Source: Balneolales bacterium ANBcel1
GTDB lineage: Bacteria; Bacteroidota; Rhodothermia; Balneolales; Natronogracilivirgulaceae
Direction: 5' to 3'
Assembly: GCA_029688905.1 (NCBI GenBank)
Contig: JARULB010000004.1
Coordinates: 62,001-126,000 of the forward strand
DNA: 64,000 nt
Shown: one piece after another, positions 1 through 64,000 of the stretch
How positions within the stretch are numbered: the stretch's first letter is position 1
How the letters are laid out: each line of letters begins with the position of its first letter
Position numbers and translations under genes: made by a program
Notes under the pieces: generated by a model
The model's database searches: none
What the model was told of the DNA's origin: nothing
What the model saw: the letters and a program-made list of their open reading frames with translations, nothing else

Positions 1-798
1 GTTGGTGATCAGCTGCCGGTTATGCGGAGTGGCGGCTTCATGAACCGGACGCATGTAGGCCGGCTCCAGTTCGCCTTTGATGGTGATATCCCGCTCCCCG
101 GTAATTCCCATGATATTTTTGAGTTGCAGTTTGGAAGCTTCCAGTTCGTCTTTTGCCTGCAGTAGCTCGGGACGCAGGTTTTCTACCTGAACCTCAGCCA
201 CCAGTATATCGTACTCGGTGGCCAGGCCTTCATCGTGGAGTCTTCTGACTTCAGCGAGCCGCTGTTCGGCATTCCGCATGCGTTTCTGCGTGACGTCACG
301 GACCTCGCGGGAGAGCAGCACCGTGTAAAACGCCCGCTTGACATCGGCCGTCACCCGATTCCTTGTATCCTGCAGCCCGACTTCCGTCAAGCCGCGTTGT
401 TCGGATGCGGCCTGTCTGGATTTGATCAGCTGCCTTGAATAGAGCGGCATGGATGCGTTGAGAGAAGCCTGGTACGAGTTGTTATAGCCTATCTCTATAG
501 AGCCACCGTTCTCCATTCCCGGGATGCCCATGCCTCCACCCAGAAAAAGAACAGGTTTTTTCACATTTCTGACATACTGGCCGCCGAAAGAGATGTCGGG
601 AAGGAATCTTCCGGTCACTTCCCTGACAGATGACTCGGAAGCCTTGACTTCGAATTCGGATATTTTAATCTCCCTGTTGTTTTCCAATGCGATGTCAACG
701 GCCTCTTGCAGGCCTATTGGCCCGGACGGTTCCGCCCGTAGCGGTGTGATGGCGATGAGTAATCCTGCAAGGAGGATAAAATGAAATACTTGATTCAT
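1..798 (-). CDS. TolC-family outer membrane efflux protein (3' end outside window)
   Basis: Reading the minus strand from 798 gives a signal peptide (MNQVFHFILLAGLLIAITPL) followed by the typical TolC start GLQEAVDIALENN, a beta-rich stretch, and long helices with heptad-like alanine and leucine spacing (for example RLAEVRRLHDEGLATEYDIL). This is the outer membrane efflux protein fold: a trimeric channel that takes substrate from a periplasmic adaptor to the outside. About 266 residues are visible; the second helical repeat is cut off at the window edge. An in-frame ATG at 805-807 is an alternative start three codons upstream. The adaptor and inner-membrane pump genes, if linked, must lie to the left. 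The family call is secure; the substrate cannot be told. Confidence 0.88.
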   Translation of the reverse strand, partial: MNQVFHFILLAGLLIAITPLRAEPSGPIGLQEAVDIALENNREIKISEFEVKASESSVREVTGRFLPDISFGGQYVRNVKKPVLFLGGGMGIPGMENGGSIEIGYNNSYQASLNASMPLYSRQLIKSRQAASEQRGLTEVGLQDTRNRVTADVKRAFYTVLLSREVRDVTQKRMRNAEQRLAEVRRLHDEGLATEYDILVAEVQVENLRPELLQAKDELEASKLQLKNIMGITGERDITIKGELEPAYMRPVHEAATPHNRQLITN

Positions 799-1341
799 TG
801 CGGTCATTGGTTTCGTTGTTTGGATCAGCCTGAACCGTTGTCACCTTTCAGATCCTTTTCGGGATACTGAAGGCCATGCGGCTGACGCCGGCAGTGATCC
901 TTTTTGATGATGGCGGGGCCCAACACGTCATCGGCAATTCCCCGGTGCCATTCACCCCGACCCCACGGACCCAATTCCATAACCGCTTCAGATTCCGGGT
1001 GAACAAGCACGAAAGGAAACTAAATAAAATATTCAAGTTTCCAAAATAATCTTTTTCCCTTTTACCGCCCCCTAACCGGCCGACTATGAAAATCCAACGC
1101 AAACACCATCCGCCAAACACACACCATGCTGCACGACGGATCCCTCCGATATATCGACCAACAGAATCATTAATTCATTGTTTATGTTGTAATTGCACTT
1201 CCCTTAACAATTAGTCCACTACCCTTTCGTGCGATATCTTCCCCCACCTGATAGTACCTCAAATTCGCAAAGTTTTTTTTGCAATCCGGGTTTATATCTC
1301 TATTCAAATTGATGCAAAAGTACTAAAAACGGAATTTTTAG

Positions 1342-1370
1342 TTGACACAAGGAAACTTTTGTCGTATTAT
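1342..1370 (+). promoter_or_regulatory. Sigma-70-type promoter, TTGACA-17-TATTAT
   Basis: TTGACA (1342-1347) and TATTAT (1365-1370) are separated by exactly 17 bases, giving 6/6 and 5/6 matches to the bacterial housekeeping consensus. It points at the barrel gene starting at 1431, with an expected transcription start near 1377 and a leader of about 54 nt. This is unlike the TTTG/TAnnTTTG promoters of Bacteroides and suggests that this organism's main sigma factor accepts the standard consensus. Confidence 0.75.
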
Positions 1371-1377
1371 GAGTTCC

Positions 1378-1397
1378 CAAGAGAGGCACTCCTCTTG
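1378..1397 (+). promoter_or_regulatory. Leader hairpin at the predicted mRNA 5' end
   Basis: CAAGAG (1378-1383) and CTCTTG (1392-1397) are perfect inverted repeats with an 8-nt loop, beginning within 1-2 nt of the transcription start predicted from the promoter at 1342-1370. A 5'-terminal stem-loop of this kind commonly protects mRNA from 5'-end-dependent decay. That role is inference. Confidence 0.5.
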
Positions 1398-1430
1398 AAA
1401 CACAACATCCACACTTAACTCATTAAGACC

Positions 1431-2045
1431 ATGACTATGAACTCATTTTCCAACTACACCATGACCGCAGTTATTGCGGTGTTCTTTCTTTTCGGAGCTG
1501 CCGACACTTCACGCGCACAATATCAATTTGAACAAAAGCCCATAACCTTCGGGATCAGCACGGGACTGACCGTTTCCGATCTCTGGGGGGATGATGTCGG
1601 AGGCACTGATGTCCGGGCCGGCTTCACAGGGGGCCTGTTCATGAACTACCGGCTGACGCCCTATTTCTCGATCCAGCCGGAAGCCAACTTCGTGATGAAA
1701 CACAGCCAGGTCAACGACGGTGTACTGGGTGAGGGCGAAAAAACAAGGTATCTGTTCAATTACCTGGAGATCCCGGTTCTGCTGAAAGGACACCTCTATT
1801 CCGGCAGTGCATTGACACCCAACATTTACGCCGGACCCGCCCTGGCGATCAACCTCTCGGATGACGATGTGGATGACCTCAGATCCGTTGACTTCGGGTT
1901 TGCCTTCGGCGGCGGCTTTGATATTTACCGCACGGTGATGCTGGACCTGCGCTACACCCTTGGGGTCGTCGACCTCTTTGATGTACCCGCGGATCCATCC
2001 GCCAAAAACGGCACGTTCGCGGTAACACTGGGTATCGGCTTCTGA
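1431..2045 (+). CDS. Small outer membrane beta-barrel protein (PorT/OMP_b-brl_2 type)
   Basis: 204 residues: signal peptide ending near AADTSRA|Q, then alternating short amphipathic strands (FGISTGLTVSDLWG, YNYLEIPVLLKGHL-like segments) and a last strand ending in phenylalanine (AVTLGIGF), as expected for an eight-stranded outer membrane barrel. The 'YLEIPVLLK' motif and the 'NIYAGPALAINL' strand are typical of the PorT-family/OMP_b-brl_2 proteins found in many copies in Bacteroidota. The family has no common enzymatic role; most members are structural or unknown. The gene stands alone behind a near-consensus promoter and is followed by a strong terminator, so it is a single transcription unit and is probably well expressed. 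Confidence 0.8.
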   Translation: MTMNSFSNYTMTAVIAVFFLFGAADTSRAQYQFEQKPITFGISTGLTVSDLWGDDVGGTDVRAGFTGGLFMNYRLTPYFSIQPEANFVMKHSQVNDGVLGEGEKTRYLFNYLEIPVLLKGHLYSGSALTPNIYAGPALAINLSDDDVDDLRSVDFGFAFGGGFDIYRTVMLDLRYTLGVVDLFDVPADPSAKNGTFAVTLGIGF

Positions 2046-2107
2046 TACCTTATGCCAGTTGCTCCAGCCCGCTTACTATTTCATTCAATCAACCCAACAT
2101 ATCCCCC

Positions 2108-2137
2108 AAAAGCCATACTCTGACCGGTATGGCTTTT
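2108..2137 (+). terminator. Rho-independent terminator after the barrel gene
   Basis: AAAAGCCATAC (2108-2118) and GTATGGCTTTT (2127-2137) form a perfect 11-bp stem with an 8-nt loop and a U-rich 3' side. The A-rich 5' arm makes it usable in both directions. It lies inside the long upstream extension of the TetR reading frame, which argues that the TetR gene starts downstream at 2227. Confidence 0.85.
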
Positions 2138-2226
2138 CTTATTCGCAGCCATATCTTTTATATTATTCCCGCGGCCACGTAATTTCCGGTCTCTCTTCAG
2201 GTTCTTTCCACCATCGTAGTCACATA

Positions 2227-2829
2227 ATGAAAGACAAAATCCAGAAAACGGCACTCGAGCTGTTTAAAAAGCACGGCATCCACTATGTTTCCCTCGACCT
2301 GATCGCGAAGAGTCTCGGGATTTCAAAAAAAACGATCTACAACCACTTCAAAAACAAGGAGGAGATCGTCCATCGATGTATCGAACAGTATTTCGAAGAG
2401 CGAACGGTACAGAACGATGCCATTCTGGAAGAGGCCGAGCACACCATCGAAGCGCTGGTCAAGGTCATAAAATCATCCTTGAAGCACACCGCACGGATCA
2501 ATCCCCTGATGTTCGAAGAGATCATCCGGTACTATCCTGAAGTTTCCAGCCTCATTACCGAAAAGCATTATTCCAAAAGATACATTCGCCTGCGCGAGAT
2601 GATTGAACAGGGAAAAAAGGAAGGTCTGTTCAAAAAGCATATCAACAGTGATATCATGGCCAAGGTATTCCTCTCCCAGATCAATCTCACGATGGATTAT
2701 GATACTTTTCCGCTGGATGAATACTCTCGCGAGGATCTGGTCGAACACATCTTCTTCAGTTTTATTAGCGGCATTTCGACATACAAAGGGCAGGCGGTCA
2801 TCACCGAATATCTGGAAGAGCATGGCTGA
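2227..2829 (+). CDS. TetR/AcrR-family transcriptional regulator
   Basis: 200 residues. The N-terminal helix-turn-helix is clear: IQKTALELFKKHGIHYVSLD then IAKSLGISKKTIYNHFKNKE, the classic TetR DNA-binding signature ('YNHF.NKEE'). The C-terminal helices (residues about 60-200) would bind an unknown ligand and form the dimer. I chose ATG 2227 because the frame upstream of it runs through the terminator at 2108-2137 and has no family similarity. Neighbours do not reveal the target; the TolC-like efflux gene 1.4 kb upstream is a possible regulon member, since TetR proteins often control efflux, but this is inference. Confidence 0.9.
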   Translation: MKDKIQKTALELFKKHGIHYVSLDLIAKSLGISKKTIYNHFKNKEEIVHRCIEQYFEERTVQNDAILEEAEHTIEALVKVIKSSLKHTARINPLMFEEIIRYYPEVSSLITEKHYSKRYIRLREMIEQGKKEGLFKKHINSDIMAKVFLSQINLTMDYDTFPLDEYSREDLVEHIFFSFISGISTYKGQAVITEYLEEHG

Positions 2830-2988
2830 CAGGCCGGCACCAGGCCTACCCGGATTGATGTCACGCCTCCCGGCAGCCGCCCAAAAATCCGGAGAACACC
2901 TTCGAAATGGTGTTGCGCCGATGCCGTTTGACAGGGGCACCGTCCGTTCGAAGACAGACTGCCAAAATGCGATCTGTAAACCGGCGGG

Positions 2989-4224
2989 TTACGCGGGAAT
3001 CAGTTTATAGAGCTTATCCGACCGGCGGATTTTCTCCGGGACCGCCGTCGAAAACAGATCGCCTTTGCCCACTTCCGGAACCACCCGGTCATCCACACGC
3101 AATTCCGCAGCAGTGGTGGTAACCACCCCGGTCGAAGGTCCGGTTACCATAATCCTGTCTCCGCTCTGAAGCGTCCCCGTCTCCACCTGGAATACCCCCA
3201 CACCGAGATTGGCATAGAAGTTCCGGGCCGGACCCAGGTAGACCTTCTTCACCGTCGCCTTCGATCCATGGACATCACTCCATTCACCCATTTTTCGTCC
3301 GAGGTAGTAGCCGTCCCAGAACCCCCTGTTATAGACCGTTGCCAGCTCCTCCTCCCAGCGCCTGATTTTCTCCGGCGACCAGCTTCCGTCACGGATCGCT
3401 TCAACCGCCTCGCGATAGCAGGTGACCGTCGTATGCACGTAGTCGGCCGACCGGCCCCGGCCCTCGATTTTAAGCACTTCCACACCGGCATCCAGCACCT
3501 TGTCCAGGAACCCGATGGTGCAGAGGTCGCTCGCGCTCATGATGTACTCATTGTCGATTTCCAGCTCGGTATCACTGTGCCTGTCTGTTACCGTGTAGGG
3601 GCGTCGGCAGTTCTGGATACAGGCTCCGCGGTTGGCCGATGAGTTGTGGGTATGCAGGCTCAGATAGCATTTTCCGGAGACGGCCATGCACAGCGCGCCA
3701 TGGATAAAAACCTCCAGCCGCACTCTTTGACCGCCCGGGCCGCGAATGTCACGTTCCTGAATCTGACGATGGATTTCCGCCACCTGATCAAGGTTCAGTT
3801 CCCGGGCAAGCACCATCACATCCGCCCATTGGGAATAAAACGCTACGGTTTCGATGTTGGTGATATTGCATTGCGTGGAGATATGGACCGGTAGCCCGGC
3901 GCTGCGGACATAATTCATTACGGCCGGGTCGGATGAAATGACCGCCGAAACCCCGCTCCTGGCGGCGGCATCAACCATGGAGCGCATGGTATCCAGATCC
4001 TCGTCGTACAGGACGGTATTGAGCGCGAGGTACGTTTTCGTGCCGTACTCCCGGCAGCGGGCAGTAATATCGGGCAGGTCGTCGGGGGTGTAATTGTTGC
4101 GCGACCGGGACCGCATGTTGAGCCGTCCCAGGCCGAAATACACCGCGTCAGCGCCGGCCTTCAGAGCGGCGGCTAGCGATTCGGGAGAACCGACGGGGGC
4201 CATTATTTCCGGAGCTTTCATCAT
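2989..4224 (-). CDS. U32 peptidase-family protein (TrhP/YegQ-like)
   Basis: 411 residues. The N-terminal TIM-barrel-like half starts PEIMAPVGSPESLAAALKAG and contains ADAVYFGL, the standard U32 opening. The U32 signature occurs near residues 170-205, with cysteines in GALCMAVSGKC and RGACIQNCRRP that in this family bind an iron-sulfur cluster. The C-terminal ~80 residues form the small beta-barrel seen in TrhP (YegQ). Characterised relatives act in tRNA or rRNA hydroxylation or collagen degradation; tRNA 5-hydroxyuridine synthesis (TrhP) is the best guess from length and architecture. It is convergent with the TetR gene, and the next minus-strand gene upstream is a lipoprotein, so no operon partner hints at the substrate. 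Confidence 0.85.
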   Translation of the reverse strand: MMKAPEIMAPVGSPESLAAALKAGADAVYFGLGRLNMRSRSRNNYTPDDLPDITARCREYGTKTYLALNTVLYDEDLDTMRSMVDAAARSGVSAVISSDPAVMNYVRSAGLPVHISTQCNITNIETVAFYSQWADVMVLARELNLDQVAEIHRQIQERDIRGPGGQRVRLEVFIHGALCMAVSGKCYLSLHTHNSSANRGACIQNCRRPYTVTDRHSDTELEIDNEYIMSASDLCTIGFLDKVLDAGVEVLKIEGRGRSADYVHTTVTCYREAVEAIRDGSWSPEKIRRWEEELATVYNRGFWDGYYLGRKMGEWSDVHGSKATVKKVYLGPARNFYANLGVGVFQVETGTLQSGDRIMVTGPSTGVVTTTAAELRVDDRVVPEVGKGDLFSTAVPEKIRRSDKLYKLIPA

Positions 4225-4352
4225 ATCCCTGAAAATACGGAATTAACGTGTGGATAGGATGAAAATTCTTCGTGGTTAGGTGTGACGCTGCCATCGCGTG
4301 TGTTGCGCGCCGAGGCAATGCGACGACCCGCCGGGCGAGAGCGACTCTGCGG

Positions 4353-5918
4353 TCAATACGAGAGTTCGGTACTGATGCCGAACGCCTCCGGATCCAGTCC
4401 AAGCATTTCAAGTTCGTGGCGTACGATGAATGTGCTCAGCAACTCCAGATCGTGGATCTGCAGCATGTGCATTGACCCGTCACGGACGAAATGATGTCCC
4501 GGATGACCGGCATTTTCCAGCCAACTGAGGTCTACCTGCCCCGGATAGAAGACGGGGATCTCGTACCACTCCGGGTCGGCCTCATGCAACGGTCCATCTG
4601 TGTACCTTGCCTGTATTACCGGATTGGCATCCGGGTATTGTGTCGATGGCGGATTGTCCGGATCCCTGAAAGCGACCCGGTAAGGCACCGAAACATAATG
4701 CCATCGAGCGCCGGCGCCATCGGTGTGTACGGCAAACGCGACGTTGTAGGAATTCCCGTCGGCAATGGGTTTGCTGTCGATGGGGCCCGGGGCATCCAGG
4801 GTCCGTGTGATGGAAATATTCCAGTAGCCTTCGCTCCAGTAGCCATTTGCCTTCAGGGCACCACGACTCCCCTCCGGTTCCCGCAGGAAGCGATGAGGCA
4901 GCGCGTCCCCGTCCTGCCAGTCAATATCCGGATCGAATGGAGCAGCGTTGCCCTTATACAAAAAATAGGGATCATCCTGGGTGTACAGGCGGTCCACCAG
5001 ACTGTCTTTGCGAAGCGCATGCCGGTTGACGGTTCGCACATCAAACATGTACCGGGGCTGCCCCGTGTCGTCGGTGTTATCGGTGTACATGGAGGTGCCT
5101 TCGGATCCGTGCCGGTAATCGAGGACATACCCGTTGTCGGCATACCCGAGCGGGTTCGAACGATGTGCCCGCCACTGCCATAAATCGAGAAAGGCCCCCT
5201 TTTCGCGCAACTCATCCAGCTCATCCTGCGGCCGTACCTGTGCCCAGTGGTGCCCGCCGTCCATCTCCTGCTCCCTGGACTCTCTGATGTACTTTCTAAC
5301 GTCAGAGCGGCCCATTGTTTCGCCCAGGTGGGGATGCGCTTCAACCTCTTGCGCCGATGCGGCATCCGTCATGGACCGCATGCCGGGGTGCACCGTAACA
5401 AATCCGCCGATTTCAGCAAACCCTTCAACCGACCCGTCGTCCAGCATCATGGAAAAGCGATCTTCGTAGAGCCCGTGGACATCCGGACCCTGGCCTCCGC
5501 TGCCATACCGATTCCAGGTGCCATCCTCATAGACCAGATACTGGTGATACCACGAGGGCCTGTCGGTCGCATATCGGAAATGCACACGGACCGAGTCCCT
5601 GTTGTAGGTAAATGCAACATCAAGTGAGCGGACAAGATCCTCTTTTGCAGGGATGTACACATTGCGGTCATGATCCACATAAAGTGGGCTGGATGGAGCC
5701 AGAGCGGGGGTATCATACTCTGCGGAAAAAGCTTCGCCGGGTGCGCCGCTGCCCGTTTCACCGGGGATGTCTTCGCTGCCGGATCGGTCCGGCCTGTCCT
5801 CACACCCGGCTGATGTCAGAGCCAGCATCAGGATGAGCGCAAGACCCGACAGCCGGGAAGAAGTAAAAAAAACAGATGTTTTTATACGGATAATGAATAG
5901 CATGATTTTTCGGAACAT
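4353..5918 (-). CDS. Lipoprotein with ethylbenzene-dehydrogenase-type heme-binding domain
   Basis: 521 residues. A signal sequence ends in a lipobox (LTSAGC, Cys39), followed by a low-complexity Gly/Ser/Asp linker. The body resembles the EB_dh domain (gamma subunit of ethylbenzene/DMSO dehydrogenases, cytochrome c-552-like): an early 'VHFRYATDRPSWYHQYLVYED' region, 'YEDRFSMMLDD', and the characteristic 'DLWQWRAHRSNPLGYADN'. Such domains bind one b-type heme and pass electrons in the periplasm. No molybdoenzyme or iron-sulfur subunit is adjacent, so this would be a stand-alone heme lipoprotein. The heme ligands (usually Met/Lys or His) cannot be assigned by eye. ATG at codon 6 is an alternative start. 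Confidence 0.65.
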   Translation of the reverse strand: MFRKIMLFIIRIKTSVFFTSSRLSGLALILMLALTSAGCEDRPDRSGSEDIPGETGSGAPGEAFSAEYDTPALAPSSPLYVDHDRNVYIPAKEDLVRSLDVAFTYNRDSVRVHFRYATDRPSWYHQYLVYEDGTWNRYGSGGQGPDVHGLYEDRFSMMLDDGSVEGFAEIGGFVTVHPGMRSMTDAASAQEVEAHPHLGETMGRSDVRKYIRESREQEMDGGHHWAQVRPQDELDELREKGAFLDLWQWRAHRSNPLGYADNGYVLDYRHGSEGTSMYTDNTDDTGQPRYMFDVRTVNRHALRKDSLVDRLYTQDDPYFLYKGNAAPFDPDIDWQDGDALPHRFLREPEGSRGALKANGYWSEGYWNISITRTLDAPGPIDSKPIADGNSYNVAFAVHTDGAGARWHYVSVPYRVAFRDPDNPPSTQYPDANPVIQARYTDGPLHEADPEWYEIPVFYPGQVDLSWLENAGHPGHHFVRDGSMHMLQIHDLELLSTFIVRHELEMLGLDPEAFGISTELSY

Positions 5919-6323
5919 GAAGAGGGTGAATTTGGGTATAGTGGCTGAGAAACGATTCCGGAGCGAAACCGGCCCCCTGCCTTACAGTCATGGTTGGGAG
6001 CTTCCTAAATAAAAGAATTATCGCTAAAACGAAAACATGATATCACCTTCATTTTTCCTCATTTACCATCCGGACAACTCACGGTTGTTAAAAAACAGCC
6101 CCCTTCGCTGTCTCAACGTCCGAGACGGCTCCTGTATCAACCGGAACATTCTCTGAAATCCTCCAATCCACCATGCGCTATGAAAAAATCAAATAAAAAG
6201 CAACAAGGCTTTGCTACTAAAAAAAGAAACAGGTATTATTTCCTATGACTTGCATCAAGTCGGGCATATCATGGCACATCAAAAATCTATTTCGTCTAAA
6301 ACATTCACATAATTCTGCGAGTT
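5919..6323. other. Divergent intergenic region
   Basis: 405 bases between the heme-type lipoprotein and the LPP20 lipoprotein genes. No coding signal. It contains a short inverted repeat (GTCTC 6110-6114, GAGAC 6122-6126, flanked by AGCC/GGCT) and an A-rich block at 6180-6230. No promoter consensus is convincing. Confidence 0.4.
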
Positions 6324-6893
6324 ATGATATACAACCTACAAACTTCAATATTTTCGATACTGGCACTCCTTGTGTTAGTGAGTGCTTGCAGTTCTACCTC
6401 TGCAGTTGAGGATACCGGCCCTCAGTTACCGGACTGGTACATGAATCCTCCCGAGGATACTGCGGAATATCTCTACTCTATCGGTGAGGCTGAATCCCAA
6501 AGACGTGGAACCGCAATTGACCAGGCAAGTATCAGCGCGCAAGGAGCGATGGCACAAAAGCTGGAAACCGTGGTAGAGGGTATGCAAAAATTATTTGAAG
6601 AAGAAATCACCTCCGGTGAAGAAGCCAATTACCGCGAAGCCTGGACCAACGTAACACGAGCGATCACCCAACAACAACTTCGGGGTGGTTCAGTGATTCA
6701 GCGGGATTTTATGGTTAATGATGATACGGGGAGATATGAGGCCTTTGTTCTCTATCGTTTGCCTGTTGGCGAGGCCAGGTCTCAATTGGAGAACTCCCTG
6801 TCCTCGGAGGAAGAGCTCTACACCAGATTTCGTGAGTCACAGGCCTTCCAGGAAATGGATCAACGGATTCGGGAGCTATCCGGAGGCAACTGA
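6324..6893 (+). CDS. LPP20-family lipoprotein
   Basis: 189 residues. Lipoprotein signal with Cys at LLVLVSACSS (lipobox VSAC), then the LPP20 opening 'LPDWYMNPPEDTAEYLYSIGEAES', followed by a conserved helix (AIDQASISAQGAMAQKL) and a C-terminal coiled helix rich in Glu and Arg. LPP20 domains occur in Helicobacter Lpp20 and in FlgP of Vibrio; they are outer-membrane-associated and their biochemical role is mostly unknown. The same domain opens the protein at 13250-15112, so the cell makes two forms, one short and one with extra C-terminal domains. The gene is a single unit ending in a strong terminator. Confidence 0.8.
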   Translation: MIYNLQTSIFSILALLVLVSACSSTSAVEDTGPQLPDWYMNPPEDTAEYLYSIGEAESQRRGTAIDQASISAQGAMAQKLETVVEGMQKLFEEEITSGEEANYREAWTNVTRAITQQQLRGGSVIQRDFMVNDDTGRYEAFVLYRLPVGEARSQLENSLSSEEELYTRFRESQAFQEMDQRIRELSGGN

Positions 6894-6925
6894 CGGGAAG
6901 TATTTGCATGCCGACAGCTTCAGTC

Positions 6926-6961
6926 AAGAGCCTTAATCTGCGGATTACGGCTCTTTTTTTT
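6926..6961 (+). terminator. Rho-independent terminator after the LPP20 gene
   Basis: AAGAGCC (6926-6932) pairs with GGCTCTT (6949-6955); the stem is extended by TAATC/GATTA around a TGCG loop, and a run of eight T follows (6954-6961). Confidence 0.88.
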
Positions 6962-7072
6962 GCCCGCTCACTTCCGCTGCTCCAGTCACGATCGATATCC
7001 CCTCTACTCCGGGCAAACCGGAGCACAGCCTGTAGGCCTCACATTCATGAAAACCGGCCAGTCACACTGCGC

Positions 7073-9520
7073 TCATGCCGGGACACGGCCGTGATCCATG
7101 TCCGCGCGCTGGCGGCGCTCGGTTTCGTTAGTATCCCAGGTTTTTCCACAGAGCATACAGTTGAAGAAGTCCTGATAGTAGTAGGTGTAGGAATACCTGG
7201 GCCTGTCTTCGTAGTGATATGTAACGGTGTCACTGAACATGCTTGTGCTCTTGCCGGTGTAAACCCGATCATAGCTGACCGAGCGGTCGTATCCCAGATA
7301 CAATGAACCCAGAATATTGGCGGATTTCCATATGCGGCAGTCCGTGCATCGCGAGGCATGCAGATACTCACTGCCCTGCTGGCCCATCCGCAGAAAGAAA
7401 AAGAAGAGGAAAATGCCGTACAAGGTGATGACGAAGTTGCTGTAGCTGATGTCAAGGACGGCCATGCTTGTAAAGAAGAAAGCGGTGAAACCGGCAGCCA
7501 GCAGCAACCACATCACCAACTTGAGGAAGGCGTTAGGCAGACGTGTGGTTTTCCCCAGCAGGTAGATCAGGGGCCATGTCAGTAGCAGCGGCAGGCCGAA
7601 AATACTGTACAGAACCACAAGCGCCAGGCCAATGAAGATCAGAATGACGATGATGTGCACAATCCATCCCACTCCACGGGACCAATCCTTAAGCTGGTCA
7701 AGGCGACCTGTGATCCAGTCGGTTCCAACGGGAGTGAACCAGGGAGGGGACTGCAGGAAGAGATTGGGCAGGCCTGCTTTCTGGACATGATTGATGGCCG
7801 TCATTTGATCAATAGGCCTGGTTTCGGTTTCACCCTGACCCACAATTCGGGTTACCTGATCGTTTTCCATAATCACGGCCGTCCTGTTCCATCGCTGCCC
7901 CTGCTCGACAACCATTACGCGAGGAAACAGGTAGACCGTCTGCCCGGTTTCACGGTCATCCAGCCGTCCCAGAGGCACACCCAGTCGCCGGGTTACCTGG
8001 TTGATATCGGCGCCCTGCAACAACTGCTCCAACCTTTCCCGCTTGTAAAGACGCTGATTTGACGCGTTCACAGTGGGCAAGCTGATCGCGGTCAGGTCTC
8101 TGCGCATGACCCTGTTTTGTACATAGGCCACGTTGCCGCCATCAGTCAGCCGAACTCTCTGTCGCTGTGTACTGAAATCACTGATATTGGAAAGGTTAAT
8201 AGCTCGTGCACCGTTTTCACCCACTTCACCCATGTCGGCAGTTCCCTGCGGTTCTCTGTACAGCCTGGTGCCGGGGGGCAGGGTCACGTGATAATAGCGG
8301 TCAATAGCGCTGTAGGGCAAAAGCCCTCGCTGTCCGTCAGCCAGCTCCACCAGAATATGGCGTCGGTACCTGGCAACCGGCTTGAGCTCGGCACCCCGGG
8401 GTACGGACGTTTCGATCACACGGTCGCCTTCGGTAAATTGGCACATAGAGATGAAACTGGTGGCCTCGTGGGCACGTAAAGTCTCATCGACCACCGGAGG
8501 CGGCCCCGGCACTTGTTCGTATTTTGATATTACGGCACCGATGGCCACCACCGCTACCAGCGCAACCCCTCCCAGCATGACAAAAAGCTTCATCGGAAAG
8601 CGGTGCCGGATGGAGTACAAGGTGTACTGGGCCAGCGGATGAATTCGTTTCGCAGGATCCTCTTCCTCCCACTCATACTCCTCTTCTTCTTCGCCGGTAT
8701 CCTCTAGCGATGACGCCATCATTCCGAGCAACTCCCTGGCTTCCGGTTCGCCCAGTTCGATGGCTTTTTCAACGTGGCCAAGCGCTTCCTCTTTACGATC
8801 GTTGGCAATAAGCATACGGGCAAGATTCAGATGGACCTCTCCCTGCTGGTCGTCGTACGCCAGTGACTCCTGCAAGGCAGCAATGGCCTCTTCCGGCTCT
8901 TCGCCGAGAAATTTGGCCAACCCGTAAGAATAGTACCTCCTGGCATTATCCGGTTGGGCCTCGATAGCTTTCCGGTAATAGGGATACGATTCCTCGTAGC
9001 GCTCGAGCATGCGCAGGCACTCGGCAATGATAAAATTCTCACTTTCCTCCGGCTCCTTTTCAGCCGCCCTGAGAAGAAGATCCAGAACGGTTTCCCAGTC
9101 AGGGTCGTCAAAATTGTGGGCAACAACCCCGCGTAGTGTCAACACGGCAGGATCATCCTGAAACTCCTCGCTGATCCTGTCCAGTGTCTCATACGCTTCA
9201 TGATACTCCTGCTCATGGTAGAGTGTATAGGCATAGGCGTAATATTCATCATCCGTCATTTCAACTTCATCGCCCGCCTCCCGATACCACTTGAGCGCCT
9301 CTTCAAACCGGTAGGCTTTAAAATGGCAGTAGCCCATTAGGGCTTTCAGCTGGTTTGCAAGCTCCTCGCCGGTTAGTTCATCCTCAAGTGCCTGCCGGGC
9401 ATATTCCAGTGCCTGTTCGTATTCCTCGGCCTCAACGGCCTCTGAAGCCTTTTGAAAAAGTTCAAGCGGATTCGATTCCGGATCGTCCCCGGACAATGGT
9501 TCCTGGTGATCATCAGTCAT
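7073..9520 (-). CDS. TPR protein with membrane segments, SH3-like region and C-terminal zinc ribbon
   Basis: 815 residues. Residues about 20-265 are TPR repeats (ALEYARQALED, ALKWYREAG, SYPYYRKAIEAQPDN, ALGHVEKAIELGEPE). A very acidic linker (EEEEEYEWEEED) leads to a transmembrane helix at about 310-333. A probable periplasmic SH3-like module follows (PRGAELKPVARYRRHILVEL, GQRGLLPYSAI), then about four hydrophobic helices (about 640-745) and a C-terminal tail with two CxxC pairs (CTDC, CMLC) that look like a split zinc ribbon. ATG 9520 is preceded by AGGGAGGG, so I prefer it to an ATG 21 codons upstream. No family is recognised. It is divergent from the envelope operon at 10139, so a joint role is possible but unproven. 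Confidence 0.75.
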   Translation of the reverse strand: MTDDHQEPLSGDDPESNPLELFQKASEAVEAEEYEQALEYARQALEDELTGEELANQLKALMGYCHFKAYRFEEALKWYREAGDEVEMTDDEYYAYAYTLYHEQEYHEAYETLDRISEEFQDDPAVLTLRGVVAHNFDDPDWETVLDLLLRAAEKEPEESENFIIAECLRMLERYEESYPYYRKAIEAQPDNARRYYSYGLAKFLGEEPEEAIAALQESLAYDDQQGEVHLNLARMLIANDRKEEALGHVEKAIELGEPEARELLGMMASSLEDTGEEEEEYEWEEEDPAKRIHPLAQYTLYSIRHRFPMKLFVMLGGVALVAVVAIGAVISKYEQVPGPPPVVDETLRAHEATSFISMCQFTEGDRVIETSVPRGAELKPVARYRRHILVELADGQRGLLPYSAIDRYYHVTLPPGTRLYREPQGTADMGEVGENGARAINLSNISDFSTQRQRVRLTDGGNVAYVQNRVMRRDLTAISLPTVNASNQRLYKRERLEQLLQGADINQVTRRLGVPLGRLDDRETGQTVYLFPRVMVVEQGQRWNRTAVIMENDQVTRIVGQGETETRPIDQMTAINHVQKAGLPNLFLQSPPWFTPVGTDWITGRLDQLKDWSRGVGWIVHIIVILIFIGLALVVLYSIFGLPLLLTWPLIYLLGKTTRLPNAFLKLVMWLLLAAGFTAFFFTSMAVLDISYSNFVITLYGIFLFFFFLRMGQQGSEYLHASRCTDCRIWKSANILGSLYLGYDRSVSYDRVYTGKSTSMFSDTVTYHYEDRPRYSYTYYYQDFFNCMLCGKTWDTNETERRQRADMDHGRVPA

Positions 9521-10138
9521 AATTCCCTCCCTGTCAGTTTGCCGGTTCTCTTTCGGTTGCCGGACGGACGGGCTCCCATCCACCCAGTCTCATTTAGTCA
9601 CGGCTCCTCTTCCTGTCATTTAACACCCCTTCATAACATGAAGCCAATAAATAATCCGATCATCAGGCCGCAAGCTCCGTAATAATTTCATGGCAGCCTG
9701 ACTCAATATGCTACAAATTACTTTTTTGCACAATAACTTTCGGCGGTTCTTGTCGGGCGGCCTGCTCGGGATAAACCCGGTCTCTCCCCGGCCTGATGTA
9801 TCCGCGACGTGTGTGCTAGGTCATGCAGCCCTGACAAGTGTTTCTATTTCCGAGAATCATCAAGAATCGCTCCTGCAGGAAAAGAGTTATCGCCCGTGGA
9901 CGGAACCGCAGACGTTTCACCTATTTGCTTGTGCCGTGGCGGGATCCGCAAAAAAGTATAATGAGGCAGATCTTTCAGGCGCTTCACTAATTTAATTGTG
10001 CCATGGCAGGTCGTTTTATATATTGGATAAGGGGTATCAGCAAGAGCTTGCATCATGTCCCTGGGTCCAGCGTATTATTTTTGGCCACGGGATATCATCA
10101 CCATTATTATTGCCAATAAACGCCGGGGGAGTATTACC
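9521..10138. other. Divergent intergenic region upstream of the envelope operon
   Basis: 618 bases between the divergent TPR protein and barrel genes. Short open frames on both strands (9452-10056) lack signal peptides and family features and are treated as chance. A possible promoter for the plus-strand operon is listed separately. Confidence 0.4.
9996..10024 (+). promoter_or_regulatory. Possible sigma-70-type promoter for the envelope operon
   Basis: TTGTGC (9996-10001) and TATATT (10019-10024) lie 17 bases apart, matching 4/6 and 5/6 of the consensus. Transcription would start near 10031, about 108 nt before the chosen ATG at 10139. Confidence 0.4.
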
Positions 10139-11884
10139 ATGAAAGTGGCAGGCGTATTGCTTTTCATTTTATTTGCTGTTCAAACTACCGCTGTTTCCAG
10201 GTCTGGTGACTACAAACGCAGTGCTATTTCGAGTGTGGAATCTGTCTGGATCAAGCCGGGCGCGAATATCGACATGCCGCTGGACTTCGAATTCTTCGAA
10301 TCCATGATGGGCCTTTATGTTGAGATGCCCCGTTTTGATTACAATGAACTTCCCGACGCGGTGGTGGACCGGTTCAGGAACAGGGTATCACGCATGAACG
10401 TGATTGATGAGCAGGACCTGGCTGAGTTGTTGCAGGAAACCGTTGGAGAGGCTATCCTCGACATCCTCAATGACCCGGAGATCATGAAGAGCCGCGGACT
10501 GGCCCTGCGAGACGAGTCGGCTTGGCAGACCTTCGCAGCCACCCGTGCCAGGTCGGTCGGCCTTACGGTCGAGGAACTTGAGCTCCTGATGAACTCATCC
10601 TATGTGTACCTGCCCTATGTCAGTTCCATTACGGTTTCGCTGTCCAGGGCGGAAGCCGGATCTTCGCCTGGCCGGAGCTTCTTGCGCGCGCTTCAATCCG
10701 ATGATCAATCCGCGGAAACTCAAAGAAGCTCAACTACCGCTTACAATTCGGTGCGGATCGAGGGGGGTATTATCTGGTTCTCGGTGAATATTTGCCCAGA
10801 CGGGGAGGTATCCATCTCGGAACTGCTGAATGTTACAGCCGGTGCCGGTGGGCGTGCCGAAAGGGGAAGAGAGCACACCTTCCGGGTCGGCAATGACACC
10901 TGGGAAGTCAATTCACGGACCTATGCCCTGTACGAGGCTACACAGAACTGGGTACGCCAGCTGGGTGTAGAAACCAGAGGCATTCCCGAGTTTCAGCTGA
11001 GGGGCAGCATTGTGGAAGTCCTGTCCGGCAGAAACTACTCACTGGCCCTTGGGCGTGAGGAAGGGGTTTATCTGGATGACATGTATGAACTTGTCGAGCT
11101 TCGGCGGGAATCGGACGGCACGGAATCTGCCGCGACAGTCGGCTATGCCAGGATTACCGATGTAGGTGACAATACCGCCGACCCGTTAAACTACTCGACG
11201 GCAAGTCAGCTTCTTGGCAGAAGGCAGGGAGTCGGGATCATCGCGCGCGAATACCCGCGGATCGGGTACGACCTGAGAATAACCATGGGGATTTCGGACG
11301 GTCTGCTGATACCGGCCTCGGAAATCGGCTGGCTGCTGAGTGATGTCACGCGCACATATGACCTGAACCTGAGCTATGCCTATAACCTTGCGCCTGTGAC
11401 CGGAATCAGCCAAAGCTTCCTGTCCATCGACATCGGACTCGGGTTTCCCGTCGATTATGACCGGGCACCCGCTTTTGACGACGGTTCGCTGCTGTTACTT
11501 GATTTCTACCTGGGCTATACAAAGAAATTCTGGTTTGCCGGCCGAAACAATATCGGTCTTCGTTTCGGTGCCGGCCTTGATGCCATGCGTATGAGTGCCG
11601 GCGACGACAACAGCCTCACGCTGTTTTCGGCTGGAGGCCGTGCGTCACTGGACTATGAACTGCTACTCGGACCTGCCTGGAGTTTCAGTATCGGGGCAGG
11701 ATACAAGATGGCCACACGGCCGCTCCAGGCTTCAATGGAAGTGGACGGAGAGTCCGGCGAGTTTCTGGTGGAAGAGAGTGAGATAGACCTTGGCGGCGTC
11801 TTTTTTACCGCCGGTATCACCTACTCTATCCGTAATACCGGACTCAATCTTTTCGGGTTCCTGGATGGCTTCCGATCCAATTGA
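10139..11884 (+). CDS. Exported protein with FlgT-like segment and C-terminal outer membrane barrel
   Basis: 581 residues. Signal peptide (VAGVLLFILFAVQTTAVS), then about 250 residues of mixed alpha/beta with 'YVYLPYVSSITVSL', then a segment 'GSIVEVLSGRNYSLALGREEGVYLDDMYELVEL' that resembles the C-terminal domain of FlgT or similar fluid-exposed modules ('G..V.L..G...G...D..Y.L'). Residues about 390-581 are amphipathic beta strands suggestive of an outer membrane barrel. ATG 10139 has GGGGGAG upstream and starts directly at the signal peptide; an upstream in-frame ATG at 10055 would add 28 unlikely residues. First gene of an operon with the next two. The FlgT comparison is by eye and tentative; there are no flagellar genes here. 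Confidence 0.65.
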   Translation: MKVAGVLLFILFAVQTTAVSRSGDYKRSAISSVESVWIKPGANIDMPLDFEFFESMMGLYVEMPRFDYNELPDAVVDRFRNRVSRMNVIDEQDLAELLQETVGEAILDILNDPEIMKSRGLALRDESAWQTFAATRARSVGLTVEELELLMNSSYVYLPYVSSITVSLSRAEAGSSPGRSFLRALQSDDQSAETQRSSTTAYNSVRIEGGIIWFSVNICPDGEVSISELLNVTAGAGGRAERGREHTFRVGNDTWEVNSRTYALYEATQNWVRQLGVETRGIPEFQLRGSIVEVLSGRNYSLALGREEGVYLDDMYELVELRRESDGTESAATVGYARITDVGDNTADPLNYSTASQLLGRRQGVGIIAREYPRIGYDLRITMGISDGLLIPASEIGWLLSDVTRTYDLNLSYAYNLAPVTGISQSFLSIDIGLGFPVDYDRAPAFDDGSLLLLDFYLGYTKKFWFAGRNNIGLRFGAGLDAMRMSAGDDNSLTLFSAGGRASLDYELLLGPAWSFSIGAGYKMATRPLQASMEVDGESGEFLVEESEIDLGGVFFTAGITYSIRNTGLNLFGFLDGFRSN

Positions 11885-11946
11885 ACACATATCGACAGTG
11901 GCTTCCCGCCATATCCATTTTTTTGATATTAACAATTAATCTCTGA

Positions 11947-13239
11947 ATGATGAAAAAACGGACAATAGCCCCCTTCCTTTTTCTTGTATTGTTCAGTATT
12001 ACGGCGCAGGCAGTGGCTCCTGACCTGCCGGTTTCGCGTCAGGCAAGGCTGGTGGAACGCACCTCGCCGGCCGAGGTGATGATCGAAGCAACCGGGATCT
12101 ACCGATCTTCCGAGTCACGTTCCCGAAGGATAGAGAGAGACCTTAATGACAATGGTGTGACCATGGCCACCCGGGATGCAAAAAAGGCAGCCGTCTGGTT
12201 CCTGCTTTTTGGCTCCACCGATCCCATGCTTTCCACCGATGATGCCCGGAACCGGTTTCGCCCTTATGAATCCCATTTCTTCGACCTGGACCATATTGAG
12301 CAGTGGATCGCGTGGGAACAGACGGGGCTGGTCGAAAGGGTCCGGACTGTCGATGGAACGGGCCTGCAGATCACAAAACGATTCCGCATCAACACCGAAA
12401 TGATTAACAGCGAGCTTGAGCGTTTCCGTATCATTGAAGCGCGCTCGGACCTGACCGAGGCCATCGGCCGGCCCTTCGTCATGGTCCTGCCTCAGACCGC
12501 ATCCAACCAGAGCCCGATCGAACTGCTGCAAAGCGATCAGTATATCCGCCATGCCGCTGCTGTTGTGGAAAGCTTTCTCACCTCCCGGCTCTACGATGTG
12601 GTCGTCCCCGAACAGGTAAGCGGACTAGACCAGATGATTTCGGCCCTGAACCTTGTGGAAGGTCAACAGGAAGACTACGCCTACCAGATTGCGCAGCAAA
12701 TCGGCAGCGATATCTACATCACGTTTTCGAGTACGGAGGAAGATGCGGGGTTCGGCACAACCCGTACATCCATGCTGGTTCGCGCATTTGAAACCACAAC
12801 CGGACGTCTGCTCGGAACCGAGACAGGATACAGCCAGGGACGGCGCGGGGAGCGTTCCGTATCCATCGAGGAAGCTATGAACGACGCCATAGACAAGGTG
12901 CTTTCCCGCATTAACAACTACTGGGTAGATGACATGAGCCGGGGGATTCAGTACAAGATAGTGCTCAATATCCCCGACTTTTTCAGCCGTGACGACATAG
13001 AGGATATTCAGTTCGCCTTTATGGATGCCGTGGACGCCATCACCCGATCTTCACGGGAGAACATTGCCACCAGCCGAACTCTCGATTATCTGATCTGGTG
13101 TGACCCTGGTGAATATGCCAACTCCAGAAATGTTTACCGTTCTCTTATGCGCGAATTCAACCGTTACGGCGGCATCGGGCGCATCCGTTCTGTGACCATC
13201 AATCGAAAACTCCTCGTACTGGAAGTGGATCGGGGATAA
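11947..13239 (+). CDS. Exported DUF6175-like (CsgG/FlgO-like fold) protein
   Basis: 430 residues with a signal peptide (APFLFLVLFSITAQAVA). The central part reads like the ABA-type fold of CsgG/FlgO/DUF6175 proteins: 'RPFVMVLPQTASNQSPIELL', a helix 'AAAVVESFLTSRLYDVVVPE', 'AYQIAQQIGSDIYITFSS', then 'TSMLVRAFETTTGRLLGTETG'. This arrangement (conserved name-the-protein strand, helix, Asp/Ile strand, then 'a.e..tg...g') is shared with outer membrane lipoprotein assembly factors, though this one is not a lipoprotein. The gene lies 62 nt after the barrel gene and 10 nt before the next, so the three are one transcript. The function is unknown. Confidence 0.65.
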   Translation: MMKKRTIAPFLFLVLFSITAQAVAPDLPVSRQARLVERTSPAEVMIEATGIYRSSESRSRRIERDLNDNGVTMATRDAKKAAVWFLLFGSTDPMLSTDDARNRFRPYESHFFDLDHIEQWIAWEQTGLVERVRTVDGTGLQITKRFRINTEMINSELERFRIIEARSDLTEAIGRPFVMVLPQTASNQSPIELLQSDQYIRHAAAVVESFLTSRLYDVVVPEQVSGLDQMISALNLVEGQQEDYAYQIAQQIGSDIYITFSSTEEDAGFGTTRTSMLVRAFETTTGRLLGTETGYSQGRRGERSVSIEEAMNDAIDKVLSRINNYWVDDMSRGIQYKIVLNIPDFFSRDDIEDIQFAFMDAVDAITRSSRENIATSRTLDYLIWCDPGEYANSRNVYRSLMREFNRYGGIGRIRSVTINRKLLVLEVDRG

Positions 13240-13249
13240 TTCATTGCTC

Positions 13250-15112
13250 ATGAAAAAAACTGTCATATCCATCCGCTATCTGTTTCTCTGCATGATGACC
13301 GTTGCGGCCGGGCACCTGTTCCTGCTTGCCGGAGGGAATTCCTTTGCCCAGATACCGGACTGGTACCTTGAGGGCCGAAGCATGCACTACCCCGCCGACC
13401 TCTATATTGTGGGCATGGGTGAGGGCGACACACTGGAAGAGGCCGCAGGTCAGGCCAGGACTTCACTCGGTGCCCAGATACGGGTCAGGGTGGAGTCGGA
13501 AATCACCTCTATTGTCACAGAAATGGACAGAGGTGACCGCAGTTCGTTTGAGTCCATGTACCGCAATGAAAGCACATCCCGCATCGACGAACAGCTTCCA
13601 GGGGTGGAGATTGCGATGCAGGGCGAGCATGCCGGCCGTTACTACGCTCTGGCCGCCCTCGACAGACAGCGGTATGTCAGGGAGTTGCATTCGGAGCTGG
13701 ATCGTCTTCGTGAGAGCTACGATGCCATGGTTGAAAGCGGGCGCAATCATATACGGCAGGGACAGATAACTACGGGAATCAATGCGCTGCTGGAAGCGCA
13801 GGGGCAGGCCTCAGAGTTCTATTCGGCCTTGTCAACCCACAACGCCCTTGCGCACAGATCATACGGAAGTGGCGATATTCTGGGCGTGGCAAGGCTTGTT
13901 CCCGAAATCCGGGAAACGCTCGCTTCAGTGCGCCTTTCGGTGAAATCCGGAGACGAACAGGCCGGTGTTCCCGGCAGGCAACTCGCCGAACCGATTGTAT
14001 TCAGTGCAGTCTACAAGCAGAACGGCCGGGAGGTGCCGGTATCCAGTCTGCCTCTGCTGGTGGCATATCAGGATGGAGGTGAGGCTGACAGGGTGACAAC
14101 CGACGCGGAAGGCCTGGCATCGGTACATCTGACAGCCATGCGGATTCGGGGGGAAATGAACAGAATTACGGCAACAGCGTCATTTTCGGAGATCCCCCCG
14201 GTATTTCGAAGTATGGTTCGCGATATTTCGGTCCGTGCAAACTACCGTATCTCCGATACCGACAGAATTCCGGTGGCCGTGGTCGTTACCGATGAAGCCG
14301 GAAGGAGGCATGCCGGAAGCGAGCAGCGACTTGGAAGTGTGGTTGAACGTTTGGGATACCGTCTCAGCGACGCGTCCGGAGTGGTTTTGGAAGGCAGCCT
14401 GGGGCGGGTCGATTCCCGCGAGGTTGACGGTTTGGACGGCCGCCAGTTCGTGGTGCGCTCGGAGATGAACCTTATGATCAGGCAGCGTTCAGACAATTCC
14501 GTGGTGGGTTCGCTCGAGGCCCGGGGAACCGGAATGAGCCACAGAAGCGAGTCGGATGCATTGAACGCTTCGCTGAACCGGCTCTCCATCGACCGGCAGG
14601 ATTTGGCCAGGGCACTTGCCGGTGTGACCATGGAGATGGCCATGGCCGAACACGGAAGCCCGCCTTCAGCAGTACGGGAACAGCGAGACAGACACGAAGC
14701 CCCGGCAGGGACGGGACGTGAGTCAGGGGGGCGGCTGCCCAAAACAACCATCGACGATTTTACATTTGAAGTGCACTCGGCTTCCATGACACCCGATAAC
14801 AGGGTCATAGTGGAGGTGATGATTACAAATCACGACCACAGGGATCGCAACACCCGTTTTTCACGCCGATTGTTCATCATGTACGATCAGGAAGGAAGAG
14901 AAGTCACAGGTCCGGCTATTTCCGTGGCCTCCAGCAGTACCGTAAGGGGCTGGGGTTTCGACCATCTGATTATCCCGGATGTGCCGGTAAAAATGACCAT
15001 CGAATTCAGGGATGTCCACCCCGAAACCAACGTGATTACCTTGTTGTCATTCCGGGCCGGCAGCACCGATGTGCGCCTTCGCGATATCCCGCTGATAAAA
15101 TCATCCCGCTGA
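13250..15112 (+). CDS. Exported LPP20-domain protein with C-terminal Ig-like domain
   Basis: 620 residues. Signal peptide ends near NSFAQ; the mature protein opens 'IPDWYLEGRSMHYPADLYIVGMGEG', the LPP20 motif also seen at 6324-6893. A helical region (DRQRYVRELHSELDRLRESY) follows, then beta domains at about 240-330 and 340-450, and a final Ig-like module at about 490-620 (FTFEVHSASMTPDNRVIVEV). It has no lipobox, unlike its shorter relative. ATG 13250 is used; a TTG at 13244 is two codons upstream. Third gene of the envelope operon. Proteins with this LPP20 plus extra beta domains occur in several phyla without assigned role. Confidence 0.7.
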   Translation: MKKTVISIRYLFLCMMTVAAGHLFLLAGGNSFAQIPDWYLEGRSMHYPADLYIVGMGEGDTLEEAAGQARTSLGAQIRVRVESEITSIVTEMDRGDRSSFESMYRNESTSRIDEQLPGVEIAMQGEHAGRYYALAALDRQRYVRELHSELDRLRESYDAMVESGRNHIRQGQITTGINALLEAQGQASEFYSALSTHNALAHRSYGSGDILGVARLVPEIRETLASVRLSVKSGDEQAGVPGRQLAEPIVFSAVYKQNGREVPVSSLPLLVAYQDGGEADRVTTDAEGLASVHLTAMRIRGEMNRITATASFSEIPPVFRSMVRDISVRANYRISDTDRIPVAVVVTDEAGRRHAGSEQRLGSVVERLGYRLSDASGVVLEGSLGRVDSREVDGLDGRQFVVRSEMNLMIRQRSDNSVVGSLEARGTGMSHRSESDALNASLNRLSIDRQDLARALAGVTMEMAMAEHGSPPSAVREQRDRHEAPAGTGRESGGRLPKTTIDDFTFEVHSASMTPDNRVIVEVMITNHDHRDRNTRFSRRLFIMYDQEGREVTGPAISVASSSTVRGWGFDHLIIPDVPVKMTIEFRDVHPETNVITLLSFRAGSTDVRLRDIPLIKSSR

Positions 15113-15116
15113 AGTG

Positions 15117-15146
15117 AGCCGGTGGATTTTCTAGCCGGTTTTTTTT
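15117..15146 (+). terminator. Probable terminator of the envelope operon
   Basis: AGCCGG (15117-15122) can pair with CCGGTT (15135-15140, with a G-U pair), followed by a run of eight T to 15146. The stem is short but the position, five bases after the stop codon and before a convergent gene, fits a terminator. Confidence 0.5.
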
Positions 15147-15178
15147 CAAGAATGAATACCCGACACGGGCACGGAGGT

Positions 15179-16447
15179 CTATTCCGCCGAAAGCCATTCC
15201 CGATAACTGGCACGGCGTTCGGTTACTTTCTGCAGATAGTCCCTGGTTTCCTCCCAGGGCAAGTTTTCAATCAGGTGGTTGTAGTTTTCTTCAGGAGACA
15301 TCTCATTGGCAATCGTCACCGCCCGGTTGATATTGGTGTTGCCGGTGTAGGCCCGGGCAACATTTCCGGCTCCGGTATTATAGGCACTGATGGCCATGTA
15401 CTCCAGCACCCTTGGAGAAGTTACACCACGGATATACTGATTTGTGAGGATGTCATAATACGTACATCCGAATAGAAGGTTGTTATTCGGGTCGAAAAGA
15501 AGGTCAGGGCTGGGAATGCCGTCCTTGTTTCGAAGTCTGCGATAGACGTCACGCCCTGCGGTATTCGGGACGATCTGCATGAGGCCAAGTGCATTGGCAT
15601 GTGAACGCGCTACCGGGTTGAAATAGGATTCGGTGTGGATGATGGCCAGGATAAGAGCCGGATCCTGTTCGTAGCGTCCGGTATTTTCGGCAAGGTATTT
15701 CTGGAACTTCTCCGCACGCGTTCGAATGTGGTCCGGGACCAGGGACAGGTTCACACGCAGTATCTGTCGAACCTCCTCGCTGTTTCTGGATTCCAGTTGC
15801 GCCTCTTCGGCAGCTCTCTGCGCGAGTCCGGCGATGTCGTCGGCATCACCCAGATCCAGCTGACCTTCAAGAACCGGTTCCTCATAAATCTCCTCGTCAT
15901 CTTCGGGCATTTCGCTGCGTGTGCCCCTGCTTTCGGCCAGATCCACTACAGATTCCCTGATTTTCTCCCGCAGTATTTCCTCGGTATCACCCTCTTCCGC
16001 AAGAACTTCCACCTCCACGGATCCCTCCTCGAAGTCGACATCCCAGCGGACGGTCCCCCCGCTTCGGTACTCTACCCAGTTTGTCTTCGTTCGTTCGCGG
16101 AAATCACCCCACCGGCGCTCCATCTCCTCGCGAAAAGCCTCGAACAGTGCCTGCTGCTCGGCACGATATTCCTCAAATGCGACTTCATCCAGGATCATGC
16201 CTTCCCGTTCAAGATCACTGAACTCCTCGAAAGCTTCGCGCTGCTGCGCCTGGAACTCCTCAAAGGTCTGCTGGGCCACCAGTTGAGGCGGGGAAAAAAG
16301 AAACCCCGATATCATGAGTATCATGGCGGTTGCAGCAGCTGTCCCTTTTGCAGCGAACGGGTTACATGCTCTCGGCCGCGCATTGGACGGCACTGCATCA
16401 CCTTTGTTCATCGCATCAGGTATGATAGCTGATTTCAGTAATTTCAT
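15179..16447 (-). CDS. MltC-like lytic murein transglycosylase
   Basis: 422 residues. After a signal segment (residues about 37-60) comes a charged helical region (EEFQAQQREAFEEFSDLER) and a domain like the MltC N-terminal region (TNWVEYRSGGTVRWDVDFEE). The catalytic SLT domain spans about 270-415: 'ALILAIIHTESYFNPVARS' with the catalytic Glu in HTES, 'NALGLMQIVP', and 'YNTGAGNVARAY'. It cleaves the glycan strands of peptidoglycan with formation of 1,6-anhydro-muropeptides, in the periplasm. The long N-terminal stretch before the hydrophobic segment is unusual, but GGAGGACCC directly precedes ATG 16447, so I keep this start. No lipobox is visible, unlike enterobacterial MltC. Confidence 0.85.
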   Translation of the reverse strand: MKLLKSAIIPDAMNKGDAVPSNARPRACNPFAAKGTAAATAMILMISGFLFSPPQLVAQQTFEEFQAQQREAFEEFSDLEREGMILDEVAFEEYRAEQQALFEAFREEMERRWGDFRERTKTNWVEYRSGGTVRWDVDFEEGSVEVEVLAEEGDTEEILREKIRESVVDLAESRGTRSEMPEDDEEIYEEPVLEGQLDLGDADDIAGLAQRAAEEAQLESRNSEEVRQILRVNLSLVPDHIRTRAEKFQKYLAENTGRYEQDPALILAIIHTESYFNPVARSHANALGLMQIVPNTAGRDVYRRLRNKDGIPSPDLLFDPNNNLLFGCTYYDILTNQYIRGVTSPRVLEYMAISAYNTGAGNVARAYTGNTNINRAVTIANEMSPEENYNHLIENLPWEETRDYLQKVTERRASYREWLSAE

Positions 16448-16504
16448 GGGTCCTCCGCATTGATTTGCCGCCTGCCTGTGTCAGTATCATTTCCCTGCCC
16501 TGTC

Positions 16505-17683
16505 TCAGGCCCAGCCTATTTTTGCCTTAAAGCCTGCCATAAAATCATCCACCCGTTCATACTGATAATTTCTCACATAGTTCAACACGGCCAGGAACGG
16601 CAGGGCGATGATCATGACATAAAAAACGATGGCCAGGACAATCACCGTTACAAAAATGCCGATTGCAAGTACAACAATTGCGTTACTGTCCGTGGTCTCG
16701 CTTCCGTCACTCCAACGGGTTACATAGGTAGTGATTGGAATGGACCATACGGCCGCAATGGTACCGAACACCAGTTTTTGAAAGAAATTCGAACTTTTCT
16801 TCATCATCTCGATCTGCCTTTTTCTTCTGTTGATCAGAAAGACCGGCGCCCGCGATACGTACAGGTAACCGCCAAAGACCCCGACAAGAAAGAGGGTTTG
16901 GAACAGGTTCGAGGCCGCCTGCCTTCTGTGCCTTCGGTTTTCGCTGCGTACGTAGGCTTCCGGCGACATTTCGCTGACCCTTGAGAGTTCCTCCCGGCGG
17001 TCTTGCAACTGTTCATCCCTTCTGAATGAATTCTCCGGTTGGTTTTCGAGAGTGGAAATCCTGCTTTCAATGCGATTGACCGCACTACTGTGGATGGCTT
17101 CCGCATTTTCCATGGAATGGTGTCCACCCATTTTATCGAAAAAGGTTGTTGTATCGGACCAGGTGATGATCAGTACGAAGATACCGATGACTCCGGCAAT
17201 CCAGTAGGAACCTGCAAACCTTCTTTTGGGTGCTTCGTTGACGATTTCGCGGACATTTTCGACCATCCCGATAAGCTCCTGGTCTGTGATATTCAGCTTG
17301 TCGATTTCTGCCAGCTTCTCATTTGCACTCTCGATGTGTTTCTTGCTGGTCGGGTGATAAAGAGCATCCCCTTCTTCGGTTTCCGCCTCCGCAAAATCCC
17401 ATTCATCCACGATTTCACTGTAAATAGTATGACCGACAGCATTTCTGTCTTCCGCCATTTCCTTTACATTTGCGAGCAATGCGTTAAACTCCTCGTCGGA
17501 GACATTAAGCTTTTCAATTTCGGCGATTTTTGATTTGGCAAATTCTATTTGCTCAAGACTGTTTGGACTTGACAACTCCTCGCCAGTATCCGGGTCGGTC
17601 TCCTTATGCCCCCAATAGTCAAAAATTTGATCATATAGTTCGTGCGCTTTATCCAGTTTGTCGCGATTTGAATCAATTGACAT
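16505..17683 (-). CDS. Membrane protein with duplicated helical N-terminal module
   Basis: 392 residues; family not recognised. The N-terminal cytoplasmic part has two copies of a ~75-residue helical module: 'YDQIFDYWGHKETDPDTGEE...KIAEIEKLNVSDEEFNALL' and 'YSEIVDEWDFAEAETEEGDA...KLAEIDKLNITDQELIGMV'. Then come a transmembrane helix (WIAGVIGIFVLIITW), a periplasmic coiled-coil stretch (IESRISTLENQPENS), and further helices (LFQTLFLVGVFGGYLYV, AIVVLAIGIFVTVIVLAI). ATG 17683 is preceded by AAAGGAGG, which decides the start over one 27 codons upstream. It lies upstream of the MltC-like gene on the same strand, 57 nt apart, so they may be co-transcribed. Confidence 0.7.
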   Translation of the reverse strand: MSIDSNRDKLDKAHELYDQIFDYWGHKETDPDTGEELSSPNSLEQIEFAKSKIAEIEKLNVSDEEFNALLANVKEMAEDRNAVGHTIYSEIVDEWDFAEAETEEGDALYHPTSKKHIESANEKLAEIDKLNITDQELIGMVENVREIVNEAPKRRFAGSYWIAGVIGIFVLIITWSDTTTFFDKMGGHHSMENAEAIHSSAVNRIESRISTLENQPENSFRRDEQLQDRREELSRVSEMSPEAYVRSENRRHRRQAASNLFQTLFLVGVFGGYLYVSRAPVFLINRRKRQIEMMKKSSNFFQKLVFGTIAAVWSIPITTYVTRWSDGSETTDSNAIVVLAIGIFVTVIVLAIVFYVMIIALPFLAVLNYVRNYQYERVDDFMAGFKAKIGWA

Positions 17684-18467
17684 GCTAGCCTCCTTTGATA
17701 AGTGTACAAGTGAGTCCCCCTTCCAAAAGGTGACATGTGCAAATAATACAGGCGCGTTACCCATACAGGCGCCTTACCCAAATACAAACAACACAAATAC
17801 AACAACTTTGGCCTAAGCCAATAAATACCAAAAACCCAGTATTATTACTGCGATATATAATAAATAAGAAGTGATAGTACCGAGAATAGCTTTATTTAAT
17901 CTCAGTCAAAAATAATATGAAGACTTCAACAACTCCTGTCAATAGTATCACAGGAAACTTAACAAACTCTAATACCCAATTTTTGTTTATATCTACACTG
18001 ATATTGACACTAACTACCAATCCATCATGACATTATAGAATATATATTATGATATCACGATTATTTTATGAGTAGTTCACATCACATAATAACAGGATAT
18101 CATCTGCAATATTCCTGAATTTTTTGTGGATTCTAAAACAGATAGGATGGCAAGTAATGGCTGCGAATACGCTATGTCAGTCACTCGTGAACCTCCTGAA
18201 AAAATCAGTTTGGAAAGTATTTCGCTATTGATGGGCAGGTGGATATTCACGATTGATCCGGACCGGTTGCAGCAGCAGCTGATGTTTCGCAGGTGTGCCG
18301 GCTTACAGAAAACCACACCGGAGTGTCCGGCAGGCGCATGGGCTATCCGGAAAGAGGCGATTGGGTGCTCCAAAAGTGTCCCAAATGTGGCACATTTTTT
18401 CCACATCGGGGCAAAAAAAACGGCGCAATTCGGGTTTATTTACCAAAATTCGCCGTTTCTGGTTAAG
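17684..18467. other. AT-rich intergenic region
   Basis: 784 bases without a supported gene. The part from about 17815 to 18130 is markedly AT-rich compared with the neighbourhood. An open frame at 18126-18530 runs through the tRNA and is rejected. The right end holds the tRNA terminator. The AT-rich block may simply be promoter DNA for the 17683 gene. Confidence 0.4.
18413..18458 (-). terminator. Rho-independent terminator of the tRNA gene
   Basis: On the minus strand AAACGGCG (18458-18451) pairs with CGCCGTTT (18425-18418); AATT/AATT extends the stem past a one-base bulge, and eight T follow. It starts ten bases after the tRNA 3' end. Confidence 0.88.
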
Positions 18468-18541
18468 TGGGCCCGGAGGGACTTGAACCCCCGACCAATC
18501 GATTATGAGTCGACTGCTCTAACCAACTGAGCTACGGGCCC
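18468..18541 (-). tRNA. tRNA-Ile2 (CAT anticodon, lysidine-type)
   Basis: A 74-nt cloverleaf: acceptor GGGCCCG/CGGGCCC, D arm GCTC/GAGC, anticodon stem GTCGA/TCGAT around CTCATAA, T arm GGGGG/CCCTC with TTCAAGT. The 3' CCA is not encoded. The CAT anticodon could mean Met, but the body (AGAGCA then GACTCATAATCG, TTGGTCG, TTCAAGTCC) closely matches bacterial tRNA-Ile2, in which C34 is changed to lysidine by TilS so that it reads AUA. Confidence 0.85.
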
Positions 18542-18892
18542 ATCATATTTGTTTGTACCGGATATGCGTCCCTGCTCTTCGATCCGTTGGATTTCCGGAC
18601 GCATACCACATCTGACAAGCACCCTTTCCGCTACTTTAGTAACCAGGCTTATTCGCCGGTATTGCCCGGAACGGGGTATGTCTGTCAGCCCGTAAATATA
18701 GGAGTTTTTGCCAGTCGGTACAATCCTGCTTTTGTGCCCGATGCTCCTCTCTATCAAAGCCGGATCAAGGCCATATCAAAGCCATATATATATGGCCTTG
18801 ATATGGAGTTGTTATGGAGTTGACTAAACAGAGTTCCATCTTCGCTCCTTCGTCTTTTTCTGCCGGCCGGCAATCCGGCTCATTAACCCGCG
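18542..18892. other. Intergenic region upstream of tRNA, downstream of the stress protein
   Basis: 351 bases with no gene. It contains the long palindrome at 18771-18806 and presumably the tRNA promoter; no clear -35/-10 pair was found for the tRNA. Confidence 0.4.
18771..18806. repeat. 36-bp near-perfect palindrome
   Basis: The 18-base arms (18771-18788 and 18789-18806) differ from perfect complementarity at one position. The arm begins CCATATCAA and the centre is alternating TATATATA. A third partial copy of the arm (ATCAAGGCCATAT) overlaps its left edge at 18763-18775. No T-run follows, so it is not a standard terminator. Confidence 0.7.
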
Positions 18893-19882
18893 TTACGTCG
18901 CCTGCTTTTTGGTCACTTCTTTCGGACGAATCGTCATCACTGGTATCTTCGCCCTTTCCACCACTTTTTCCGAAGTTGATCCCATGAATATGTGCGCAAG
19001 TCCGCTTCGTCCATGGGTGGCAATGACGATCATGTCCGCATTGGCCTCCGCATAATCCACGATTTCGTAGTGAGCCGAGATTCCCCGTACCATCTCGAAA
19101 TTGAGGGGAATCTGGTAGCTCTCCTCCTCGCGCTCAAGGTGCAGCGCATAGCGGTCACCCTCTCCGTTGATGATTTTCATCCTGGCTTTGGGCCGCTCGG
19201 CGAAGAAGGCCTCGATTTTGGCCGCCGCTTTCTTGCGGAAGGTGCGAAGCATTTCATCATCGCTCTCCGATTCTTCTACCGGTTCCGTACCGTGCAGTTC
19301 CCTGACATGGAACAGGGTGATCTCCGCTTTCAGTCGGCCGGCCATGATGGATGCGGGCAGTATCGCCTTCAGCGAAAAATCGGAGTAGTCGGTGGGCACC
19401 AGGATGGTGCTGGTGCTCTCGGGCATGACGGATCCCGATATCGATAGGACCGGAATGGGACTGAACCGGATCACTTTTTCCGTTACATGCCCCCGGGTGA
19501 TATGGTCGGCATGCGTGCCCTGGGCTCCCATCACAATCAAATCGTATTTTTGCTCACTGGCATGCTGAAGGATGACCTCGTAGGCCCTCCTCCCGACTCT
19601 GACGACCGGCTCACCCCGGTGTTTTTCCGTTATGTGGTTGTGCAGCTCAACCCGCAGCCTCTCTTCGGTCTCCTCTTCGATGTGGGGATAGACATCCTGA
19701 TCCAGCGAAAAGGGATATCCCACTTTCTTCATGCTTTCATGCAGGTACCGGATGGTTGGAACCACGTTGATCATGTCCACCGTGCCGCCGAACACCTTGA
19801 GCAGCGACTCGGCATAGGAATACGCTTTTCGGGATCCTTCGGAAAAATCTGTCGGTACCAGAATACGGTTTAGTTTTCGCAT
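18893..19882 (-). CDS. Tandem universal stress protein (two UspA domains)
   Basis: 329 residues with two UspA domains: residues 1-150 (NRILVPTDFSEGSRKAYSYA) and about 160-320 (STILVPTDYSDFSLKAILPA). The second carries the intact nucleotide motif ATHGRSGLAHIFMGSTSE (G-x2-G-x9-G-S/T). In the first the site reads GAQGTHADHITRGHVTE, with His where Ser is expected, so nucleotide binding may be weaker. Cytoplasmic; family members bind ATP or AMP and act in stress survival. Upstream, 89 nt away on the same strand, lies the DUF368 gene, so the two may be co-transcribed. Confidence 0.9.
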   Translation of the reverse strand: MRKLNRILVPTDFSEGSRKAYSYAESLLKVFGGTVDMINVVPTIRYLHESMKKVGYPFSLDQDVYPHIEEETEERLRVELHNHITEKHRGEPVVRVGRRAYEVILQHASEQKYDLIVMGAQGTHADHITRGHVTEKVIRFSPIPVLSISGSVMPESTSTILVPTDYSDFSLKAILPASIMAGRLKAEITLFHVRELHGTEPVEESESDDEMLRTFRKKAAAKIEAFFAERPKARMKIINGEGDRYALHLEREEESYQIPLNFEMVRGISAHYEIVDYAEANADMIVIATHGRSGLAHIFMGSTSEKVVERAKIPVMTIRPKEVTKKQAT

Positions 19883-19971
19883 AAATCCTCTTCATTGAAA
19901 GTGGAAATAGTGTCGCCCTGCCTGATTCAATATAGCATTTCTGCCATGAGTTGTGAATAGTCCGGTACCAA

Positions 19972-21180
19972 TTAAAAATGGCTGACAAGACCGGATTTCC
20001 GGTTCAGAACCCGACCCAGATACCCGACCAGCAAAAACCCGGAAAGCATGGTGGCGACACCGCCATACATCGATCTCCGCCCATCCTTGAGCCTTTGATC
20101 GTGCTCCGGAGATCGCCACTGCGGCCAGTAGGGCCGGCTGCTGACCAGGTGCCGGCTGACCTCCCTGATCTCCACCTCCTGCCGCCCCGGCGGATCATCG
20201 GGATTGATGATGTCCCCCAGCTCCGTGTAGGAGGGACGGCTGCGATCGGGCTCGTCCACCCTAAGCGCCTGCACCTCCGGATCGTCCAGCGGCGCCGTGC
20301 GACTGAGTACAATCTCGGTGTATTCCCGCTCCTGATAAGGCCAGACGACATACAGCGATCCGGCCATGAACCCGACCAGCAGGCAGAGTGTCATGATATG
20401 AAACCGCTTGAGCAGCCAGGAGAGCAGCCTCACAAACAACACCAGGCCGACTATCATGCCCAACCCGAACGGCACCAGGATCATGAACGCCTCAATCGTT
20501 CGGTCTGTGCCGAGCAGCGCGATATTCCCCAGTATGTGGTCGTATTGACGCAGTATCAACAGAATAAATGAACCTGAAATCCCGGGCAGAACCATCGCGG
20601 TTATGGCAAGACTGCCACTTAGAAAGGCAAAGAGCGATGTTTCCGGAGTGCTGGTGGGCACCAGCGTGACGATGCGCAGGCCAATCAGAAATCCGATGAA
20701 AACAATCAGCGCCTCCCGCCACCTTATGTCACCTATCGCTTTGAGCAGCAGCATGATTGAACCCGAAATCAGTCCGAAGAAGAGCCCGTAGACGATTTCC
20801 GGATGGGTGTGCATGAGTACCGGCAGCGGTACGATACTGGTGAAGAAGTAGACGGCGGAGACCCCGCCCAAAAAAACCGATATCAGAAATTTCCAGTGAA
20901 CACCCTCAAAGAACTCGCCCCACTGAAACGTAATGAGACGGCGTATGGCCGGCAGATCGACACTTCGGATACCAAAAATCAGGCGGCTGTATATTCCCAG
21001 AATGAGCGCCATCGTCCCGCCGCTGACGCCCGGAACCACATCGGCCGAACCCATCACAAACCCCTTCAGATAGAGGAACGGCATCTCCCCCGGCCTGGTC
21101 AGATCTTTCTCCGGGATGCCGGTCTCCGCCGAAGAAACCTGCTCCTGTTCACGTTCCTTGTTCTCCGATGTTTCGGCCAT
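19972..21180 (-). CDS. DUF368 polyprenyl-phosphate flippase (PopT-like)
   Basis: 402 residues, polytopic. The DUF368 signature 'KGFVMGSADVVPGVSGGTMA' is at about residues 40-60, and a second GVSG-like motif, 'MVLPGISGSFILLIL', occurs near 200. Members were shown in 2022 to return undecaprenyl phosphate across the cytoplasmic membrane for reuse in wall and surface-glycan synthesis. An unusual ~90-residue soluble insertion (from 'REYTEIVLSRTAPLDDPE' to 'PYWPQWRSPEHD') sits before the last membrane helix. The alkaline or saline habitat suggested by this genome fits reports that DUF368 proteins matter under alkaline stress, but that link is inference. Confidence 0.88.
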   Translation of the reverse strand: MAETSENKEREQEQVSSAETGIPEKDLTRPGEMPFLYLKGFVMGSADVVPGVSGGTMALILGIYSRLIFGIRSVDLPAIRRLITFQWGEFFEGVHWKFLISVFLGGVSAVYFFTSIVPLPVLMHTHPEIVYGLFFGLISGSIMLLLKAIGDIRWREALIVFIGFLIGLRIVTLVPTSTPETSLFAFLSGSLAITAMVLPGISGSFILLILRQYDHILGNIALLGTDRTIEAFMILVPFGLGMIVGLVLFVRLLSWLLKRFHIMTLCLLVGFMAGSLYVVWPYQEREYTEIVLSRTAPLDDPEVQALRVDEPDRSRPSYTELGDIINPDDPPGRQEVEIREVSRHLVSSRPYWPQWRSPEHDQRLKDGRRSMYGGVATMLSGFLLVGYLGRVLNRKSGLVSHF

Positions 21181-21410
21181 TGTTTGAATATATCAGTTGC
21201 TGGATGATTCTCTAATTACCGGGCGTAACCGCAACGTATGCCATGTCATTTTCCGCACACGCGTCATAGCTACAAATCTTTGTCCCGGTCAGGAAAAGAG
21301 CCGTTTGGACAGGTCTGATCCCGACTCCCGGATCTACGTTGCATTCCCGGTTCCTCCGGATCAAACCGATCCCAAGATACGGCAATACGCACATCCGTAA
21401 AAACGGCAAG

Positions 21411-24400
21411 TCACTGCTCTCCACCGGCAGCCCTGACCATTCCAATGGTAAACGTTGCTCCCCTGCCCCTGCCATCACTCGCTGCTTGTATGAATCCCCC
21501 CATCTCCTGCATATAATTGGCGCAGCTGTGCAACCCGTACCCGTGGCCCGATTTCTTTGTCGAAAATCCGTGAGTGAATACTTTTTCCAACTGACTGGCC
21601 GATATCCCAATACCGTTATCATGCACCGAAAAATAGATGTACTTCTCATCCTGACGGGTCGACAGGGTGATAACTCCCTTTTCGGGTTTCGCTTCCCGAA
21701 TAGCCTCCCGTGCATTTTTCAGTACATTGATGAGGACATGCACCAGTTTACTTTTCTCTACCCGAACCGGATCCACCTCTTTGAAATCCCGGACGATGAC
21801 AAGCCGGCTGTCCTGACTCATCTCATCCTGCAGGGTAAGCGTGTCTTCAATGATGGGCTCCAGGGGTAAATCATTCTGAATCCGCCCGGCCATGGAGTAG
21901 CTCTGCTGGGCGGAAACAACGTCCATGATAAGCTGGATTTTATCGGAAAGGCGCCCAATTTGGACCATCAACTCGTCGTATTCTTCTTTTACCGGCTGGT
22001 CGAGTGCCATATAATAATTCAGCAGCTGCTCGCCTTTGGGGTCATTCAAAACGAAATTCCTGATATCCTCACGGTTTCCTTTCAACATCGCATTGGCTTT
22101 TCGAAACCCTTTTAGATGCGATTTCCCAAGCAGTTCCCGGATCATGACCGCAGAAACATTCACACTGTTCAAAATGTTGCCGATGTTGTGCAGCACATTG
22201 GTTGCCACATCGGCCATACCTGCTTTATGAGCCTTGTCAACCAGCTCGGCCTGGGTTTCTTTCAGCTTTTCGAGCGTCTCTTTCAAATCTCTGGTGTGCA
22301 GCGCGACCTGTTCCTCCAGCATTCGGTTTCGCTCGTGAATGGACCGTACTCTCCAGCGGTATCCCAAGGTAACCAGCCCCGCTATCGCCAGTGCGGAAAG
22401 TATGTAGAACCAGGTGGTCTGCCAGAAAGGCGGCACGATGACCAGCCCGATCGCAGCTTCCTCTCCCCATACATCGCTGCTGTTGGAGGCGCGGACCCGA
22501 AAGGTATATTCACCGGGATTGAGATTGGTATAGGTAGCCGACCGTTTGTTGCCCACATAATTCCAGTCGCTGTCAAAACCCTCCAGCATGTAGGCGTACT
22601 GATCGTTTTTATTCACTTCGTAATTTAGGGTAGCGTACTCGAAGGTCACAACCGACTGATCATGCGACAGCACAATCTGATCCGTCAGGCTGATATGCCT
22701 GTCAAGCACCGACCCTTCGTCCGCAATGGCCACCGGTTGATTGAATATGAGCAGCTCCGTGAAAACAATGGGCGGGACATAGCCGACGGCCGCAATACTG
22801 TCAGGATGAAACCGGTTATACCCGTTCACACCACCGAAATACATAAACCCCTGGGTGTCCCTGTAAAACGATGCCGGGTTGAATTCAAGGCTCTGCAGGC
22901 CATCTGCTAGGCCGTAATTCTGAAACGCCTCCTCCTCCGGGTCGAACCGTGAGATACCATTATTCGTGCTGAGCCAGAGCTTTCCGTGATCATCTTCCAG
23001 GATACCGTGAACGATGTTGTTCGGCAGCCCGTCGCGAGTGGTATAGGAGGTAGTAGAATAATCCTCGCGGTTAAACAGTTTGAGCCCACCCCCGCGATTG
23101 GCGAGCCACAGCCTGTTTAGGCGGTCTTCATGAATGGCCTGCACCGCATTACCCTGGAAATAGCGGTCATCCAGGTCGTACTCTGCGAACCGGCCGGTCT
23201 CCTTGTCAAAGGACGCAAACGCCCCTCCATAGTTGCCAATCCAGAAATTGCCCATGCTGTCCTCGTAAAAATACCGGATGTACCCATTGTATTGCAGATA
23301 GGGATCATTCGGGTCTGGGACAAAATGGGTAAACTTACCGGTACGGGTATCCATCAGGTTTACCCCCAATCCATTGGTACCCACCCACAGCATATGTGGC
23401 TCATCCCGATCAAAGTAGAGGGCAAAAATATCGTTACTGTTGATACTGTTGGGGTTTTCGGGGTCGAACCGGTAGTTGGTGAACCTTTCAGACCGGGGAT
23501 CGAACCGGCTCAACCCCCCACGATAGGTGGCCAGCCAGAGATCTCCGTCATCTCCTATCGTGATATCAAAAATCACATCGCTCGGCAGGCTGTTCGGGTT
23601 GTTCGGATCATGCCGCCAGGCGGAGAACTGCCCGGTCTCCAGATCGAAATGATTGAGCCCTCCACCGTCGGTACCGATCCAGAAATCGCCCGAGTCATCT
23701 TCATAAAAAGAGAGAACGGAGTTGTAGTTGATACTGTGGGGACGTGACGGATCGTGCCTGATATGCTGAAACCGGGAAGGTTTCCGGTCTATGTAATTGA
23801 CCCCCCCATTGAATGTACCGATCCAGATAATCCGGGTATCGCTTTCGAAAAGCGAATAGACGGTGTTATTGTTAAGACTGTGGGGATTGCCGATATCACT
23901 CTCATAGTGGTAAAACCGGCCATGGGTTCGGTCAAAGTAGTTCAGACCGGCATTTTCGGTACCCACCCACAGTATGCCCTGATGGTCTTCAACAATGGCA
24001 AAGATGGAGTTACCGCTGATACTGAAGGGGTCATCCGGATTATGGGTATGAGATTCGAATGAATTCGACTCCCGGTCATAGCGGTTGAGGCCGCCTAAAC
24101 GGGTGCCGATCCAGACCACCCCGTCACTGTCTTCATACAAGGTATGAATATAGTTGGCATTGATGGAGCCGGGATTATCGGGATCGCTGATGAAACGGGT
24201 AACGGTTTCGGTGTAAGGATCAAAGAGATTCAGTCCGAAATGCGTTCCCACCCAGAGCTTTCCGCGTCTGTCGTACAACAGGGCGGTCACGGCATCACTA
24301 CTGATACTGTTAGTATCATCCGGACTGTGGGTGTAATACTGAAAGCGTTCTGTTTCCGGATTCAGCCGGTTCAATCCACCGAGCGTTCCGATCCAAAGGT

Positions 24401-24854
24401 GGCCGTTGCCGTCTTCGACGATATCATTAACAGACGCATGGCTGATGGCATACCCCTCCTGGTTGAACTGTTCGGATGTGTACTGCACAAAATTATCCTT
24501 CTTCCTGTTGTAGCGATTGATCCCGTTCCTGCGAGTGGCAACCCACAATGTGCTGTCGCTGCTCTCAAACAGATGCGACACTTCATTAAAACTGATACTG
24601 TTGGTATCGTTGGGATCATTCTTGTAAATAGTGATTTCATGGCCGTTGTAGCGGTTAAGCCCATCGCGGCTTCCAAACCACATGTAGCCGTAGCTGCCCT
24701 GCAGAATCGTGCTTATCGTCGCCTGCGATAGCCCGTCCTTGTCGGTGATGTGGTGAAAGCGCATGGCGTCCATCTCCATTTGACCGGCCGCCCCGCCTGG
24801 ATGGCACAGCAACAGGAAAAGATACATCAGCCCGGCATTGGCAATAGCTTTCAT
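21411..24854 (-). CDS. Periplasmic beta-propeller sensor histidine kinase (Reg_prop/Y_Y_Y), no output domain
   Basis: 1147 residues. Signal peptide, then about 14 Reg_prop repeats (D..G.LW.GT..GGLN..D) forming two seven-bladed propellers to about residue 710, a Y_Y_Y domain (QYAYMLEGFDSDWNYVG), one transmembrane helix (TTWFYILSALAIAGLVTLGY), a coiled coil (LEEQVALHTRDLKETLEKLKE), a phospho-acceptor box with NVLHNIGNILNSV (His889), and a HATPase domain (N1046 in LINVLKNAREA; GHGYGLHSC). It ends there: no receiver and no AraC-type DNA-binding domain, so it is not a classic one-protein hybrid (HTCS) regulator. It follows the last PUL gene on the same strand and probably senses a glycan fragment; its partner regulator is not in the window. 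Confidence 0.9.
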   Translation of the reverse strand: MKAIANAGLMYLFLLLCHPGGAAGQMEMDAMRFHHITDKDGLSQATISTILQGSYGYMWFGSRDGLNRYNGHEITIYKNDPNDTNSISFNEVSHLFESSDSTLWVATRRNGINRYNRKKDNFVQYTSEQFNQEGYAISHASVNDIVEDGNGHLWIGTLGGLNRLNPETERFQYYTHSPDDTNSISSDAVTALLYDRRGKLWVGTHFGLNLFDPYTETVTRFISDPDNPGSINANYIHTLYEDSDGVVWIGTRLGGLNRYDRESNSFESHTHNPDDPFSISGNSIFAIVEDHQGILWVGTENAGLNYFDRTHGRFYHYESDIGNPHSLNNNTVYSLFESDTRIIWIGTFNGGVNYIDRKPSRFQHIRHDPSRPHSINYNSVLSFYEDDSGDFWIGTDGGGLNHFDLETGQFSAWRHDPNNPNSLPSDVIFDITIGDDGDLWLATYRGGLSRFDPRSERFTNYRFDPENPNSINSNDIFALYFDRDEPHMLWVGTNGLGVNLMDTRTGKFTHFVPDPNDPYLQYNGYIRYFYEDSMGNFWIGNYGGAFASFDKETGRFAEYDLDDRYFQGNAVQAIHEDRLNRLWLANRGGGLKLFNREDYSTTSYTTRDGLPNNIVHGILEDDHGKLWLSTNNGISRFDPEEEAFQNYGLADGLQSLEFNPASFYRDTQGFMYFGGVNGYNRFHPDSIAAVGYVPPIVFTELLIFNQPVAIADEGSVLDRHISLTDQIVLSHDQSVVTFEYATLNYEVNKNDQYAYMLEGFDSDWNYVGNKRSATYTNLNPGEYTFRVRASNSSDVWGEEAAIGLVIVPPFWQTTWFYILSALAIAGLVTLGYRWRVRSIHERNRMLEEQVALHTRDLKETLEKLKETQAELVDKAHKAGMADVATNVLHNIGNILNSVNVSAVMIRELLGKSHLKGFRKANAMLKGNREDIRNFVLNDPKGEQLLNYYMALDQPVKEEYDELMVQIGRLSDKIQLIMDVVSAQQSYSMAGRIQNDLPLEPIIEDTLTLQDEMSQDSRLVIVRDFKEVDPVRVEKSKLVHVLINVLKNAREAIREAKPEKGVITLSTRQDEKYIYFSVHDNGIGISASQLEKVFTHGFSTKKSGHGYGLHSCANYMQEMGGFIQAASDGRGRGATFTIGMVRAAGGEQ

Positions 24855-24954
24855 CTCTCGGTAATTTGCTGGCTTTCAGCCAATTTCTACGCTATTCGTT
24901 TGTTGTTCAAGTCGCAGCAAGCACTCTCGTGCCATTCCCGGACAACAGGAAGTG

Positions 24955-24972
24955 GTAACGTAACGTAACGTT
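24955..24972. repeat. Tandem GTAACG repeats upstream of the sensor kinase
   Basis: Three consecutive GTAACG units (24955-24972, last unit GTAACGTT) lie about 100 nt upstream of the kinase start codon, next to a TTAATATATTAA palindrome at 24980-24991. It may be a regulator-binding array or chance. Confidence 0.4.
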
Positions 24973-25014
24973 GCAATTTCTTAATATATTAAAAAAAAGA
25001 ACAGAACCTAACCT

Positions 25015-27741
25015 TTATTCCAGCCAGGCCGACTCCACCGAGAATCCGTACCGCTCGCCGGCGACATCCGCTTCTGTGCCCGTAGTATCTATGTAGAACT
25101 GGATTTCCTCAATTCTGTGCGGCCGTACCGGTCCGGGCACCCCCGTGGCATACCACACCTCCATAATGGTGGGGAAAGCTCTGGGCAGGAGCATGTATCT
25201 GTCGGGTACAAACGAGTCCAGCGGGATACGATGCTCGCGAAGCGAACCGTCCACCGGCACCGGAGCACTGTAGGAGTTGGCGTCATCATCCACCAGAATC
25301 ACTTTGAGATCGGCCGGCAATGCATAGTCCGTTCCCGCGCGAACTACCAGATACTCATAGGAATCCAGCGTGGAGCGGGTAATCCCGGCGATATGGTCTG
25401 CGATGAAGGTGGAGTAGCCCAGAACGTGCCTTCCTTCGGTCGGTTGTGTTGTGGAGACGCTCCGGACCATCTGTCCGGCCCGATCGCCGGAAACCAGCTC
25501 CATCCGGTTCTCGTTGCTTCCCCAGGTCGAAAAGGCCTCGAAGGTGTCGTGGTGACGCCTGCCCGCGTTCCAGATTTCGAGCGGTGCGCCTGTTTCAACG
25601 ACATGGGTCTGCCACGCTTCGTCGTAATAGAAGTTCCAGCGCCAGGGCGCGCTCGGGTTACCGCCCGGGAATGTGAGGTACTCGTGATCGCCTTCCCGCT
25701 GAATCACAATCCAGTACCGGACCGCACCTGGGGTCATGGATGCCGCCGGAATGGCTGCTCGATATTCGTAGGGCCGGACCTCCTCCATTTCAATGCGCTG
25801 CGGTGGCCCAGCAAACGGATTGACTTGCAGCAGCACCGTGTCGCCCTCCTTCAGTCCGACCACATCGGCCGAGACCTCCAGCGGTACTCCGGCTTCCGCC
25901 TGACCATGGGGACGATGCCAAACAGCCGGTTCTTCGGCATTGGCGGGTACGGCATGGTACTCGCCGATCCTGATATTGCCCATGGGGCTGTCGGGTCCCC
26001 ACCGGTCGCCGGAAACTCCATCGCGAGTGAGCAGATAGGCGCCCGGAGCGATGGTAACCGCTCCGTCTCCGGCCTGGCCGCGGAAATCGTTGCCCTCATT
26101 GAGTCCCCTGACGGCAAACGAACCGCCAAGATCTGACAGGCGGATTTCCAACGGATGCGCGCGCCATTCGATATGAGTTACGTATTTATCGTAATCGGGG
26201 GCTTCAAACGGGTCACGGACCGGGATGGCGTCGGGCAGTACCTCCAGGCGCCAGACTCCGTCATCCAGCTTGTCCAGCAGATAGGCGCCCCGCCCCGGGT
26301 ACGATACCACCGGGGAGGAACCGACCCCCGCAATCCGCTCCAGAGCCGCCTCGTTGCGGGGTTCCGTATCGGTATTATTGGAATAGAGGAAGGCGGTTTC
26401 GGCATTCATTTCGCTGAGGTCCAGGTGGTGGCTCATGCGAAAATCCCCGAAAATGGTGTCGGCGGGATAATCGTCGAATGACTCACCGAGTCCGGTCTGA
26501 CGAAAGACTTCGCCCGCAATGATCATACTTACCGCCCGGCCTGGCGTGTAGACCAGGTTCAGGTAGTGCGACCGCCAATCGGTATTCAGATGAGCGATCC
26601 CCAGCGCCGTGTATGCGAAATGGGCGGCAAACTGCATCTCGGCCTCACGGAAACCGCGAGCCGACATCGGCAGGGAGTAGTTGTTGAGGTTGTCGGCCGG
26701 ATCAAATTCGTAAATCATCTTAGCCATGTTCCGATAGCGCTCGTCGTCCTCGAACGGCACCGTAAAATGGTTGACAAAAGGAAAGTAATTGGAACGCTTT
26801 TCCACCCCTTCGTACAGTCCGGCGGGATACCACTGAAAGGTGACCCCGTCGATACGGGTGTCGAGCTTGGCGTCGGTCAGCTGGAAGTTGTGCGAAATAT
26901 TATAGAAAATGGGCTTGTCCCAGCCGGATTCGCGCAGGTGATCGGCCAGGGTGTTAATGAATTCCCTGGTTTGATCGGCGCCCCGGTGGGTGGGCTCGTT
27001 ATCGATTTCCAGGGCGATGATGTCGGGATCATCAATGGCGCTCAGGCCGGTGTAGGGGTTGACATGGTGGATCAGCTGCTCGAGATAGTTCATGATCACC
27101 GGCCAGTATTCCGGATTTTGCGGCGCTTCGCCTTTTGTGATATAGTTGGCAAATCCGGGCGGTTGTGTGATGTTGCCGTCGGGCCAGCCCGCATCGTAAT
27201 AGATGGTCGGTGTGAGGATGGTCTTGATGCCCCGCTCGCTCATCTTGTATATGGAGTAGTCGTGGAGGTCAAGATGATGATTCTGTAGCAGGTTGCCCAG
27301 ACTGTCGGTAATCTCTATTTCATAGAGATGTGTGCGGAAGGCATCCATCCCCATGCGGGCCAGGTGGTATATATCCTCATCGATCGCCTTTTTGTGATCA
27401 TGGCCCATGAATGTGAGCCCCCGGTAGGTCTGTGAAAACGGCGCATAGTAATTGACCCCGAACAGATTCACCTCATCGCCCGTCTTCTCCCAGTACATCA
27501 CCCCGTCTTCGATATAGACCCCGCCGGTTTGTGTCCCGGAAGCGGCCGCATTGTCCGACGAAACCCGGCTTTTCGCTTGTTGCGAGTCAGCGGAGGCGTG
27601 CTGTGATGCAGCATGGGTGGATGGTTCCTGCGGATGCGATGTGGAGGAAGCACCGGCACAGGAGAGAGCCGGCGTCCCCATCAGAAGCAGGAAAAGAAAA
27701 CCGGAGGCGATGAGGGAGTCCGTTCGGATAACATGTTTCAT
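25015..27741 (-). CDS. Secreted clan GH-A glycoside hydrolase, paralogue 1
   Basis: 908 residues. Export signal (SGFLFLLLMGTPALSCAG; possibly a lipoprotein at Cys28) and a Ser/Ala-rich linker, then a TIM barrel at about 75-470. Two glutamates fit the clan GH-A pair: Glu249 in LEIDNEP (acid/base) and Glu345 in KMIYEFDPAD (nucleophile). Beta domains follow (RDPFEAPDYDKYV region; 'VSADVVGLKEGDTVLLQVNP') and a C-terminal jelly-roll-like module (about 760-908) that may bind sugar. The protein is about 50% similar by eye along its length to the product of 34716-37316. It resembles GH5/GH2-type barrels but I cannot assign the family number. Position beside galK and the symporter implies a beta-galactoside substrate. 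ATG 27741 starts at the signal; the frame extends 56 codons further upstream. Confidence 0.75.
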   Translation of the reverse strand: MKHVIRTDSLIASGFLFLLLMGTPALSCAGASSTSHPQEPSTHAASQHASADSQQAKSRVSSDNAAASGTQTGGVYIEDGVMYWEKTGDEVNLFGVNYYAPFSQTYRGLTFMGHDHKKAIDEDIYHLARMGMDAFRTHLYEIEITDSLGNLLQNHHLDLHDYSIYKMSERGIKTILTPTIYYDAGWPDGNITQPPGFANYITKGEAPQNPEYWPVIMNYLEQLIHHVNPYTGLSAIDDPDIIALEIDNEPTHRGADQTREFINTLADHLRESGWDKPIFYNISHNFQLTDAKLDTRIDGVTFQWYPAGLYEGVEKRSNYFPFVNHFTVPFEDDERYRNMAKMIYEFDPADNLNNYSLPMSARGFREAEMQFAAHFAYTALGIAHLNTDWRSHYLNLVYTPGRAVSMIIAGEVFRQTGLGESFDDYPADTIFGDFRMSHHLDLSEMNAETAFLYSNNTDTEPRNEAALERIAGVGSSPVVSYPGRGAYLLDKLDDGVWRLEVLPDAIPVRDPFEAPDYDKYVTHIEWRAHPLEIRLSDLGGSFAVRGLNEGNDFRGQAGDGAVTIAPGAYLLTRDGVSGDRWGPDSPMGNIRIGEYHAVPANAEEPAVWHRPHGQAEAGVPLEVSADVVGLKEGDTVLLQVNPFAGPPQRIEMEEVRPYEYRAAIPAASMTPGAVRYWIVIQREGDHEYLTFPGGNPSAPWRWNFYYDEAWQTHVVETGAPLEIWNAGRRHHDTFEAFSTWGSNENRMELVSGDRAGQMVRSVSTTQPTEGRHVLGYSTFIADHIAGITRSTLDSYEYLVVRAGTDYALPADLKVILVDDDANSYSAPVPVDGSLREHRIPLDSFVPDRYMLLPRAFPTIMEVWYATGVPGPVRPHRIEEIQFYIDTTGTEADVAGERYGFSVESAWLE

Positions 27742-27864
27742 GATCAAGGAGTTATTGAAATAGGATATGTTGGATGTGTTTCCAGCCTCCGCAGCTGCTG
27801 CAGCGAGGCCCGATTGGGTTTGTCCGTTGTTCGGGTACCGCCGGCGGAATAACATGTGGATTTT

Positions 27865-27890
27865 GGGATGCGGCTTTCCGCCTGCATCCC
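27865..27890 (-). promoter_or_regulatory. Intercistronic hairpin, galK to GH-A gene
   Basis: GGGATGC (27865-27871) and GCATCCC (27884-27890) pair perfectly around a 12-nt loop with an inner CGG/CCG. It lies 124 nt upstream of the GH-A start codon in the 242-nt gap after galK. No T-run follows. Confidence 0.55.
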
Positions 27891-27983
27891 CACGATACAC
27901 CAGGATCATACCGGTGATGGCCCGGAGAGTATTTGTGTGAAGCCGGCCCCGTTGCCACCGGCTTGAATCACGAAACCCGGGAC

Positions 27984-29243
27984 CTAACGCCCGGTGCCAG
28001 GCACAAGGCTGATTTCATTGACGGCGTGGGTGCCTTCGCCGATTTGCGCCACATAAAAATCCGGATCCGCACCGGTTCGTCCCCGGTAGAAGGCGCCGAT
28101 TTGTTCCTGAATATGCTCCAGCTGCTCCAATTTGACCAGGTTGATGGTGCATCCGCCAAAACCGCCTCCCATCATACGGGCACCGAGTACCCCTTCGAGG
28201 CCGGCGGTAGCTTCTACCAGAATATCCAGCTCACGGCAGCTCACCTCATAATCGTTGCGCAGCCCGAAATGAGACCGGTACATTTTTTCGCCGAAGGCCG
28301 GCAGGTCTTCCCGCAGCAGATCGTCACAGGCTTCAAGCACCCGCTTGTTTTCTTCCAGAATGTACCGGCATCGGCGATAAACCATCTTGTCCATTTTGGC
28401 CCGGTGGTCTTCCAGCTGTTCAAACGTGACATCGCGCAGGCTTTCTACCCCGGGATCCGATTTTCTGATGATGGAGACCCCCTCTTCGCACTGCTGCCGG
28501 CGAATGTTGTACTCCGATCCGGCCAGCTCCCGTCGGACGTTCGTATCGCATAGCAGCACACGTATGTCATTCCAGGCGAATGGGTAGCGTTCGTATTCCA
28601 GCGAACGGCAATCCAGCTTGATCACCTGGTCGGCCTTGCCGTGCAGGCTGGCAAACTGATCCATGATCCCGCACTGAACACCGACAAAATGGTTTTCGGC
28701 ACGCTGGGAGATTTGTGCCATTTCCCGGCGGCTGAGGCCGAGCCCGAACAGCACGGACAGTCCGTAGGCGACGCCACCTTCAAGCGCAGCCGATGAGGAG
28801 AGTCCGGCGCCAATGGGGATATCACCCCCAAAGACACAGTCAAACCCGCCGATCAGCGATTCCGGATCAGCCTGACCGGTTTCGGTCCCATCATTCGTAC
28901 CATTGCTATCGGCCGACGGACGATAACCCGCTTTCTGGAGCTCATCCACCACTCCGATAATATAGTTGGCCCATGCCACCTCCGTTTTTAGATATTTTCC
29001 GGAGACGGGTACATCGATGGAATCCGGCTGCATATCGACAGAGCGCAGCCGGATAACGCCGGAATTGTTGGGGCGCATCGCAAGATAGATTGCCTTGTCG
29101 ATGGCTGCCGGAAGCACAAACCCGTTGTTGTAGTCGGTATGCTCTCCGATCAGGTTCACCCTTCCGGGCGAGCAGATCACAAGCGGCTCCCCATCGAACT
29201 GTTCAAGAAATATCTTTTTGATGGTGTCGGTCAGTGTTTGCAT
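27984..29243 (-). CDS. galK: Galactokinase
   Basis: 419 residues. All GHMP-kinase galactokinase motifs are present: PGRVNLIGEHTDYNNGFVLP (sugar binding, near residue 27), PIGAGLSSSAALEGG (ATP loop), CGIMDQFASL (contains the catalytic Asp), and MMGGGFGGCTINLV (C-terminal glycine motif). It converts galactose to galactose-1-phosphate with ATP in the cytoplasm. An insertion near residue 115 (ADSNGTNDGTETGQADPE) is low complexity and unusual. The start is 11 nt after the symporter stop, so the two form one transcript: uptake and phosphorylation are coupled. Confidence 0.97.
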   Translation of the reverse strand: MQTLTDTIKKIFLEQFDGEPLVICSPGRVNLIGEHTDYNNGFVLPAAIDKAIYLAMRPNNSGVIRLRSVDMQPDSIDVPVSGKYLKTEVAWANYIIGVVDELQKAGYRPSADSNGTNDGTETGQADPESLIGGFDCVFGGDIPIGAGLSSSAALEGGVAYGLSVLFGLGLSRREMAQISQRAENHFVGVQCGIMDQFASLHGKADQVIKLDCRSLEYERYPFAWNDIRVLLCDTNVRRELAGSEYNIRRQQCEEGVSIIRKSDPGVESLRDVTFEQLEDHRAKMDKMVYRRCRYILEENKRVLEACDDLLREDLPAFGEKMYRSHFGLRNDYEVSCRELDILVEATAGLEGVLGARMMGGGFGGCTINLVKLEQLEHIQEQIGAFYRGRTGADPDFYVAQIGEGTHAVNEISLVPGTGR

Positions 29244-29254
29244 CAGAAAATGAT

Positions 29255-30814
29255 TTACCAGAAGAGGATATAGAGCACCGCCAGGATCGCGCAGATGCCG
29301 ATGGCTCCGACATTGAAGCTGGTTTCGGTGCGGAACATATTGGCCTTGTATTCAACGGCGTTCGGGTCCTTGTCGGAGGTCTCATACAAGGAAATTGCAA
29401 CCATGATGGCGCAGAGAATCAGGAACACCACGCCCATACGATCCAGGAACGGAAGCGTGGGGAAAAGGAACCGCAAGGCAAAGCCGGTCGGGATGGTGAA
29501 GATGGCGGCCCAGACCGCTGCGTTCGGAGTTGCGCGCTTCCAGAACAGGCCAAGCAGGAAGATGGCGACGACCCCCGGACTCACAAAACCGGTGAACTCC
29601 TGTATGAACTGGAAGGCCTGGCCAAAGTTTTCTACCTGCGGCGCCACCAGTACGGCTACAAACAGAGCCACGAAACTGACGATCCTTCCGGTGAGGACGA
29701 GCCGCTTCTCGGATGCTTTCTTGTCGAAATGCACCTTGTAGATATCCATCGTAAAGATGGTGGATGTGCTGTTGGTCATCGATGCCAGCGATGAAGCGAT
29801 GGCGGCGATAAGTGCGGCGAATGCGAGGCCGCGCAGGCCGATGGGCACAAACTCGCCGAGCAGCCACGGGTAGGCTTCGTCGGGGCGCATCAGATTGGCT
29901 CCGAACCCGTAAGCGGCGATACCGGGAATAACCACGATCAGGGGCATGAGCAATTTGAGGTAACCGGCAAACATCAGGCCCTTCTGCGCCTCGGCGACAC
30001 TTTTGGCGGCCAGGGCACGCTGAATGATGTACTGATTGAATCCCCAGTAGCTGATGTTGGCAACCCAGAGTCCGCCAATAAGCACACTTATGCCGGGAAG
30101 CTCGTAATAGAATTGGTGGTCGCTGCTCAGGATCATTTCGAAGTGGTCCGGAACCTCGCGGAACAGATCCATGAATCCGGCGATAGCGCCGTTGCCTCCG
30201 CTAAAGGCGTTAAGCGCCAGCCAGGTTGTGAGGAGTCCGCCGCCGACCAGGAACGTCACCTGCACCACGTCGGTCCAGGCCACCGCTTTGAGTCCGCCGT
30301 AAATCGTATAAATCGCCGCAAAGACGGCCAGGCCGATGATGCCATACATGAGCGGGAAACCGAGAATGGTCTCCATCGTCAGTGCACCCAGATAGAGAAT
30401 GGAGGTCAGGTTCACGAAAATGTAGACCAGCAGCCAGAAGATGGCGAGAATGGCGCGTACACGTTCATCAAACCGCATACCAAGGAATTGGGGCATGCTG
30501 TAGATTCCCTTCTCAAGGAATATGGGGATCATGAATTTGGCGACCAGAATGAGCGTCAGGGCGGCCATCCACTCGTAGCTGGCAATGGCCAGGCCGATGG
30601 CGAAGCCGGATCCGGCCATGCCGATCATCTGCTCGGCGGAGATGTTGGCGGCAATCAGTGAGGTTCCGATCGCCCACCAGGGCAGGGATTTACTGGCCAG
30701 GAAATACCCTTCGGAATCTCCGGTGCCCTTTCGTTTGGCAATGAACAGCCCCAGTCCGAGAATAATGAAGCAATAGCCAAAAAATACAATGAAGTCGATA
30801 GCCGAAAACTGCAT
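29255..30814 (-). CDS. Na+/galactose symporter, SSS family (vSGLT-like)
   Basis: 519 residues with about 14 membrane helices. The sequence follows the structurally known Vibrio vSGLT very closely: LIAANISAEQMIGMAGSG (Gln62), ASYEWMAALTL (Glu81), YIFVNLTSILYLG, ALYTIYGGL-like segment, GGLWVANISYWGFNQYIIQR (Asn260, Tyr262) and FAGYLKLLMPL (Lys287). These are the positions that touch galactose or gate the site in vSGLT, so a sugar, most likely galactose, is the substrate rather than an amino acid or solute. It is preceded by a promoter overlapped by a LacI-type palindrome and followed by galK. Confidence 0.93.
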   Translation of the reverse strand: MQFSAIDFIVFFGYCFIILGLGLFIAKRKGTGDSEGYFLASKSLPWWAIGTSLIAANISAEQMIGMAGSGFAIGLAIASYEWMAALTLILVAKFMIPIFLEKGIYSMPQFLGMRFDERVRAILAIFWLLVYIFVNLTSILYLGALTMETILGFPLMYGIIGLAVFAAIYTIYGGLKAVAWTDVVQVTFLVGGGLLTTWLALNAFSGGNGAIAGFMDLFREVPDHFEMILSSDHQFYYELPGISVLIGGLWVANISYWGFNQYIIQRALAAKSVAEAQKGLMFAGYLKLLMPLIVVIPGIAAYGFGANLMRPDEAYPWLLGEFVPIGLRGLAFAALIAAIASSLASMTNSTSTIFTMDIYKVHFDKKASEKRLVLTGRIVSFVALFVAVLVAPQVENFGQAFQFIQEFTGFVSPGVVAIFLLGLFWKRATPNAAVWAAIFTIPTGFALRFLFPTLPFLDRMGVVFLILCAIMVAISLYETSDKDPNAVEYKANMFRTETSFNVGAIGICAILAVLYILFW

Positions 30815-30916
30815 AATACCTGATTTGATTGGTTATGGGTTCCAGAGCGGACGCCTCGGGGCCTGTGACAGGAACACGTGTCCCTCTGCTGCCGGCGAAT
30901 AATGGTAACACCGTCT

Positions 30917-30945
30917 ATGATAACGCTAACATTTGGTTAATTCAA
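30917..30945 (-). promoter_or_regulatory. Promoter of the symporter-galK unit
   Basis: On the minus strand TTGAAT (30945-30940) and TATCAT (30922-30917) are 17 bases apart (4/6 and 5/6 matches). Transcription would begin near 30910, about 95 nt before the symporter ATG at 30814. It allows the transporter and galK to be expressed apart from the upstream PUL genes. Confidence 0.6.
30918..30931. promoter_or_regulatory. LacI-type operator over the symporter promoter
   Basis: TGATAACGCTAACA is an imperfect palindrome centred on CG, the usual layout of LacI-family operators (TGnTArC-GyTAnCA). It covers the -10 box and part of the spacer, so a bound repressor would block RNA polymerase. The LacI gene ends 60 bases away (30991). 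Confidence 0.65.
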
Positions 30946-30990
30946 CAAATTTCATATTACATGGAAGCGGGCCTTTCACCTCTGATTTTG

Positions 30991-32031
30991 CTACATACAC
31001 CCACACGAGGAGCGGATTTTCAGGCTGGTGATCACTTCGATGTTCTCCACCGGCTCGTTTTTATTTTCGATGGTGCGAATCAGTTTTTTGGCCGCCTTTT
31101 TTCCTACTTCGTAGGCGGGCTGGTGCACGGTGGTCAATGGACATGAAATGAGCTCGGCGCGTACGTCGTCGGTAAAGCCGACGATCGCGACATCGTGCGG
31201 AATCGAAAGCCCCTGTTCGCGGATGGCGTCCATGGCGCCGAATGCCACCGGGTCGTTGGCCGCGACCACCGCTCTGGGCCGCAGCTCCTGCGGCAGTGCC
31301 AGCAGCTCCTTCATGGCGCGATAGCCGCCCGACTCCTGAAAACCGCTCTCCACGATCCATTCGTCTTCGATCGGCAGCTGGTGGCTCTGCATGGCGGCCA
31401 GGTACCCCTGCAGGCGTTTCATACCGATCGAAACCCGGCGCGGGCCACTCAAATGCGCGATTTTGCGATAGCCGTGGCTGATGAGGTGCTCGGTGATCTG
31501 CCTGCTGCCCGAAGTGTCGTTCACCCCGACGCAGCTGGCGCCGATATCCTCAATGCACCGGTCAAAAAACACAAACGGAAGCCCGCTGTTGATCACCTGT
31601 CGGTAGTAGCTGTAGTCGTCTTCTGTCTGGGAGCTTGAAACCATGATACCGTCAACGCGTTTGGAGCGCAGCGAGTCGATGGCGTTAATCTCCCGCTCGA
31701 AGCTCTCCGCCGTATTGGCCAGAAACAGCTGGTAGTTCATGTTGTAGGTGGCCTCCTCAATGCCCCTGACCACCTCCGGAAAAAACGCATGGGAGATTTC
31801 CGGGATGGTGACCCCGATGGTGTAGGTCTTGCTGGAAACCAGGCTTTTTGCCACATGGTTCGGCGTATAGCCCATTTCACGCGCTTTCTCAATGATCCGC
31901 TTCCGGGTGTTCTCTTCTACATTCGGGCGATTGTTGATCGCCCGGGATATCGTCATGGTCGATACACCCAGCGCCTTGGCCACCTCCTTGAGGGTGACAT
32001 TGGATCCCTTGCTTTTCGCCTTTCTTGCCAT
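30991..32031 (-). CDS. LacI-family transcriptional regulator of the galactan locus
   Basis: 346 residues. N-terminal helix-turn-helix and hinge: TLKEVAKALGVSTMTISRAI, then KRIIEKAREMGYTPNHVAKS. The rest is the periplasmic-binding-protein-like sensor domain (YTIGVTIPEISHAFFPEVVR, GFTDDVRAELISCPLTTVHQ). Such proteins bind a sugar or sugar phosphate and release CG-centred operators. It sits in the PUL between the GH2 gene and the symporter, and three or four matching palindromes lie in front of the symporter and between SusC and galE. No matching site was seen in front of its own gene. Confidence 0.93.
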   Translation of the reverse strand: MARKAKSKGSNVTLKEVAKALGVSTMTISRAINNRPNVEENTRKRIIEKAREMGYTPNHVAKSLVSSKTYTIGVTIPEISHAFFPEVVRGIEEATYNMNYQLFLANTAESFEREINAIDSLRSKRVDGIMVSSSQTEDDYSYYRQVINSGLPFVFFDRCIEDIGASCVGVNDTSGSRQITEHLISHGYRKIAHLSGPRRVSIGMKRLQGYLAAMQSHQLPIEDEWIVESGFQESGGYRAMKELLALPQELRPRAVVAANDPVAFGAMDAIREQGLSIPHDVAIVGFTDDVRAELISCPLTTVHQPAYEVGKKAAKKLIRTIENKNEPVENIEVITSLKIRSSCGCM

Positions 32032-32124
32032 CGCCTGGTTTGTCTCTTTTGTTTTGTCAGCAGGTGCAAGTTAACAATTATTTCGAATCCATACGGACCC
32101 GGCTTTTCCGAAATTGCCGGCCTT

Positions 32125-32162
32125 CCGGGACAGGCATCACGCGAGCGTGTCACCTGTCCCGG
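32125..32162 (-). promoter_or_regulatory. Strong intercistronic hairpin after the GH2 gene
   Basis: CCGGGACAGG (32125-32134) and CCTGTCCCGG (32153-32162) pair perfectly; inside, CACGC/GCGTG (32138-32142, 32145-32149) form a second stem around a GA loop, separated by a 3-by-3 internal loop. It starts 12 bases after the GH2 stop codon. There is no T-run, so it is more likely a 3'-end stabiliser or partial stop than a standard terminator. Confidence 0.75.
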
Positions 32163-32174
32163 TGCCAGGGCGAA

Positions 32175-34565
32175 TCACTCGACCGACAGAGTCAGGCGTG
32201 CTGTTTCCAGTTGATCGCCGGTTGCGGTAACGGTTACCTCTCCGGTCGAACTGCCCGCACGGAGCAGGACCGTCGCTATACCGGCTTCCGCTGCGATGGG
32301 ATTGTGTCCGATAAGGTCGGCATCCCCATCCACAGTAAACCGTATTTCGGGTTCTGCGGCAAACACCGTGTGGCCGTCCGCATCCACCACCGAGGCATAG
32401 ACGAAAATGAGGTCATTGACGCCTGCTTCCAGCGGACGTCCGCTCAGATCGGCCGACAGCTCCAGCGCCACCGGATCCGACGGGGTAACCCGCTCGTGCT
32501 CCGCGACTTTCTCACCGTCGATGTATGCTTCGGCGCGAAGGACTCCCGGCACGAACTCATCCAGCTCAAAGGTAAACGGCGGGTGGTTCAGGTTGGTGGA
32601 GACGCGGTCCTGATCGGGCCGGCGCCGTTCAATCTGCTCGCCGTTCAGGAAAAGGGCCACCTCATCGGCATTGCTGTAGACTTTCACCTCGGTGTAGTCG
32701 TCAGAGCCATCCCACCAGTTGGCGATATACGCCATCGGCCGGTCGAACCCGGCGTCCGGTGAAAAGTCGGGATCCGCCTGGCTCTGGTAAAAATAGAAGG
32801 TGAATTTCGGGATCCGGAAGATATCGCGGATTCCGGATGCTTCCAGATCGTCGGCATATCCGCGGTTGTAGTCGTACATCACCCAGTTGGCATCGCCGAA
32901 GGCCGGGCTGTACAGATTCGAGTTATGCGCTTCCTGGAAATTAAGCGCCTGCTGGGCGAGGCGGCGCTGTCCGAATCCGCGAAGCTGACGGGAGTTCCGC
33001 TCTTCGTCCTGCAAGTCTTCGAACGCGTCCTGGTTGAAACCGGCATTATGCGCATAGTATTCCCAGTCGCCGTACTCGGCAATGAACAACGGCTTTTCGG
33101 TGCCGTATCCGCTCCAGTATTCCGGTGGACTCGCATGCTGCCGTGCCGGAATAAAGATATCAAATGCGTAGTCGATCCATCCGGCCGTGTAGACATCGCC
33201 GTGCGGCAGCTCCTCTTCGACGATCTCCTGAGACCGGTCCATGAACCATTCGGGCACTGCCGTTTCATTCAAGGACGCCTCCCAAATCACCACGCTCGGG
33301 TGGTTCCGGTCGCGGCGAATCATGTCCCGGATATCCTGATACGCATTCTCCTGGAACACTTCGTCGCCAAAAAACTGCCAGCCGGGTATGTTGTTCATAT
33401 AGAGCAGTCCCAGCTCATCCATGGCCTCCATGAAGGCCGGAGAAGGCGGATAGTGTCCGCCGCGAATGAAATTGAAACCGGCTTCCCGGATTTTGATCGC
33501 GTCGCGGTACTGGGCGTTGTCGGAAAGCGCATAGCCGACATAGGGATATTCCTGGTGCCGGTTGGTGCCGCGCAGATACAACGGCTCACCGTTCAGCACA
33601 AAGCCGTTCTCCCCGTCGATGGAAAAGGTCCGGATACCGATGCGGAGCTCTTCGGTATCGACCGGCGTGCCGCCTTCGAGCAGCTGAACAGAAAGGGTGT
33701 AGAGGTACGGATTGTCCGGTGACCACAGTTCCGGGCCGTTCACCTCAAGCATACCCTCGAACAGCGTGTAAGAACCGGCATCCACCGTCTGCGCCGGAAG
33801 CTCACCGGATGTTACCCGCTCACCGTCGGCGCCGCGCAGGATGTAACGGACCGTCGCCTCCCTGGCTTCGGCATCATCGTTCTGGATATCGGTTCGGATA
33901 TGTACTTCGGCGCGGTCGTGCGTCACATTTTCGTACCACACATAGACACCGCCGGCGGCCGGGCGGTCCGCCAGGATCTCGTCGGAGATATGCAGCGGAT
34001 CCTTCACCTCCAGGTATACGTTCCGGTAGATTCCGCCGAACCAGTTGAAGTCAAGCTCCGCAATCGGCTTGCCGGGCGGGATCTGCGGATTGTCTTCGTT
34101 ATTCAGTGTGAGCAGGATCACATTCTCCTCGCCATAAGCCAGTTTGTCGGAGAGGTCGATCACAAACGGGAGGTAACCACCGTAGTTGGTGTGAATGTGC
34201 TCGCCGTTGAGATAGACTTCCGCCTCGTGCATCGCCGCCTCAAAGCGCATGGTGACTTTTCGGCCGTCGTATGCCTCATCGGCATGGAAAGCCTTGCGAT
34301 AGACCGCGGTGCCCTGCCATTGCTGGTCTTCGATCACCAGCGGCTCCACATGGGCGGTATGGGGCAGCCTGACCTGCTCCCATCCGTCGAACGTGGCACC
34401 CGATGTTCGGAAAAACTCGCCATTCAGTTCCGGATCAATGTTACGTGCAAATTCCCATCCGTCATTGAAAAGCATACGGGTTTCCTCAACGGGTTCTTCC
34501 GCAACCGGCCCACAGTACCATACGAGCGGAATCATCAAAAATATCAGGAGGAATGTCTTTTTCAT
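32175..34565 (-). CDS. GH2 beta-galactosidase lipoprotein
   Basis: 796 residues. Short lipoprotein-type signal (LLIFLMIPLVWYCG, Cys18). GH2 domains in order: sugar-binding jelly roll (about 35-190, GTAVYRKAFH, NYGGYLPFVIDLS), Ig-like domain (about 195-310), TIM barrel (about 315-600) with Glu434 in ASLNET (acid/base) and Glu497 in FIAEYGDWE (nucleophile), then Ig-like domains at the C-terminus. Probably a periplasm- or outer-membrane-attached exo-beta-galactosidase that finishes the oligosaccharides made by the GH53 enzyme. Galactan PULs of Bacteroides pair GH2 and GH53 in the same way. The leader carries the ~115-nt element also found upstream of susD. Confidence 0.9.
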   Translation of the reverse strand: MKKTFLLIFLMIPLVWYCGPVAEEPVEETRMLFNDGWEFARNIDPELNGEFFRTSGATFDGWEQVRLPHTAHVEPLVIEDQQWQGTAVYRKAFHADEAYDGRKVTMRFEAAMHEAEVYLNGEHIHTNYGGYLPFVIDLSDKLAYGEENVILLTLNNEDNPQIPPGKPIAELDFNWFGGIYRNVYLEVKDPLHISDEILADRPAAGGVYVWYENVTHDRAEVHIRTDIQNDDAEAREATVRYILRGADGERVTSGELPAQTVDAGSYTLFEGMLEVNGPELWSPDNPYLYTLSVQLLEGGTPVDTEELRIGIRTFSIDGENGFVLNGEPLYLRGTNRHQEYPYVGYALSDNAQYRDAIKIREAGFNFIRGGHYPPSPAFMEAMDELGLLYMNNIPGWQFFGDEVFQENAYQDIRDMIRRDRNHPSVVIWEASLNETAVPEWFMDRSQEIVEEELPHGDVYTAGWIDYAFDIFIPARQHASPPEYWSGYGTEKPLFIAEYGDWEYYAHNAGFNQDAFEDLQDEERNSRQLRGFGQRRLAQQALNFQEAHNSNLYSPAFGDANWVMYDYNRGYADDLEASGIRDIFRIPKFTFYFYQSQADPDFSPDAGFDRPMAYIANWWDGSDDYTEVKVYSNADEVALFLNGEQIERRRPDQDRVSTNLNHPPFTFELDEFVPGVLRAEAYIDGEKVAEHERVTPSDPVALELSADLSGRPLEAGVNDLIFVYASVVDADGHTVFAAEPEIRFTVDGDADLIGHNPIAAEAGIATVLLRAGSSTGEVTVTATGDQLETARLTLSVE

Positions 34566-34682
34566 CTGTTTAAAAATTTTGGATTTATAATGTCAGATAG
34601 GATTCCATGACCGGTTTTTATCATGCGACTTTGAGTCCTGGCACCAGCCCGGTCATGTTCGTTTGATCTGTTTATATCATTT
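34566..34682 (-). repeat. Leader element A (copy upstream of the GH2 gene)
   Basis: About 115 nt directly upstream of the GH2 start codon, nearly the same as element B upstream of susD (44712-44822); alignment by eye gives roughly 80-85% identity with few gaps. Both contain CATGACCGG (34606-34614) and CCGGTCATG (34649-34657), which can form a 9-bp stem, and the block ATTTATAATGTCAGATAG on the plus strand. The element also fills the gap after the 34716-37316 gene. Confidence 0.8.
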
Positions 34683-34715
34683 TTGTGAATATGTCATAGT
34701 TACGAATATAAAGAA

Positions 34716-37316
34716 TCAGCGTAACCATACCGATGTAACGGCAAATCCGGCTTTTTTCGGGGAGTCGCCGCCTTCATGGTCGGCACCGGTAACCAGCTGA
34801 ATCTCTTCAATCCCGGCGGGGTTTAAGTCGGGATCTGCGGCACTGTTGAACCAGAACGGCATGAAGGGCGGATAGGGCCTCGGCAGCAGCATGAAGGCAT
34901 CCCGGCGGAAATCATCCAGCGAGAGGTAGTGCTCTTCATAACGCCCGGAGAGGGTCAGCTCGGCGCTGAACGAGGATCCGTCCCGCTGCACCAGAATCAC
35001 CCTGACCACCGATGCGTCTCCCGCCATGGACTTTCCCCGCACCATCAGTTCGGAAGCTTCCTGGGCACGCGCTTTGCGCCCCTCCACATTGTCCCTGACA
35101 ATCGCCGCCCAGCCAAGTGCTTCGGTGGTTACCGGCGCCAGATCATCCGTCCGGACCCACACCGCTTTTCGGCCGGGACGGTCGGAGGCATCCACACCAC
35201 GATGGTAGACTTCGTGCTGCCAGGTCTGAAAGGCAAAATTGATGTTGCCGAGATCGCGGGCGGTCTCAAACAGGGAAACCGGCGTATCGGCAGACGCAAC
35301 ATGGACTTCCCACACATCGTCATGATAAAAGTTCCAGTCCCAGGGATGGCCGTCGAACTCGCCGGGGAAGGTCGTGAAGCCCCCCTCCTCTTCCACAACA
35401 ATCCAGTAGTTCATCAGGCCCGAGTTCACCATCCCGGCCGGCATGGTGAACTCGTATTCAAAGGCGGCAACCTCCTCCATCACCTCATCAAAATAGAGCT
35501 CTCCGAAAATGTTGCCGATCAGATGAACACGCGCGCCGGGGCCTGTTCCGGCCACAGTAGCGCGTATGGTGTGCGCCTCGCCCTCATCGATGACCGGCAG
35601 CGGGTTGTGCCGAACCCTCACGGCGTCGGATGTCGACTCGATTGCCACGTATTCGCCGACCCGGATGTTGCCGAACCGGCTCCCGGCCCCCCAGCTGTGC
35701 CCTTCACTGCCCTGGCGTGTCAGAATGTAGGCGCCCGGCAAAATCCGGAACGAGCCGTCTTCGGCCGCCATACTACGGTCGTTGCCCTCGTTCATCCCTT
35801 CAATCGCAAAGCGATCGCCAAGATTCGGGAGACGCACTTCCATCGACCGCTCGTGCCATTCGATCACCGACACGTGCTTGTCGAACGCCGGGGGTTCGAA
35901 GGGATCCCGAACCGCGATCACATCCGGCATCACTTCCAGGCGCCAAACCCCATCCTCCAGCTTGTCCAGAAAATAGGCGCCGGTGCCCTCGTAGTGAACG
36001 ACCGGCGAGTTGCCCACTCCGGCGATATGTTGCAGCGCCGAGGCGTCGCGTGGTTCGGTTTGTGTGTGATTGGAGTAGTAAAACGCGGTGTCGGTATTCA
36101 TCTCGGAGAGGTCCTCCGAGTGACTCACCCGAAAGTCGCCGAACTGCTTGTTGTGCGGGAAGGGCTCCGGTTCCTTGCCCAACGGCCAGGATCGGAACAC
36201 CTCGCCGGCGATACGCATGCTGACGGCCTTGCCCGGGGTGTAGATCATGTTCAGGTAGTGGGTCGGGTAGTCGCTGTTGGCAAACGCGATGCCGAGCGGA
36301 TCGTAGGCGAACTGTGTGGCCCACTGGAATCCGGCCGCCCGGAAGCTGCGTGCCATCACCGGGTAGGCGTAGGAGTACATCAGGTCGGAGGAATCGAACT
36401 CATAGATAAAGCGGAACTTGTCCTGCATCGCTTCGCGATTACCGAAGGGGATGGCGTACTCATCGATATACGGAAGGTAGTTTTTGCGGATGGCCTGACC
36501 GCCTACCAGTCCGCCGGGGTACCACTGAAATCCGACCCCGTCGATATCGGCATTCATAACCGCGTCCACCACCGGAGGGTTCTCGGCGATGTTGTAGAAC
36601 ACCGGCTTTTCCCAGCCGTTATCCCGCACAAAATCGGCCAGGTCGTTGATATAGGCGGTGATTTCATCCAGATCGCCACTATGCAGCGGCTCGTTGACCA
36701 GCTCGACGGCGATGATATTCGGGTCCTCCTGATAGGTCTTGCCGGTGTACGGATTCTTGTGCGTCAGAAACTGATCGAGGTAGTTTTTCAGGATATCCCG
36801 GTACTCCGGGCGGGGAGCGTCGGTTTTGGAGATGTAGTTGGCAAAGCCGGGTGTGGGGGTGGCTCCGTCGGGGTAGGCGTTGTCATAGAAAGTGAGCGGG
36901 GTGAGGATCACCTTGATGCCGCGCTCTTCCATCTGCCACAGTTTGTAGTCCAGCAGGTCGAGATGCTCGTTGTGCAGCAGGTTGCCAAGGCTGTCGCTGA
37001 TTTCGGTATCCCAGACATGGATACGGAAAGCGTCAAAGCCCATCCGCGCGAAATGGTAGATATCCTTGTCCATTTCCTCCTTGTGATCCATTCCGAGCAG
37101 ATCCATCGCACGCCAGCTGTGGGCAAACGGCGGGGAGTAATTGATACCGAAAAACGAGGCCTCCTCACCGGTTTCAGAGCTTATCAGAATGCCCTGCTCA
37201 TTGACATAATACGGGACAGCGGTATCCTGCGCCTGCGATTGCACCGGCGCCGACGCCCATGCCACCAGTGCGGCCAGGATCAGGAGAGTAAATCGGTCGA
37301 AAAAGATTTGCTGCAT
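34716..37316 (-). CDS. Secreted clan GH-A glycoside hydrolase, paralogue 2
   Basis: 866 residues. Signal peptide (LLILAALVAWASAPVQSQAQ). TIM barrel at about 35-430 with Glu209 in VELVNEP (acid/base) and Glu306 in FRFIYEFDSSD (nucleophile), then beta domains and a C-terminal jelly-roll-like module ending SVWLR. Shares long stretches with the 25015-27741 product (ISDSLGNLL, TPGKAVSM, IAGVGNSPVV, AIEGMNEGND), so the two come from a duplication and then diverged in the C-terminal half. It is not a lipoprotein and has no T9SS tail, so it is probably periplasmic. The family number cannot be fixed by eye; a beta-galactosidase or galactan-side-chain hydrolase is the natural guess from context. Confidence 0.75.
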   Translation of the reverse strand: MQQIFFDRFTLLILAALVAWASAPVQSQAQDTAVPYYVNEQGILISSETGEEASFFGINYSPPFAHSWRAMDLLGMDHKEEMDKDIYHFARMGFDAFRIHVWDTEISDSLGNLLHNEHLDLLDYKLWQMEERGIKVILTPLTFYDNAYPDGATPTPGFANYISKTDAPRPEYRDILKNYLDQFLTHKNPYTGKTYQEDPNIIAVELVNEPLHSGDLDEITAYINDLADFVRDNGWEKPVFYNIAENPPVVDAVMNADIDGVGFQWYPGGLVGGQAIRKNYLPYIDEYAIPFGNREAMQDKFRFIYEFDSSDLMYSYAYPVMARSFRAAGFQWATQFAYDPLGIAFANSDYPTHYLNMIYTPGKAVSMRIAGEVFRSWPLGKEPEPFPHNKQFGDFRVSHSEDLSEMNTDTAFYYSNHTQTEPRDASALQHIAGVGNSPVVHYEGTGAYFLDKLEDGVWRLEVMPDVIAVRDPFEPPAFDKHVSVIEWHERSMEVRLPNLGDRFAIEGMNEGNDRSMAAEDGSFRILPGAYILTRQGSEGHSWGAGSRFGNIRVGEYVAIESTSDAVRVRHNPLPVIDEGEAHTIRATVAGTGPGARVHLIGNIFGELYFDEVMEEVAAFEYEFTMPAGMVNSGLMNYWIVVEEEGGFTTFPGEFDGHPWDWNFYHDDVWEVHVASADTPVSLFETARDLGNINFAFQTWQHEVYHRGVDASDRPGRKAVWVRTDDLAPVTTEALGWAAIVRDNVEGRKARAQEASELMVRGKSMAGDASVVRVILVQRDGSSFSAELTLSGRYEEHYLSLDDFRRDAFMLLPRPYPPFMPFWFNSAADPDLNPAGIEEIQLVTGADHEGGDSPKKAGFAVTSVWLR

Positions 37317-37428
37317 TGTTTTGAATAGGTTGAGGTACTTGTTTACTGTTTTTTTGGGAGGATGGGGAGGATGTAGTCGGGAGCGAATGCTCTTTGAAGT
37401 ATGCGGTTCAGGGTTGATCCGGGGCGTG

Positions 37429-37449
37429 CTGCGGACAAGTACCCCGCAG
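37429..37449 (-). promoter_or_regulatory. Hairpin downstream of the GH53 gene
   Basis: CTGCGG (37429-37434) and CCGCAG (37444-37449) pair perfectly with a 9-nt loop, 26 bases after the GH53 stop codon. No T-run. Confidence 0.5.
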
Positions 37450-37475
37450 TGAATGGCCCGTTTTTCTGTGAGTTT

Positions 37476-39632
37476 CTATTTGAGCAGCGTCATGCTCCGG
37501 GTGTAAACGGCATCACCGGCTTGCAGCACGTACATGTAGACTCCCGATGAGAGGTGTGAGCCGTCAAATTCGACACGATACACGCCGGGGGCATGAGGAG
37601 CATCGGCCAGCGTTGCCACCGTTTGGCCCACCATGTTGTAGACGCGCAGTGTGACGTGGTTCGCTTCGCTGACTTCGTAGGTGATCAGGGTGGCCGGATT
37701 GAACGGATTCGGGTAGTTCTGCTGCAGGGCCATCCGGCCGGGGACATCGCCGGGCCCTTCCGAATCCGTGGGTATCTCAAACGCCTCGCAGGTGCCCCAA
37801 CGGAAGGCAAACGCGGCGGCGGGCTCATCGGGGATCACATAACCGCGGTCGGAACTCCACCAATCGGCACATTCGGCCGGCACTGACTCACGGGCGCCCC
37901 AGCTGTTGTCGTACATGAAATAGTAAGCGCCTTCGGCTCCCGGGGCCATGTAGGTGACATGAGCGTAGATCTGGTTGCCATGGTGGTTCATCGGCACGAT
38001 CTCCCAGTCACCGTTGCCGGTAAACGAGCCAGTCATGTAGACCGTACCGTCGTACTCCACACCGGCATCGGACATATCCACGCTGAAGGTCACCTCCACC
38101 TCATCGTGGTCGCCGGGCGGCTGACAACTCTCCCACTCAAATTCAAAGATCACATCCTCTCCGGGAACCACAAATCCGCGATCCGTATCCCAATGCTCGG
38201 CACATGCCTCCGGGACACTTTCGCGGGCATCCCAGTCGTTGCCGTTCACAAAATAAAACGCTCCGTCATCCCCTTCCGGCAGGTAGGTAAACCAGCTGAA
38301 GATACCGTTGCCCTCATCGGCCATGGGAATCAGTTCCCAGTCGCCGTCTTCTCCGGTGAACGAGCCGGTGATATACGCGCCTTCCTCGGCCACATCCACA
38401 CCGGACATATCCACCCGGAAGGTCACTTTGGGCCAGTGCGGATCCTCATAGAACCGCCGGTTGGTCCACTTGCCACCGCCGTTTTCCATGAAGTTGAGGT
38501 CATCGGGATGAAAGAACGCCACATGCGTGTGGGAAGAGCCGGTAATCCAGGGAGTGCGGCAGGGGGTATCCACCCATGCGGGTTCCCAGAAGATGACGCC
38601 GTTGCCTCCGGCCCTCATCACCGCCCTGGTGTAGTCGACCATGTATTCAAGCTGCTTCTCCGGGATGACGGGCAGGTATTCCGGATCAGGCGTGTTGATG
38701 ATGCCGCCGTAATCCTGCGACCAGAGATAGCCGGTCTCGACCGCCATCACCTCATACTCCGGGTAGGTGTCGACCATGGTTTCGACCAGCGATTCCAGTT
38801 GGCCGATGCTGCCCTCGTGCCAGGCGTAGTAGTAGGAGAAGCCGATGATGTCGAAATCGGTGACGCCGGCGGCGGTCATTTCGCCGTACCACCACTGGAG
38901 ACCGTTTAAATTGGACCAGTGCAGGGCAATTTTGGGGTTGATGGATCCGGTTTGGCCAAATTCGCGAACCGCACGGATGCCGGCGTTGAACAGGGTGGCA
39001 TTGCGCTCAAAATCACCGGATCGGGCCACGGACTCCGCCGGACCGAAATCCGATGGATTCTGGGTGTACGCTCCGGGCAGGTGCAGCAGGATACCGGCGT
39101 TGTTCTCGTTTCCAACCTTGACAAACTCCGGGGCCAGCCCTTCGTCTTCCAACCGGCTCAACACCGCCGCGGTGTAGTTGTATATGGAGTCGGCCAGAGC
39201 TTCCACATCATGTGCGGATTCCTTCCAGGCCCGGGGAATCAGCTGACGGCCGGGATCGGCCCATATGTCGGAATAGTGAAGATCAAGCATCAGCTCCATC
39301 CCGTAATCGCGGGCCCGCCGAAACGTTTTGATGACATCTTCGAGGTCGCTGTAGTACGGCCTGACGCCATCGGGCTGGCTGAGCGGCTCCTGCCACCAGG
39401 AAGGATCGACCCATAGCCTTGCCCTCACCAGGTTCGTCTCCTGCCCGGCGAAAATGCCAAAGGGATCCGCCGGCTCGCCCTGGTAGAGATACTCGGCTCT
39501 GCAATCCTCCATCTGATTGACATAGGAGAGGTCATTGCCAAAATAGAAAGACTGATCCTGGGCTCCTGAACGTATGGAAAGAAGCAGGAGGATGGCTGCG
39601 GCAAGAGAACTGAGTCTAAGGGTGAAAATCAT
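37476..39632 (-). CDS. GH53 endo-beta-1,4-galactanase with two repeat domains and T9SS tail
   Basis: 718 residues. Signal peptide, then the GH53 catalytic barrel at about 25-395: NDLSYVNQMED, LVRARLWVDPSWW, MLDLHYSDIWADPG, Glu176 in VKVGNENN (acid/base) and Glu299 in MAVETGY (nucleophile). It cuts the backbone of type I (arabino)galactan. Two similar ~100-residue domains follow (about 405-515 and 525-625), each with VTF.VDMS at the start and ES..P..CA..W..DRG.V.P near a final Cys; they are probably carbohydrate-binding. The last ~80 residues are a type A T9SS sorting domain (NYPNPFNPATLITYE), so the enzyme is exported to the cell surface or released. This is the enzyme that defines the locus substrate. 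Confidence 0.93.
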   Translation of the reverse strand: MIFTLRLSSLAAAILLLLSIRSGAQDQSFYFGNDLSYVNQMEDCRAEYLYQGEPADPFGIFAGQETNLVRARLWVDPSWWQEPLSQPDGVRPYYSDLEDVIKTFRRARDYGMELMLDLHYSDIWADPGRQLIPRAWKESAHDVEALADSIYNYTAAVLSRLEDEGLAPEFVKVGNENNAGILLHLPGAYTQNPSDFGPAESVARSGDFERNATLFNAGIRAVREFGQTGSINPKIALHWSNLNGLQWWYGEMTAAGVTDFDIIGFSYYYAWHEGSIGQLESLVETMVDTYPEYEVMAVETGYLWSQDYGGIINTPDPEYLPVIPEKQLEYMVDYTRAVMRAGGNGVIFWEPAWVDTPCRTPWITGSSHTHVAFFHPDDLNFMENGGGKWTNRRFYEDPHWPKVTFRVDMSGVDVAEEGAYITGSFTGEDGDWELIPMADEGNGIFSWFTYLPEGDDGAFYFVNGNDWDARESVPEACAEHWDTDRGFVVPGEDVIFEFEWESCQPPGDHDEVEVTFSVDMSDAGVEYDGTVYMTGSFTGNGDWEIVPMNHHGNQIYAHVTYMAPGAEGAYYFMYDNSWGARESVPAECADWWSSDRGYVIPDEPAAAFAFRWGTCEAFEIPTDSEGPGDVPGRMALQQNYPNPFNPATLITYEVSEANHVTLRVYNMVGQTVATLADAPHAPGVYRVEFDGSHLSSGVYMYVLQAGDAVYTRSMTLLK

Positions 39633-39678
39633 AGGAATATGTGCTGATTTTTAAAAACGGTTAACTATGGGAGTCTGA

Positions 39679-39726
39679 CCGTAAAATATCACGGCCGGCA
39701 TTGGCAGGCACGGACAATATTTTCGG
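39679..39726 (-). promoter_or_regulatory. Hairpin downstream of the beta-helix gene
   Basis: CCG-T-AAAATAT (39679-39689) and ATATTTTCGG (39717-39726) pair with one bulged base, beginning four bases after the stop codon of the beta-helix gene. Confidence 0.5.
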
Positions 39727-39730
39727 GCCG

Positions 39731-41875
39731 CTATTTGATCAATGTCATGGTTCTGGTTTTGGAAATGCCGTTTGTGGCCATTTCGTACAGGTAGAGGCCG
39801 CTGGAGAGCCGGCTGCCGTCGAAGGTGACGTGATGGGCACCCGCAGGCCGGTAGCCATCCGTGAGAACCGCAACTTTTTGTCCCAGTGCGGAATAGACGG
39901 TAATCCGGACATGTGCCGGTTCCTGCAGCCCAAATTGAATTTGGGTAACCGGATTGAACGGATTGGGATAGTTCTGATGCAGCTCGACCCGGTCCGGGAT
40001 TCCGTCGGGATTGCCGGCGGATGTTTCCTCGCCGATATACCGGCATGATCCCCATCTAAAGGCAAACGCGACATCTTCGTCAGGTATCACATAGCCACGA
40101 TCGGAATCCCACCAGTCGGCGCACTCGGCAGGCACCGTTTCGCGGTAATCCTCGTAATTGTCCCAGCTGTCGGTGGTCATGTAATAATACGCGCCCTCCT
40201 CTCCGGGAAACAGAGAAATTTCATAACGATAGATTTCATCGCGGAGGTGTTCCATTCGCGCGATTTCCCAGCCGTTCAGATGGCCGGTTATATAGACGCC
40301 ATCCTCATAATCCACTCCGGATCCCGCCATATCCACCTTGAAGACGGCCTGTACCGTCTCTTCCGGCTCCGGGGTGGTGATGATTGTTACAAAGTTGTCA
40401 CGGACTTCATTGCGGCCTTCCAGATGAGCCCCGTTGGTGAGCCAAACCAGCCCTTCTTCCAGCGAACTGTTGCCCTGAAACTGCGACTCGGCATGCTGTC
40501 GATACGCCTGCATGTACTGCTCGGAGACGGCCACTTCATTGCCCGATATCACATTGTCGACAATGGTTTCCTCGAAGTCTTCGTGGATGCGGATCAGGTC
40601 GGTGGTGCGGCCTATCCGGGGGTTTTCCTGGCGTACCACATTGTCGGCCAAAATGTTGCCGCTGGTTGGCACATGTTGCTCATGACTGCTGTTGATGAAC
40701 AGGCCGGCGATCCAGGAGTCAACGACGGTATTGCCTCTGACCTCGTTGTCCTGCGAGCCGCTCAGCAGCCAGATGCCCCTGGGAAAGTTCCTGACATAAT
40801 TATCCTCGATCAGGTTGCCGCGGCTGTCGTTGGGAAGCCTGATGCCGCCGTACGAATCACCGGGAGGATTCTCATTGATCACCTCGTTGCCCCGGAACAC
40901 GTTGTTTTCCGCTCTGGAGAGATTGATGCCCGGACCTGTGGGCGAACCGGCTGTCCGGATGAAGGTGTTGTTGATGATTTCGTTGTCGCGGAACCGCAAG
41001 TCAGGCCGGTTTTCCCAGCCGGTGGAAAGGCCGCGGCCATCCATGTTGTCGAAGATGGAATTGGAAATGCGGGAGTTTTTTGCAAGGCGAATGATGTTCC
41101 CGCCGGAATTGGTCATATGAACGTGATCAATCACCAGGTTTCTGAAGTGTTCTTCAATCCATATCGCCCCGATCCATTCGCCGACGTCATACATGTTCAC
41201 ATCAATTTTCAGATGCGACAACTCCATGTCCAGGGTCCGGTTTTCGGAATAGTGGTGGGTGTGGGCGAACAGCGAGTTCCTGGTATAGTTCCTGTGGGTA
41301 GTATTTTTGATGACTGATGTTTCCATGCCCTCGCCCTTGATGCTGACTCCCTCCCAAAAGCCCAGTTGGCGGGCGATATGAAAGGTTCCTTCCGGAATAA
41401 AAACCGTGCCCGGCTGCTCGCGGCTGAAGAAGTAGTCGATTGCGGCCAGGATATACCCGGCCTGATCCTCTTCAACATCACTGCGGGCACCATACCATCG
41501 GATATCAACGGACTCTCCGTCCCATTCGCGCATCCATCGGCCCGTTTCGGTAACATCGGAGGCGACAATCATCCCGCCATCGCTCTCCTGCACCTCACCG
41601 GACGCAAAGGCAAACACTCCTCCGCCGCCGTCGCCGGGTTCCCAATAGCCTTCCACTTCCACAATCAGCTGATCTTCGGGGTTTTCGAATGCCTTGAGTC
41701 CGGATACCGTTTCCACCGTGGGAAGCGGCTCACCACCATCATCCGCCGAAATCATCATCCGCGAACCGGAGCTGCCGGAAAAGGAGCTCTCACCGACAGC
41801 CGGGGATGATCCGGAGAAAAGAAACAGAAAAGCCGTAACGGCGCCAAGTACTGGTTGCAGGGACATAGGGATCAT
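39731..41875 (-). CDS. Secreted right-handed beta-helix protein with T9SS tail
   Basis: 714 residues from ATG 41875 (signal SLQPVLGAVTAFLFLFSG); 41866 and a farther 42007 are alternatives. After a Ser-rich linker comes a pectate-lyase-3/beta-helix region at about 110-480: 'DIRWYGARSDVEEDQAGYIL', 'TVFIPEGTFHIARQLGF', 'VSIKGEGMETSVI', then many N-rich coils (NNTFIRTAG, NNVFRGNEV, NLIEDNYVR, NEVRGNTVV). One copy of the ~100-residue domain shared with the GH53 enzyme follows (about 520-620), then a T9SS sorting domain (NYPNPFNPVTQI). Such helices are usually polysaccharide lyases, hydrolases or epimerases. No catalytic residues could be identified, so binding without catalysis remains possible. 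Confidence 0.8.
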   Translation of the reverse strand: MIPMSLQPVLGAVTAFLFLFSGSSPAVGESSFSGSSGSRMMISADDGGEPLPTVETVSGLKAFENPEDQLIVEVEGYWEPGDGGGGVFAFASGEVQESDGGMIVASDVTETGRWMREWDGESVDIRWYGARSDVEEDQAGYILAAIDYFFSREQPGTVFIPEGTFHIARQLGFWEGVSIKGEGMETSVIKNTTHRNYTRNSLFAHTHHYSENRTLDMELSHLKIDVNMYDVGEWIGAIWIEEHFRNLVIDHVHMTNSGGNIIRLAKNSRISNSIFDNMDGRGLSTGWENRPDLRFRDNEIINNTFIRTAGSPTGPGINLSRAENNVFRGNEVINENPPGDSYGGIRLPNDSRGNLIEDNYVRNFPRGIWLLSGSQDNEVRGNTVVDSWIAGLFINSSHEQHVPTSGNILADNVVRQENPRIGRTTDLIRIHEDFEETIVDNVISGNEVAVSEQYMQAYRQHAESQFQGNSSLEEGLVWLTNGAHLEGRNEVRDNFVTIITTPEPEETVQAVFKVDMAGSGVDYEDGVYITGHLNGWEIARMEHLRDEIYRYEISLFPGEEGAYYYMTTDSWDNYEDYRETVPAECADWWDSDRGYVIPDEDVAFAFRWGSCRYIGEETSAGNPDGIPDRVELHQNYPNPFNPVTQIQFGLQEPAHVRITVYSALGQKVAVLTDGYRPAGAHHVTFDGSRLSSGLYLYEMATNGISKTRTMTLIK

Positions 41876-41944
41876 CGGATTCGTAAAAACGGGTGGAATA
41901 TAGGTTTGGAAAAACCGGTGAACTGGAAAAAAGTGAACAGAAAA

Positions 41945-41976
41945 GGGCAAACGGAGCCACCAATCACCATTTGCCC
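41945..41976 (-). terminator. Possible terminator after the candidate glycan-binding gene
   Basis: On the minus strand GGGCAAA (41976-41970) and TTTGCCC (41951-41945) pair perfectly around an 18-nt loop and are followed by TTTTC. It starts 20 bases after the stop codon. It may reduce transcription into the beta-helix gene. Confidence 0.55.
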
Positions 41977-41996
41977 TCCTCTGCGACCATAGGATT

Positions 41997-43040
41997 CTAT
42001 TTGACAAGCATCATGGTTTTTGTCACTGCACCGGCGGTGGTCTCAAGGCGGTACAGGTAGATGCCAGAGTTCAGTTCCGCTGCGTCAAACTGTACGGAAT
42101 GTCGTCCGGCGGAGCGGACACCTTCATCCAGCAGCTGCACTTTGCGCCCAAGCACATCATACACGGAAAGAGAGATGTGGGAAGCGTCGTCCAGCCGGTA
42201 GGAGATGGTAGTTGCGGGGTTGAACGGGTTGGGGTAGTTCTGCTCCAGTTCAAAGGATCGCGCCAGCGGTTCCTGATCCACGGAGGTCGGCTCGCCGCCG
42301 GCAATGCGGAGGGAGTTTACGAAGAGGCTTCCCTGTCCGGGATTGCCCTCTCCCCAGTTCGGGCGGCCGTCATTGAAAAAGTTGACTCGGTCGGCGGTAA
42401 CGCCTTCGATCACGCCGCTGAAATCGACGTGCGACTGTTCCGTGATGGCTACAACGGCGTACTCGAGATCATCGCCGTTTTGGGTGATGGTGACCTCCAG
42501 TGCGACTCCGTTTCCGCGCCACTGATCTCCTTCATCCCAGTCCTCCGGGGAGGCGTGCTCCTCGGCCAGGTCGTTGTTCACAAAATAGCCTTCGCTGTCA
42601 AAATCCAGCAGCATCACCGGGTCGTCCCAGCTGCCGTTGTGGAGGGTGAAGCCGGTCAGGCCGGGGCTTGCCCAGTTCCATGCCATCTGAAAAGAGAACA
42701 CCTGTCCGTCCTGGAGCGGTTCGGCAAAAACACGCCCGAGGTCCACGCGCTGGTCGGCGGCATCCCCTTCGGATGATCGGAGGGCGAATGACATTCCATC
42801 GGTATCGATCACGGCGGAATTGGATCCGTTATCGGCTGCCGACTGAAGCAGTACGGCGGCATCTTCGCCATCGATTTCGCGATGCCACTCACCGAAGCCG
42901 CTACCCAGGTTTTCCAGGTCCTGGAACTGCTGTTCGGTGTAGTTTGAGGCGTGGTCTTCCGCCACGACGTTTTGTGCCTGCGCAGTACCGGAGGCAAACG
43001 CAAAAAGCAGCAAGTATGACAGTATATGTATGGTCTTCAT
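41997..43040 (-). CDS. T9SS-sorted secreted protein at the SusE position (candidate glycan-binding protein)
   Basis: 347 residues. Signal peptide (ILSYLLLFAFASGTAQAQ), then a ~230-residue beta-rich domain with many aromatic residues (FSFQMAWNWASPG, FTLHNGSWDDPVMLLDFD, RPNWGEG) that looks like a jelly-roll lectin, then a linker and a T9SS sorting domain (ELEQNYPNPFNPATTISY). No catalytic signature was found. It directly follows susD, where PULs usually encode a surface glycan-binding lipoprotein (SusE/SGBP); here the export signal is a T9SS tail instead of a lipobox. ATG 43040 begins the signal peptide; the frame is open 40 codons further. The binding role is inferred from position and aromatic content. 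Confidence 0.7.
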   Translation of the reverse strand: MKTIHILSYLLLFAFASGTAQAQNVVAEDHASNYTEQQFQDLENLGSGFGEWHREIDGEDAAVLLQSAADNGSNSAVIDTDGMSFALRSSEGDAADQRVDLGRVFAEPLQDGQVFSFQMAWNWASPGLTGFTLHNGSWDDPVMLLDFDSEGYFVNNDLAEEHASPEDWDEGDQWRGNGVALEVTITQNGDDLEYAVVAITEQSHVDFSGVIEGVTADRVNFFNDGRPNWGEGNPGQGSLFVNSLRIAGGEPTSVDQEPLARSFELEQNYPNPFNPATTISYRLDDASHISLSVYDVLGRKVQLLDEGVRSAGRHSVQFDAAELNSGIYLYRLETTAGAVTKTMMLVK

Positions 43041-43153
43041 AGGATATGGTCTCCTGTGGGGTTTGTTGGTTGTTTGGATGCTGATCGGATGAAAGCGTAG
43101 CAGACACGGGAGCGTGTCAAAGTGAAACAGTTCGGGCGGGTATGCCGGGCCGG

Positions 43154-43195
43154 GCGGCACGGGTTGGGGTGATGTTCCGTGCCTGCCCGTGCCGC
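43154..43195 (-). promoter_or_regulatory. Strong hairpin after susD
   Basis: GCGGCACGGG (43154-43163) and CCCGTGCCGC (43186-43195) are a perfect 10-bp GC-rich stem with a 22-nt loop, ten bases after the susD stop codon. No T-run. Probably protects the upstream message or lowers expression of downstream genes. Confidence 0.7.
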
Positions 43196-43205
43196 GAAAT
43201 CCGCA

Positions 43206-44711
43206 TCAATTGTATCCGGGATTCTGATCGATGGCGCCACCGCTTTGAACGATAACCGTTTGGGGTATCGGGAAGAGCACGTGGTGATCCTGCGCATTGG
43301 TGACTCCCCGCTCCCGCGCGTTTTCGATGAAGCGTCCGTGGCGGATCAGGTCCATGCGACGCAATCCCTCTCCGTAGAACTCGCGGCCGCGTTCGGCCAG
43401 CAGCGAATCCCGGAAGGCCGCCTGGGAAAGTCCGGAGAAGGGTTCCAGGCCGGCGCGTTCACGGACTTCATTGGCATAGGTATATGCTTCGTCGGGACCG
43501 CGCTGTTCATTGATGGCTTCGGCCAGCGATAGCAGTGTTTCGGCATAGCGGAAAACGGGCTGGTCGTGCGGGAAACCCTCACCCGGATTCCCGGTCAGGC
43601 CGCCGGTAAACTTCAGGGGGATGGCCCCTTGCATGCCACTTTCGCGATTTACCTGTTGGCCTCTCGCATTTTGGTAGCTATCCACGATTGTCTCCAGACG
43701 GTGGTCAGCGGGCTCGTAGTTGTCGTAAAAATCCCAGGGCATGTAATACACATTCCAGCCGGGCTGAGTCAATTCGAAGATACCCGATGAATAGTTGGAG
43801 GGAATCACCTCGGGTATCCACCAGTTTTGAGCCGCTTCGCCGGCGGGCACCGCGAAGATGATTTCGTCGTTGCGCTGCTCGTTGAACACCGAGGCGTAAT
43901 CGGGCAGCAGCCGGTATCCCATATCCATGATGTCACGGGCGACGGCTTCGGCTTTCGCCCATTCGTGCTCATGCATGTAAAGACGGAGCAACAGCATCCG
44001 GGCGGTTCCCTTCGAAACGCGTCCCCAGTTGGCTGAATTGTTGTTGTACATCGGCGTGAGGTACGGGATGGCTTCCAGAAGGTCGGTTTCGATGCTCTGG
44101 ATATACTCCTCTTTTGGCGGACGCGGATCGATGTGAGTGTCGTGCATGGTCAGCGGGTCGAGTTTAACCGGGATGGTGCCATGAAAGTCATAGATCACGT
44201 ACATCAGCCATGCGCGAAGCACTTTGGCCTGAGCAATGTAATAGTCCCTTACATGATCGGGCACATCGGCTTCCGAGCTTTCTATCTGATTGATCACATC
44301 GGTGGCCCTGGCGATAAAACGCGACTTCACGAATGTGGCCGCGAACACATCCTGACCGGGAGAGATGGTCATCGTCGCCGGACCCCATGTGAAGTTGTTG
44401 AAATCGTCCTGATAAGGTGCATGAAGCTCATCGGTGGTGATCATACTCTGACCCAGGTAGGATTTCGGGTCGGCATTGTACAACGCCGCCGACCATACGC
44501 CGTCGCCGGGATCACTGGTGCCCCAGTCGGCGGTAAACGGACTGTAAATCGCCACCAGCGCCTGGTCGAAATCGGATTCCGACGAGAAGAAGGTCTCGGG
44601 CGTGAGGCTGTCGTACACTTTCGGATCCAGCAGATCGGAACAGCCGGAAACATACAGCGAACCAGCCCCGGCAATAAGTACGGTGAGGATAAGTGTTTTT
44701 ACTTTTTTCAT
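43206..44711 (-). CDS. SusD/RagB-family outer membrane glycan-binding lipoprotein
   Basis: 501 residues. Lipoprotein signal (LIAGAGSLYVSGC, Cys24), then SusD features: LLDPKVYDSLTPETFFSS, DELHAPYQDDFNNF, a TPR-rich helical core (YIAQAKVLRAWLMYVIYDFHG, AKGTARMLLLRLYMHEHEW-like region) and the C-terminal RagB part (PVFRYAETLLSLAEAINEQ, RRMDLIRHGRFIENA, LFPIPQTVI). It forms the lid of the SusC channel and captures oligosaccharides, here presumably galacto-oligosaccharides. The leader is element B, shared with the GH2 gene. The last residues DQNPGYN are the typical SusD end. Confidence 0.95.
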   Translation of the reverse strand: MKKVKTLILTVLIAGAGSLYVSGCSDLLDPKVYDSLTPETFFSSESDFDQALVAIYSPFTADWGTSDPGDGVWSAALYNADPKSYLGQSMITTDELHAPYQDDFNNFTWGPATMTISPGQDVFAATFVKSRFIARATDVINQIESSEADVPDHVRDYYIAQAKVLRAWLMYVIYDFHGTIPVKLDPLTMHDTHIDPRPPKEEYIQSIETDLLEAIPYLTPMYNNNSANWGRVSKGTARMLLLRLYMHEHEWAKAEAVARDIMDMGYRLLPDYASVFNEQRNDEIIFAVPAGEAAQNWWIPEVIPSNYSSGIFELTQPGWNVYYMPWDFYDNYEPADHRLETIVDSYQNARGQQVNRESGMQGAIPLKFTGGLTGNPGEGFPHDQPVFRYAETLLSLAEAINEQRGPDEAYTYANEVRERAGLEPFSGLSQAAFRDSLLAERGREFYGEGLRRMDLIRHGRFIENARERGVTNAQDHHVLFPIPQTVIVQSGGAIDQNPGYN

Positions 44712-44822
44712 CTGCTTAAAACTTTTGATTTATAATGTCAGATAGAATGACATGACCGGTTTTAATCATGCGCTTGTGTGTCCTGTTACCAGCCCGGTCA
44801 TGATCATTTCATCTGCTTAAGT
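44712..44822 (-). repeat. Leader element B (copy upstream of susD)
   Basis: Occupies most of the gap between the SusC stop and the susD start. It matches element A (34566-34682). CATGACCGG (44751-44759) and CCGGTCATG (44794-44802) can form a 9-bp stem with a 34-nt loop. The sequence CATCTGCTTAA followed by TTTTGATTTATAA appears at both of its ends (44709-44734 and 44810-44835), so the element is bordered by direct repeats. Confidence 0.8.
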
Positions 44823-44890
44823 TTTTTTGATTTATAAAACGGTATGTGCATCTGTGGCCGCGCGGTTTGCCGGGCGGCGGACGCGGGATG

Positions 44891-47800
44891 TCAGAATCGA
44901 AGTTCCACGCCCATGGTCAGGGAGTAGGATTTCGGATAAGGGTTGACTTCGGTGAGTTCCGGATCGTACCCCGAGTAGCTGGTGAAGACCCCGAGATCCT
45001 GCATGTTCACAAAGATTTCAGCCGAGCGCATGTTCAGGCCGGTAGCCATCAGCCAGCGCTGCGGGATGGAGTAACCAAGCGAGATATCACCGATGCGAAT
45101 AAAGCTGGCATCTTCCAGGTCGAAGTCCGTTCCCTCGGGATTGTCGCCGGAATAGGGGTTCGGAGCTACACCGGGACGGGTGCCCTGCGGATGGTCCGAG
45201 CTCCATACATCCTTGGCCAGCGTGGTGGTATTAAGCGGTGCTCCGGTCAGGCGCAGGTTGCCGATATTCGGAGCAAGGTTGTTATACCGGTCGAATCCAA
45301 GATTGCCGTACACAAATACCCGCACGTTGAAGTTGCCGTAGGAGAAGTCGTTGCCGAGTCCAACGGACCACTTGGGTATGCCGTTGCCGATCTTGACCAC
45401 ATCGTCACTGTCGAGAATGCCATCGCCGTTCTGATCCACAAAAATCAGGTTACCCGGATTGGCATTGGGCATATGATCGGGTATCTCCTCTTCACTGGTG
45501 ATGATCCCAGCCGTTTCCCATCCATAGATGGCACCGAAAGGATCCCTTTCGCCAACATAGGATGGCAGAGGCACCTGGGGATTGCGCTCGCGCCAGTAAC
45601 TCTCGTAGTAGGAGATGTTGAAATCGGTTGACCACTGGAACGAACGGTCCGACAGGTTCAGGGTGCGGAGTGTGAGCTCAATACCACGGCTTCGGGTAGA
45701 GCCCACATTGTCGGCAATCCTTCCAACCGGGTTGTTGAACGGCATGATATTGAAATCAAGCAGATCGCTGGCCGTTTTCTGATAGAGGTCGACGGCACCG
45801 CGCAAACGGTTGCGGAAGAATCCGAAATCAATACCCGCATTGATGGTGGTCACCGTCTCCCAGGCGAGATTCGGGTTCGCGATCTGGGTAAGTGTGACGC
45901 CATTCCTGTTCACATTTCCAATCATGTATGAGAACCCGGGGCCGTAGAGTTGCAGCGTGTTGCCGCTCAGCACGCTTTCGTTGCCGGCCTGACCGTAGCC
46001 CAGGCGGATCTTCAATTCCGAGATTTGGTCCACATCGCGCAGAAACGCCTCATCAGAGATGATCCACGCGGCGGATATCCCGGGGAAAATCCCCCACTTG
46101 TTGTCTTCGGCAAATACACTGGAACCGTCACGGCGGACAACACCGGAGAAGACATAACGGTCGTAGAGCGTGTAGTTCACGCGCATGAACTGGGAGAGCT
46201 TGGTCCGCTCGTTCCTCCAGGAAAACATTTCGGTACGCTCGCTGTCTTCGGCAATGGCAAGGTTATTCTCCCTAAAGGCGTCTGTGAAAAACCCGATACC
46301 AACTACACCAAACCCTTGTCCTTCAGCTCTGTAAAGACCGGATCCGGCAACAACATTAATCGCGCTGTTTTCCATCCGGCGGTTCCAGGTAAAGAAGCCC
46401 TCCACACTCATATTATCCCGGGTGGCTTCGGTTTTTTGCCCCATCCCTTCCGACAGTCTGGAGTGGTTGGAGGTTCTCGGCAGGTAGAAACTGCGGACGG
46501 TCTTTTCCGTGTCGTACTGCCCGCGTAATGTTCCCTGCAGATTCTCGTGGAACTGAACTTCGAGCTTTGGCGCAACAAAGATGTTGGTGGTCTGTGATTC
46601 ATCCGTCATGTCAAAGAATGATACCGGATTCATGATGAGGCTGTTGTACGTCCTTGAATAGGCGCCGGACTCATCATAGACATCGAAAGTCGGAGCAAAA
46701 CTCACCGCTGCCTGAATCATGTTCGAGCTGCCCGGACCGCCGATACTGGCTCCGGTAGCCGGATTATTGCCGTCAATGCGGCTGACGGTCGACCGGATAT
46801 TCAGATCGACAAAACGGCTCAGCTGCTGGTCCACATTCAGCCGTCCCGCATATCGTGAAAAAGTGGAATTTTTCAGGATGGCCTCATTGTCCTGGAAATT
46901 GAACGAGCCGAAGACCCTGGTTTGGTCGGTTCCTCCGCTGATGGAGATGTTGTGTTCCTGAATCGTACCGTTTCGCATGAGGAGGTCGGGCCAGTTGGTG
47001 CCGATGCCGGCAGCGGCTATTTCACCCTGGGAGAAGAGCGGGCTGTAACCGGAACTGGCGGGATCGCCCGGACCATAAGGCTGCAGATTGTTCTCATACC
47101 GGTAAAACTCATGTGCCAGCCGATCCTGCTGCTCCATGAATTGCCGCTCGTTCAGCAGCGGGAGGTAATCGTGCGCCCGCTGGGTGGTCATGCTTCCGCG
47201 GTAGTTTACCTGGATGTCGCCGGCCTGTCCGCTTTTCGTGGTAATAAGTACTACCCCGTTGGCCGCTGCCGATCCGTAAATGGCCGCGGCGCTGGCGTCC
47301 TTCATCACGGTGATCGACTCGATATCCGAGGGATTGAGATAGCTGAGCGGGTCGCGGTCAATGCCCCCGTAAAAACCCAGAACTCCACCGGAATCACCTT
47401 CATCAAACAGGCTTGGCACTGTAGATGAGTACTCGGTAACCGGAACACCGTCAATTACATACAACGGCTGGTTGCTTCCGCCGGGAGAAATGGCTCCCCG
47501 AATGTTGACCGAAACGCCACCACCGGGCTGGGCTGACCTTGTCTGCATGTTCAGGCCCGGAGCCTGGCCCTGGAGCATCTGGTTGAAGGAAGTTCGTGCG
47601 ACGGTATTCATCGTTTCCGTCTGGACCGACGTGATGGAGCCCGTCAACTCCCGCCTGCTCTGGGTTCCGTATCCGACCATAACCACCTCCTCGCCCATGA
47701 TGGCGATGCGCTGCATGGTCACATTCAGCACTTCCTGCTCGTCAATGGGAACCTCCAGCCGTTCAAAACCGATGAACGAGAAGATCAGGGTGTCTGTGGC

Positions 47801-48010
47801 AGCGGGCGCGGTGAGTCTGAATTCACCCATGCCATCGGTGGTGGTTCCAATATTGGTTCCTTTCACGATAATATTCACACCCGGCGATTCCATGCCCGCG
47901 TCGTCGGTTACCGTTCCCCTGACCTGATGTTGGGAAAAGGCCTGACCCGCCAGCAGGACGATGATGACCAAACCGGATATCATGCTCTTAACCGTATCAA
48001 TTCCAGCCAT
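44891..48010 (-). CDS. SusC/RagA-family TonB-dependent outer membrane transporter
   Basis: 1039 residues. Signal peptide (GLVIIVLLAGQAFSQ), a carboxypeptidase-D-regulatory-like domain (VRGTVTDDAGMESPGVNIIV, residues about 27-100), a TonB-box-like region before the plug (MVGYGTQSRRELTGSITSV), the plug (GQAPGLNMQTRSAQPGGG; VNIRGAISPGGSNQPLYVID; AAIYGSAAANGVVLITTKSG) and a 22-strand barrel ending SLTMGVELRF. It imports glycan fragments across the outer membrane with energy from TonB-ExbBD. First gene of the PUL. A CG-centred palindrome lies 178 nt upstream of its start. Confidence 0.96.
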   Translation of the reverse strand: MAGIDTVKSMISGLVIIVLLAGQAFSQHQVRGTVTDDAGMESPGVNIIVKGTNIGTTTDGMGEFRLTAPAATDTLIFSFIGFERLEVPIDEQEVLNVTMQRIAIMGEEVVMVGYGTQSRRELTGSITSVQTETMNTVARTSFNQMLQGQAPGLNMQTRSAQPGGGVSVNIRGAISPGGSNQPLYVIDGVPVTEYSSTVPSLFDEGDSGGVLGFYGGIDRDPLSYLNPSDIESITVMKDASAAAIYGSAAANGVVLITTKSGQAGDIQVNYRGSMTTQRAHDYLPLLNERQFMEQQDRLAHEFYRYENNLQPYGPGDPASSGYSPLFSQGEIAAAGIGTNWPDLLMRNGTIQEHNISISGGTDQTRVFGSFNFQDNEAILKNSTFSRYAGRLNVDQQLSRFVDLNIRSTVSRIDGNNPATGASIGGPGSSNMIQAAVSFAPTFDVYDESGAYSRTYNSLIMNPVSFFDMTDESQTTNIFVAPKLEVQFHENLQGTLRGQYDTEKTVRSFYLPRTSNHSRLSEGMGQKTEATRDNMSVEGFFTWNRRMENSAINVVAGSGLYRAEGQGFGVVGIGFFTDAFRENNLAIAEDSERTEMFSWRNERTKLSQFMRVNYTLYDRYVFSGVVRRDGSSVFAEDNKWGIFPGISAAWIISDEAFLRDVDQISELKIRLGYGQAGNESVLSGNTLQLYGPGFSYMIGNVNRNGVTLTQIANPNLAWETVTTINAGIDFGFFRNRLRGAVDLYQKTASDLLDFNIMPFNNPVGRIADNVGSTRSRGIELTLRTLNLSDRSFQWSTDFNISYYESYWRERNPQVPLPSYVGERDPFGAIYGWETAGIITSEEEIPDHMPNANPGNLIFVDQNGDGILDSDDVVKIGNGIPKWSVGLGNDFSYGNFNVRVFVYGNLGFDRYNNLAPNIGNLRLTGAPLNTTTLAKDVWSSDHPQGTRPGVAPNPYSGDNPEGTDFDLEDASFIRIGDISLGYSIPQRWLMATGLNMRSAEIFVNMQDLGVFTSYSGYDPELTEVNPYPKSYSLTMGVELRF

Positions 48011-48187
48011 ATTTTTACTCCTGGATTTAGTTACTGAATCATTTTATTGGTAATAGTTCAGGTGCTGCCGTTCATTGTTGCCTGTCACCGCACCCCGCCG
48101 CTTGCTTCACACCGCTGTGCCGGAAATACCGGGATCATGAGTCGCGCGAAATATCACCCTAAAAGCGCTTCCCGCTTATGCCAAACA

Positions 48188-48201
48188 TGGTAGCGTTAAC
48201 A
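48188..48201. promoter_or_regulatory. LacI-type operator upstream of SusC
   Basis: TGGTAGCGTTAACA, palindromic around CG, matches the symporter operator at TG.TA.CG.TA.CA. It lies 178 nt before the SusC start codon, a plausible place near the promoter. Confidence 0.6.
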
Positions 48202-48376
48202 TTTTTTTACACAGGGATCATTTTTTGATTGTGAAGTGAATCTTATCCCGGCAGCGTTTATTTCCGAGACAACCTGGGCCGCAGTTCACTTGCCTGAGCA
48301 AATCAAACCGCAAATCAGTGAACATGCAACCATCAGCCGCTTTGCTCTACGGCCCTTCGCAACTCGCAGACCATTG

Positions 48377-48390
48377 CGTTATCGATAACA
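48377..48390. promoter_or_regulatory. CG-centred palindrome in the SusC-galE region
   Basis: CGTTATCGATAACA is a near-perfect palindrome of the same layout (centre CG), one of three such sites in this gap. It could be an auxiliary operator for looping. Confidence 0.45.
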
Positions 48391-48536
48391 TACACATGCA
48401 AAATTCGGGATCGATTATTACTGGTTCAGGTTGTCACTGCACGAACAGAAAACGGATACCACGCAACCGGTTGGAGACCGGATGCTTATTCCCCGTTCTG
48501 TACCCGTTCAAACAAACGCAAAACTGACACTGCGGA

Positions 48537-48550
48537 TGTTAACGATATCA
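48537..48550. promoter_or_regulatory. CG-centred palindrome upstream of galE
   Basis: TGTTAACGATATCA keeps the TG.TA.CG.TA.CA pattern. It lies 213 nt before galE and may bring galE under the same regulator as the PUL. Confidence 0.5.
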
Positions 48551-48570
48551 CAACTCTAATCTTGGCAATC

Positions 48571-48585
48571 TGACATCGAATGTCA
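48571..48585. promoter_or_regulatory. TGACAT-CGA-ATGTCA inverted repeat upstream of galE
   Basis: A perfect 6-bp inverted repeat with a 3-base spacer, 20 bases after the previous palindrome. It may be a binding site of another regulator or a variant of the same operator. Confidence 0.35.
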
Positions 48586-48762
48586 AGCATTTTTTGCAGG
48601 CCCGGGCAGAATCAGTATAACCAGCTACTCAACAGCAGGTTACACGCCATCAAAAGGTTCCGTTTTGCTTTTCGGTCTACTTTTCGTTCCGACATTCTCT
48701 ATCTTCCCGGAAGAACAAACAGGAACCAGGCAATCTGAACAAATCCCATACCAAAACATCAA

Positions 48763-49767
48763 ATGAATATCCTTGTCATCGGTGGTGCCGGATATATCGG
48801 CTCACATGTGGTTTATGAACTCAATGACGCCGGACACCGGGTCACCATCCTCGACAACTTCTCGACAGGGCTTCGGGAAAATCTTGATGCCAGGGCCACG
48901 CTGGTCGAAGGAGATATGCGGGATCACGCGCTGCTTGGCCGTCTGTTATCCGGTGAACCCGGCACAGAAAGTGAAAACAGCGATCGATTCGACTCCGTAT
49001 TCCATTTTGCCGCGCTGAAAGCCGCCGGCGAATCGATGGAGAAACCGGAGCTCTACACCCGGGCCAACCTCATTGCCACCATGGAGCTGCTCAACATCAT
49101 GCTCGAGCATGATGTGCGGAACTTTGTCTTCTCATCCTCCGCGGCCACCTATGGCAGTCCCGAGTACCTGCCGATCGACGAGGGCCATCCACAGAAACCC
49201 ATCAACTATTACGGATACACCAAACTGGTGATCGAGCAAACCCTGGAGTGGTACAGCCGCCTGCGCGGGCTCCGCTACGCCGCGCTCCGCTATTTTAATG
49301 CGGCCGGTTACGATGTGAAGGGACGGATCCACGGCAAGGAGCAGAATCCGGCCAACCTGCTGCCAATTGTGATGGAAGTTGCTTCGGGTGACCGTACCGG
49401 AATGCAGGTGTTCGGTGACGACTACCCCACCCGTGACGGTACCTGCATCCGCGACTACATCCACGTAAACGACCTGGCCACCGCTCATGTGCTCTCCATG
49501 GAGTACCTCCAAAAACATGATCGGGATCTGCAGCTTAACCTGGCCACCGGCGAGGGATACACGGTTCTGGAGGTCATTAGGGAGGCGGAGAAAGTCAGTG
49601 GCAAGAAGATTCCGTTTGATATCGTCGGACGCAGGGACGGCGATCCGGCAGAACTGGTCGCCACATCCGACCATGCCGGAGCGGAAATCGACTGGAAAGC
49701 CATGCACTCCGCACTGCCGCAACTGGTTGAAAGTATGTGGAATGTATACAAGGAAGGAGATCTTTGA
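48763..49767 (+). CDS. galE: UDP-glucose 4-epimerase
   Basis: 334 residues. Rossmann fold with ILVIGGAGYIGSHVVYEL (NAD+ binding), the catalytic Tyr/Lys pair in YYGYTKLVIEQ, Ser-Ser in VFSSSAATYG, and RYFNAAGYD; full family length. It interconverts UDP-galactose and UDP-glucose, feeding galactose into metabolism and supplying UDP-galactose for surface glycans. The gene is divergent from the galactan PUL with LacI-like palindromes between them, which links it to galactose use. The pcm gene begins one base after its stop codon, so they share a message. Confidence 0.97.
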   Translation: MNILVIGGAGYIGSHVVYELNDAGHRVTILDNFSTGLRENLDARATLVEGDMRDHALLGRLLSGEPGTESENSDRFDSVFHFAALKAAGESMEKPELYTRANLIATMELLNIMLEHDVRNFVFSSSAATYGSPEYLPIDEGHPQKPINYYGYTKLVIEQTLEWYSRLRGLRYAALRYFNAAGYDVKGRIHGKEQNPANLLPIVMEVASGDRTGMQVFGDDYPTRDGTCIRDYIHVNDLATAHVLSMEYLQKHDRDLQLNLATGEGYTVLEVIREAEKVSGKKIPFDIVGRRDGDPAELVATSDHAGAEIDWKAMHSALPQLVESMWNVYKEGDL

Positions 49768-49768
49768 T

Positions 49769-50434
49769 ATGCTGAACAGGCAAGACCCGAATGAGCGTGT
49801 TTTCAACAAGCGCCGCCAGAAACTGGTAGAAGAGCTGGAATCCAGGGGAATCCGAAACCGACTGGTACTTGACGCATTCTCCAAGGTACCGCGGCACAAG
49901 TTTGTGGACAGCGCCTTCAGTAATCGCGCCTATGAGGACTCGGCCCTGCCGATCGAAATGGGACAAACCATTTCCCAGCCGTTTACCGTTGCAAAGCAGA
50001 CCGAGCTGCTGGAACTGGAACCCGGCGACAAGGTTCTCGAAATCGGCACCGGATCCGGATATCAGGCGGCAATTCTCTGTGAAATGGGGATGGATGTGTA
50101 CAGCGTCGAACGCCACAAAATTCTCTATGAGCGGTCGCGTGACCTGCTTCAGCAACTGGGTTACCGGGCCCAAATAAAATGCGGCGACGGTACCGTGGGA
50201 TGGTCGGCGTATGCGCCATACCTCGGCATTGTCGTTACGGCTGGAGCCCCGGTGGTTCCCGAAGCCCTGAAGGGCCAGCTGGATCTGGACGGCAAACTGG
50301 TGGTTCCCGTGGGGAATGAGGAAAAGCAGGCGATGTACCGCATTACCCGTCACGGGGAGGACAACTTCGAGGAAGAGACGTTTTCCATGTTCAAGTTCGT
50401 CCCGCTGATCGGGAAACAGGGCTGGAACCGATAG
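49769..50434 (+). CDS. pcm: Protein-L-isoaspartate O-methyltransferase
   Basis: 221 residues. Characteristic motifs: IRNRLVLDAFSKVPRHKFVD, the active-site region MGQTISQPFTVA, the SAM site VLEIGTGSGYQAAILCEMG, and the C-terminal LVVPVGN. It methylates isoaspartyl residues in aged proteins, starting their repair. ATG 49769 follows the galE stop by one base; the longer frame starting inside galE has no family similarity and is rejected. The coupling with galE appears to be positional only. GGAG lies about 12 nt upstream of the start. Confidence 0.96.
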   Translation: MLNRQDPNERVFNKRRQKLVEELESRGIRNRLVLDAFSKVPRHKFVDSAFSNRAYEDSALPIEMGQTISQPFTVAKQTELLELEPGDKVLEIGTGSGYQAAILCEMGMDVYSVERHKILYERSRDLLQQLGYRAQIKCGDGTVGWSAYAPYLGIVVTAGAPVVPEALKGQLDLDGKLVVPVGNEEKQAMYRITRHGEDNFEEETFSMFKFVPLIGKQGWNR

Positions 50435-50455
50435 CGTACAAGTCAGCGCACCCAA

Positions 50456-51427
50456 GTGAGTACTCCGGTCATTAAACGCATTTTCCGTCGCCGCAATATC
50501 CTGCCGGTTATCGGCATCTCTCTGTTTCTGGCGGCTCTCTGGATACTGCAGGGAGAAATCCAGCAATTCAGCTGGCAAACCTTCCGCAGCCATGTCGAAC
50601 TGATACCTGTCTCGCGGCTGATGATGGCGGCGGCCGCGACGGTCACCGGGTATGTTATTCTGACCTTCTACGACAAACTGGCGCTTGTCAACCTGGGAAT
50701 CCGGCTGCCGTGGCGCAAGCTGGCAAAGGCCTCTTTTCTGGGATTCGCGTTCAGCCACAACATCACCCCTTCGCTACTTGTGGGGGGAACCATGCGCTAT
50801 CGAATCTATTCGGGGCTGGGCGTCAGCGGTTTCAATGTAACCAGGGTGGTCGGTTTTTGCGCGATGACCTTGTGGATCGGTTTCATGGCGTTGGGCGGCA
50901 CAATCTTCACATTCACTTCCATTTCGCTGCCCGGGACCATCTCCTGGCCGCTTCCAAACCTGCAGGTGGTCGGGTGGATTTTTCTGGGTCTGACGCTGGC
51001 CTATCTGGTGCTTTGCCGTACCGTCCGGGCCACCATCGCTTTTCGTGGCAAACTCTTCTCGTTACCGGAACTGCCGGTGGCGATCGGTCAGATTGTAGTT
51101 TCCTCCGCCGACCTGATCGCCTCTTCGCTCATCCTCTACCTTTTGCTGCCACCGATTCCCGAACTCAGCTACCCGCTGTTTCTGGCCATCTATCTCCTGG
51201 GGTTCATGGGGGGCATCATCAGTCAGGTACCCGGCGGGCTCGGCGTGATCGAAACCATCCTGGTGCTCATGCTCGGCTCGTTCATTGAATCCGGCCAGAT
51301 TCTAAGTGCGGTTCTGGTTTTCCGGCTCTTCTATTTCATCGTGCCGTTGTTGATTGCGGCGACCGTACTGGGTATCCATGAAGTACGCCAGCGGCGAAAG
51401 GCAAACCGAGCCGGACGATCATCCTGA
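50456..51427 (+). CDS. MprF-type flippase-domain membrane protein (LPG_synthase_TM/UPF0104)
   Basis: 323 residues with about eight membrane helices, matching the N-terminal half of MprF (lysylphosphatidylglycerol synthase transmembrane region): 'KASFLGFAFSHNITPSLLVG', 'TMRYRIYSGLGVSGFNVTRV', 'FMGGIISQVPGGLGVIETIL'. The C-terminal aminoacyl-transferase domain of MprF is absent, so it may move a lipid or lipid-linked compound rather than make one. The start codon is GTG (50456), 21 nt after pcm. Together with galE and pcm it may form a three-gene transcript. Confidence 0.85.
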   Translation: MSTPVIKRIFRRRNILPVIGISLFLAALWILQGEIQQFSWQTFRSHVELIPVSRLMMAAAATVTGYVILTFYDKLALVNLGIRLPWRKLAKASFLGFAFSHNITPSLLVGGTMRYRIYSGLGVSGFNVTRVVGFCAMTLWIGFMALGGTIFTFTSISLPGTISWPLPNLQVVGWIFLGLTLAYLVLCRTVRATIAFRGKLFSLPELPVAIGQIVVSSADLIASSLILYLLLPPIPELSYPLFLAIYLLGFMGGIISQVPGGLGVIETILVLMLGSFIESGQILSAVLVFRLFYFIVPLLIAATVLGIHEVRQRRKANRAGRSS

Positions 51428-51439
51428 GGCGAAGTCCGA

Positions 51440-52336
51440 CTAGCGCTGTAGCCGCTCGTACTCGGAAATCCGGCTGTTGTCCATGGTGGTCAGAATGTTG
51501 TACGCGGCCAGCCTTCGTTCGGTATCGGCATCCATAAAGACGGCGCGGAACTCCCGGTGTTTGGCGGAGAAAAGCAGGTCCAGCAGGTAGGTGGAGCTGG
51601 TTCTGCGCTGCGCCTGGTGAATCAGGTCAAACGCTTCAAGAATATTGTCACGGGATTCATCCGGACTTTGGGTGAACAGATCCAGACCATGGCGGTGGTA
51701 CCGGTACTGAGCAAGCCGGAAATCCTCGAAATTGGGATTCAGCAACTGGCTGATGATACCGTGACGGCTTCTTCGGGAACCGGCGGTAGCCCAGCCACTT
51801 CCCGACGACTGACCCATGTCCGCAATCCGCTGGGCCGAGCGAAAGTACTCTTCGCCCCCCTTCTCGGAAAACGTATCGTAATCAAGGCCCAGAATGAGAT
51901 AGGCGTAAAAATCCAGCACCGAGGCAATTTCATTGTACTGATAGGGATCGAACCGCAAACTGTGATTCGGCCCAAGCTCGAAGGTCCAGCTGTTATCGTT
52001 GATCACAAGCAGCGGTGTAACCTGCATGGTGTTGTAGATTGGCCGTTCCGACGAGACAATCATGGTTGCGTTGAAGGTCCGATTATCCACGGAATTGATC
52101 ACAATCTGCAGGGACATCTGAATCCGTTCTACCTCCTGAAAGCGTTCATCGGTCCAATTGTTGGTCTCCAGATACTCCTTGACCATAGGACCGAAATCAC
52201 TCAGGTATTCGTAGTCGGTGGTGCTGATCTGACTGGTATTCACATTCACGGTAACATCAAATACCTGATTGGCCACCGCGCTGATCGGTGTCATAAGAAT
52301 GATCAATACTATTAGTTTTCCCGCCTTGTGTATCAT
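51440..52336 (-). CDS. DUF4835/PorD-like exported protein
   Basis: 298 residues with a signal peptide (LIVLIILMTPISAVANQ). The mature start FDVTVNVNTSQISTTDYEYL, 'MSLQIVINSVDNRTFNATMIVSS' and 'YNEIASVLDFYAYLILGLDYDTFSEKGG' fit the DUF4835 family, which is annotated as PorD in type IX secretion systems. The T9SS-sorted enzymes of the PUL make such a component expected in this genome. It is convergent with the flippase-domain gene. I am fairly sure of the DUF and less sure that it acts in secretion. Confidence 0.8.
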   Translation of the reverse strand: MIHKAGKLIVLIILMTPISAVANQVFDVTVNVNTSQISTTDYEYLSDFGPMVKEYLETNNWTDERFQEVERIQMSLQIVINSVDNRTFNATMIVSSERPIYNTMQVTPLLVINDNSWTFELGPNHSLRFDPYQYNEIASVLDFYAYLILGLDYDTFSEKGGEEYFRSAQRIADMGQSSGSGWATAGSRRSRHGIISQLLNPNFEDFRLAQYRYHRHGLDLFTQSPDESRDNILEAFDLIHQAQRRTSSTYLLDLLFSAKHREFRAVFMDADTERRLAAYNILTTMDNSRISEYERLQR

Positions 52337-52566
52337 CTGCCGTCAGTTTGTGATCCAGCCTGTAAGAGATCTTCTTCCCGGTGCTTTCTGTGATAACAGG
52401 TATTGCCATCAGCCGCCTGTTTCGGGGCTGCCACAGGTATCCGGATTGTTGCAGTTTCTGCAGCAGTCAGCTGCTCATAGTATCCGCTGTACCCGGTACT
52501 GTTATGCCGTGCCTGTGAGTACAAAATACCGAATGGAAGCAATTTTTCATATACGAGAGATAACGT

Positions 52567-53442
52567 GTGAAAGAGAGAAAACGCATTTACCGTTTTATAT
52601 GGTATGCATTGATTTCGGGTCCTGCCATGGCAGCTGCCCTGCTCATTGCAAACCAGGCTGCATCGGCTCAATGGACCATGGGAGCCCGGGGTACCGCCAT
52701 GGGGCAGGCGCATACCGCGTTGCCATCCGACCCCTGGTCCGTATTCCACAACCCGGCTATGATCGATGACGACAACCGGTATTTCGCGCTGTTTGCCATT
52801 CGCAATTTCGGCATGAAGGAGCTTGAGGATCATGCCGCCGTTTTTTCCATGCCCGTGCTGTTCAACCGGGAGTCTGCCGGAGCCGCCGTATCGGGAGGTA
52901 TCCACAGCTATGGATTCCGGTTGTTTCGAGAAACCCGGCTCCTGGCGGGCAGTTCATTTCGACTGCATTCTGTCAGGGTCGGATTGACTGCGACGTACGT
53001 ACATACGAGCATTCGCAACTATGGATCCGGGGGATCACTCGTTGTCAATGCAGGCATCGCCTCAACCATCGCAGGAAATCTCACCATCGGATTCCGCTGG
53101 CTTAACCTGTTTCACGACGGATTGCCATTTTGGTCGCGGGATCCTCCGGAAGTGCCGCATCATCCGGCAGAAATGGCGGCCGGACTGACCTGGCGCATCG
53201 TCCCTTCTCTTTTGGCCAGTTTTGATCTGGTTAATGATGTAATGCACCCGATTACCCTGCGGTCGGGTTTTGAAGCGGAGGTCCTTCAAGGGTTTTTCCT
53301 GCGAGGCGGCTGGACGACCCGGCCCTTCACATGGTCTGCAGGTGCCGGTTTCAGGGTCTCTTCCATTAAATCATCCCTTGCTGTACGCCATCATGAGGTT
53401 CTGGGACTGAGTCCGGGCCTGGGTTGTACCATTTTCTTTTAA
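52567..53442 (+). CDS. PorV/PorQ-like outer membrane barrel protein
   Basis: 291 residues. Signal peptide ends near QAASAQ; the mature protein opens WTMGARGTAMGQAHTALPSDPWSVFHNPA, the typical start of PorV/PorQ/FadL-type barrels of the FCB group. Amphipathic strands follow to the end (GLGCTIFF, terminal Phe). PorV and PorQ take part in T9SS cargo processing, but the same opening is found in barrels of other function. The start codon is GTG at 52567 with no clear ribosome site. It is followed 30-230 nt later by the HhH protein gene on the same strand. Confidence 0.72.
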   Translation: MKERKRIYRFIWYALISGPAMAAALLIANQAASAQWTMGARGTAMGQAHTALPSDPWSVFHNPAMIDDDNRYFALFAIRNFGMKELEDHAAVFSMPVLFNRESAGAAVSGGIHSYGFRLFRETRLLAGSSFRLHSVRVGLTATYVHTSIRNYGSGGSLVVNAGIASTIAGNLTIGFRWLNLFHDGLPFWSRDPPEVPHHPAEMAAGLTWRIVPSLLASFDLVNDVMHPITLRSGFEAEVLQGFFLRGGWTTRPFTWSAGAGFRVSSIKSSLAVRHHEVLGLSPGLGCTIFF

Positions 53443-53667
53443 TGGCGGGATTCTTATCAACGGTTACCGGGATTGGTTATGAGACATCACCCTTCTCTTA
53501 TTCTGCGGCCAGAATCGGGATATTCAGGGCCTTGTTGTCGCCGGAATGGTGCGGCTGCAGAGCCGTGCTCCTGTGCAGTTGCCCTGCGCAGGAAAGTCCG
53601 GCGGACTGGATCCGGAGCACCTCCAGAAAGCCGAAATGCGAACTGCTTACGGGCTTTCTCTGCTCGA

Positions 53668-55824
53668 ATGCCGGCTGCCCGGACTCGTGCCCGAACCGAA
53701 CCGACCCTCATCCGGCATTCAGAACCCCTTGTCCGGTGTGTCAAAAACCATGGACGGATTGCCGGGGTTGTTCTTATTCTGCTTGTGCTGCATTCCGTGA
53801 CAATCCGTGCACAGGAGGTCCAACTGTCAGGACCCGGAATGTATATGGACCTGCTGGCCCACGAAATTAACCCGGAGGATTTTGAAGATGAAGAGGCGTT
53901 TGATGCGTACCTGATGGAATTGGCCGAACGTTTTCCGGCGGATCTGAACACAGCCCCTTCCGAAACCTTTTATCTGATTCCGGGTATCCGCCATCAAACC
54001 GTTCGTGCGATTCTGGCTCATCGCCGGCAGACTCCGTTTCAGTCGGTTGATGATCTGCGGAATGTCTCCGGTATGGATCCCGGAGACCTGGAGGCTCTGC
54101 TCCCCTGGGTTGCGGTTGAGTCGTATTCCAGTGGACGTCGATTGGTAAGTGAGATAGCGGTCGAGCAATTATTTCGCTATCAGCGAACCATTCCCCGGGC
54201 GCAAGGGTATCGAGCCACAAGCGGTAATTCGGCTCCTTATCCGGGATCACCCGGAAGGCTGTATCACCGTCAATCTGTACGCGGAGAACGGGTGTCGGCC
54301 AACCTCACTCAGGCGAAACTGCCCGGAGAGCAGCTTTCGAGCCGTTTTGGTCCAGATTTCACATCGGGCCACCTTCAGGTATCCGACATCGGACCAATGA
54401 ACCGCTTGGTGATCGGAGATTACTCCCTGCGATTTGGGCAGGGGCTGGCTCTCTGGAGCACCGCATCCTTTGGGAAATCCGGTACTGCGCACAGCGCGCC
54501 CCGCAGAAGAACTTTTGGCATCACTCCCTATCGCTCATCCGGCCAAATCAGGTTCTTCAGGGGAGTTGCCATGGAAACAGATATTATAAATCCCGCCTTC
54601 AAATGGCTCACTGATGGCCGTATTACTGTCACTCTATTCCATTCCGAGCGCAGACGGTCGGCTGTTCAAACGGTCGGTGACACCATTCGCCCACCCTCAT
54701 CATCCCCCTACCACCGCACTTACAGTCAGCGATCACGCCGGCATAATACGAAAGAGTTTGTCACCGGCGGAAATATCCGGTTTGAGACAGATTACGTTCG
54801 AGCGGGAATCACCAGATACACATACCGGCTGAACAGGCCTGTGACTCCCCTTCCCGGGTCTCACATCATGCGTGGCCAGGATCACGGAGTCAACGCGGCA
54901 GACTTTTCTGCCGAAATGGGTCCCTTGCAGGTATTCGGGGAGTTCGCACTTCGGGATGCAAATGCAGACAATACCCGATGGAGCCAAAGAAGCGCCTGGA
55001 CTGCCGGGATCTCCGGATCTTTTGCAGGAGTCACCGACTGGATTTGGGCGGCCCGATGGTTTCAGCCAATGTACTGGTCAGAGTTTGGGAACGCATTCGG
55101 AGAAGGGAGCAGTCCGCCGGCCAACCAGACGGGATGGTACTTCGGCTACAGGATACGAACGAGACCTGGAATCGTTTTAAGCGGTTTTTTGGACCGTTTT
55201 CGTTTTCCGGAACCGCGGGGGCATGACACCCTTGCATCGGATGGATGGGAGACCGCCGCTAGTGCAAGCTATCGACCGTTCAGAACTTTCAATATTCACG
55301 CGACATTTCGGTACAAGGAACGGTCCGGAGAAACAGAAGCAAATGATGTATTCGGCCGGGCATTCCGGGTTTCCACCAGCGAATACCGATACTCCGGCAG
55401 AATACGGCTTCAATGGCGGGTGCGCCCGAATGTACTGCTGTTGACATGGCTGGATCGATCGGAAACCGCCTCAACGGCTTCCTCCCGTTCTTCCGGGGTA
55501 TCACTCAGCCAGGTTTTCCGATGGCAGGTTCATGAATCCGTTCAGCTGGATATCAGCCGATCGGTATTTGAAACCGATGATTTCTCTTCCAGGATTTACA
55601 TCTATGAATACGGCCTGACGCAAACCATGAATTCACGCATGGTCTTTGGGAAGGGATTGATATCGTCGGTTGTCATACGATACCAGCCGATGAGATGGTT
55701 GCTTGCGGAAACACACTTCAGTGTGCTTCGGTACATAGACCGTCCCGCAATCGGATCCGGGAATGAACTAACCGGGGGTCCGGCCAGGTCTCATGCAGGA
55801 GTTCAACTCCGGTTACGCTACTGA
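53668..55824 (+). CDS. Exported helix-hairpin-helix protein with predicted outer membrane barrel
   Basis: 718 residues from ATG 53668; ATG 53479 and TTG 53473 are in-frame alternatives. I prefer 53668 because a hydrophobic signal (GRIAGVVLILLVLHSVTIRAQ) follows about 35 residues later, whereas the upstream codons encode Arg/Ala/Cys-rich sequence without character. Mature residues about 60-125 form a ComEA-like HhH pair: ADLNTAPSETFYLIPGIRHQ and FQSVDDLRNVSGMDPGDLEA. The remaining ~550 residues are Arg/Tyr/Trp-rich alternating strands, like a large outer membrane barrel, ending GVQLRLRY. Family members with HhH plus barrel occur in Bacteroidota with unknown role. DNA binding at the surface is a possibility only. 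Confidence 0.7.
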   Translation: MPAARTRARTEPTLIRHSEPLVRCVKNHGRIAGVVLILLVLHSVTIRAQEVQLSGPGMYMDLLAHEINPEDFEDEEAFDAYLMELAERFPADLNTAPSETFYLIPGIRHQTVRAILAHRRQTPFQSVDDLRNVSGMDPGDLEALLPWVAVESYSSGRRLVSEIAVEQLFRYQRTIPRAQGYRATSGNSAPYPGSPGRLYHRQSVRGERVSANLTQAKLPGEQLSSRFGPDFTSGHLQVSDIGPMNRLVIGDYSLRFGQGLALWSTASFGKSGTAHSAPRRRTFGITPYRSSGQIRFFRGVAMETDIINPAFKWLTDGRITVTLFHSERRRSAVQTVGDTIRPPSSSPYHRTYSQRSRRHNTKEFVTGGNIRFETDYVRAGITRYTYRLNRPVTPLPGSHIMRGQDHGVNAADFSAEMGPLQVFGEFALRDANADNTRWSQRSAWTAGISGSFAGVTDWIWAARWFQPMYWSEFGNAFGEGSSPPANQTGWYFGYRIRTRPGIVLSGFLDRFRFPEPRGHDTLASDGWETAASASYRPFRTFNIHATFRYKERSGETEANDVFGRAFRVSTSEYRYSGRIRLQWRVRPNVLLLTWLDRSETASTASSRSSGVSLSQVFRWQVHESVQLDISRSVFETDDFSSRIYIYEYGLTQTMNSRMVFGKGLISSVVIRYQPMRWLLAETHFSVLRYIDRPAIGSGNELTGGPARSHAGVQLRLRY

Positions 55825-55917
55825 ATGGCAACCATCGGTATCAAACTCGGGCAACCAAAGGCCAGATGATCAGCCGTCTTAAATTTTCCGGATACGGCCG
55901 TTCTGAAACTCTGCTTC

Positions 55918-56442
55918 TCAGGCATCTGAATTGTGGAGCTTTTTGACAAAAGCGGCGTGAACCTCGACAAAAAGCACCTGGCTCAACTGTTCAATTCTGA
56001 GGGCGACTCTCTTTTTCCCGCGCCACTCAACCCAAACACCTTCACTTCCCTTCAATGGGCCATCAACCACTTCAACCGGATCCCCTTTGAAAAAGTCGGT
56101 CTCCTCGACTTCAAATGCGTCCGGCCCGGCCAAAATCTTGCGAATCATCTCTATCTGTTCATCACGTATCGCTGCCGGCGCTCCATTAAACCCTACCGTC
56201 CGCGCCACGCCATCAATCTGCACCGCATGATATAGATTGTTTTGGGAGGTCCGAACAAACACATAGCTGGAGAAGAGAGGCACCTCGACTTTTTTCTTGC
56301 GATCACTCCATTGGCGCACAACGGATTGCATTGGAAGCCAAACATCGAATCCGGCCTCTCTCAAGCGGTCTTCTACCTTCTTCTCAAACTTCGGCCTGGT
56401 ATACAGGGCATACCATTTCGGTTCCATAGCGTCTAAACTCAT
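55918..56442 (-). CDS. UpxY/NusG-family transcription antiterminator
   Basis: 174 residues. NusG N-terminal fold: KWYALYTRPKFEKKVEDRLR, DVWLPMQSVVRQWSDRKKKV, VPLFSSYVFVRT; and a C-terminal KOW domain, FFKGDPVEVVDGPLKGSEGV. Its length and sequence fit the UpxY/LoaP-type NusG paralogues that help RNA polymerase through capsule or exopolysaccharide operons. It is not the housekeeping NusG (no ribosomal-protein neighbours). Normally the gene is the first of a polysaccharide cluster; here the neighbour on its 3' side is a convergent barrel gene, so it looks orphaned. ATG 56427 (codon 6) is an alternative start. Confidence 0.85.
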   Translation of the reverse strand: MSLDAMEPKWYALYTRPKFEKKVEDRLREAGFDVWLPMQSVVRQWSDRKKKVEVPLFSSYVFVRTSQNNLYHAVQIDGVARTVGFNGAPAAIRDEQIEMIRKILAGPDAFEVEETDFFKGDPVEVVDGPLKGSEGVWVEWRGKKRVALRIEQLSQVLFVEVHAAFVKKLHNSDA

Positions 56443-56809
56443 GATATTTGTTGCGTTCAGCTCATCGCAAAATAGGGGAATAATCGAAAAAAAACCAAGC
56501 AGCGATGCTGTCCGGGTTTCCCATTTTCCGGGTCAGTGCCAAATTACCAGGATTCAATCCGTCATATCCTGAAGGCAAGCAAAATATCAAGATTCCCATG
56601 TCATGAGGATTTGCAGGCAAACAGCCTGTCACACCACAAAAAAGCAGCAAGCAATCAGCCGGTCCGTAGCGGGATGATCATCCGGCATAAATGCAAACCA
56701 GGACCTGAGGCATGGACCCTTCATCGGAATTATTTCATATTGATGCTTCATCCCTTATCTTGTAAAGATATAACGAGTCAATGTAATTCTATTCTGTTTC
56801 AGTTTCTCT
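56443..56809. other. Divergent intergenic region before metG
   Basis: 367 bases with no gene. A short palindrome TATCTT-GTA-AAGATA (56756-56770) lies 40 nt upstream of metG. No T-box or other riboswitch pattern is recognised and no clear promoter pair was found. Confidence 0.4.
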
Positions 56810-58837
56810 ATGGGCAAACGAACCCTGGTCACTTCCGCACTACCGTATGCAAATGGCCCTATTCACCTCGGACATCTTGCCGGCGCTTATCTTCCGGCCG
56901 ATTTTTATGTGCGGTTCAAGCGCATGCGCAACGAAGATGTTGTCTTCATTTGCGGGTCGGATGAACACGGTGTTCCCATCACCATAGCCGCCGACAAGGA
57001 AGGGGTCACGCCGCAGGATATCGTCGACCGGTATCACGAGATGAACAAAAAAACGTTCGCTCAGTTCGGGATTACGTTTGATTATTTCGGCCGAACCAGC
57101 TCACCGGTTCATCATGAGACATCACGTGATTTTTTCGAGGTCCTGAATGAGAAGGGAGTTTTTAAAAAGAAGACGGAGACGCAGCTTTTCGATGAAAAAG
57201 CCGACATGTTTCTGCCTGACCGTTACGTCAAGGGCACCTGTCCACATTGTGATTACGGGGAGGCTTTCGGTGACCAGTGCGAAAAATGTGGCACATCGCT
57301 TTCTCCGTCCGATCTGATCGAACCCCGCAGCATGGTTACCGGCGAAACGCCGATTTACAAAGAGACCGAACACTGGTTCCTGCCGCTTGGTGATTTTCAG
57401 GATGACCTGCAGAAATGGCTGGACAGCACGGAGAACTGGAAGCCCAACGTGATGGGCCAGGTGAACAGCTGGCTCACGCTTGGCCTGGGGGACCGCGCCG
57501 TTACCCGGGATCTGACCTGGGGCGTGCCTGTACCACTGGAAGGTGCTGAAGGCAAGGTGCTCTATGTCTGGTTTGATGCGCCTATAGGTTACATTTCCGC
57601 AACCAGGGAGTGGGCGCGGGAGAAAGGCGAACCCGACCTCTGGCAAAAGTACTGGCGTGACCAGGATTCCGATCTGATTCATTTCATCGGCAAGGACAAC
57701 ATCGTTTTCCACTGCATCATGTTCCCATCGGTGTTGATGTCGTATGACGGATATGTGCTGCCGAAAAACGTACCCGCCAACGAGTTCCTGAATCTGGAGG
57801 GGAAAAAGCTCTCCACTTCCCGGGGCTGGGCGGTATGGCTGCATGAATACCTCAAGGATTTCGAACCTGACCTGCTCCGGTATGTGCTCGGAACCGGGCT
57901 GCCCGAAACCAGGGATGCCGATTTTTCCTGGAAATATTTCCAGGATCATGTGAACGGAGAACTGGCGGACATTCTGGGCAACTTCGCTTTCCGAACACTT
58001 TCATTCACCAGCCGCTATTTCGATGGCAAGGTACCGCAACAGGGGCCTCTAGCCGATGAGGACCGAAAGGTGCTTGCAGAAATCACCCGGCTTAAAGAAG
58101 AGGTGGAAACGTGCTACGAAACGTTCCATTTCCGCGATGCGATCCAGAACAGCATGAAGCTGGCCCGTGCCGGGAACAAATATTTTACGGAAATGGAGCC
58201 CTGGCACCTTCGCAAAAACAATCCGGAGCGTTGTGCCACCGTTTTAAATGTCTGTTGCCAGATTACCGCGGCCCTTTCGATTCTTTTTGATCCGGTAATA
58301 CCGGACGCATGCAAGAAACTGCGCACCTCCCTGCACATCGAAAAAGCGGGGTGGGATGACATCGGAGAACAGACCCTCGAAGCCGGCAACCCGGTAGACA
58401 AAGGCGAAATCCTTTTCGTCAAGCTGGAAAACGAAGTCATCGAGAAGCAGTATCAAAAACTTGAAGAGCAGACCGAGAAACTGGAAGCCGAACAACCGAA
58501 ACTGGACCCGTTGAAAAACACCATCACGTTTGAGGACTTCAGCAAGCTTGACCTGCGTGTCGGTGAAATACTTATGGCAGAGCCGGTTCCAAAATCAGAA
58601 AAATTGCTTAAGGTCACTGTAGATATCGGGTTGGAAAAACGAACCATCATGGCAGGAATCGCACAACATGTCAGGCCTGAAGACCTGCCGGGCAAGAAAG
58701 TAACGGTCGTTGCCAATCTCAAACCCCGAAAAATGCTGGGCACACCCAGCGAAGGAATGATCCTTATGGCTGAAACTCCGGATGGAAAACTGAAGTTTCT
58801 GTCATCTGATGCCGAAAATGGAAGTATCATTTCCTGA
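56810..58837 (+). CDS. metG: Methionyl-tRNA synthetase
   Basis: 675 residues, the length of E. coli MetG. Class I motifs: HLGH at residues 19-22 and KLSTS in the KMSKS position (GKKLSTSRGWAVW). The zinc knuckle is CPHC...CEKC (about 145-165). After the anticodon-binding helices (WHLRKNNPERCATVL) comes the C-terminal tRNA-binding OB domain (FSKLDLRVGEILMAEPVPKS) that also dimerises the enzyme. It charges initiator and elongator tRNA-Met. The next gene is 42 nt downstream on the same strand. Confidence 0.98.
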   Translation: MGKRTLVTSALPYANGPIHLGHLAGAYLPADFYVRFKRMRNEDVVFICGSDEHGVPITIAADKEGVTPQDIVDRYHEMNKKTFAQFGITFDYFGRTSSPVHHETSRDFFEVLNEKGVFKKKTETQLFDEKADMFLPDRYVKGTCPHCDYGEAFGDQCEKCGTSLSPSDLIEPRSMVTGETPIYKETEHWFLPLGDFQDDLQKWLDSTENWKPNVMGQVNSWLTLGLGDRAVTRDLTWGVPVPLEGAEGKVLYVWFDAPIGYISATREWAREKGEPDLWQKYWRDQDSDLIHFIGKDNIVFHCIMFPSVLMSYDGYVLPKNVPANEFLNLEGKKLSTSRGWAVWLHEYLKDFEPDLLRYVLGTGLPETRDADFSWKYFQDHVNGELADILGNFAFRTLSFTSRYFDGKVPQQGPLADEDRKVLAEITRLKEEVETCYETFHFRDAIQNSMKLARAGNKYFTEMEPWHLRKNNPERCATVLNVCCQITAALSILFDPVIPDACKKLRTSLHIEKAGWDDIGEQTLEAGNPVDKGEILFVKLENEVIEKQYQKLEEQTEKLEAEQPKLDPLKNTITFEDFSKLDLRVGEILMAEPVPKSEKLLKVTVDIGLEKRTIMAGIAQHVRPEDLPGKKVTVVANLKPRKMLGTPSEGMILMAETPDGKLKFLSSDAENGSIIS

Positions 58838-58879
58838 TTGTTCCAACACCACATAAATAACAGCTTTTATACATAATAC

Positions 58880-60904
58880 GTGTTTCGTAACGGAGACCAT
58901 ATAACCGGCCTGTCCACGAGAGTATCCCCTGTGTGGGGCGCTCAGCAGAAAGAGGATTTTTGCCTGTTTCGCTTGTACTGCCCGAAGGCGGTCCGCATAG
59001 ATCTCGTCCTTTTCGAGTGGTACGACCAGAAAAAGGGCAGGGAATATGCCATGGATAAACTTGATGACGGCAACTGGCACCTCAAGCTCCCCGGCCGACA
59101 AACCGGCAAATATTACGCTTTTCGTATTGAGCATCCCGATCACATTCCGGGGCTGCTACACACCGACGAATTGATTGCCGACCCATGGTCCGAGCAGGTG
59201 ACTACTGTAAACCACTTCCGCCAGTACGCCCGTAGCCGAATTGCCGAACCCGTGCCTTTTGACTGGGAAGGCGACACCTTCATTATCCCGCCGGAGCAGC
59301 GCGACCTGGTGATATACGAAGCTCATGTCAGGGATATGACTGCGCACCCATCCTCCGGAGCAAAATCACCGGGCACCTACCTGGGACTGACCGAGCGGGG
59401 CATCACCGGTGGTATCAGCCATCTGAAACGCCTCGGCGTGAATGCGGTTGAACTGCTTCCTCTCCAGAAGTTCGCGGGCTTTGAACCTCCGTATCACAAA
59501 AAGACTCCCGAAGGGTATTACAATACCTGGAACCCGTACAGCCGCAATTACTGGGGCTACATGACCAGCTTTTTCTTCGCCCCTGAAACCCTGTACGCCA
59601 CCGGTGGAAGCAACCGGCCCGGAGAGATAACCGGAGATCCTGAAGCCGCTTCACTGGAGCTCAAGACGATGGTCAGGGAACTGCACAAAGAGGGCATCAC
59701 GGTGATTATGGATGTGGTTTACAACCATGTATCGCAGTATGACCTGAATCCGCTGAAGCATCTGGATCTTTCGGACTTTTTCCGAACGGACGCCCACGGG
59801 AACCTGACCTCCGAGAGCGGCTGCGGAAACGACCTGCGTACCGAGTCGCCCTACATCCGGGAAATGATTATCTCCTCGGTTCTCTGGTGGATGAAGGAGT
59901 ACCATATAGACGGATTCCGCTTTGACCTGGCCAACCTGATCGATCGTGACACCATTGCCGAAATTCGTCACGAAGCGCAGAAAATCAATCCGAACGTCCT
60001 GTTGATTGCCGAACCATGGGGCGGCGGATACGACCCGACCGGCTTCTCGGGTTTTGGATGGTCCGCTTGGAACGACCAGATCCGCAACGGCGTCAAAGGG
60101 TTTGATCCGGTGCATTCGCCGGGGTTCATCTTCGGGAAATGGCACTATGAAACCAATCGGGAATCACTGGAAAACTACGTCCGGGGCACCCTGCTTCACG
60201 AACCGAACGGCCGGTTCCACCATCAGGAGCATTCGGTAAACTACCTGGAATCGCACGACGGATACACGCTTGCCGACTTCATACGCATCGCGCTGGATCC
60301 CCAAAAAGCGGGAAGACGCTTTGCCAAAAAATCAGAGCTCATAGCGCTCACCGACCGCGAACTCAGAACCTCCCGGCTGGCGGCCCTGTTTCTGATGACT
60401 TCCCAGGGAATCCCCATGATCCACTCCGGACAGGAGTGGGGACGTTCCAAATGGATCGACTCCCGCGAGACCAATGATCCCCACCACGGACGGCTCGATC
60501 ACAACAGCTACGAGAAAGACAACGCGACCAATTACCTCGATTTCACCGAAATCGAACATAACCGGCCGCTGTTCGACTACTACCGCGGCCTGATCCGTAT
60601 CCGCAAATACTATCCGCAGCTTCGGCTGGCCGACCCCGGCGACATCACCTTCCACTCTTATGAGGATGCGCTGCATCTGACTTTCGAAATCTACAGCCCG
60701 AAGATTGCCGCCAACGAGCGCCTGCTCATCAGCCTTAACGGCAATCCGGAAGCGACACACCGGATCACACTGCCCGAGGGTGAGTGGCGGGTGCTGGCAG
60801 ATCACGAAGCTACCTATCCCGACCAGCCGCGCCGGATCGAATCCGGATCCGTCGAGGTCCCGCCGGTGTCGGGAATAATTTTGCGCCAATCGGTCTCATC
60901 CTGA
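58880..60904 (+). CDS. GH13 debranching-type enzyme (isoamylase/pullulanase-like)
   Basis: 674 residues without a signal peptide, so cytoplasmic. N-terminal CBM48-like domain (residues about 10-110), then the GH13 barrel: DVVYNH (about 278-283), Asp349 in GFRFDLAN (nucleophile), Glu378 in LLIAEPW (acid/base) and NYLESHDGYTL (transition-state Asp). 'NYWGYMTSFFFAPETLYA' is the segment found in glycogen-debranching and isoamylase-type members. A C-terminal beta domain ends the protein. Substrate: alpha-1,6 branches of glycogen or limit dextrins, by family. The start is GTG 58880. It is unrelated to galactan use; its closeness to metG is probably accidental. Confidence 0.85.
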   Translation: MFRNGDHITGLSTRVSPVWGAQQKEDFCLFRLYCPKAVRIDLVLFEWYDQKKGREYAMDKLDDGNWHLKLPGRQTGKYYAFRIEHPDHIPGLLHTDELIADPWSEQVTTVNHFRQYARSRIAEPVPFDWEGDTFIIPPEQRDLVIYEAHVRDMTAHPSSGAKSPGTYLGLTERGITGGISHLKRLGVNAVELLPLQKFAGFEPPYHKKTPEGYYNTWNPYSRNYWGYMTSFFFAPETLYATGGSNRPGEITGDPEAASLELKTMVRELHKEGITVIMDVVYNHVSQYDLNPLKHLDLSDFFRTDAHGNLTSESGCGNDLRTESPYIREMIISSVLWWMKEYHIDGFRFDLANLIDRDTIAEIRHEAQKINPNVLLIAEPWGGGYDPTGFSGFGWSAWNDQIRNGVKGFDPVHSPGFIFGKWHYETNRESLENYVRGTLLHEPNGRFHHQEHSVNYLESHDGYTLADFIRIALDPQKAGRRFAKKSELIALTDRELRTSRLAALFLMTSQGIPMIHSGQEWGRSKWIDSRETNDPHHGRLDHNSYEKDNATNYLDFTEIEHNRPLFDYYRGLIRIRKYYPQLRLADPGDITFHSYEDALHLTFEIYSPKIAANERLLISLNGNPEATHRITLPEGEWRVLADHEATYPDQPRRIESGSVEVPPVSGIILRQSVSS

Positions 60905-61162
60905 CTCTGTACGGCTCAGCGTATTGCACCGCATACGTTTCCGGCTGAAATCCGCTTCGGATCACGTCTTCCCTTACCGTTGGAATCCCCTCCACCCGGA
61001 CCATTTTTCCCCATTTGACATGTGCCTGTTTTGCCGTCTGCAGATTCCGCGAAAATAAGTTGAATCATTCCAGCGAAATAGGATATTTTAGCTGATCAGT
61101 GCAGGTTGGTGAGCGATCCGATCAATAGTGCGGGTCATATCTGGACATAAACGGAGGTCATA

Positions 61163-62524
61163 TTGTCTGAGCACAAGACAGAAAGAGGTAGCTGGAATAC
61201 CAAATTGGGGTTTGTCCTTGCAGCGGCGGGTTCGGCGGTGGGGCTCGGAAACATCTGGGGATTTCCCACACAGGTTGCCGACAACGGCGGTGCTTCGTTC
61301 ATCCTTATCTATGTGATCTGCTGTCTGGTTGTCGGGTTGCCTGTGATGATCGCCGAGTTCGCCATCGGTCGCCACACCCGCAGAAACCCCGTCGGCGCTT
61401 TTAAAAAGCTTGGAGGCGGGTGGTTCCCTCCTCTCATAGGTTTGTGGGGTGTCATGTGTGGTGTGATGATCCTCTCCTTTTATCTGGTCATTGCCGGCTG
61501 GACATTCAGCTTCGTTTTTGAGGAGATATTCCATTTCATGGGCCTCACTGCCGCCGCGCATTGGCTGGCCGATCTTGGCAACGGACCCAAGAACGCCTTT
61601 TTCTCCATCTTGTTCATGTTTGCGACCATCGGCATCATAACGGGCGGAGTCAGTAACGGTATAGAGCGCGCGACCAAAACCATGATGCCGGTGCTCATCC
61701 TTGTTCTTCTGGTGATGATCGTATATGTATTCACCCTGGAAGGAAGTGTTGAAGGAGCAAAAATGTACCTGCTTCCGGATTTTTCCGTCATCAACACCAA
61801 CCTCGTATTTGCCGCGCTCGGCCAGGCGTTTTTCTCACTCTCCCTCGGCATGGGAGCGCTCCTTACGTACGGCTCCTATCTGAAAAAAAATCAGAATATC
61901 GTTGAATCGGCGACATACGTGACTTTTGCCGATATGGGCATCGCCTTCCTGGCCGGCATGCTGATTATCCCCGCCATGTTCGTCGCCCAGACCGCGGGCA
62001 TCAACATTCTCGACGAGGACGGGAAACTGTTCACCAGCGCCACTCTGGTTTTTGAAGTGCTGCCCAATTTATTTAAGAGCATGGGCGGATTTTTCGGTCT
62101 GCTTTTCGGGGTTTCCTTTTTTGTGCTTCTGAGCATGGCGGCACTCACCTCTACGATCTCTCTGCTCGAAGTACCGGTCTCCTATGTAATCGACGAACAT
62201 AAAATCAAACGCAAGAAAGCGGCGATGGTCGTCGGCGGAACCGTCATGCTGTTTGCCGTGATCATCTCCTTCAATATCGCCCTGATCGACCTGCTTGCCA
62301 TGATCTTCAACAATGTGGGATTGCCGCTGGGCGGATTGATGCTCTGTCTGTTCATGGCCTGGTTCTGGAAAACCGAAAACGCGATTCAGGAAATTCGTCA
62401 TGGTTTCGAGGGATTTGACAACTCTGTGTTCTCTGTTGTCTGGACCATCTTTGTAAAGTATATCTGTCCGTTGCTGATCGCGCTGGTGCTGTTCACCACC
62501 CTTTACAACCTGCTGGCCGGCTAA
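61163..62524 (+). CDS. Na+-dependent transporter, NSS (LeuT/SNF) family
   Basis: 453 residues, about 11-12 membrane helices. The first helix pair carries the LeuT hallmark: FVLAAAGSAVGLGNIWGFPT followed by VADNGGASFILIY, where the unwound helix binds Na+ and substrate. 'GWTFSFVFEEIF' and 'AALGQAFFSLSLGMGALLTYGSYL' correspond to helices 3 and 6. Members import amino acids or amines with Na+. The start codon is TTG 61163, supported by GGAGG seven bases upstream. No neighbour indicates the substrate. Confidence 0.93.
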   Translation: MSEHKTERGSWNTKLGFVLAAAGSAVGLGNIWGFPTQVADNGGASFILIYVICCLVVGLPVMIAEFAIGRHTRRNPVGAFKKLGGGWFPPLIGLWGVMCGVMILSFYLVIAGWTFSFVFEEIFHFMGLTAAAHWLADLGNGPKNAFFSILFMFATIGIITGGVSNGIERATKTMMPVLILVLLVMIVYVFTLEGSVEGAKMYLLPDFSVINTNLVFAALGQAFFSLSLGMGALLTYGSYLKKNQNIVESATYVTFADMGIAFLAGMLIIPAMFVAQTAGINILDEDGKLFTSATLVFEVLPNLFKSMGGFFGLLFGVSFFVLLSMAALTSTISLLEVPVSYVIDEHKIKRKKAAMVVGGTVMLFAVIISFNIALIDLLAMIFNNVGLPLGGLMLCLFMAWFWKTENAIQEIRHGFEGFDNSVFSVVWTIFVKYICPLLIALVLFTTLYNLLAG

Positions 62525-62661
62525 ACGACTGACTCCCGGCAACATCCCGGCAAAACGATTATTTTGCACATAAACAAACCGTTTCCGCTACAAAGCAATT
62601 TGTCTTCAAATGCCAACAGTGGTATTTTTGGTCACTGTTAATCTCCATCTATCTTCTTTTT

Positions 62662-63234
62662 ATGCCCAAAGTAACAACATCTGATTTTCGCAACGGTCTT
62701 ACCATTATGCTCAGTGGTGACATCTTCAGCATCACCGAGTTCCTGCATGTAAAACCCGGCAAGGGTGGTGCGTTTGTCCGTACCAAACTCAAAAACGTGA
62801 CTACCGGAAGGGTTCTGGATAAAACATTTCGAGCCGGAGAAAGTGTGGAAGCCGTGCGTATTGAGCGCCACCCCTATCAGTTCCTGTATCAGGAAGGGGA
62901 CATTTACCACTTCATGCACAAGGAAACGTTTGAACAGATTCCCATTCCCGAGGAAAAAATCGATCGTCCCCTTTTCCTGAAGGAGAACCAGGACATCCAG
63001 GTGGTGGTACTCGCCGAAACCGAGGAAATCCTGTTTACCGAACTGCCCGACCAGGTGGTTCTTCAAATAACAGAGACGGAGCCCGGCGTCAAGGGCGATA
63101 CCGCACAGGGAGGCTCAAAAGCCGCCAAACTGGAATCGGGGGCATCCATTCAGGTGCCGCTTTTTATCAACCAGGGGGATCTGGTGAAAGTCAACTCCAA
63201 GGAAGGCACCTACCTGGAACGCGTTAAACTTTAA
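62662..63234 (+). CDS. efp: Elongation factor P
   Basis: 190 residues, full length, three beta domains. Lys34 in HVKPGKGGAFVR is the residue that is modified (lysylated in EpmA-type bacteria) and contacts the peptidyl-tRNA; the PGKG loop is intact. EF-P relieves ribosome stalling at poly-proline stretches, such as the Pro/Ala-rich linker of the accB product encoded just downstream. It begins the efp-accB-accC cluster, with 12 nt between efp and accB. Confidence 0.97.
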   Translation: MPKVTTSDFRNGLTIMLSGDIFSITEFLHVKPGKGGAFVRTKLKNVTTGRVLDKTFRAGESVEAVRIERHPYQFLYQEGDIYHFMHKETFEQIPIPEEKIDRPLFLKENQDIQVVVLAETEEILFTELPDQVVLQITETEPGVKGDTAQGGSKAAKLESGASIQVPLFINQGDLVKVNSKEGTYLERVKL

Positions 63235-63246
63235 ATTTCTGCAAAT

Positions 63247-63744
63247 ATGGACCTGAAAACCATTAAGAATCTTCTCAATCTCATTTCCGATACCGATGTG
63301 AACGAGGTGGAGATTGAGGAGGGCGACTTCCGGATCAAAGTCAAAAAGCAGCCGGACACAATCAAGGGAGAGTTTCCTTCCGCCCAAATGGGACAACCAC
63401 CGGCAGTGCAATACCAGGCACCGGCACCAGCGCCCGCACCACAAGCCGCTCCAGCGGAATCCGCCGCACCGACTGCTTCGGCTGAAACCGACAAGGATGA
63501 AAACCTCATCACTGTCCGTTCTCCCATCGTCGGCACATTCTACCGGGCGCCCTCGCCGGAGTCCGATCCTTACCTCAATACCGGTGACACCGTCTCCAAA
63601 GGGGATGTACTCTGCATCATCGAGGCGATGAAAATCATGAACGAAATAGAGTCGGAGCACACCGGAAAAGTAGTGAAAATTCTCGCAGAGGAGGCCCAGC
63701 CGGTGGAATTTGACCAGCCTCTATTCCTTATTCAGCCCTCCTGA
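63247..63744 (+). CDS. accB: Biotin carboxyl carrier protein of acetyl-CoA carboxylase
   Basis: 165 residues. N-terminal helix region ([20 protein letters not shown]), a Pro/Ala-rich flexible linker (about 55-85) and the C-terminal biotinyl domain with the [10 protein letters not shown] motif, whose Lys carries biotin. It shuttles carboxybiotin from AccC to the carboxyltransferase in the first step of fatty-acid synthesis. '[20 protein letters not shown]' is the standard thumb region. The accC gene starts 8 nt after its stop. Confidence 0.98.
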
Positions 63745-63752
63745 TCGTTACC

Positions 63753-64000
63753 ATGTTTGATAAAATCCTGATCGCCAATCGCGGCGAAATCGCCCTGAGA
63801 ATCATCCGGACGTGCCGGGAGATGGGCATCAAAACCGTTGCGGTATATTCCACCGCGGATGAAAAGAGTCTTCATGTCAAATTCGCCGACGAAGCGGTCT
63901 GTATTGGTCCGCCTGCAGCCCGCGACAGCTACCTGAAGATTCCCAGAATCATCGCCGCGGCCGAGATTACCGATGCCAAAGCCATCCACCCGGGTTACGG
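63753..64000 (+). CDS. accC: Biotin carboxylase of acetyl-CoA carboxylase (5' part)
   Basis: The first 82 codons are in the window, starting at ATG 63753: [47 protein letters not shown] and KAIHPGYG, all diagnostic for AccC. It carboxylates biotin on AccB using ATP and bicarbonate. The ATP-grasp domain lies beyond the window end. Confidence 0.97.

Follow-up and report, generated by a model that had tools for sequence, protein, structure and literature searches.

An operon conserved across bacterial phyla appears to encode an outer-membrane structure made of flagellar-ring-type parts

The flagellar H/T-ring of Vibrio consists of FlgT, FlgO and FlgP, and in the flagellar basal disk FlgP packs side by side beneath the membrane. 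To our knowledge, outer-membrane rings of the FlgT/FlgP type are known from flagella only. A 2025 paper (PMC12222027) describes a common fold for FlgP, Lpp20 and FlgT. Judged by title, the literature joining two or more of LPP20, CsgG and FlgT is all on flagellar motors. Our literature search found no paper on the LPP20 family in Bacteroidetes, on FlgT together with FlgP in Bacteroidetes or on an “LPHT ring”, and nothing on the system described here was found in the titles and abstract starts of further literature. Here we describe a little-known gene set, present in several deep bacterial groups, whose products apparently form an outer-membrane structure of flagellar-ring-type parts. The same building blocks occur in bacteria that mostly show no fliP match, and in these it could be tested whether rings of this kind are older than flagella or work without them.

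The window analysed is a stretch of 64,000 nucleotides from Balneolales bacterium ANBcel1 (GCA_029688905.1, JARULB010000004.1, positions 62,001-126,000, forward strand), to which all coordinates refer. The five reading frames claimed in a first-pass annotation (A to E) were all found in place, and its C-D-E operon at 10139-15112 was confirmed: the three genes lie on the + strand with tight spacing, 62 bases between C and D and 4 between D and E, and C starts with an ATG at 10139. A belongs to the same system as a further member. The features are:

6324-6893, + strand: A, small LPP20-family lipoprotein, 189 aa (PF02169)
7073-9583, - strand: B, TPR/zinc-ribbon membrane protein, judged a non-member (neighbourhood, relatives)
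10139-11884, + strand: C, signal peptide, predicted FlgT-like periplasmic part and predicted C-terminal 8-strand barrel, 581 aa (AlphaFold/Foldseek)
10211-11257, + strand: residues 25-373 of C, FlgT-aligned region (VIA-align)
11255-11833, + strand: residues 373-565 (about) of C, predicted 8-strand barrel (VIA-align)
11947-13239, + strand: D, exported DUF6175 protein, 430 aa (PF19672)
13244-15112, + strand: E, N-terminal LPP20 domain, further domains and variable C-terminal tail, 622 aa (PF02169)
13355-13663, + strand: residues 38-140 of E, LPP20 domain (Pfam)
15179-16447, - strand: possible accessory gene for an MltC-like lytic transglycosylase, transcribed towards E (PF01464, PF11873)

The only RNA gene detected by the RNA scan was a tRNA at 18468-18541. 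The promoter/terminator scan returned 11 promoter-like sites against a chance mean of 3.7, an unspecific result.

That two of the proteins are of the LPP20 type was borne out, as both A (31.0 bits, E 3.6e-7) and E (41.8 bits, E 1.5e-10) exceed the Pfam cut-off of 25.9 bits for PF02169. Profile comparison showed the LPP20 domain to be common to A, E and a further protein, F, which has two LPP20 regions and which, in locus L132, reaches 51.4 bits against the same cut-off. Cys22, the lipobox cysteine of A, is kept by all 19 members aligned. Searched against solved structures, the A profile gave nothing meaningful, only chance matches such as influenza haemagglutinin; the E profile matched H. pylori HP1454 (4kzs, “LPP20 lipofamily protein”) with an E-value of 2.5e-10. 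Residues ~71-91 of E are strongly beta-periodic directly after the expected helix, and A looks helical at the same place. According to PMC12222027, an insert at this post-helix point is correlated with ring formation in the LPP20-type family.

C had been proposed to carry a barrel fused to a FlgT-like piece, and its AlphaFold model (mean pLDDT 72, medium confidence) points the same way. With this single model as the basis of the predicted likeness, FlgT occupied ranks 1-2 in Foldseek (E 1.2e-6 and 2.3e-6), and VIA-align gave Z-scores of 9.3 and 9.8 to FlgT, but with an rmsd of 9.6-9.8 Å over 228 and 219 residues; TM-scores were 0.15-0.27. The C-terminal part is predicted to be an OmpA-type 8-strand outer-membrane barrel, aligning to the barrels of OprF, NspA and OmpA at Z ~17 (VIA-align), and the outer-membrane barrel model PF13505 was matched by 8 of 24 aligned C members at E<=1 (best 2.4e-6). 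At the sequence level, C of the window matched no Pfam family at E<=1, the models matched by the 24 C members included no FlgT domain, and the C profile searched against the PDB gave nothing meaningful and no match to FlgT or CsgG. Profile-profile comparison revealed no sequence relation between C and D.

D is the most conserved part of the system, with 48-52% identity to members in other phyla. Previously put down as a CsgG/FlgO-like protein, it matches neither CsgG nor FlgO by sequence; its match is to DUF6175 (PF19672; 39.4 bits against a cut-off of 23, E 4.9e-10), a model that 26 of 27 D members match at E<=1. No paper naming DUF6175 was found in the literature library searched, and the conserved operon gives this family a plausible place. 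The AlphaFold model of D is of low confidence (pLDDT 62); with it, Foldseek ranked FlgT 1-2 (E 2.7e-4 and 9.5e-4). In VIA-align, no FlgT was found among the best 50 rows, and the top rows were ribosomal proteins and Argonautes, all at Z 8.0 or less. The D profile found no sequence-level match to FlgT or CsgG in the PDB, and comparison of the D and E profiles gave no convincing match (4.6% probability). A lack of structural similarity would have refuted the earlier proposal; the outcome does not refute it, since the predicted fold of C, and less clearly that of D, is like FlgT, and A and E are LPP20 proteins.

We then considered conservation over 28 loci carrying D, this genome's own left out. 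E adjoins D in all 28, C is present at 26, A lies no more than 9 kb from D in 19, and F is present at 15. C-D-E recurs across Balneolales, Neomarinimicrobiota, Cloacimonadota and other Bacteroidota and is therefore not phylum-specific; the earlier suggestion of an apparatus peculiar to one phylum gives way to an operon found in at least three. Conservation of the gene neighbourhood had been named beforehand as another point on which the proposal could be refuted, and here too it was not refuted: the C-D-E order is kept in relatives and in other phyla, and most Neomarinimicrobiota loci examined have the order C-D-E-A-F. The distribution of D is patchy (30 of 199 Neomarinimicrobiota, 16 of 124 Cloacimonadota and 5 of 59 relatives). 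B, which had been counted as part of the system, was discarded: it has a match in 3 of the 59 relatives including the genome itself (E 1e-10), its neighbourhood is not conserved, and it does not adjoin C in the close relative G019. The MltC-like gene (PF01464, E 2.9e-24; PF11873, E 2.2e-9) adjoins A in G007, about 4 kb from C, and in G043, and is one gene off from A in G020.

From these data, we give even chances to the proposal that C, D, E and A, with F in most Neomarinimicrobiota loci examined, form a single periplasmic assembly anchored in the outer membrane, with a ring or disk as its likeliest shape. This assembly is probably built of flagellar H/T-ring-type modules and probably ring-forming. 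C would be set in the outer membrane by its barrel, with its FlgT-like part reaching into the periplasm, and would be the protein onto which D and E dock. The LPP20 domains in E, A and F would be packed next to one another under the membrane, with A tethered by its lipid. The MltC-like enzyme may make room in the wall for assembly. The whole could serve as an outer-membrane port or reinforce a larger envelope structure, plausibly the flagellum where the carrier is flagellated, as in the present genome, and another structure elsewhere. A secretion function of the system is conceivable.

How far the assembly is tied to flagella can be judged from fliP, a flagellar export gene. No flagellar gene was found among the scanned window neighbours or recognised by eye near the operon in other loci, so that the earlier remark “without any flagellar gene” holds for the neighbourhood; it does not hold for the genome, where contig C3 bears a flagellar cluster apart from the operon and where flgH and flgI, for the L- and P-rings, are present. 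Nor can complete independence from flagella be maintained, since fliP is present in all 5 operon-bearing genomes among the 59 relatives, compared with 16 of the 54 others; in genus g9 (10 genomes), the operon occurs in exactly the two genomes with fliP, G016 and G019. The corresponding figures are 9/30 D carriers versus 27/169 others in Neomarinimicrobiota (p 0.06 for this stratum alone) and 5/16 versus 6/108 in Cloacimonadota, and over the three phyla, with related genomes treated as independent, D and fliP co-occur with a stratified OR of 4.1 (p 3e-5). These associations speak for the assembly proposed above; together with flgH and flgI, they also argue for a dedicated flagellar outer-membrane ring, a counterpart of the H/T-ring encoded off the flagellar cluster, in which case fliP-less carriers would be incomplete genomes or recent flagellum losers. 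However, fliP was matched in 19 of the 51 D carriers of the three phyla, and the other 32, the majority, gave no such hint of a flagellum; the fliP-less carriers (21 of 30 in Neomarinimicrobiota, 11 of 16 in Cloacimonadota) were judged too many for missing contigs alone, the operon is missing from 16 of 21 relatives with fliP, and no flagellar gene was noticed by eye next to the operons. We hold a dedicated flagellar ring to be unlikely, and the best reading is an assembly that serves alongside flagella in some carriers but in most does without them. A broader proposal, which we advance tentatively, is that the C-D-E-A-F products make up an outer-membrane ring machine that is independent of flagella, occurs in several FCB phyla and has a barrel-anchored FlgT-like protein, and that this machine, the flagellar H/T rings and the basal disks derive from one older ring family recruited by flagella more than once.

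Two further explanations were weighed. A CsgG-type outer-membrane secretion channel, in which D (and E) would be a multimeric export pore and C its anchor or partner, is suggested by the match of CsgG to the AlphaFold model of C (VIA-align, Z 8.8), by the presence of CsgG, PelBC and GNA1162 among the Foldseek rows of D, by a CsgG/LpoB-like gene within the DUF6175 cluster of G189 (L156), and by a large exported LTD-domain protein, divergently encoded, that adjoins the operon in 10 of the 28 loci. Such a channel is nonetheless improbable: CsgG (PF03783) is not matched by D of the window and is matched by just 1 of 27 D members (E 0.063), and no conserved substrate gene is seen in this genome. 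We consider just as improbable a general scaffold for envelope stability, linking peptidoglycan to the outer membrane and tied to no machine, in which LPP20 and CsgG-like (LpoB-type) folds would control enzymes of the wall, the MltC-like one among them. The position of the MltC-like gene next to A in several relatives, the LpoB-like match in L156 and the predicted OmpA-type barrel of C are consistent with it, but no MltC-like gene is labelled next to the operon among the Neomarinimicrobiota loci listed, the patchy distribution would be unusual for a housekeeping scaffold, and the enrichment of fliP is left unexplained.

Compared with known systems, the proposed ring-type assembly resembles the CsgG-type lipoprotein exporters (CsgG, PelC, GNA1162) in that the predicted folds of C and D are weakly similar to theirs, and differs from them in the absence of any sequence match above cut-off and in the separate barrel domain of C. 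The DUF6175 clusters of G135, G189 and G193, which we take to be Bacteroidia, likewise have a DUF6175 protein flanked by small exported proteins; unlike here, no C was found nearby, and the DUF6175 protein is shorter and is preceded by a separate small gene, as in G151. One of these clusters has a CsgG-like gene. With the Campylobacter/Helicobacter basal disk and Lpp20 proteins (FlgP, FlgQ, HP1454/HP1456), the system has in common the LPP20 domain of A, E and F, and E matches HP1454. We know of no counterpart of C or D in that disk; the phyla are other ones, and flagellar linkage is only partial here. According to PMC12222027, FlgQ resembles two FlgP repeats, to which the two LPP20 regions of F may be compared. 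The Vibrio H/T-ring differs in that C has a predicted outer-membrane barrel and no visible FlgT-type N-terminal domain, D is a separate protein, and the operon lies outside the flagellar cluster, with most carriers lacking a fliP match. Both systems nevertheless combine LPP20-fold proteins, one of them a lipoprotein, with a FlgT-like part, predicted in the case of C, and an outer-membrane location, and FlgT heads the solved structures that Foldseek matched to C.

The first-pass annotation had grouped five proteins of the window into one envelope system, and all five reading frames that it claimed were found (the first five below):

6324-6893: A, a small LPP20 lipoprotein (Pfam LPP20, E 3.6e-7)
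7073-9583, minus strand: B, a TPR/zinc-ribbon protein judged a non-member (Pfam TPR repeats)
10139-11884: C, with a predicted FlgT-like part and outer-membrane barrel (start at the ATG at 10139)
11947-13239: D, a DUF6175 protein (Pfam E 4.9e-10)
13244-15112: E, with an LPP20 N-terminus (Pfam E 1.5e-10)
15179-16447, convergent, downstream of E: MltC-like lytic transglycosylase (Pfam)

Elsewhere in the window are a lipoprotein-like protein with a haem domain of the ethylbenzene-dehydrogenase type (4353-5918, Pfam E 8.9e-43), a VCA0040-like protein of the undecaprenyl phosphate translocase family (19972-21180, E 1.4e-69), and two large proteins adjoining sugar-metabolism genes (25015-27909, 964 aa; 34716-37316, 866 aa), neither matched by Pfam at E 1e-4.

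Pfam gave no match for C (10139-11884). Its AlphaFold model, built with 10 sequences (mean pLDDT 72, pTM 0.52), was compared with the PDB using Foldseek. The LPHT ring chain 8z5n (352 residues) ranked first, FlgT 3w1e second and barrels next; from its length and the rank-2 match, we infer that the 8z5n chain is FlgT. VIA-align located the barrel at about residues 373-565 (Z up to 17.9) and matched residues 25-373 of the model to FlgT with Z 9.8 and 9.3 and an rmsd near 10, a large value that would fit domains singly FlgT-like but set at a different angle; CsgG scored Z 8.8. For D (model pLDDT 62), the top Foldseek match was FlgT (E 2.7e-4 and 9.5e-4), which VIA-align on the same model did not confirm. 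The E profile matches H. pylori 4kzs, presumably HP1454 (PMC11756786). The C-terminus of E is variable, one Cloacimonadota member carrying PEGA and PA14 domains. The lipobox cysteine of A is kept in 19/19 members. F, a further protein of other loci, matches LPP20 (E 1.5e-13) and has two LPP20 regions by profile comparison. Beta-periodicity after the first helix is seen in E and absent from A, a sequence pattern that agrees with a putative ring-forming insert in E only.

Among 59 relatives (all counts include ANBcel1 itself), D and C were each matched in 5, E strongly in the same 5, A in 21 and B in 3. A scan of named genomes gave ten loci from Balneolales, Neomarinimicrobiota, Cloacimonadota and one further bacterium (D identity 48-88%). 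All ten keep the order C-D-E; L060 has a 403-aa frame between D and E, and a contig end cuts one gene each in L054, L056 and L060. D was present in 30/199 Neomarinimicrobiota and 16/124 Cloacimonadota genomes drawn. Neighbourhoods were counted at 28 loci (20 of the 30 Neomarinimicrobiota loci plus L055-L059 and L061-L063; L054 and L060 excluded): E adjoins D in all 28, and C, A and F lie around D in 26, 19 and 15, respectively. C-D-E-A-F is the order in most Neomarinimicrobiota loci; L057 and L058 differ in having A and F upstream of C. In a wider draw of the phylum, DUF6175 occurs in 12/296 genomes. Besides ANBcel1, one (G273) has C-D-E, one (G171) C plus D-E inside 8 kb, five (G127, G164, G175, G267, G298) D-E, and one (G151) C with D divided over two genes, while three (G135, G189, G193) have DUF6175 without C. 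The gene neighbourhood is conserved, the C-D-E order recurring in relatives and other phyla.

Several neighbours were seen at these loci. A CHASE2-guanylate/adenylate cyclase gene (L021:3914-6079, L096:10296-12413) adjoins C in G007 and A in G016, and frames judged by eye to resemble it lie near A in G019 and G053. G019 has two C copies on separate contigs (L024:221-1969, L161:1958-3427; 94.7% identity over 490 aa). A large exported protein (L132:1798-6795), divergent from the adjoining C, carries six Lamin Tail Domain stretches (the domain test covered this protein alone), and frames sharing its N-terminal motif occur in 10/28 loci (L132 and nine other Neomarinimicrobiota); it may be a substrate or a surface protein under shared regulation. 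Between F and C, L057:6268-7074 encodes a FecR-domain protein whose repetitive Phe-rich coil resembles the N-terminal coil of the window's MltC-like protein. Proteins of 513-528 aa adjoining A (L091:8171-9709, L093:7797-9380) are MltC-like at the start, with no transglycosylase domain found by Pfam.

The system had been described as standing without any flagellar gene. The 3.3 Mb ANBcel1 genome encodes the flagellar export gene fliP, in a cluster with FlgH, FlgI, FliF, FliM, a MotA/MotB pair and a flagellin-family protein (Pfam). A search of the flagellar stretches L097-L099 gave no gene resembling an LPP20 protein, C, D or E. fliP occurs in 5/5 D carriers versus 16/54 non-carriers among the relatives (p 0.004), 5/5 versus 5/15 within the same family, to which G019, G002 and G007 also belong (p 0.016), 9/30 versus 27/169 in Neomarinimicrobiota (p 0.06) and 5/16 versus 6/108 in Cloacimonadota (p 0.006). 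Stratified over three groups, the odds ratio is 4.1 (p 3e-5); kinship among the genomes, and the incompleteness of many of them, makes all these p values too small. Neomarinimicrobiota genomes with D average 2.9 Mb and those with fliP 2.8 Mb, effectively the same size. In one genus of ten genomes, the only two with fliP (G016, G019) are also the only operon carriers, an agreement weaker than it appears since they are 74% and 51% complete. Fodinibius/Aliifodinibius species (Balneolaceae) are described in PMC9909488 as non-motile with incomplete flagellar pathways. The original observation holds with two corrections: B is not a member, and flagellar genes are missing from the neighbourhood only. 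Its interpretation, a possible outer-membrane ring or secretion apparatus of this phylum, is supported in part, its scope to be widened to a multi-phylum envelope system that is fliP-enriched, not fliP-dependent.

The Vibrio H ring is described as FlgT, FlgO and the lipoprotein FlgP (PMC6504787); Campylobacter FlgP is reported to build concentric disks and to have a fold common to Lpp20 and FlgT (PMC12222027). Because the part types of these rings recur here as C (FlgT-like with a barrel), D, E, A and F, these proteins may likewise form an outer-membrane ring or disk.

Follow-up and report, generated by a model that had tools for sequence, protein, structure and literature searches.

The window analysed here is a 64,000-nucleotide stretch of the genome of Balneolales bacterium ANBcel1 (genome G000; 3.32 Mb in 23 contigs, 98.4% complete), and two similar leaders lie on its minus strand, one ahead of a gene for a GH2 lipoprotein (copy A) and the other between a susC-like gene and susD (copy B). 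The first-pass annotation had described this pair from the letters, and its description holds: the leaders align at about 85%, both carry CATGACCGG...CCGGTCATG arms, each runs precisely up to the ATG of an ORF (32175-34565, GH2; 43206-44711, SusD) and both proteins open with lipoprotein-like signal peptides (MKKTFLLIFLMIPLVWYCGP, MKKVKTLILTVLIAGAGSLYVSGCSD). Also real are the direct repeats noted at the borders of copy B, which consist of an ATGAAA duplication together with the remnant tail of a second element. The features of the two loci, all on the minus strand, are as follows (basis in brackets).

44891..48010, -: SusC-like TonB-dependent receptor gene, upstream of copy B (PF07715 plug, PF13715)
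44813..44838, -: remnant tail of another element, directly upstream of copy B (sequence, alignment)
44808..44812, -: upstream ATGAA copy of copy B, reading ATG AAA TGA (sequence)
44712..44807, -: copy B of the element, between the susC-like gene and susD (top match in its own genome, top match of covariance model R1)
44794..44802, -: main-stem 5' arm of copy B, CATGACCGG (covariation)
44760..44782, -: conserved unpaired core of copy B, GACACACAAGCGCATGATTAAAA (invariant columns in alignments A2 and A5)
44751..44759, -: main-stem 3' arm of copy B, CCGGTCATG (covariation)
44739..44744, -: terminal-stem 5' arm or guide-like segment of copy B, TATCTG (covariation, distant copies)
44709..44714, -: terminal-stem 3' arm of copy B, CAGATG, with the start codon inside (covariation, distant copies)
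44707..44711, -: downstream ATGAA copy of copy B, the susD start codon, ATGAAAAAA (sequence)
43206..44711, -: SusD-family lipoprotein gene, 501 aa, starting at copy B (PF07980, 5e-29)
34663..34667, -: upstream target copy of copy A, decayed to ATCAA (sequence)
34566..34662, -: copy A of the element, upstream of the GH2 gene (blast, alignment, R1 match)
34649..34657, -: main-stem 5' arm of copy A (sequence)
34606..34614, -: main-stem 3' arm of copy A (sequence)
34594..34599, -: terminal-stem 5' arm of copy A, TATCTG (sequence, fold)
34563..34568, -: terminal-stem 3' arm of copy A, CAGATG, with the start codon (sequence, fold)
34561..34565, -: downstream ATGAA copy of copy A, the GH2 gene start codon (sequence)
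32175..34565, -: GH2 lipoprotein gene, 796 aa, starting at copy A (PF02836, PF00703, PF02837)

The ends of copy B were set by the ATGAA duplication and by comparisons of filled and empty sites at other loci, which give a length of 96 nt, or a 101-nt unit with one ATGAA copy; its upstream ATGAA leaves a two-codon ORF at the old site. Just upstream of copy A, window positions 34716-37316 hold an 866-aa ORF (minus strand) with no Pfam match, and a 799-aa ORF runs over the same stretch on the opposite strand.

A structured repeat family in Bacteroidota

Leaders A and B are copies of a hairpin-forming mobile DNA element of about 100 bases that occurs in scattered Bacteroidota families. Chance likeness is excluded by the blast E-value between the two copies (9e-32) and by the 44 hits, about 35 of them solid, that copy B finds as a query in its own genome. 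A single recent duplication between the two loci would suit similar leaders 10 kb apart, but A and B are no more alike than other dispersed copies, and the presence of about 40 such copies in G000 and many in its relatives refutes it, leaving it next to no probability. Copies in G000 stand singly or in tandem (arrays at C1:41853-42194, C1:500845-501133, C10:29087-29312 and C2:409-422 kb), and a covariance model built from 21 copies (R1, alignment A2) matches 48 sites there, 41 with E below 2e-4. In one segment that is itself duplicated, with 94% identity between its two copies (L013/L021; C5:371-374 kb and C2:420-423 kb), a pair of A-type and B-type elements precedes a 123-aa ORF.

R1 also matches in 17 of 20 genomes of the same GTDB family, with per-genome counts reaching at least 39, and finds nothing in the other three (G007, G008, G010). 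A broader model (R2, alignment A5) detects relatives in 30 genomes, belonging to several families, of the 395 Bacteroidota genomes sampled; it has at least 10 matches in each of G186, G216, G262 and G266 and nine in G352. Most of these genomes are drafts, copy numbers in relatives are lower bounds and covariance-model E-values are rough. The matches in G026 and G051 lie on short contigs and may reflect assembly contamination. Among named records, exact-match loci were found in Balneolales/Balneolaceae metagenome assemblies and in one Verrucomicrobia contig, where the match falls inside a coding region and is attributed to chance. Searches of named phage and plasmid collections gave no credible copy. 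One phage contig (L215:2971-3054, IMGVR_UViG_3300010430_006947) holds a shortened copy, without the main hairpin, placed precisely where a 102-aa phage gene starts. The family has no Rfam entry, and no earlier description of it was found in the open-licence papers searched.

Read along the gene strand, the element begins after ATGAA with a main stem of variable letters, which encloses a small variable hairpin and the conserved unpaired core ACACAGGnGnATGATTA. The 3' arm of the main stem is followed by a guide-like CAT[C/G/A]TG, an A/T-rich loop of 20-30 nt, CA[G/C/T] and then ATGAA and the gene, such that CATnTG pairs with CAnATG in a terminal stem that includes the start codon. The structure is real. 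Across 115 distinct copies, 93.1% of cells pair (82.2% in shuffles), changes on both sides occur in 144 cells (shuffles, 41.8) and covariation scores 0.278, against 0.107 when shuffled and at most 0.042 when slid. Distant copies form the same main stem from other letters (AACATCCAT/ATGGATGTT, AATGCCCA/TGGGCATT and AACGAGCAT/ATGCGAGTT; the third stem includes a tandem G-A mismatch), and the middle pair of their terminal stem is C-G in 21, G-C in 16 and A-T in seven. The first-pass annotation had made its reading depend on further copies in this genome and its relatives and on compensatory changes in the stem; both are abundant.

Some copies carry extra modules based on CGAAGGTCACGAAGTG, placed before the hairpin or in the tail loop. 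Furthermore, modules of GAACCGAAGGTCACGAAGTGC or of a tandem 39-bp GAATCGAAGATCACGAAGTGCCCAGTGAAACGCGTAAGC lie inside several elements (L003, L004, L006, L020, L098, L190 and others), in both orientations and at several places, and resemble a second, nested repeat.

Insertion at ATGAA and at start codons

At the left junction the target copy almost always reads ATGAAA, but at the right junction the base after ATGAA varies among A, T and C. The duplication thus covers ATGAA, and the first base of the element itself is A. The flanks, including the upstream one, show little further specificity. Insertion takes one orientation relative to the target and leaves ATGAA on both sides, and the gene therefore keeps a start codon. 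The old start becomes ATG AAA TGA (A-type) or meets a stop soon after.

That the element moves follows from filled and empty orthologous sites at four genes. The clearest case is ilvC, compared in 16 family genomes, where the start codon is filled by different variants in four genera (G000, G003, G013, G017) and the ATGAAA start has no such element in the remaining genomes with readable upstream sequence (G001, G004-G009, G011, G012, G015, G018). The empty site in G001 reads ..TTTACAGATGAAACTTTATT and the filled site in G000 ..CCAACAGATGAA[ACATCCATGG...TTTAAACAC]ATGAAACTTTATT. At the gene that follows ilvC the element is present in G013 and G003 and absent from other genomes; at the L203 gene it is present in G001 but absent from G005 and from G000 (protein identity 92.5%); and at the L082 gene it is present in G001 but absent from G000. 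With many dispersed copies, these filled and empty sites, an exact ATGAA duplication and near-identical copies in some genomes, the small mobile cassette that was among the options of the first-pass annotation is well supported, and the leaders almost certainly represent a mobile element that inserts at ATGAA. The other two options, a regulatory RNA and an mRNA-processing site, stay hypothetical.

The highest identities among dispersed copies are 97-98% in G001, 98% in G005 and 99% in G186, which by sequence points to recent activity in these genomes. In G000 they reach only 88%, and activity there therefore looks old. A 94-nt variant has recently spread in G005, mostly at an ATGAA adjoining an earlier copy, and 58 of 121 copies directly follow another copy.

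The fillings at ilvC (4 of 16 genomes) and at the next gene (2 of about 13; L105-L120, L109/L110) are independent and in different genera, a hit rate above that expected from about 2% of genes per genome, and the region may be a hot spot. Upstream of ilvC in G008, a genome without the element, lies a different insert (L116) that begins ACATGAAATGATGAAACCGCC, has inverted CGCAAAG-type repeats and ends within the leader of ilvC; elements of another type may share the ATGAAA target. Related NAD-dependent epimerase-like genes in genomes of different families (L104 in G026, L260 in G186) both start at an element, which could reflect co-transfer or a shared hot spot.

Copies are concentrated at gene starts. 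In G000, 22 of about 36 arrays exactly start an ORF of at least 100 aa, and among distant array-terminal copies 52 of 67 exactly start an ORF of at least 80 aa, in genes that by inspection include dnaN-, ndk- and lpxB-like ones. In sampled element-free sequence, ATGAAA occurs at 27-28 likely starts, at 43-61 other intergenic sites and at about 390-400 sites within coding sequence, so that the enrichment at start codons, relative to the remaining intergenic ATGAAA sites, is 2.4- to 3.6-fold, a rough figure given the simple ORF calling. Landing at starts may thus exceed what target and selection would give. No copy was found within any gene body, though about 80% of ATGAAA sites fall there. Some copies lie antisense, for instance one at the 3' terminus of lon (L002) and one flanked by two genes of the opposite strand (L030), and these argue for recognition of DNA rather than mRNA. 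The proposal that the element's purpose is to fit genes out for expression finds no support, as copies occupy non-start ATGAAA sites as well as the antisense position at lon; the downstream gene nevertheless starts within the element's 3' end.

Route of movement and competing explanations

The likely account, taken as a whole, is a non-autonomous, structured mini mobile element at ATGAA with a single-strand, HUH-like route as its proposed means of movement; the route taken by itself is put forward more tentatively, as somewhat short of an even chance. The element is about 90-105 bp long and structured, and on this account has no enzyme of its own; it enters the pentamer ATGAA, or TTCAT as read on the complementary strand, in a single orientation. 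ATGAA (Met-Lys/Met-Asn) opens many Bacteroidota genes, and insertion there keeps an in-frame start codon. Insertions inside genes would be removed by selection, as is partly shown. The old start would be left as ATG AAA plus a stop within a few codons, and translation of the gene would begin at the ATGAA of the A/T-rich 3' end. Movement would most likely be as single-stranded DNA, with an HUH-type nuclease acting in trans presumably cutting and rejoining at TTCAT. On the strand opposite the gene one reads in turn TTCAT, an A/T linker, a guide that complements the cleavage site, the hairpin and a second TTCAT. The terminal-stem segment is a putative guide: its complement lies in the left cleavage region, but in copy B it has the option of pairing with the right one, and both RNA and DNA folding of that copy choose this second pairing.

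Candidate mobilising enzymes were compared across the 20 family genomes for four Pfam families. The Y1 transposase (PF01797) has no match in G000 and is found in six of the 20, three of which lack the element; it was rejected as helper on both grounds, although its gene may have been lost from G000. The ends of the IS200-type gene in G005 and G017 are unrelated to the element. Reverse transcriptase (PF00078; 5 of 20) and the 23S-IVP four-helix protein were likewise rejected, neither tracking the element, and the Y2 transposase of IS91 (PF04986) has no match in any of the 20 and is silent in control genomes too. A search for autonomous copies, in which a gene would separate the hairpin from the tail, found none. 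By GC skew, which is weak here, copies divide 16:13 between strands, and the lagging-strand bias expected of IS200/IS605 is not seen.

Two explanations would place the function in RNA. A cis-acting regulatory RNA, i.e. an mRNA leader controlling translation by pairing or freeing the start codon, accords with a start codon inside a covarying stem, with the position of most copies exactly at start codons, with RNA-fold z-scores of -3.3 and -2.5 and with the alternative pairings visible in the element, as the guide of copy B could pair with the upstream or the downstream AUG in two exclusive folds. Such a leader is nevertheless improbable, since presence is haphazard among orthologues, the downstream genes share no function, copies also lie away from gene starts and antisense, and no Rfam family corresponds; a known riboswitch or leader was rejected for want of any relevant Rfam covariance-model match in the window or at the element loci. 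Pair counts on the element strand are not decisive for RNA or DNA (G-U against A-C 19 to 20 in the main helix; 34 to 29 in the whole structure without the ATG-constrained pair) and give no clear RNA strand preference, and folding energies do not favour the gene strand. A SINE-like RNA, whose transcript would anneal by its 3' AUGAA to a nicked TTCAT end and be copied in by target-primed reverse transcription, would yield the ATGAA duplication and fits the structured, RNA-like core and a 3' end complementary to the target with ATGAA at both ends. Against it, the counts again give no clear G-U excess, reverse transcriptases do not track the element and no length-variable series of 5' truncations, as is typical of target-primed copies, was noticed, which makes it slightly the less probable of the two.

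A DNA-based alternative is a cassette without a gene, with ATGAA as its core and a tyrosine or serine recombinase as its mobilising enzyme, comparable with integron cassettes. The core does lie in directional direct repeats, tandem copies stack at a shared ATGAA and the site can form a hairpin; a target of only about 5 nt without inverted arms, and the absence on inspection of attC-like R/L boxes, make this as improbable as the regulatory leader. A bolder extension of the mobile element reading would make this a phylum-wide mobile class that rewires translation starts through an enzyme new to such mobilisation, its single-stranded form (DNA or RNA) folding around the ATG and doubling as a leader that switches between upstream and downstream AUG; this is considered rather doubtful.

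The family occupies the start codons of many genes, housekeeping-like ones included, in several Bacteroidota families, and would account for odd 5' leaders and tiny upstream ORFs. It offers a natural test of how insertions at start codons are tolerated and affect expression. It also points to a mobilising enzyme with a short fixed target, which could be found by comparing carriers with non-carriers.

Comparison with known elements

Classical MITEs (DDE) have terminal inverted repeats and a fixed-length duplication of whatever target they enter; they differ in kind, as the element has by inspection no terminal inverted repeats and its target is fixed and directional. Integron attC cassettes likewise form core-sharing arrays with single-strand hairpin sites, but the element holds no gene and R/L boxes were not seen by eye. 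The BOX elements of Streptococcus are modular, structured, high-copy and near genes, and the element too may hold extra repeat modules; the sequences are unrelated, and BOX is not known to have an exact start-codon target. TAACTGA heptamer repeats, present in Beggiatoaceae, Cyanobacteria and some Bacteroidetes, are also concentrated just upstream of start codons and spread by an unknown mechanism (PMC4679880), but these are simple heptamer arrays without the hairpins or the ATGAA duplication.

Parallels also lie in single-strand systems, where IS200/IS605 ends have the order cleavage site, guide, hairpin, and REP sequences combine guide and hairpin (PMC6006769). REP/BIME with RAYT (TnpA-REP) are short, intergenic and dispersed, single or clustered, carry a hairpin with a guide at its 5' foot (as in the bottom-strand reading of the element) and are thought to move in trans as single-stranded DNA. 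The element differs in its length of about 100 nt, its internal conserved core, an ATGAA target duplicated exactly at both ends and its place on start codons; furthermore, its hairpin foot is of CAGATG/CACATG type rather than the GT[AG]G (GTAG/GTGG guide) of REP, and G000 has neither TnpA-REP nor PF01797. The core is also complex and conserved, whereas IS200 and REP ends are simple hairpins. From IS200/IS605 and the non-autonomous derivatives of that group, PATEs among them, the element differs in that a single hairpin and a single guide seem to suffice for its two ends, that it has no tnpA/tnpB copy, that no Y1 gene tracks it, and that no strand bias is seen. With IS200/IS605 the element nevertheless shares directional insertion 3' of a short, fixed, T-rich target, ATGAA/TTCAT at both junctions, the lack of terminal inverted repeats, a subterminal hairpin with a covarying, putative guide complementary to the cleavage site, and the order of cleavage site, linker, guide, hairpin and cleavage site.
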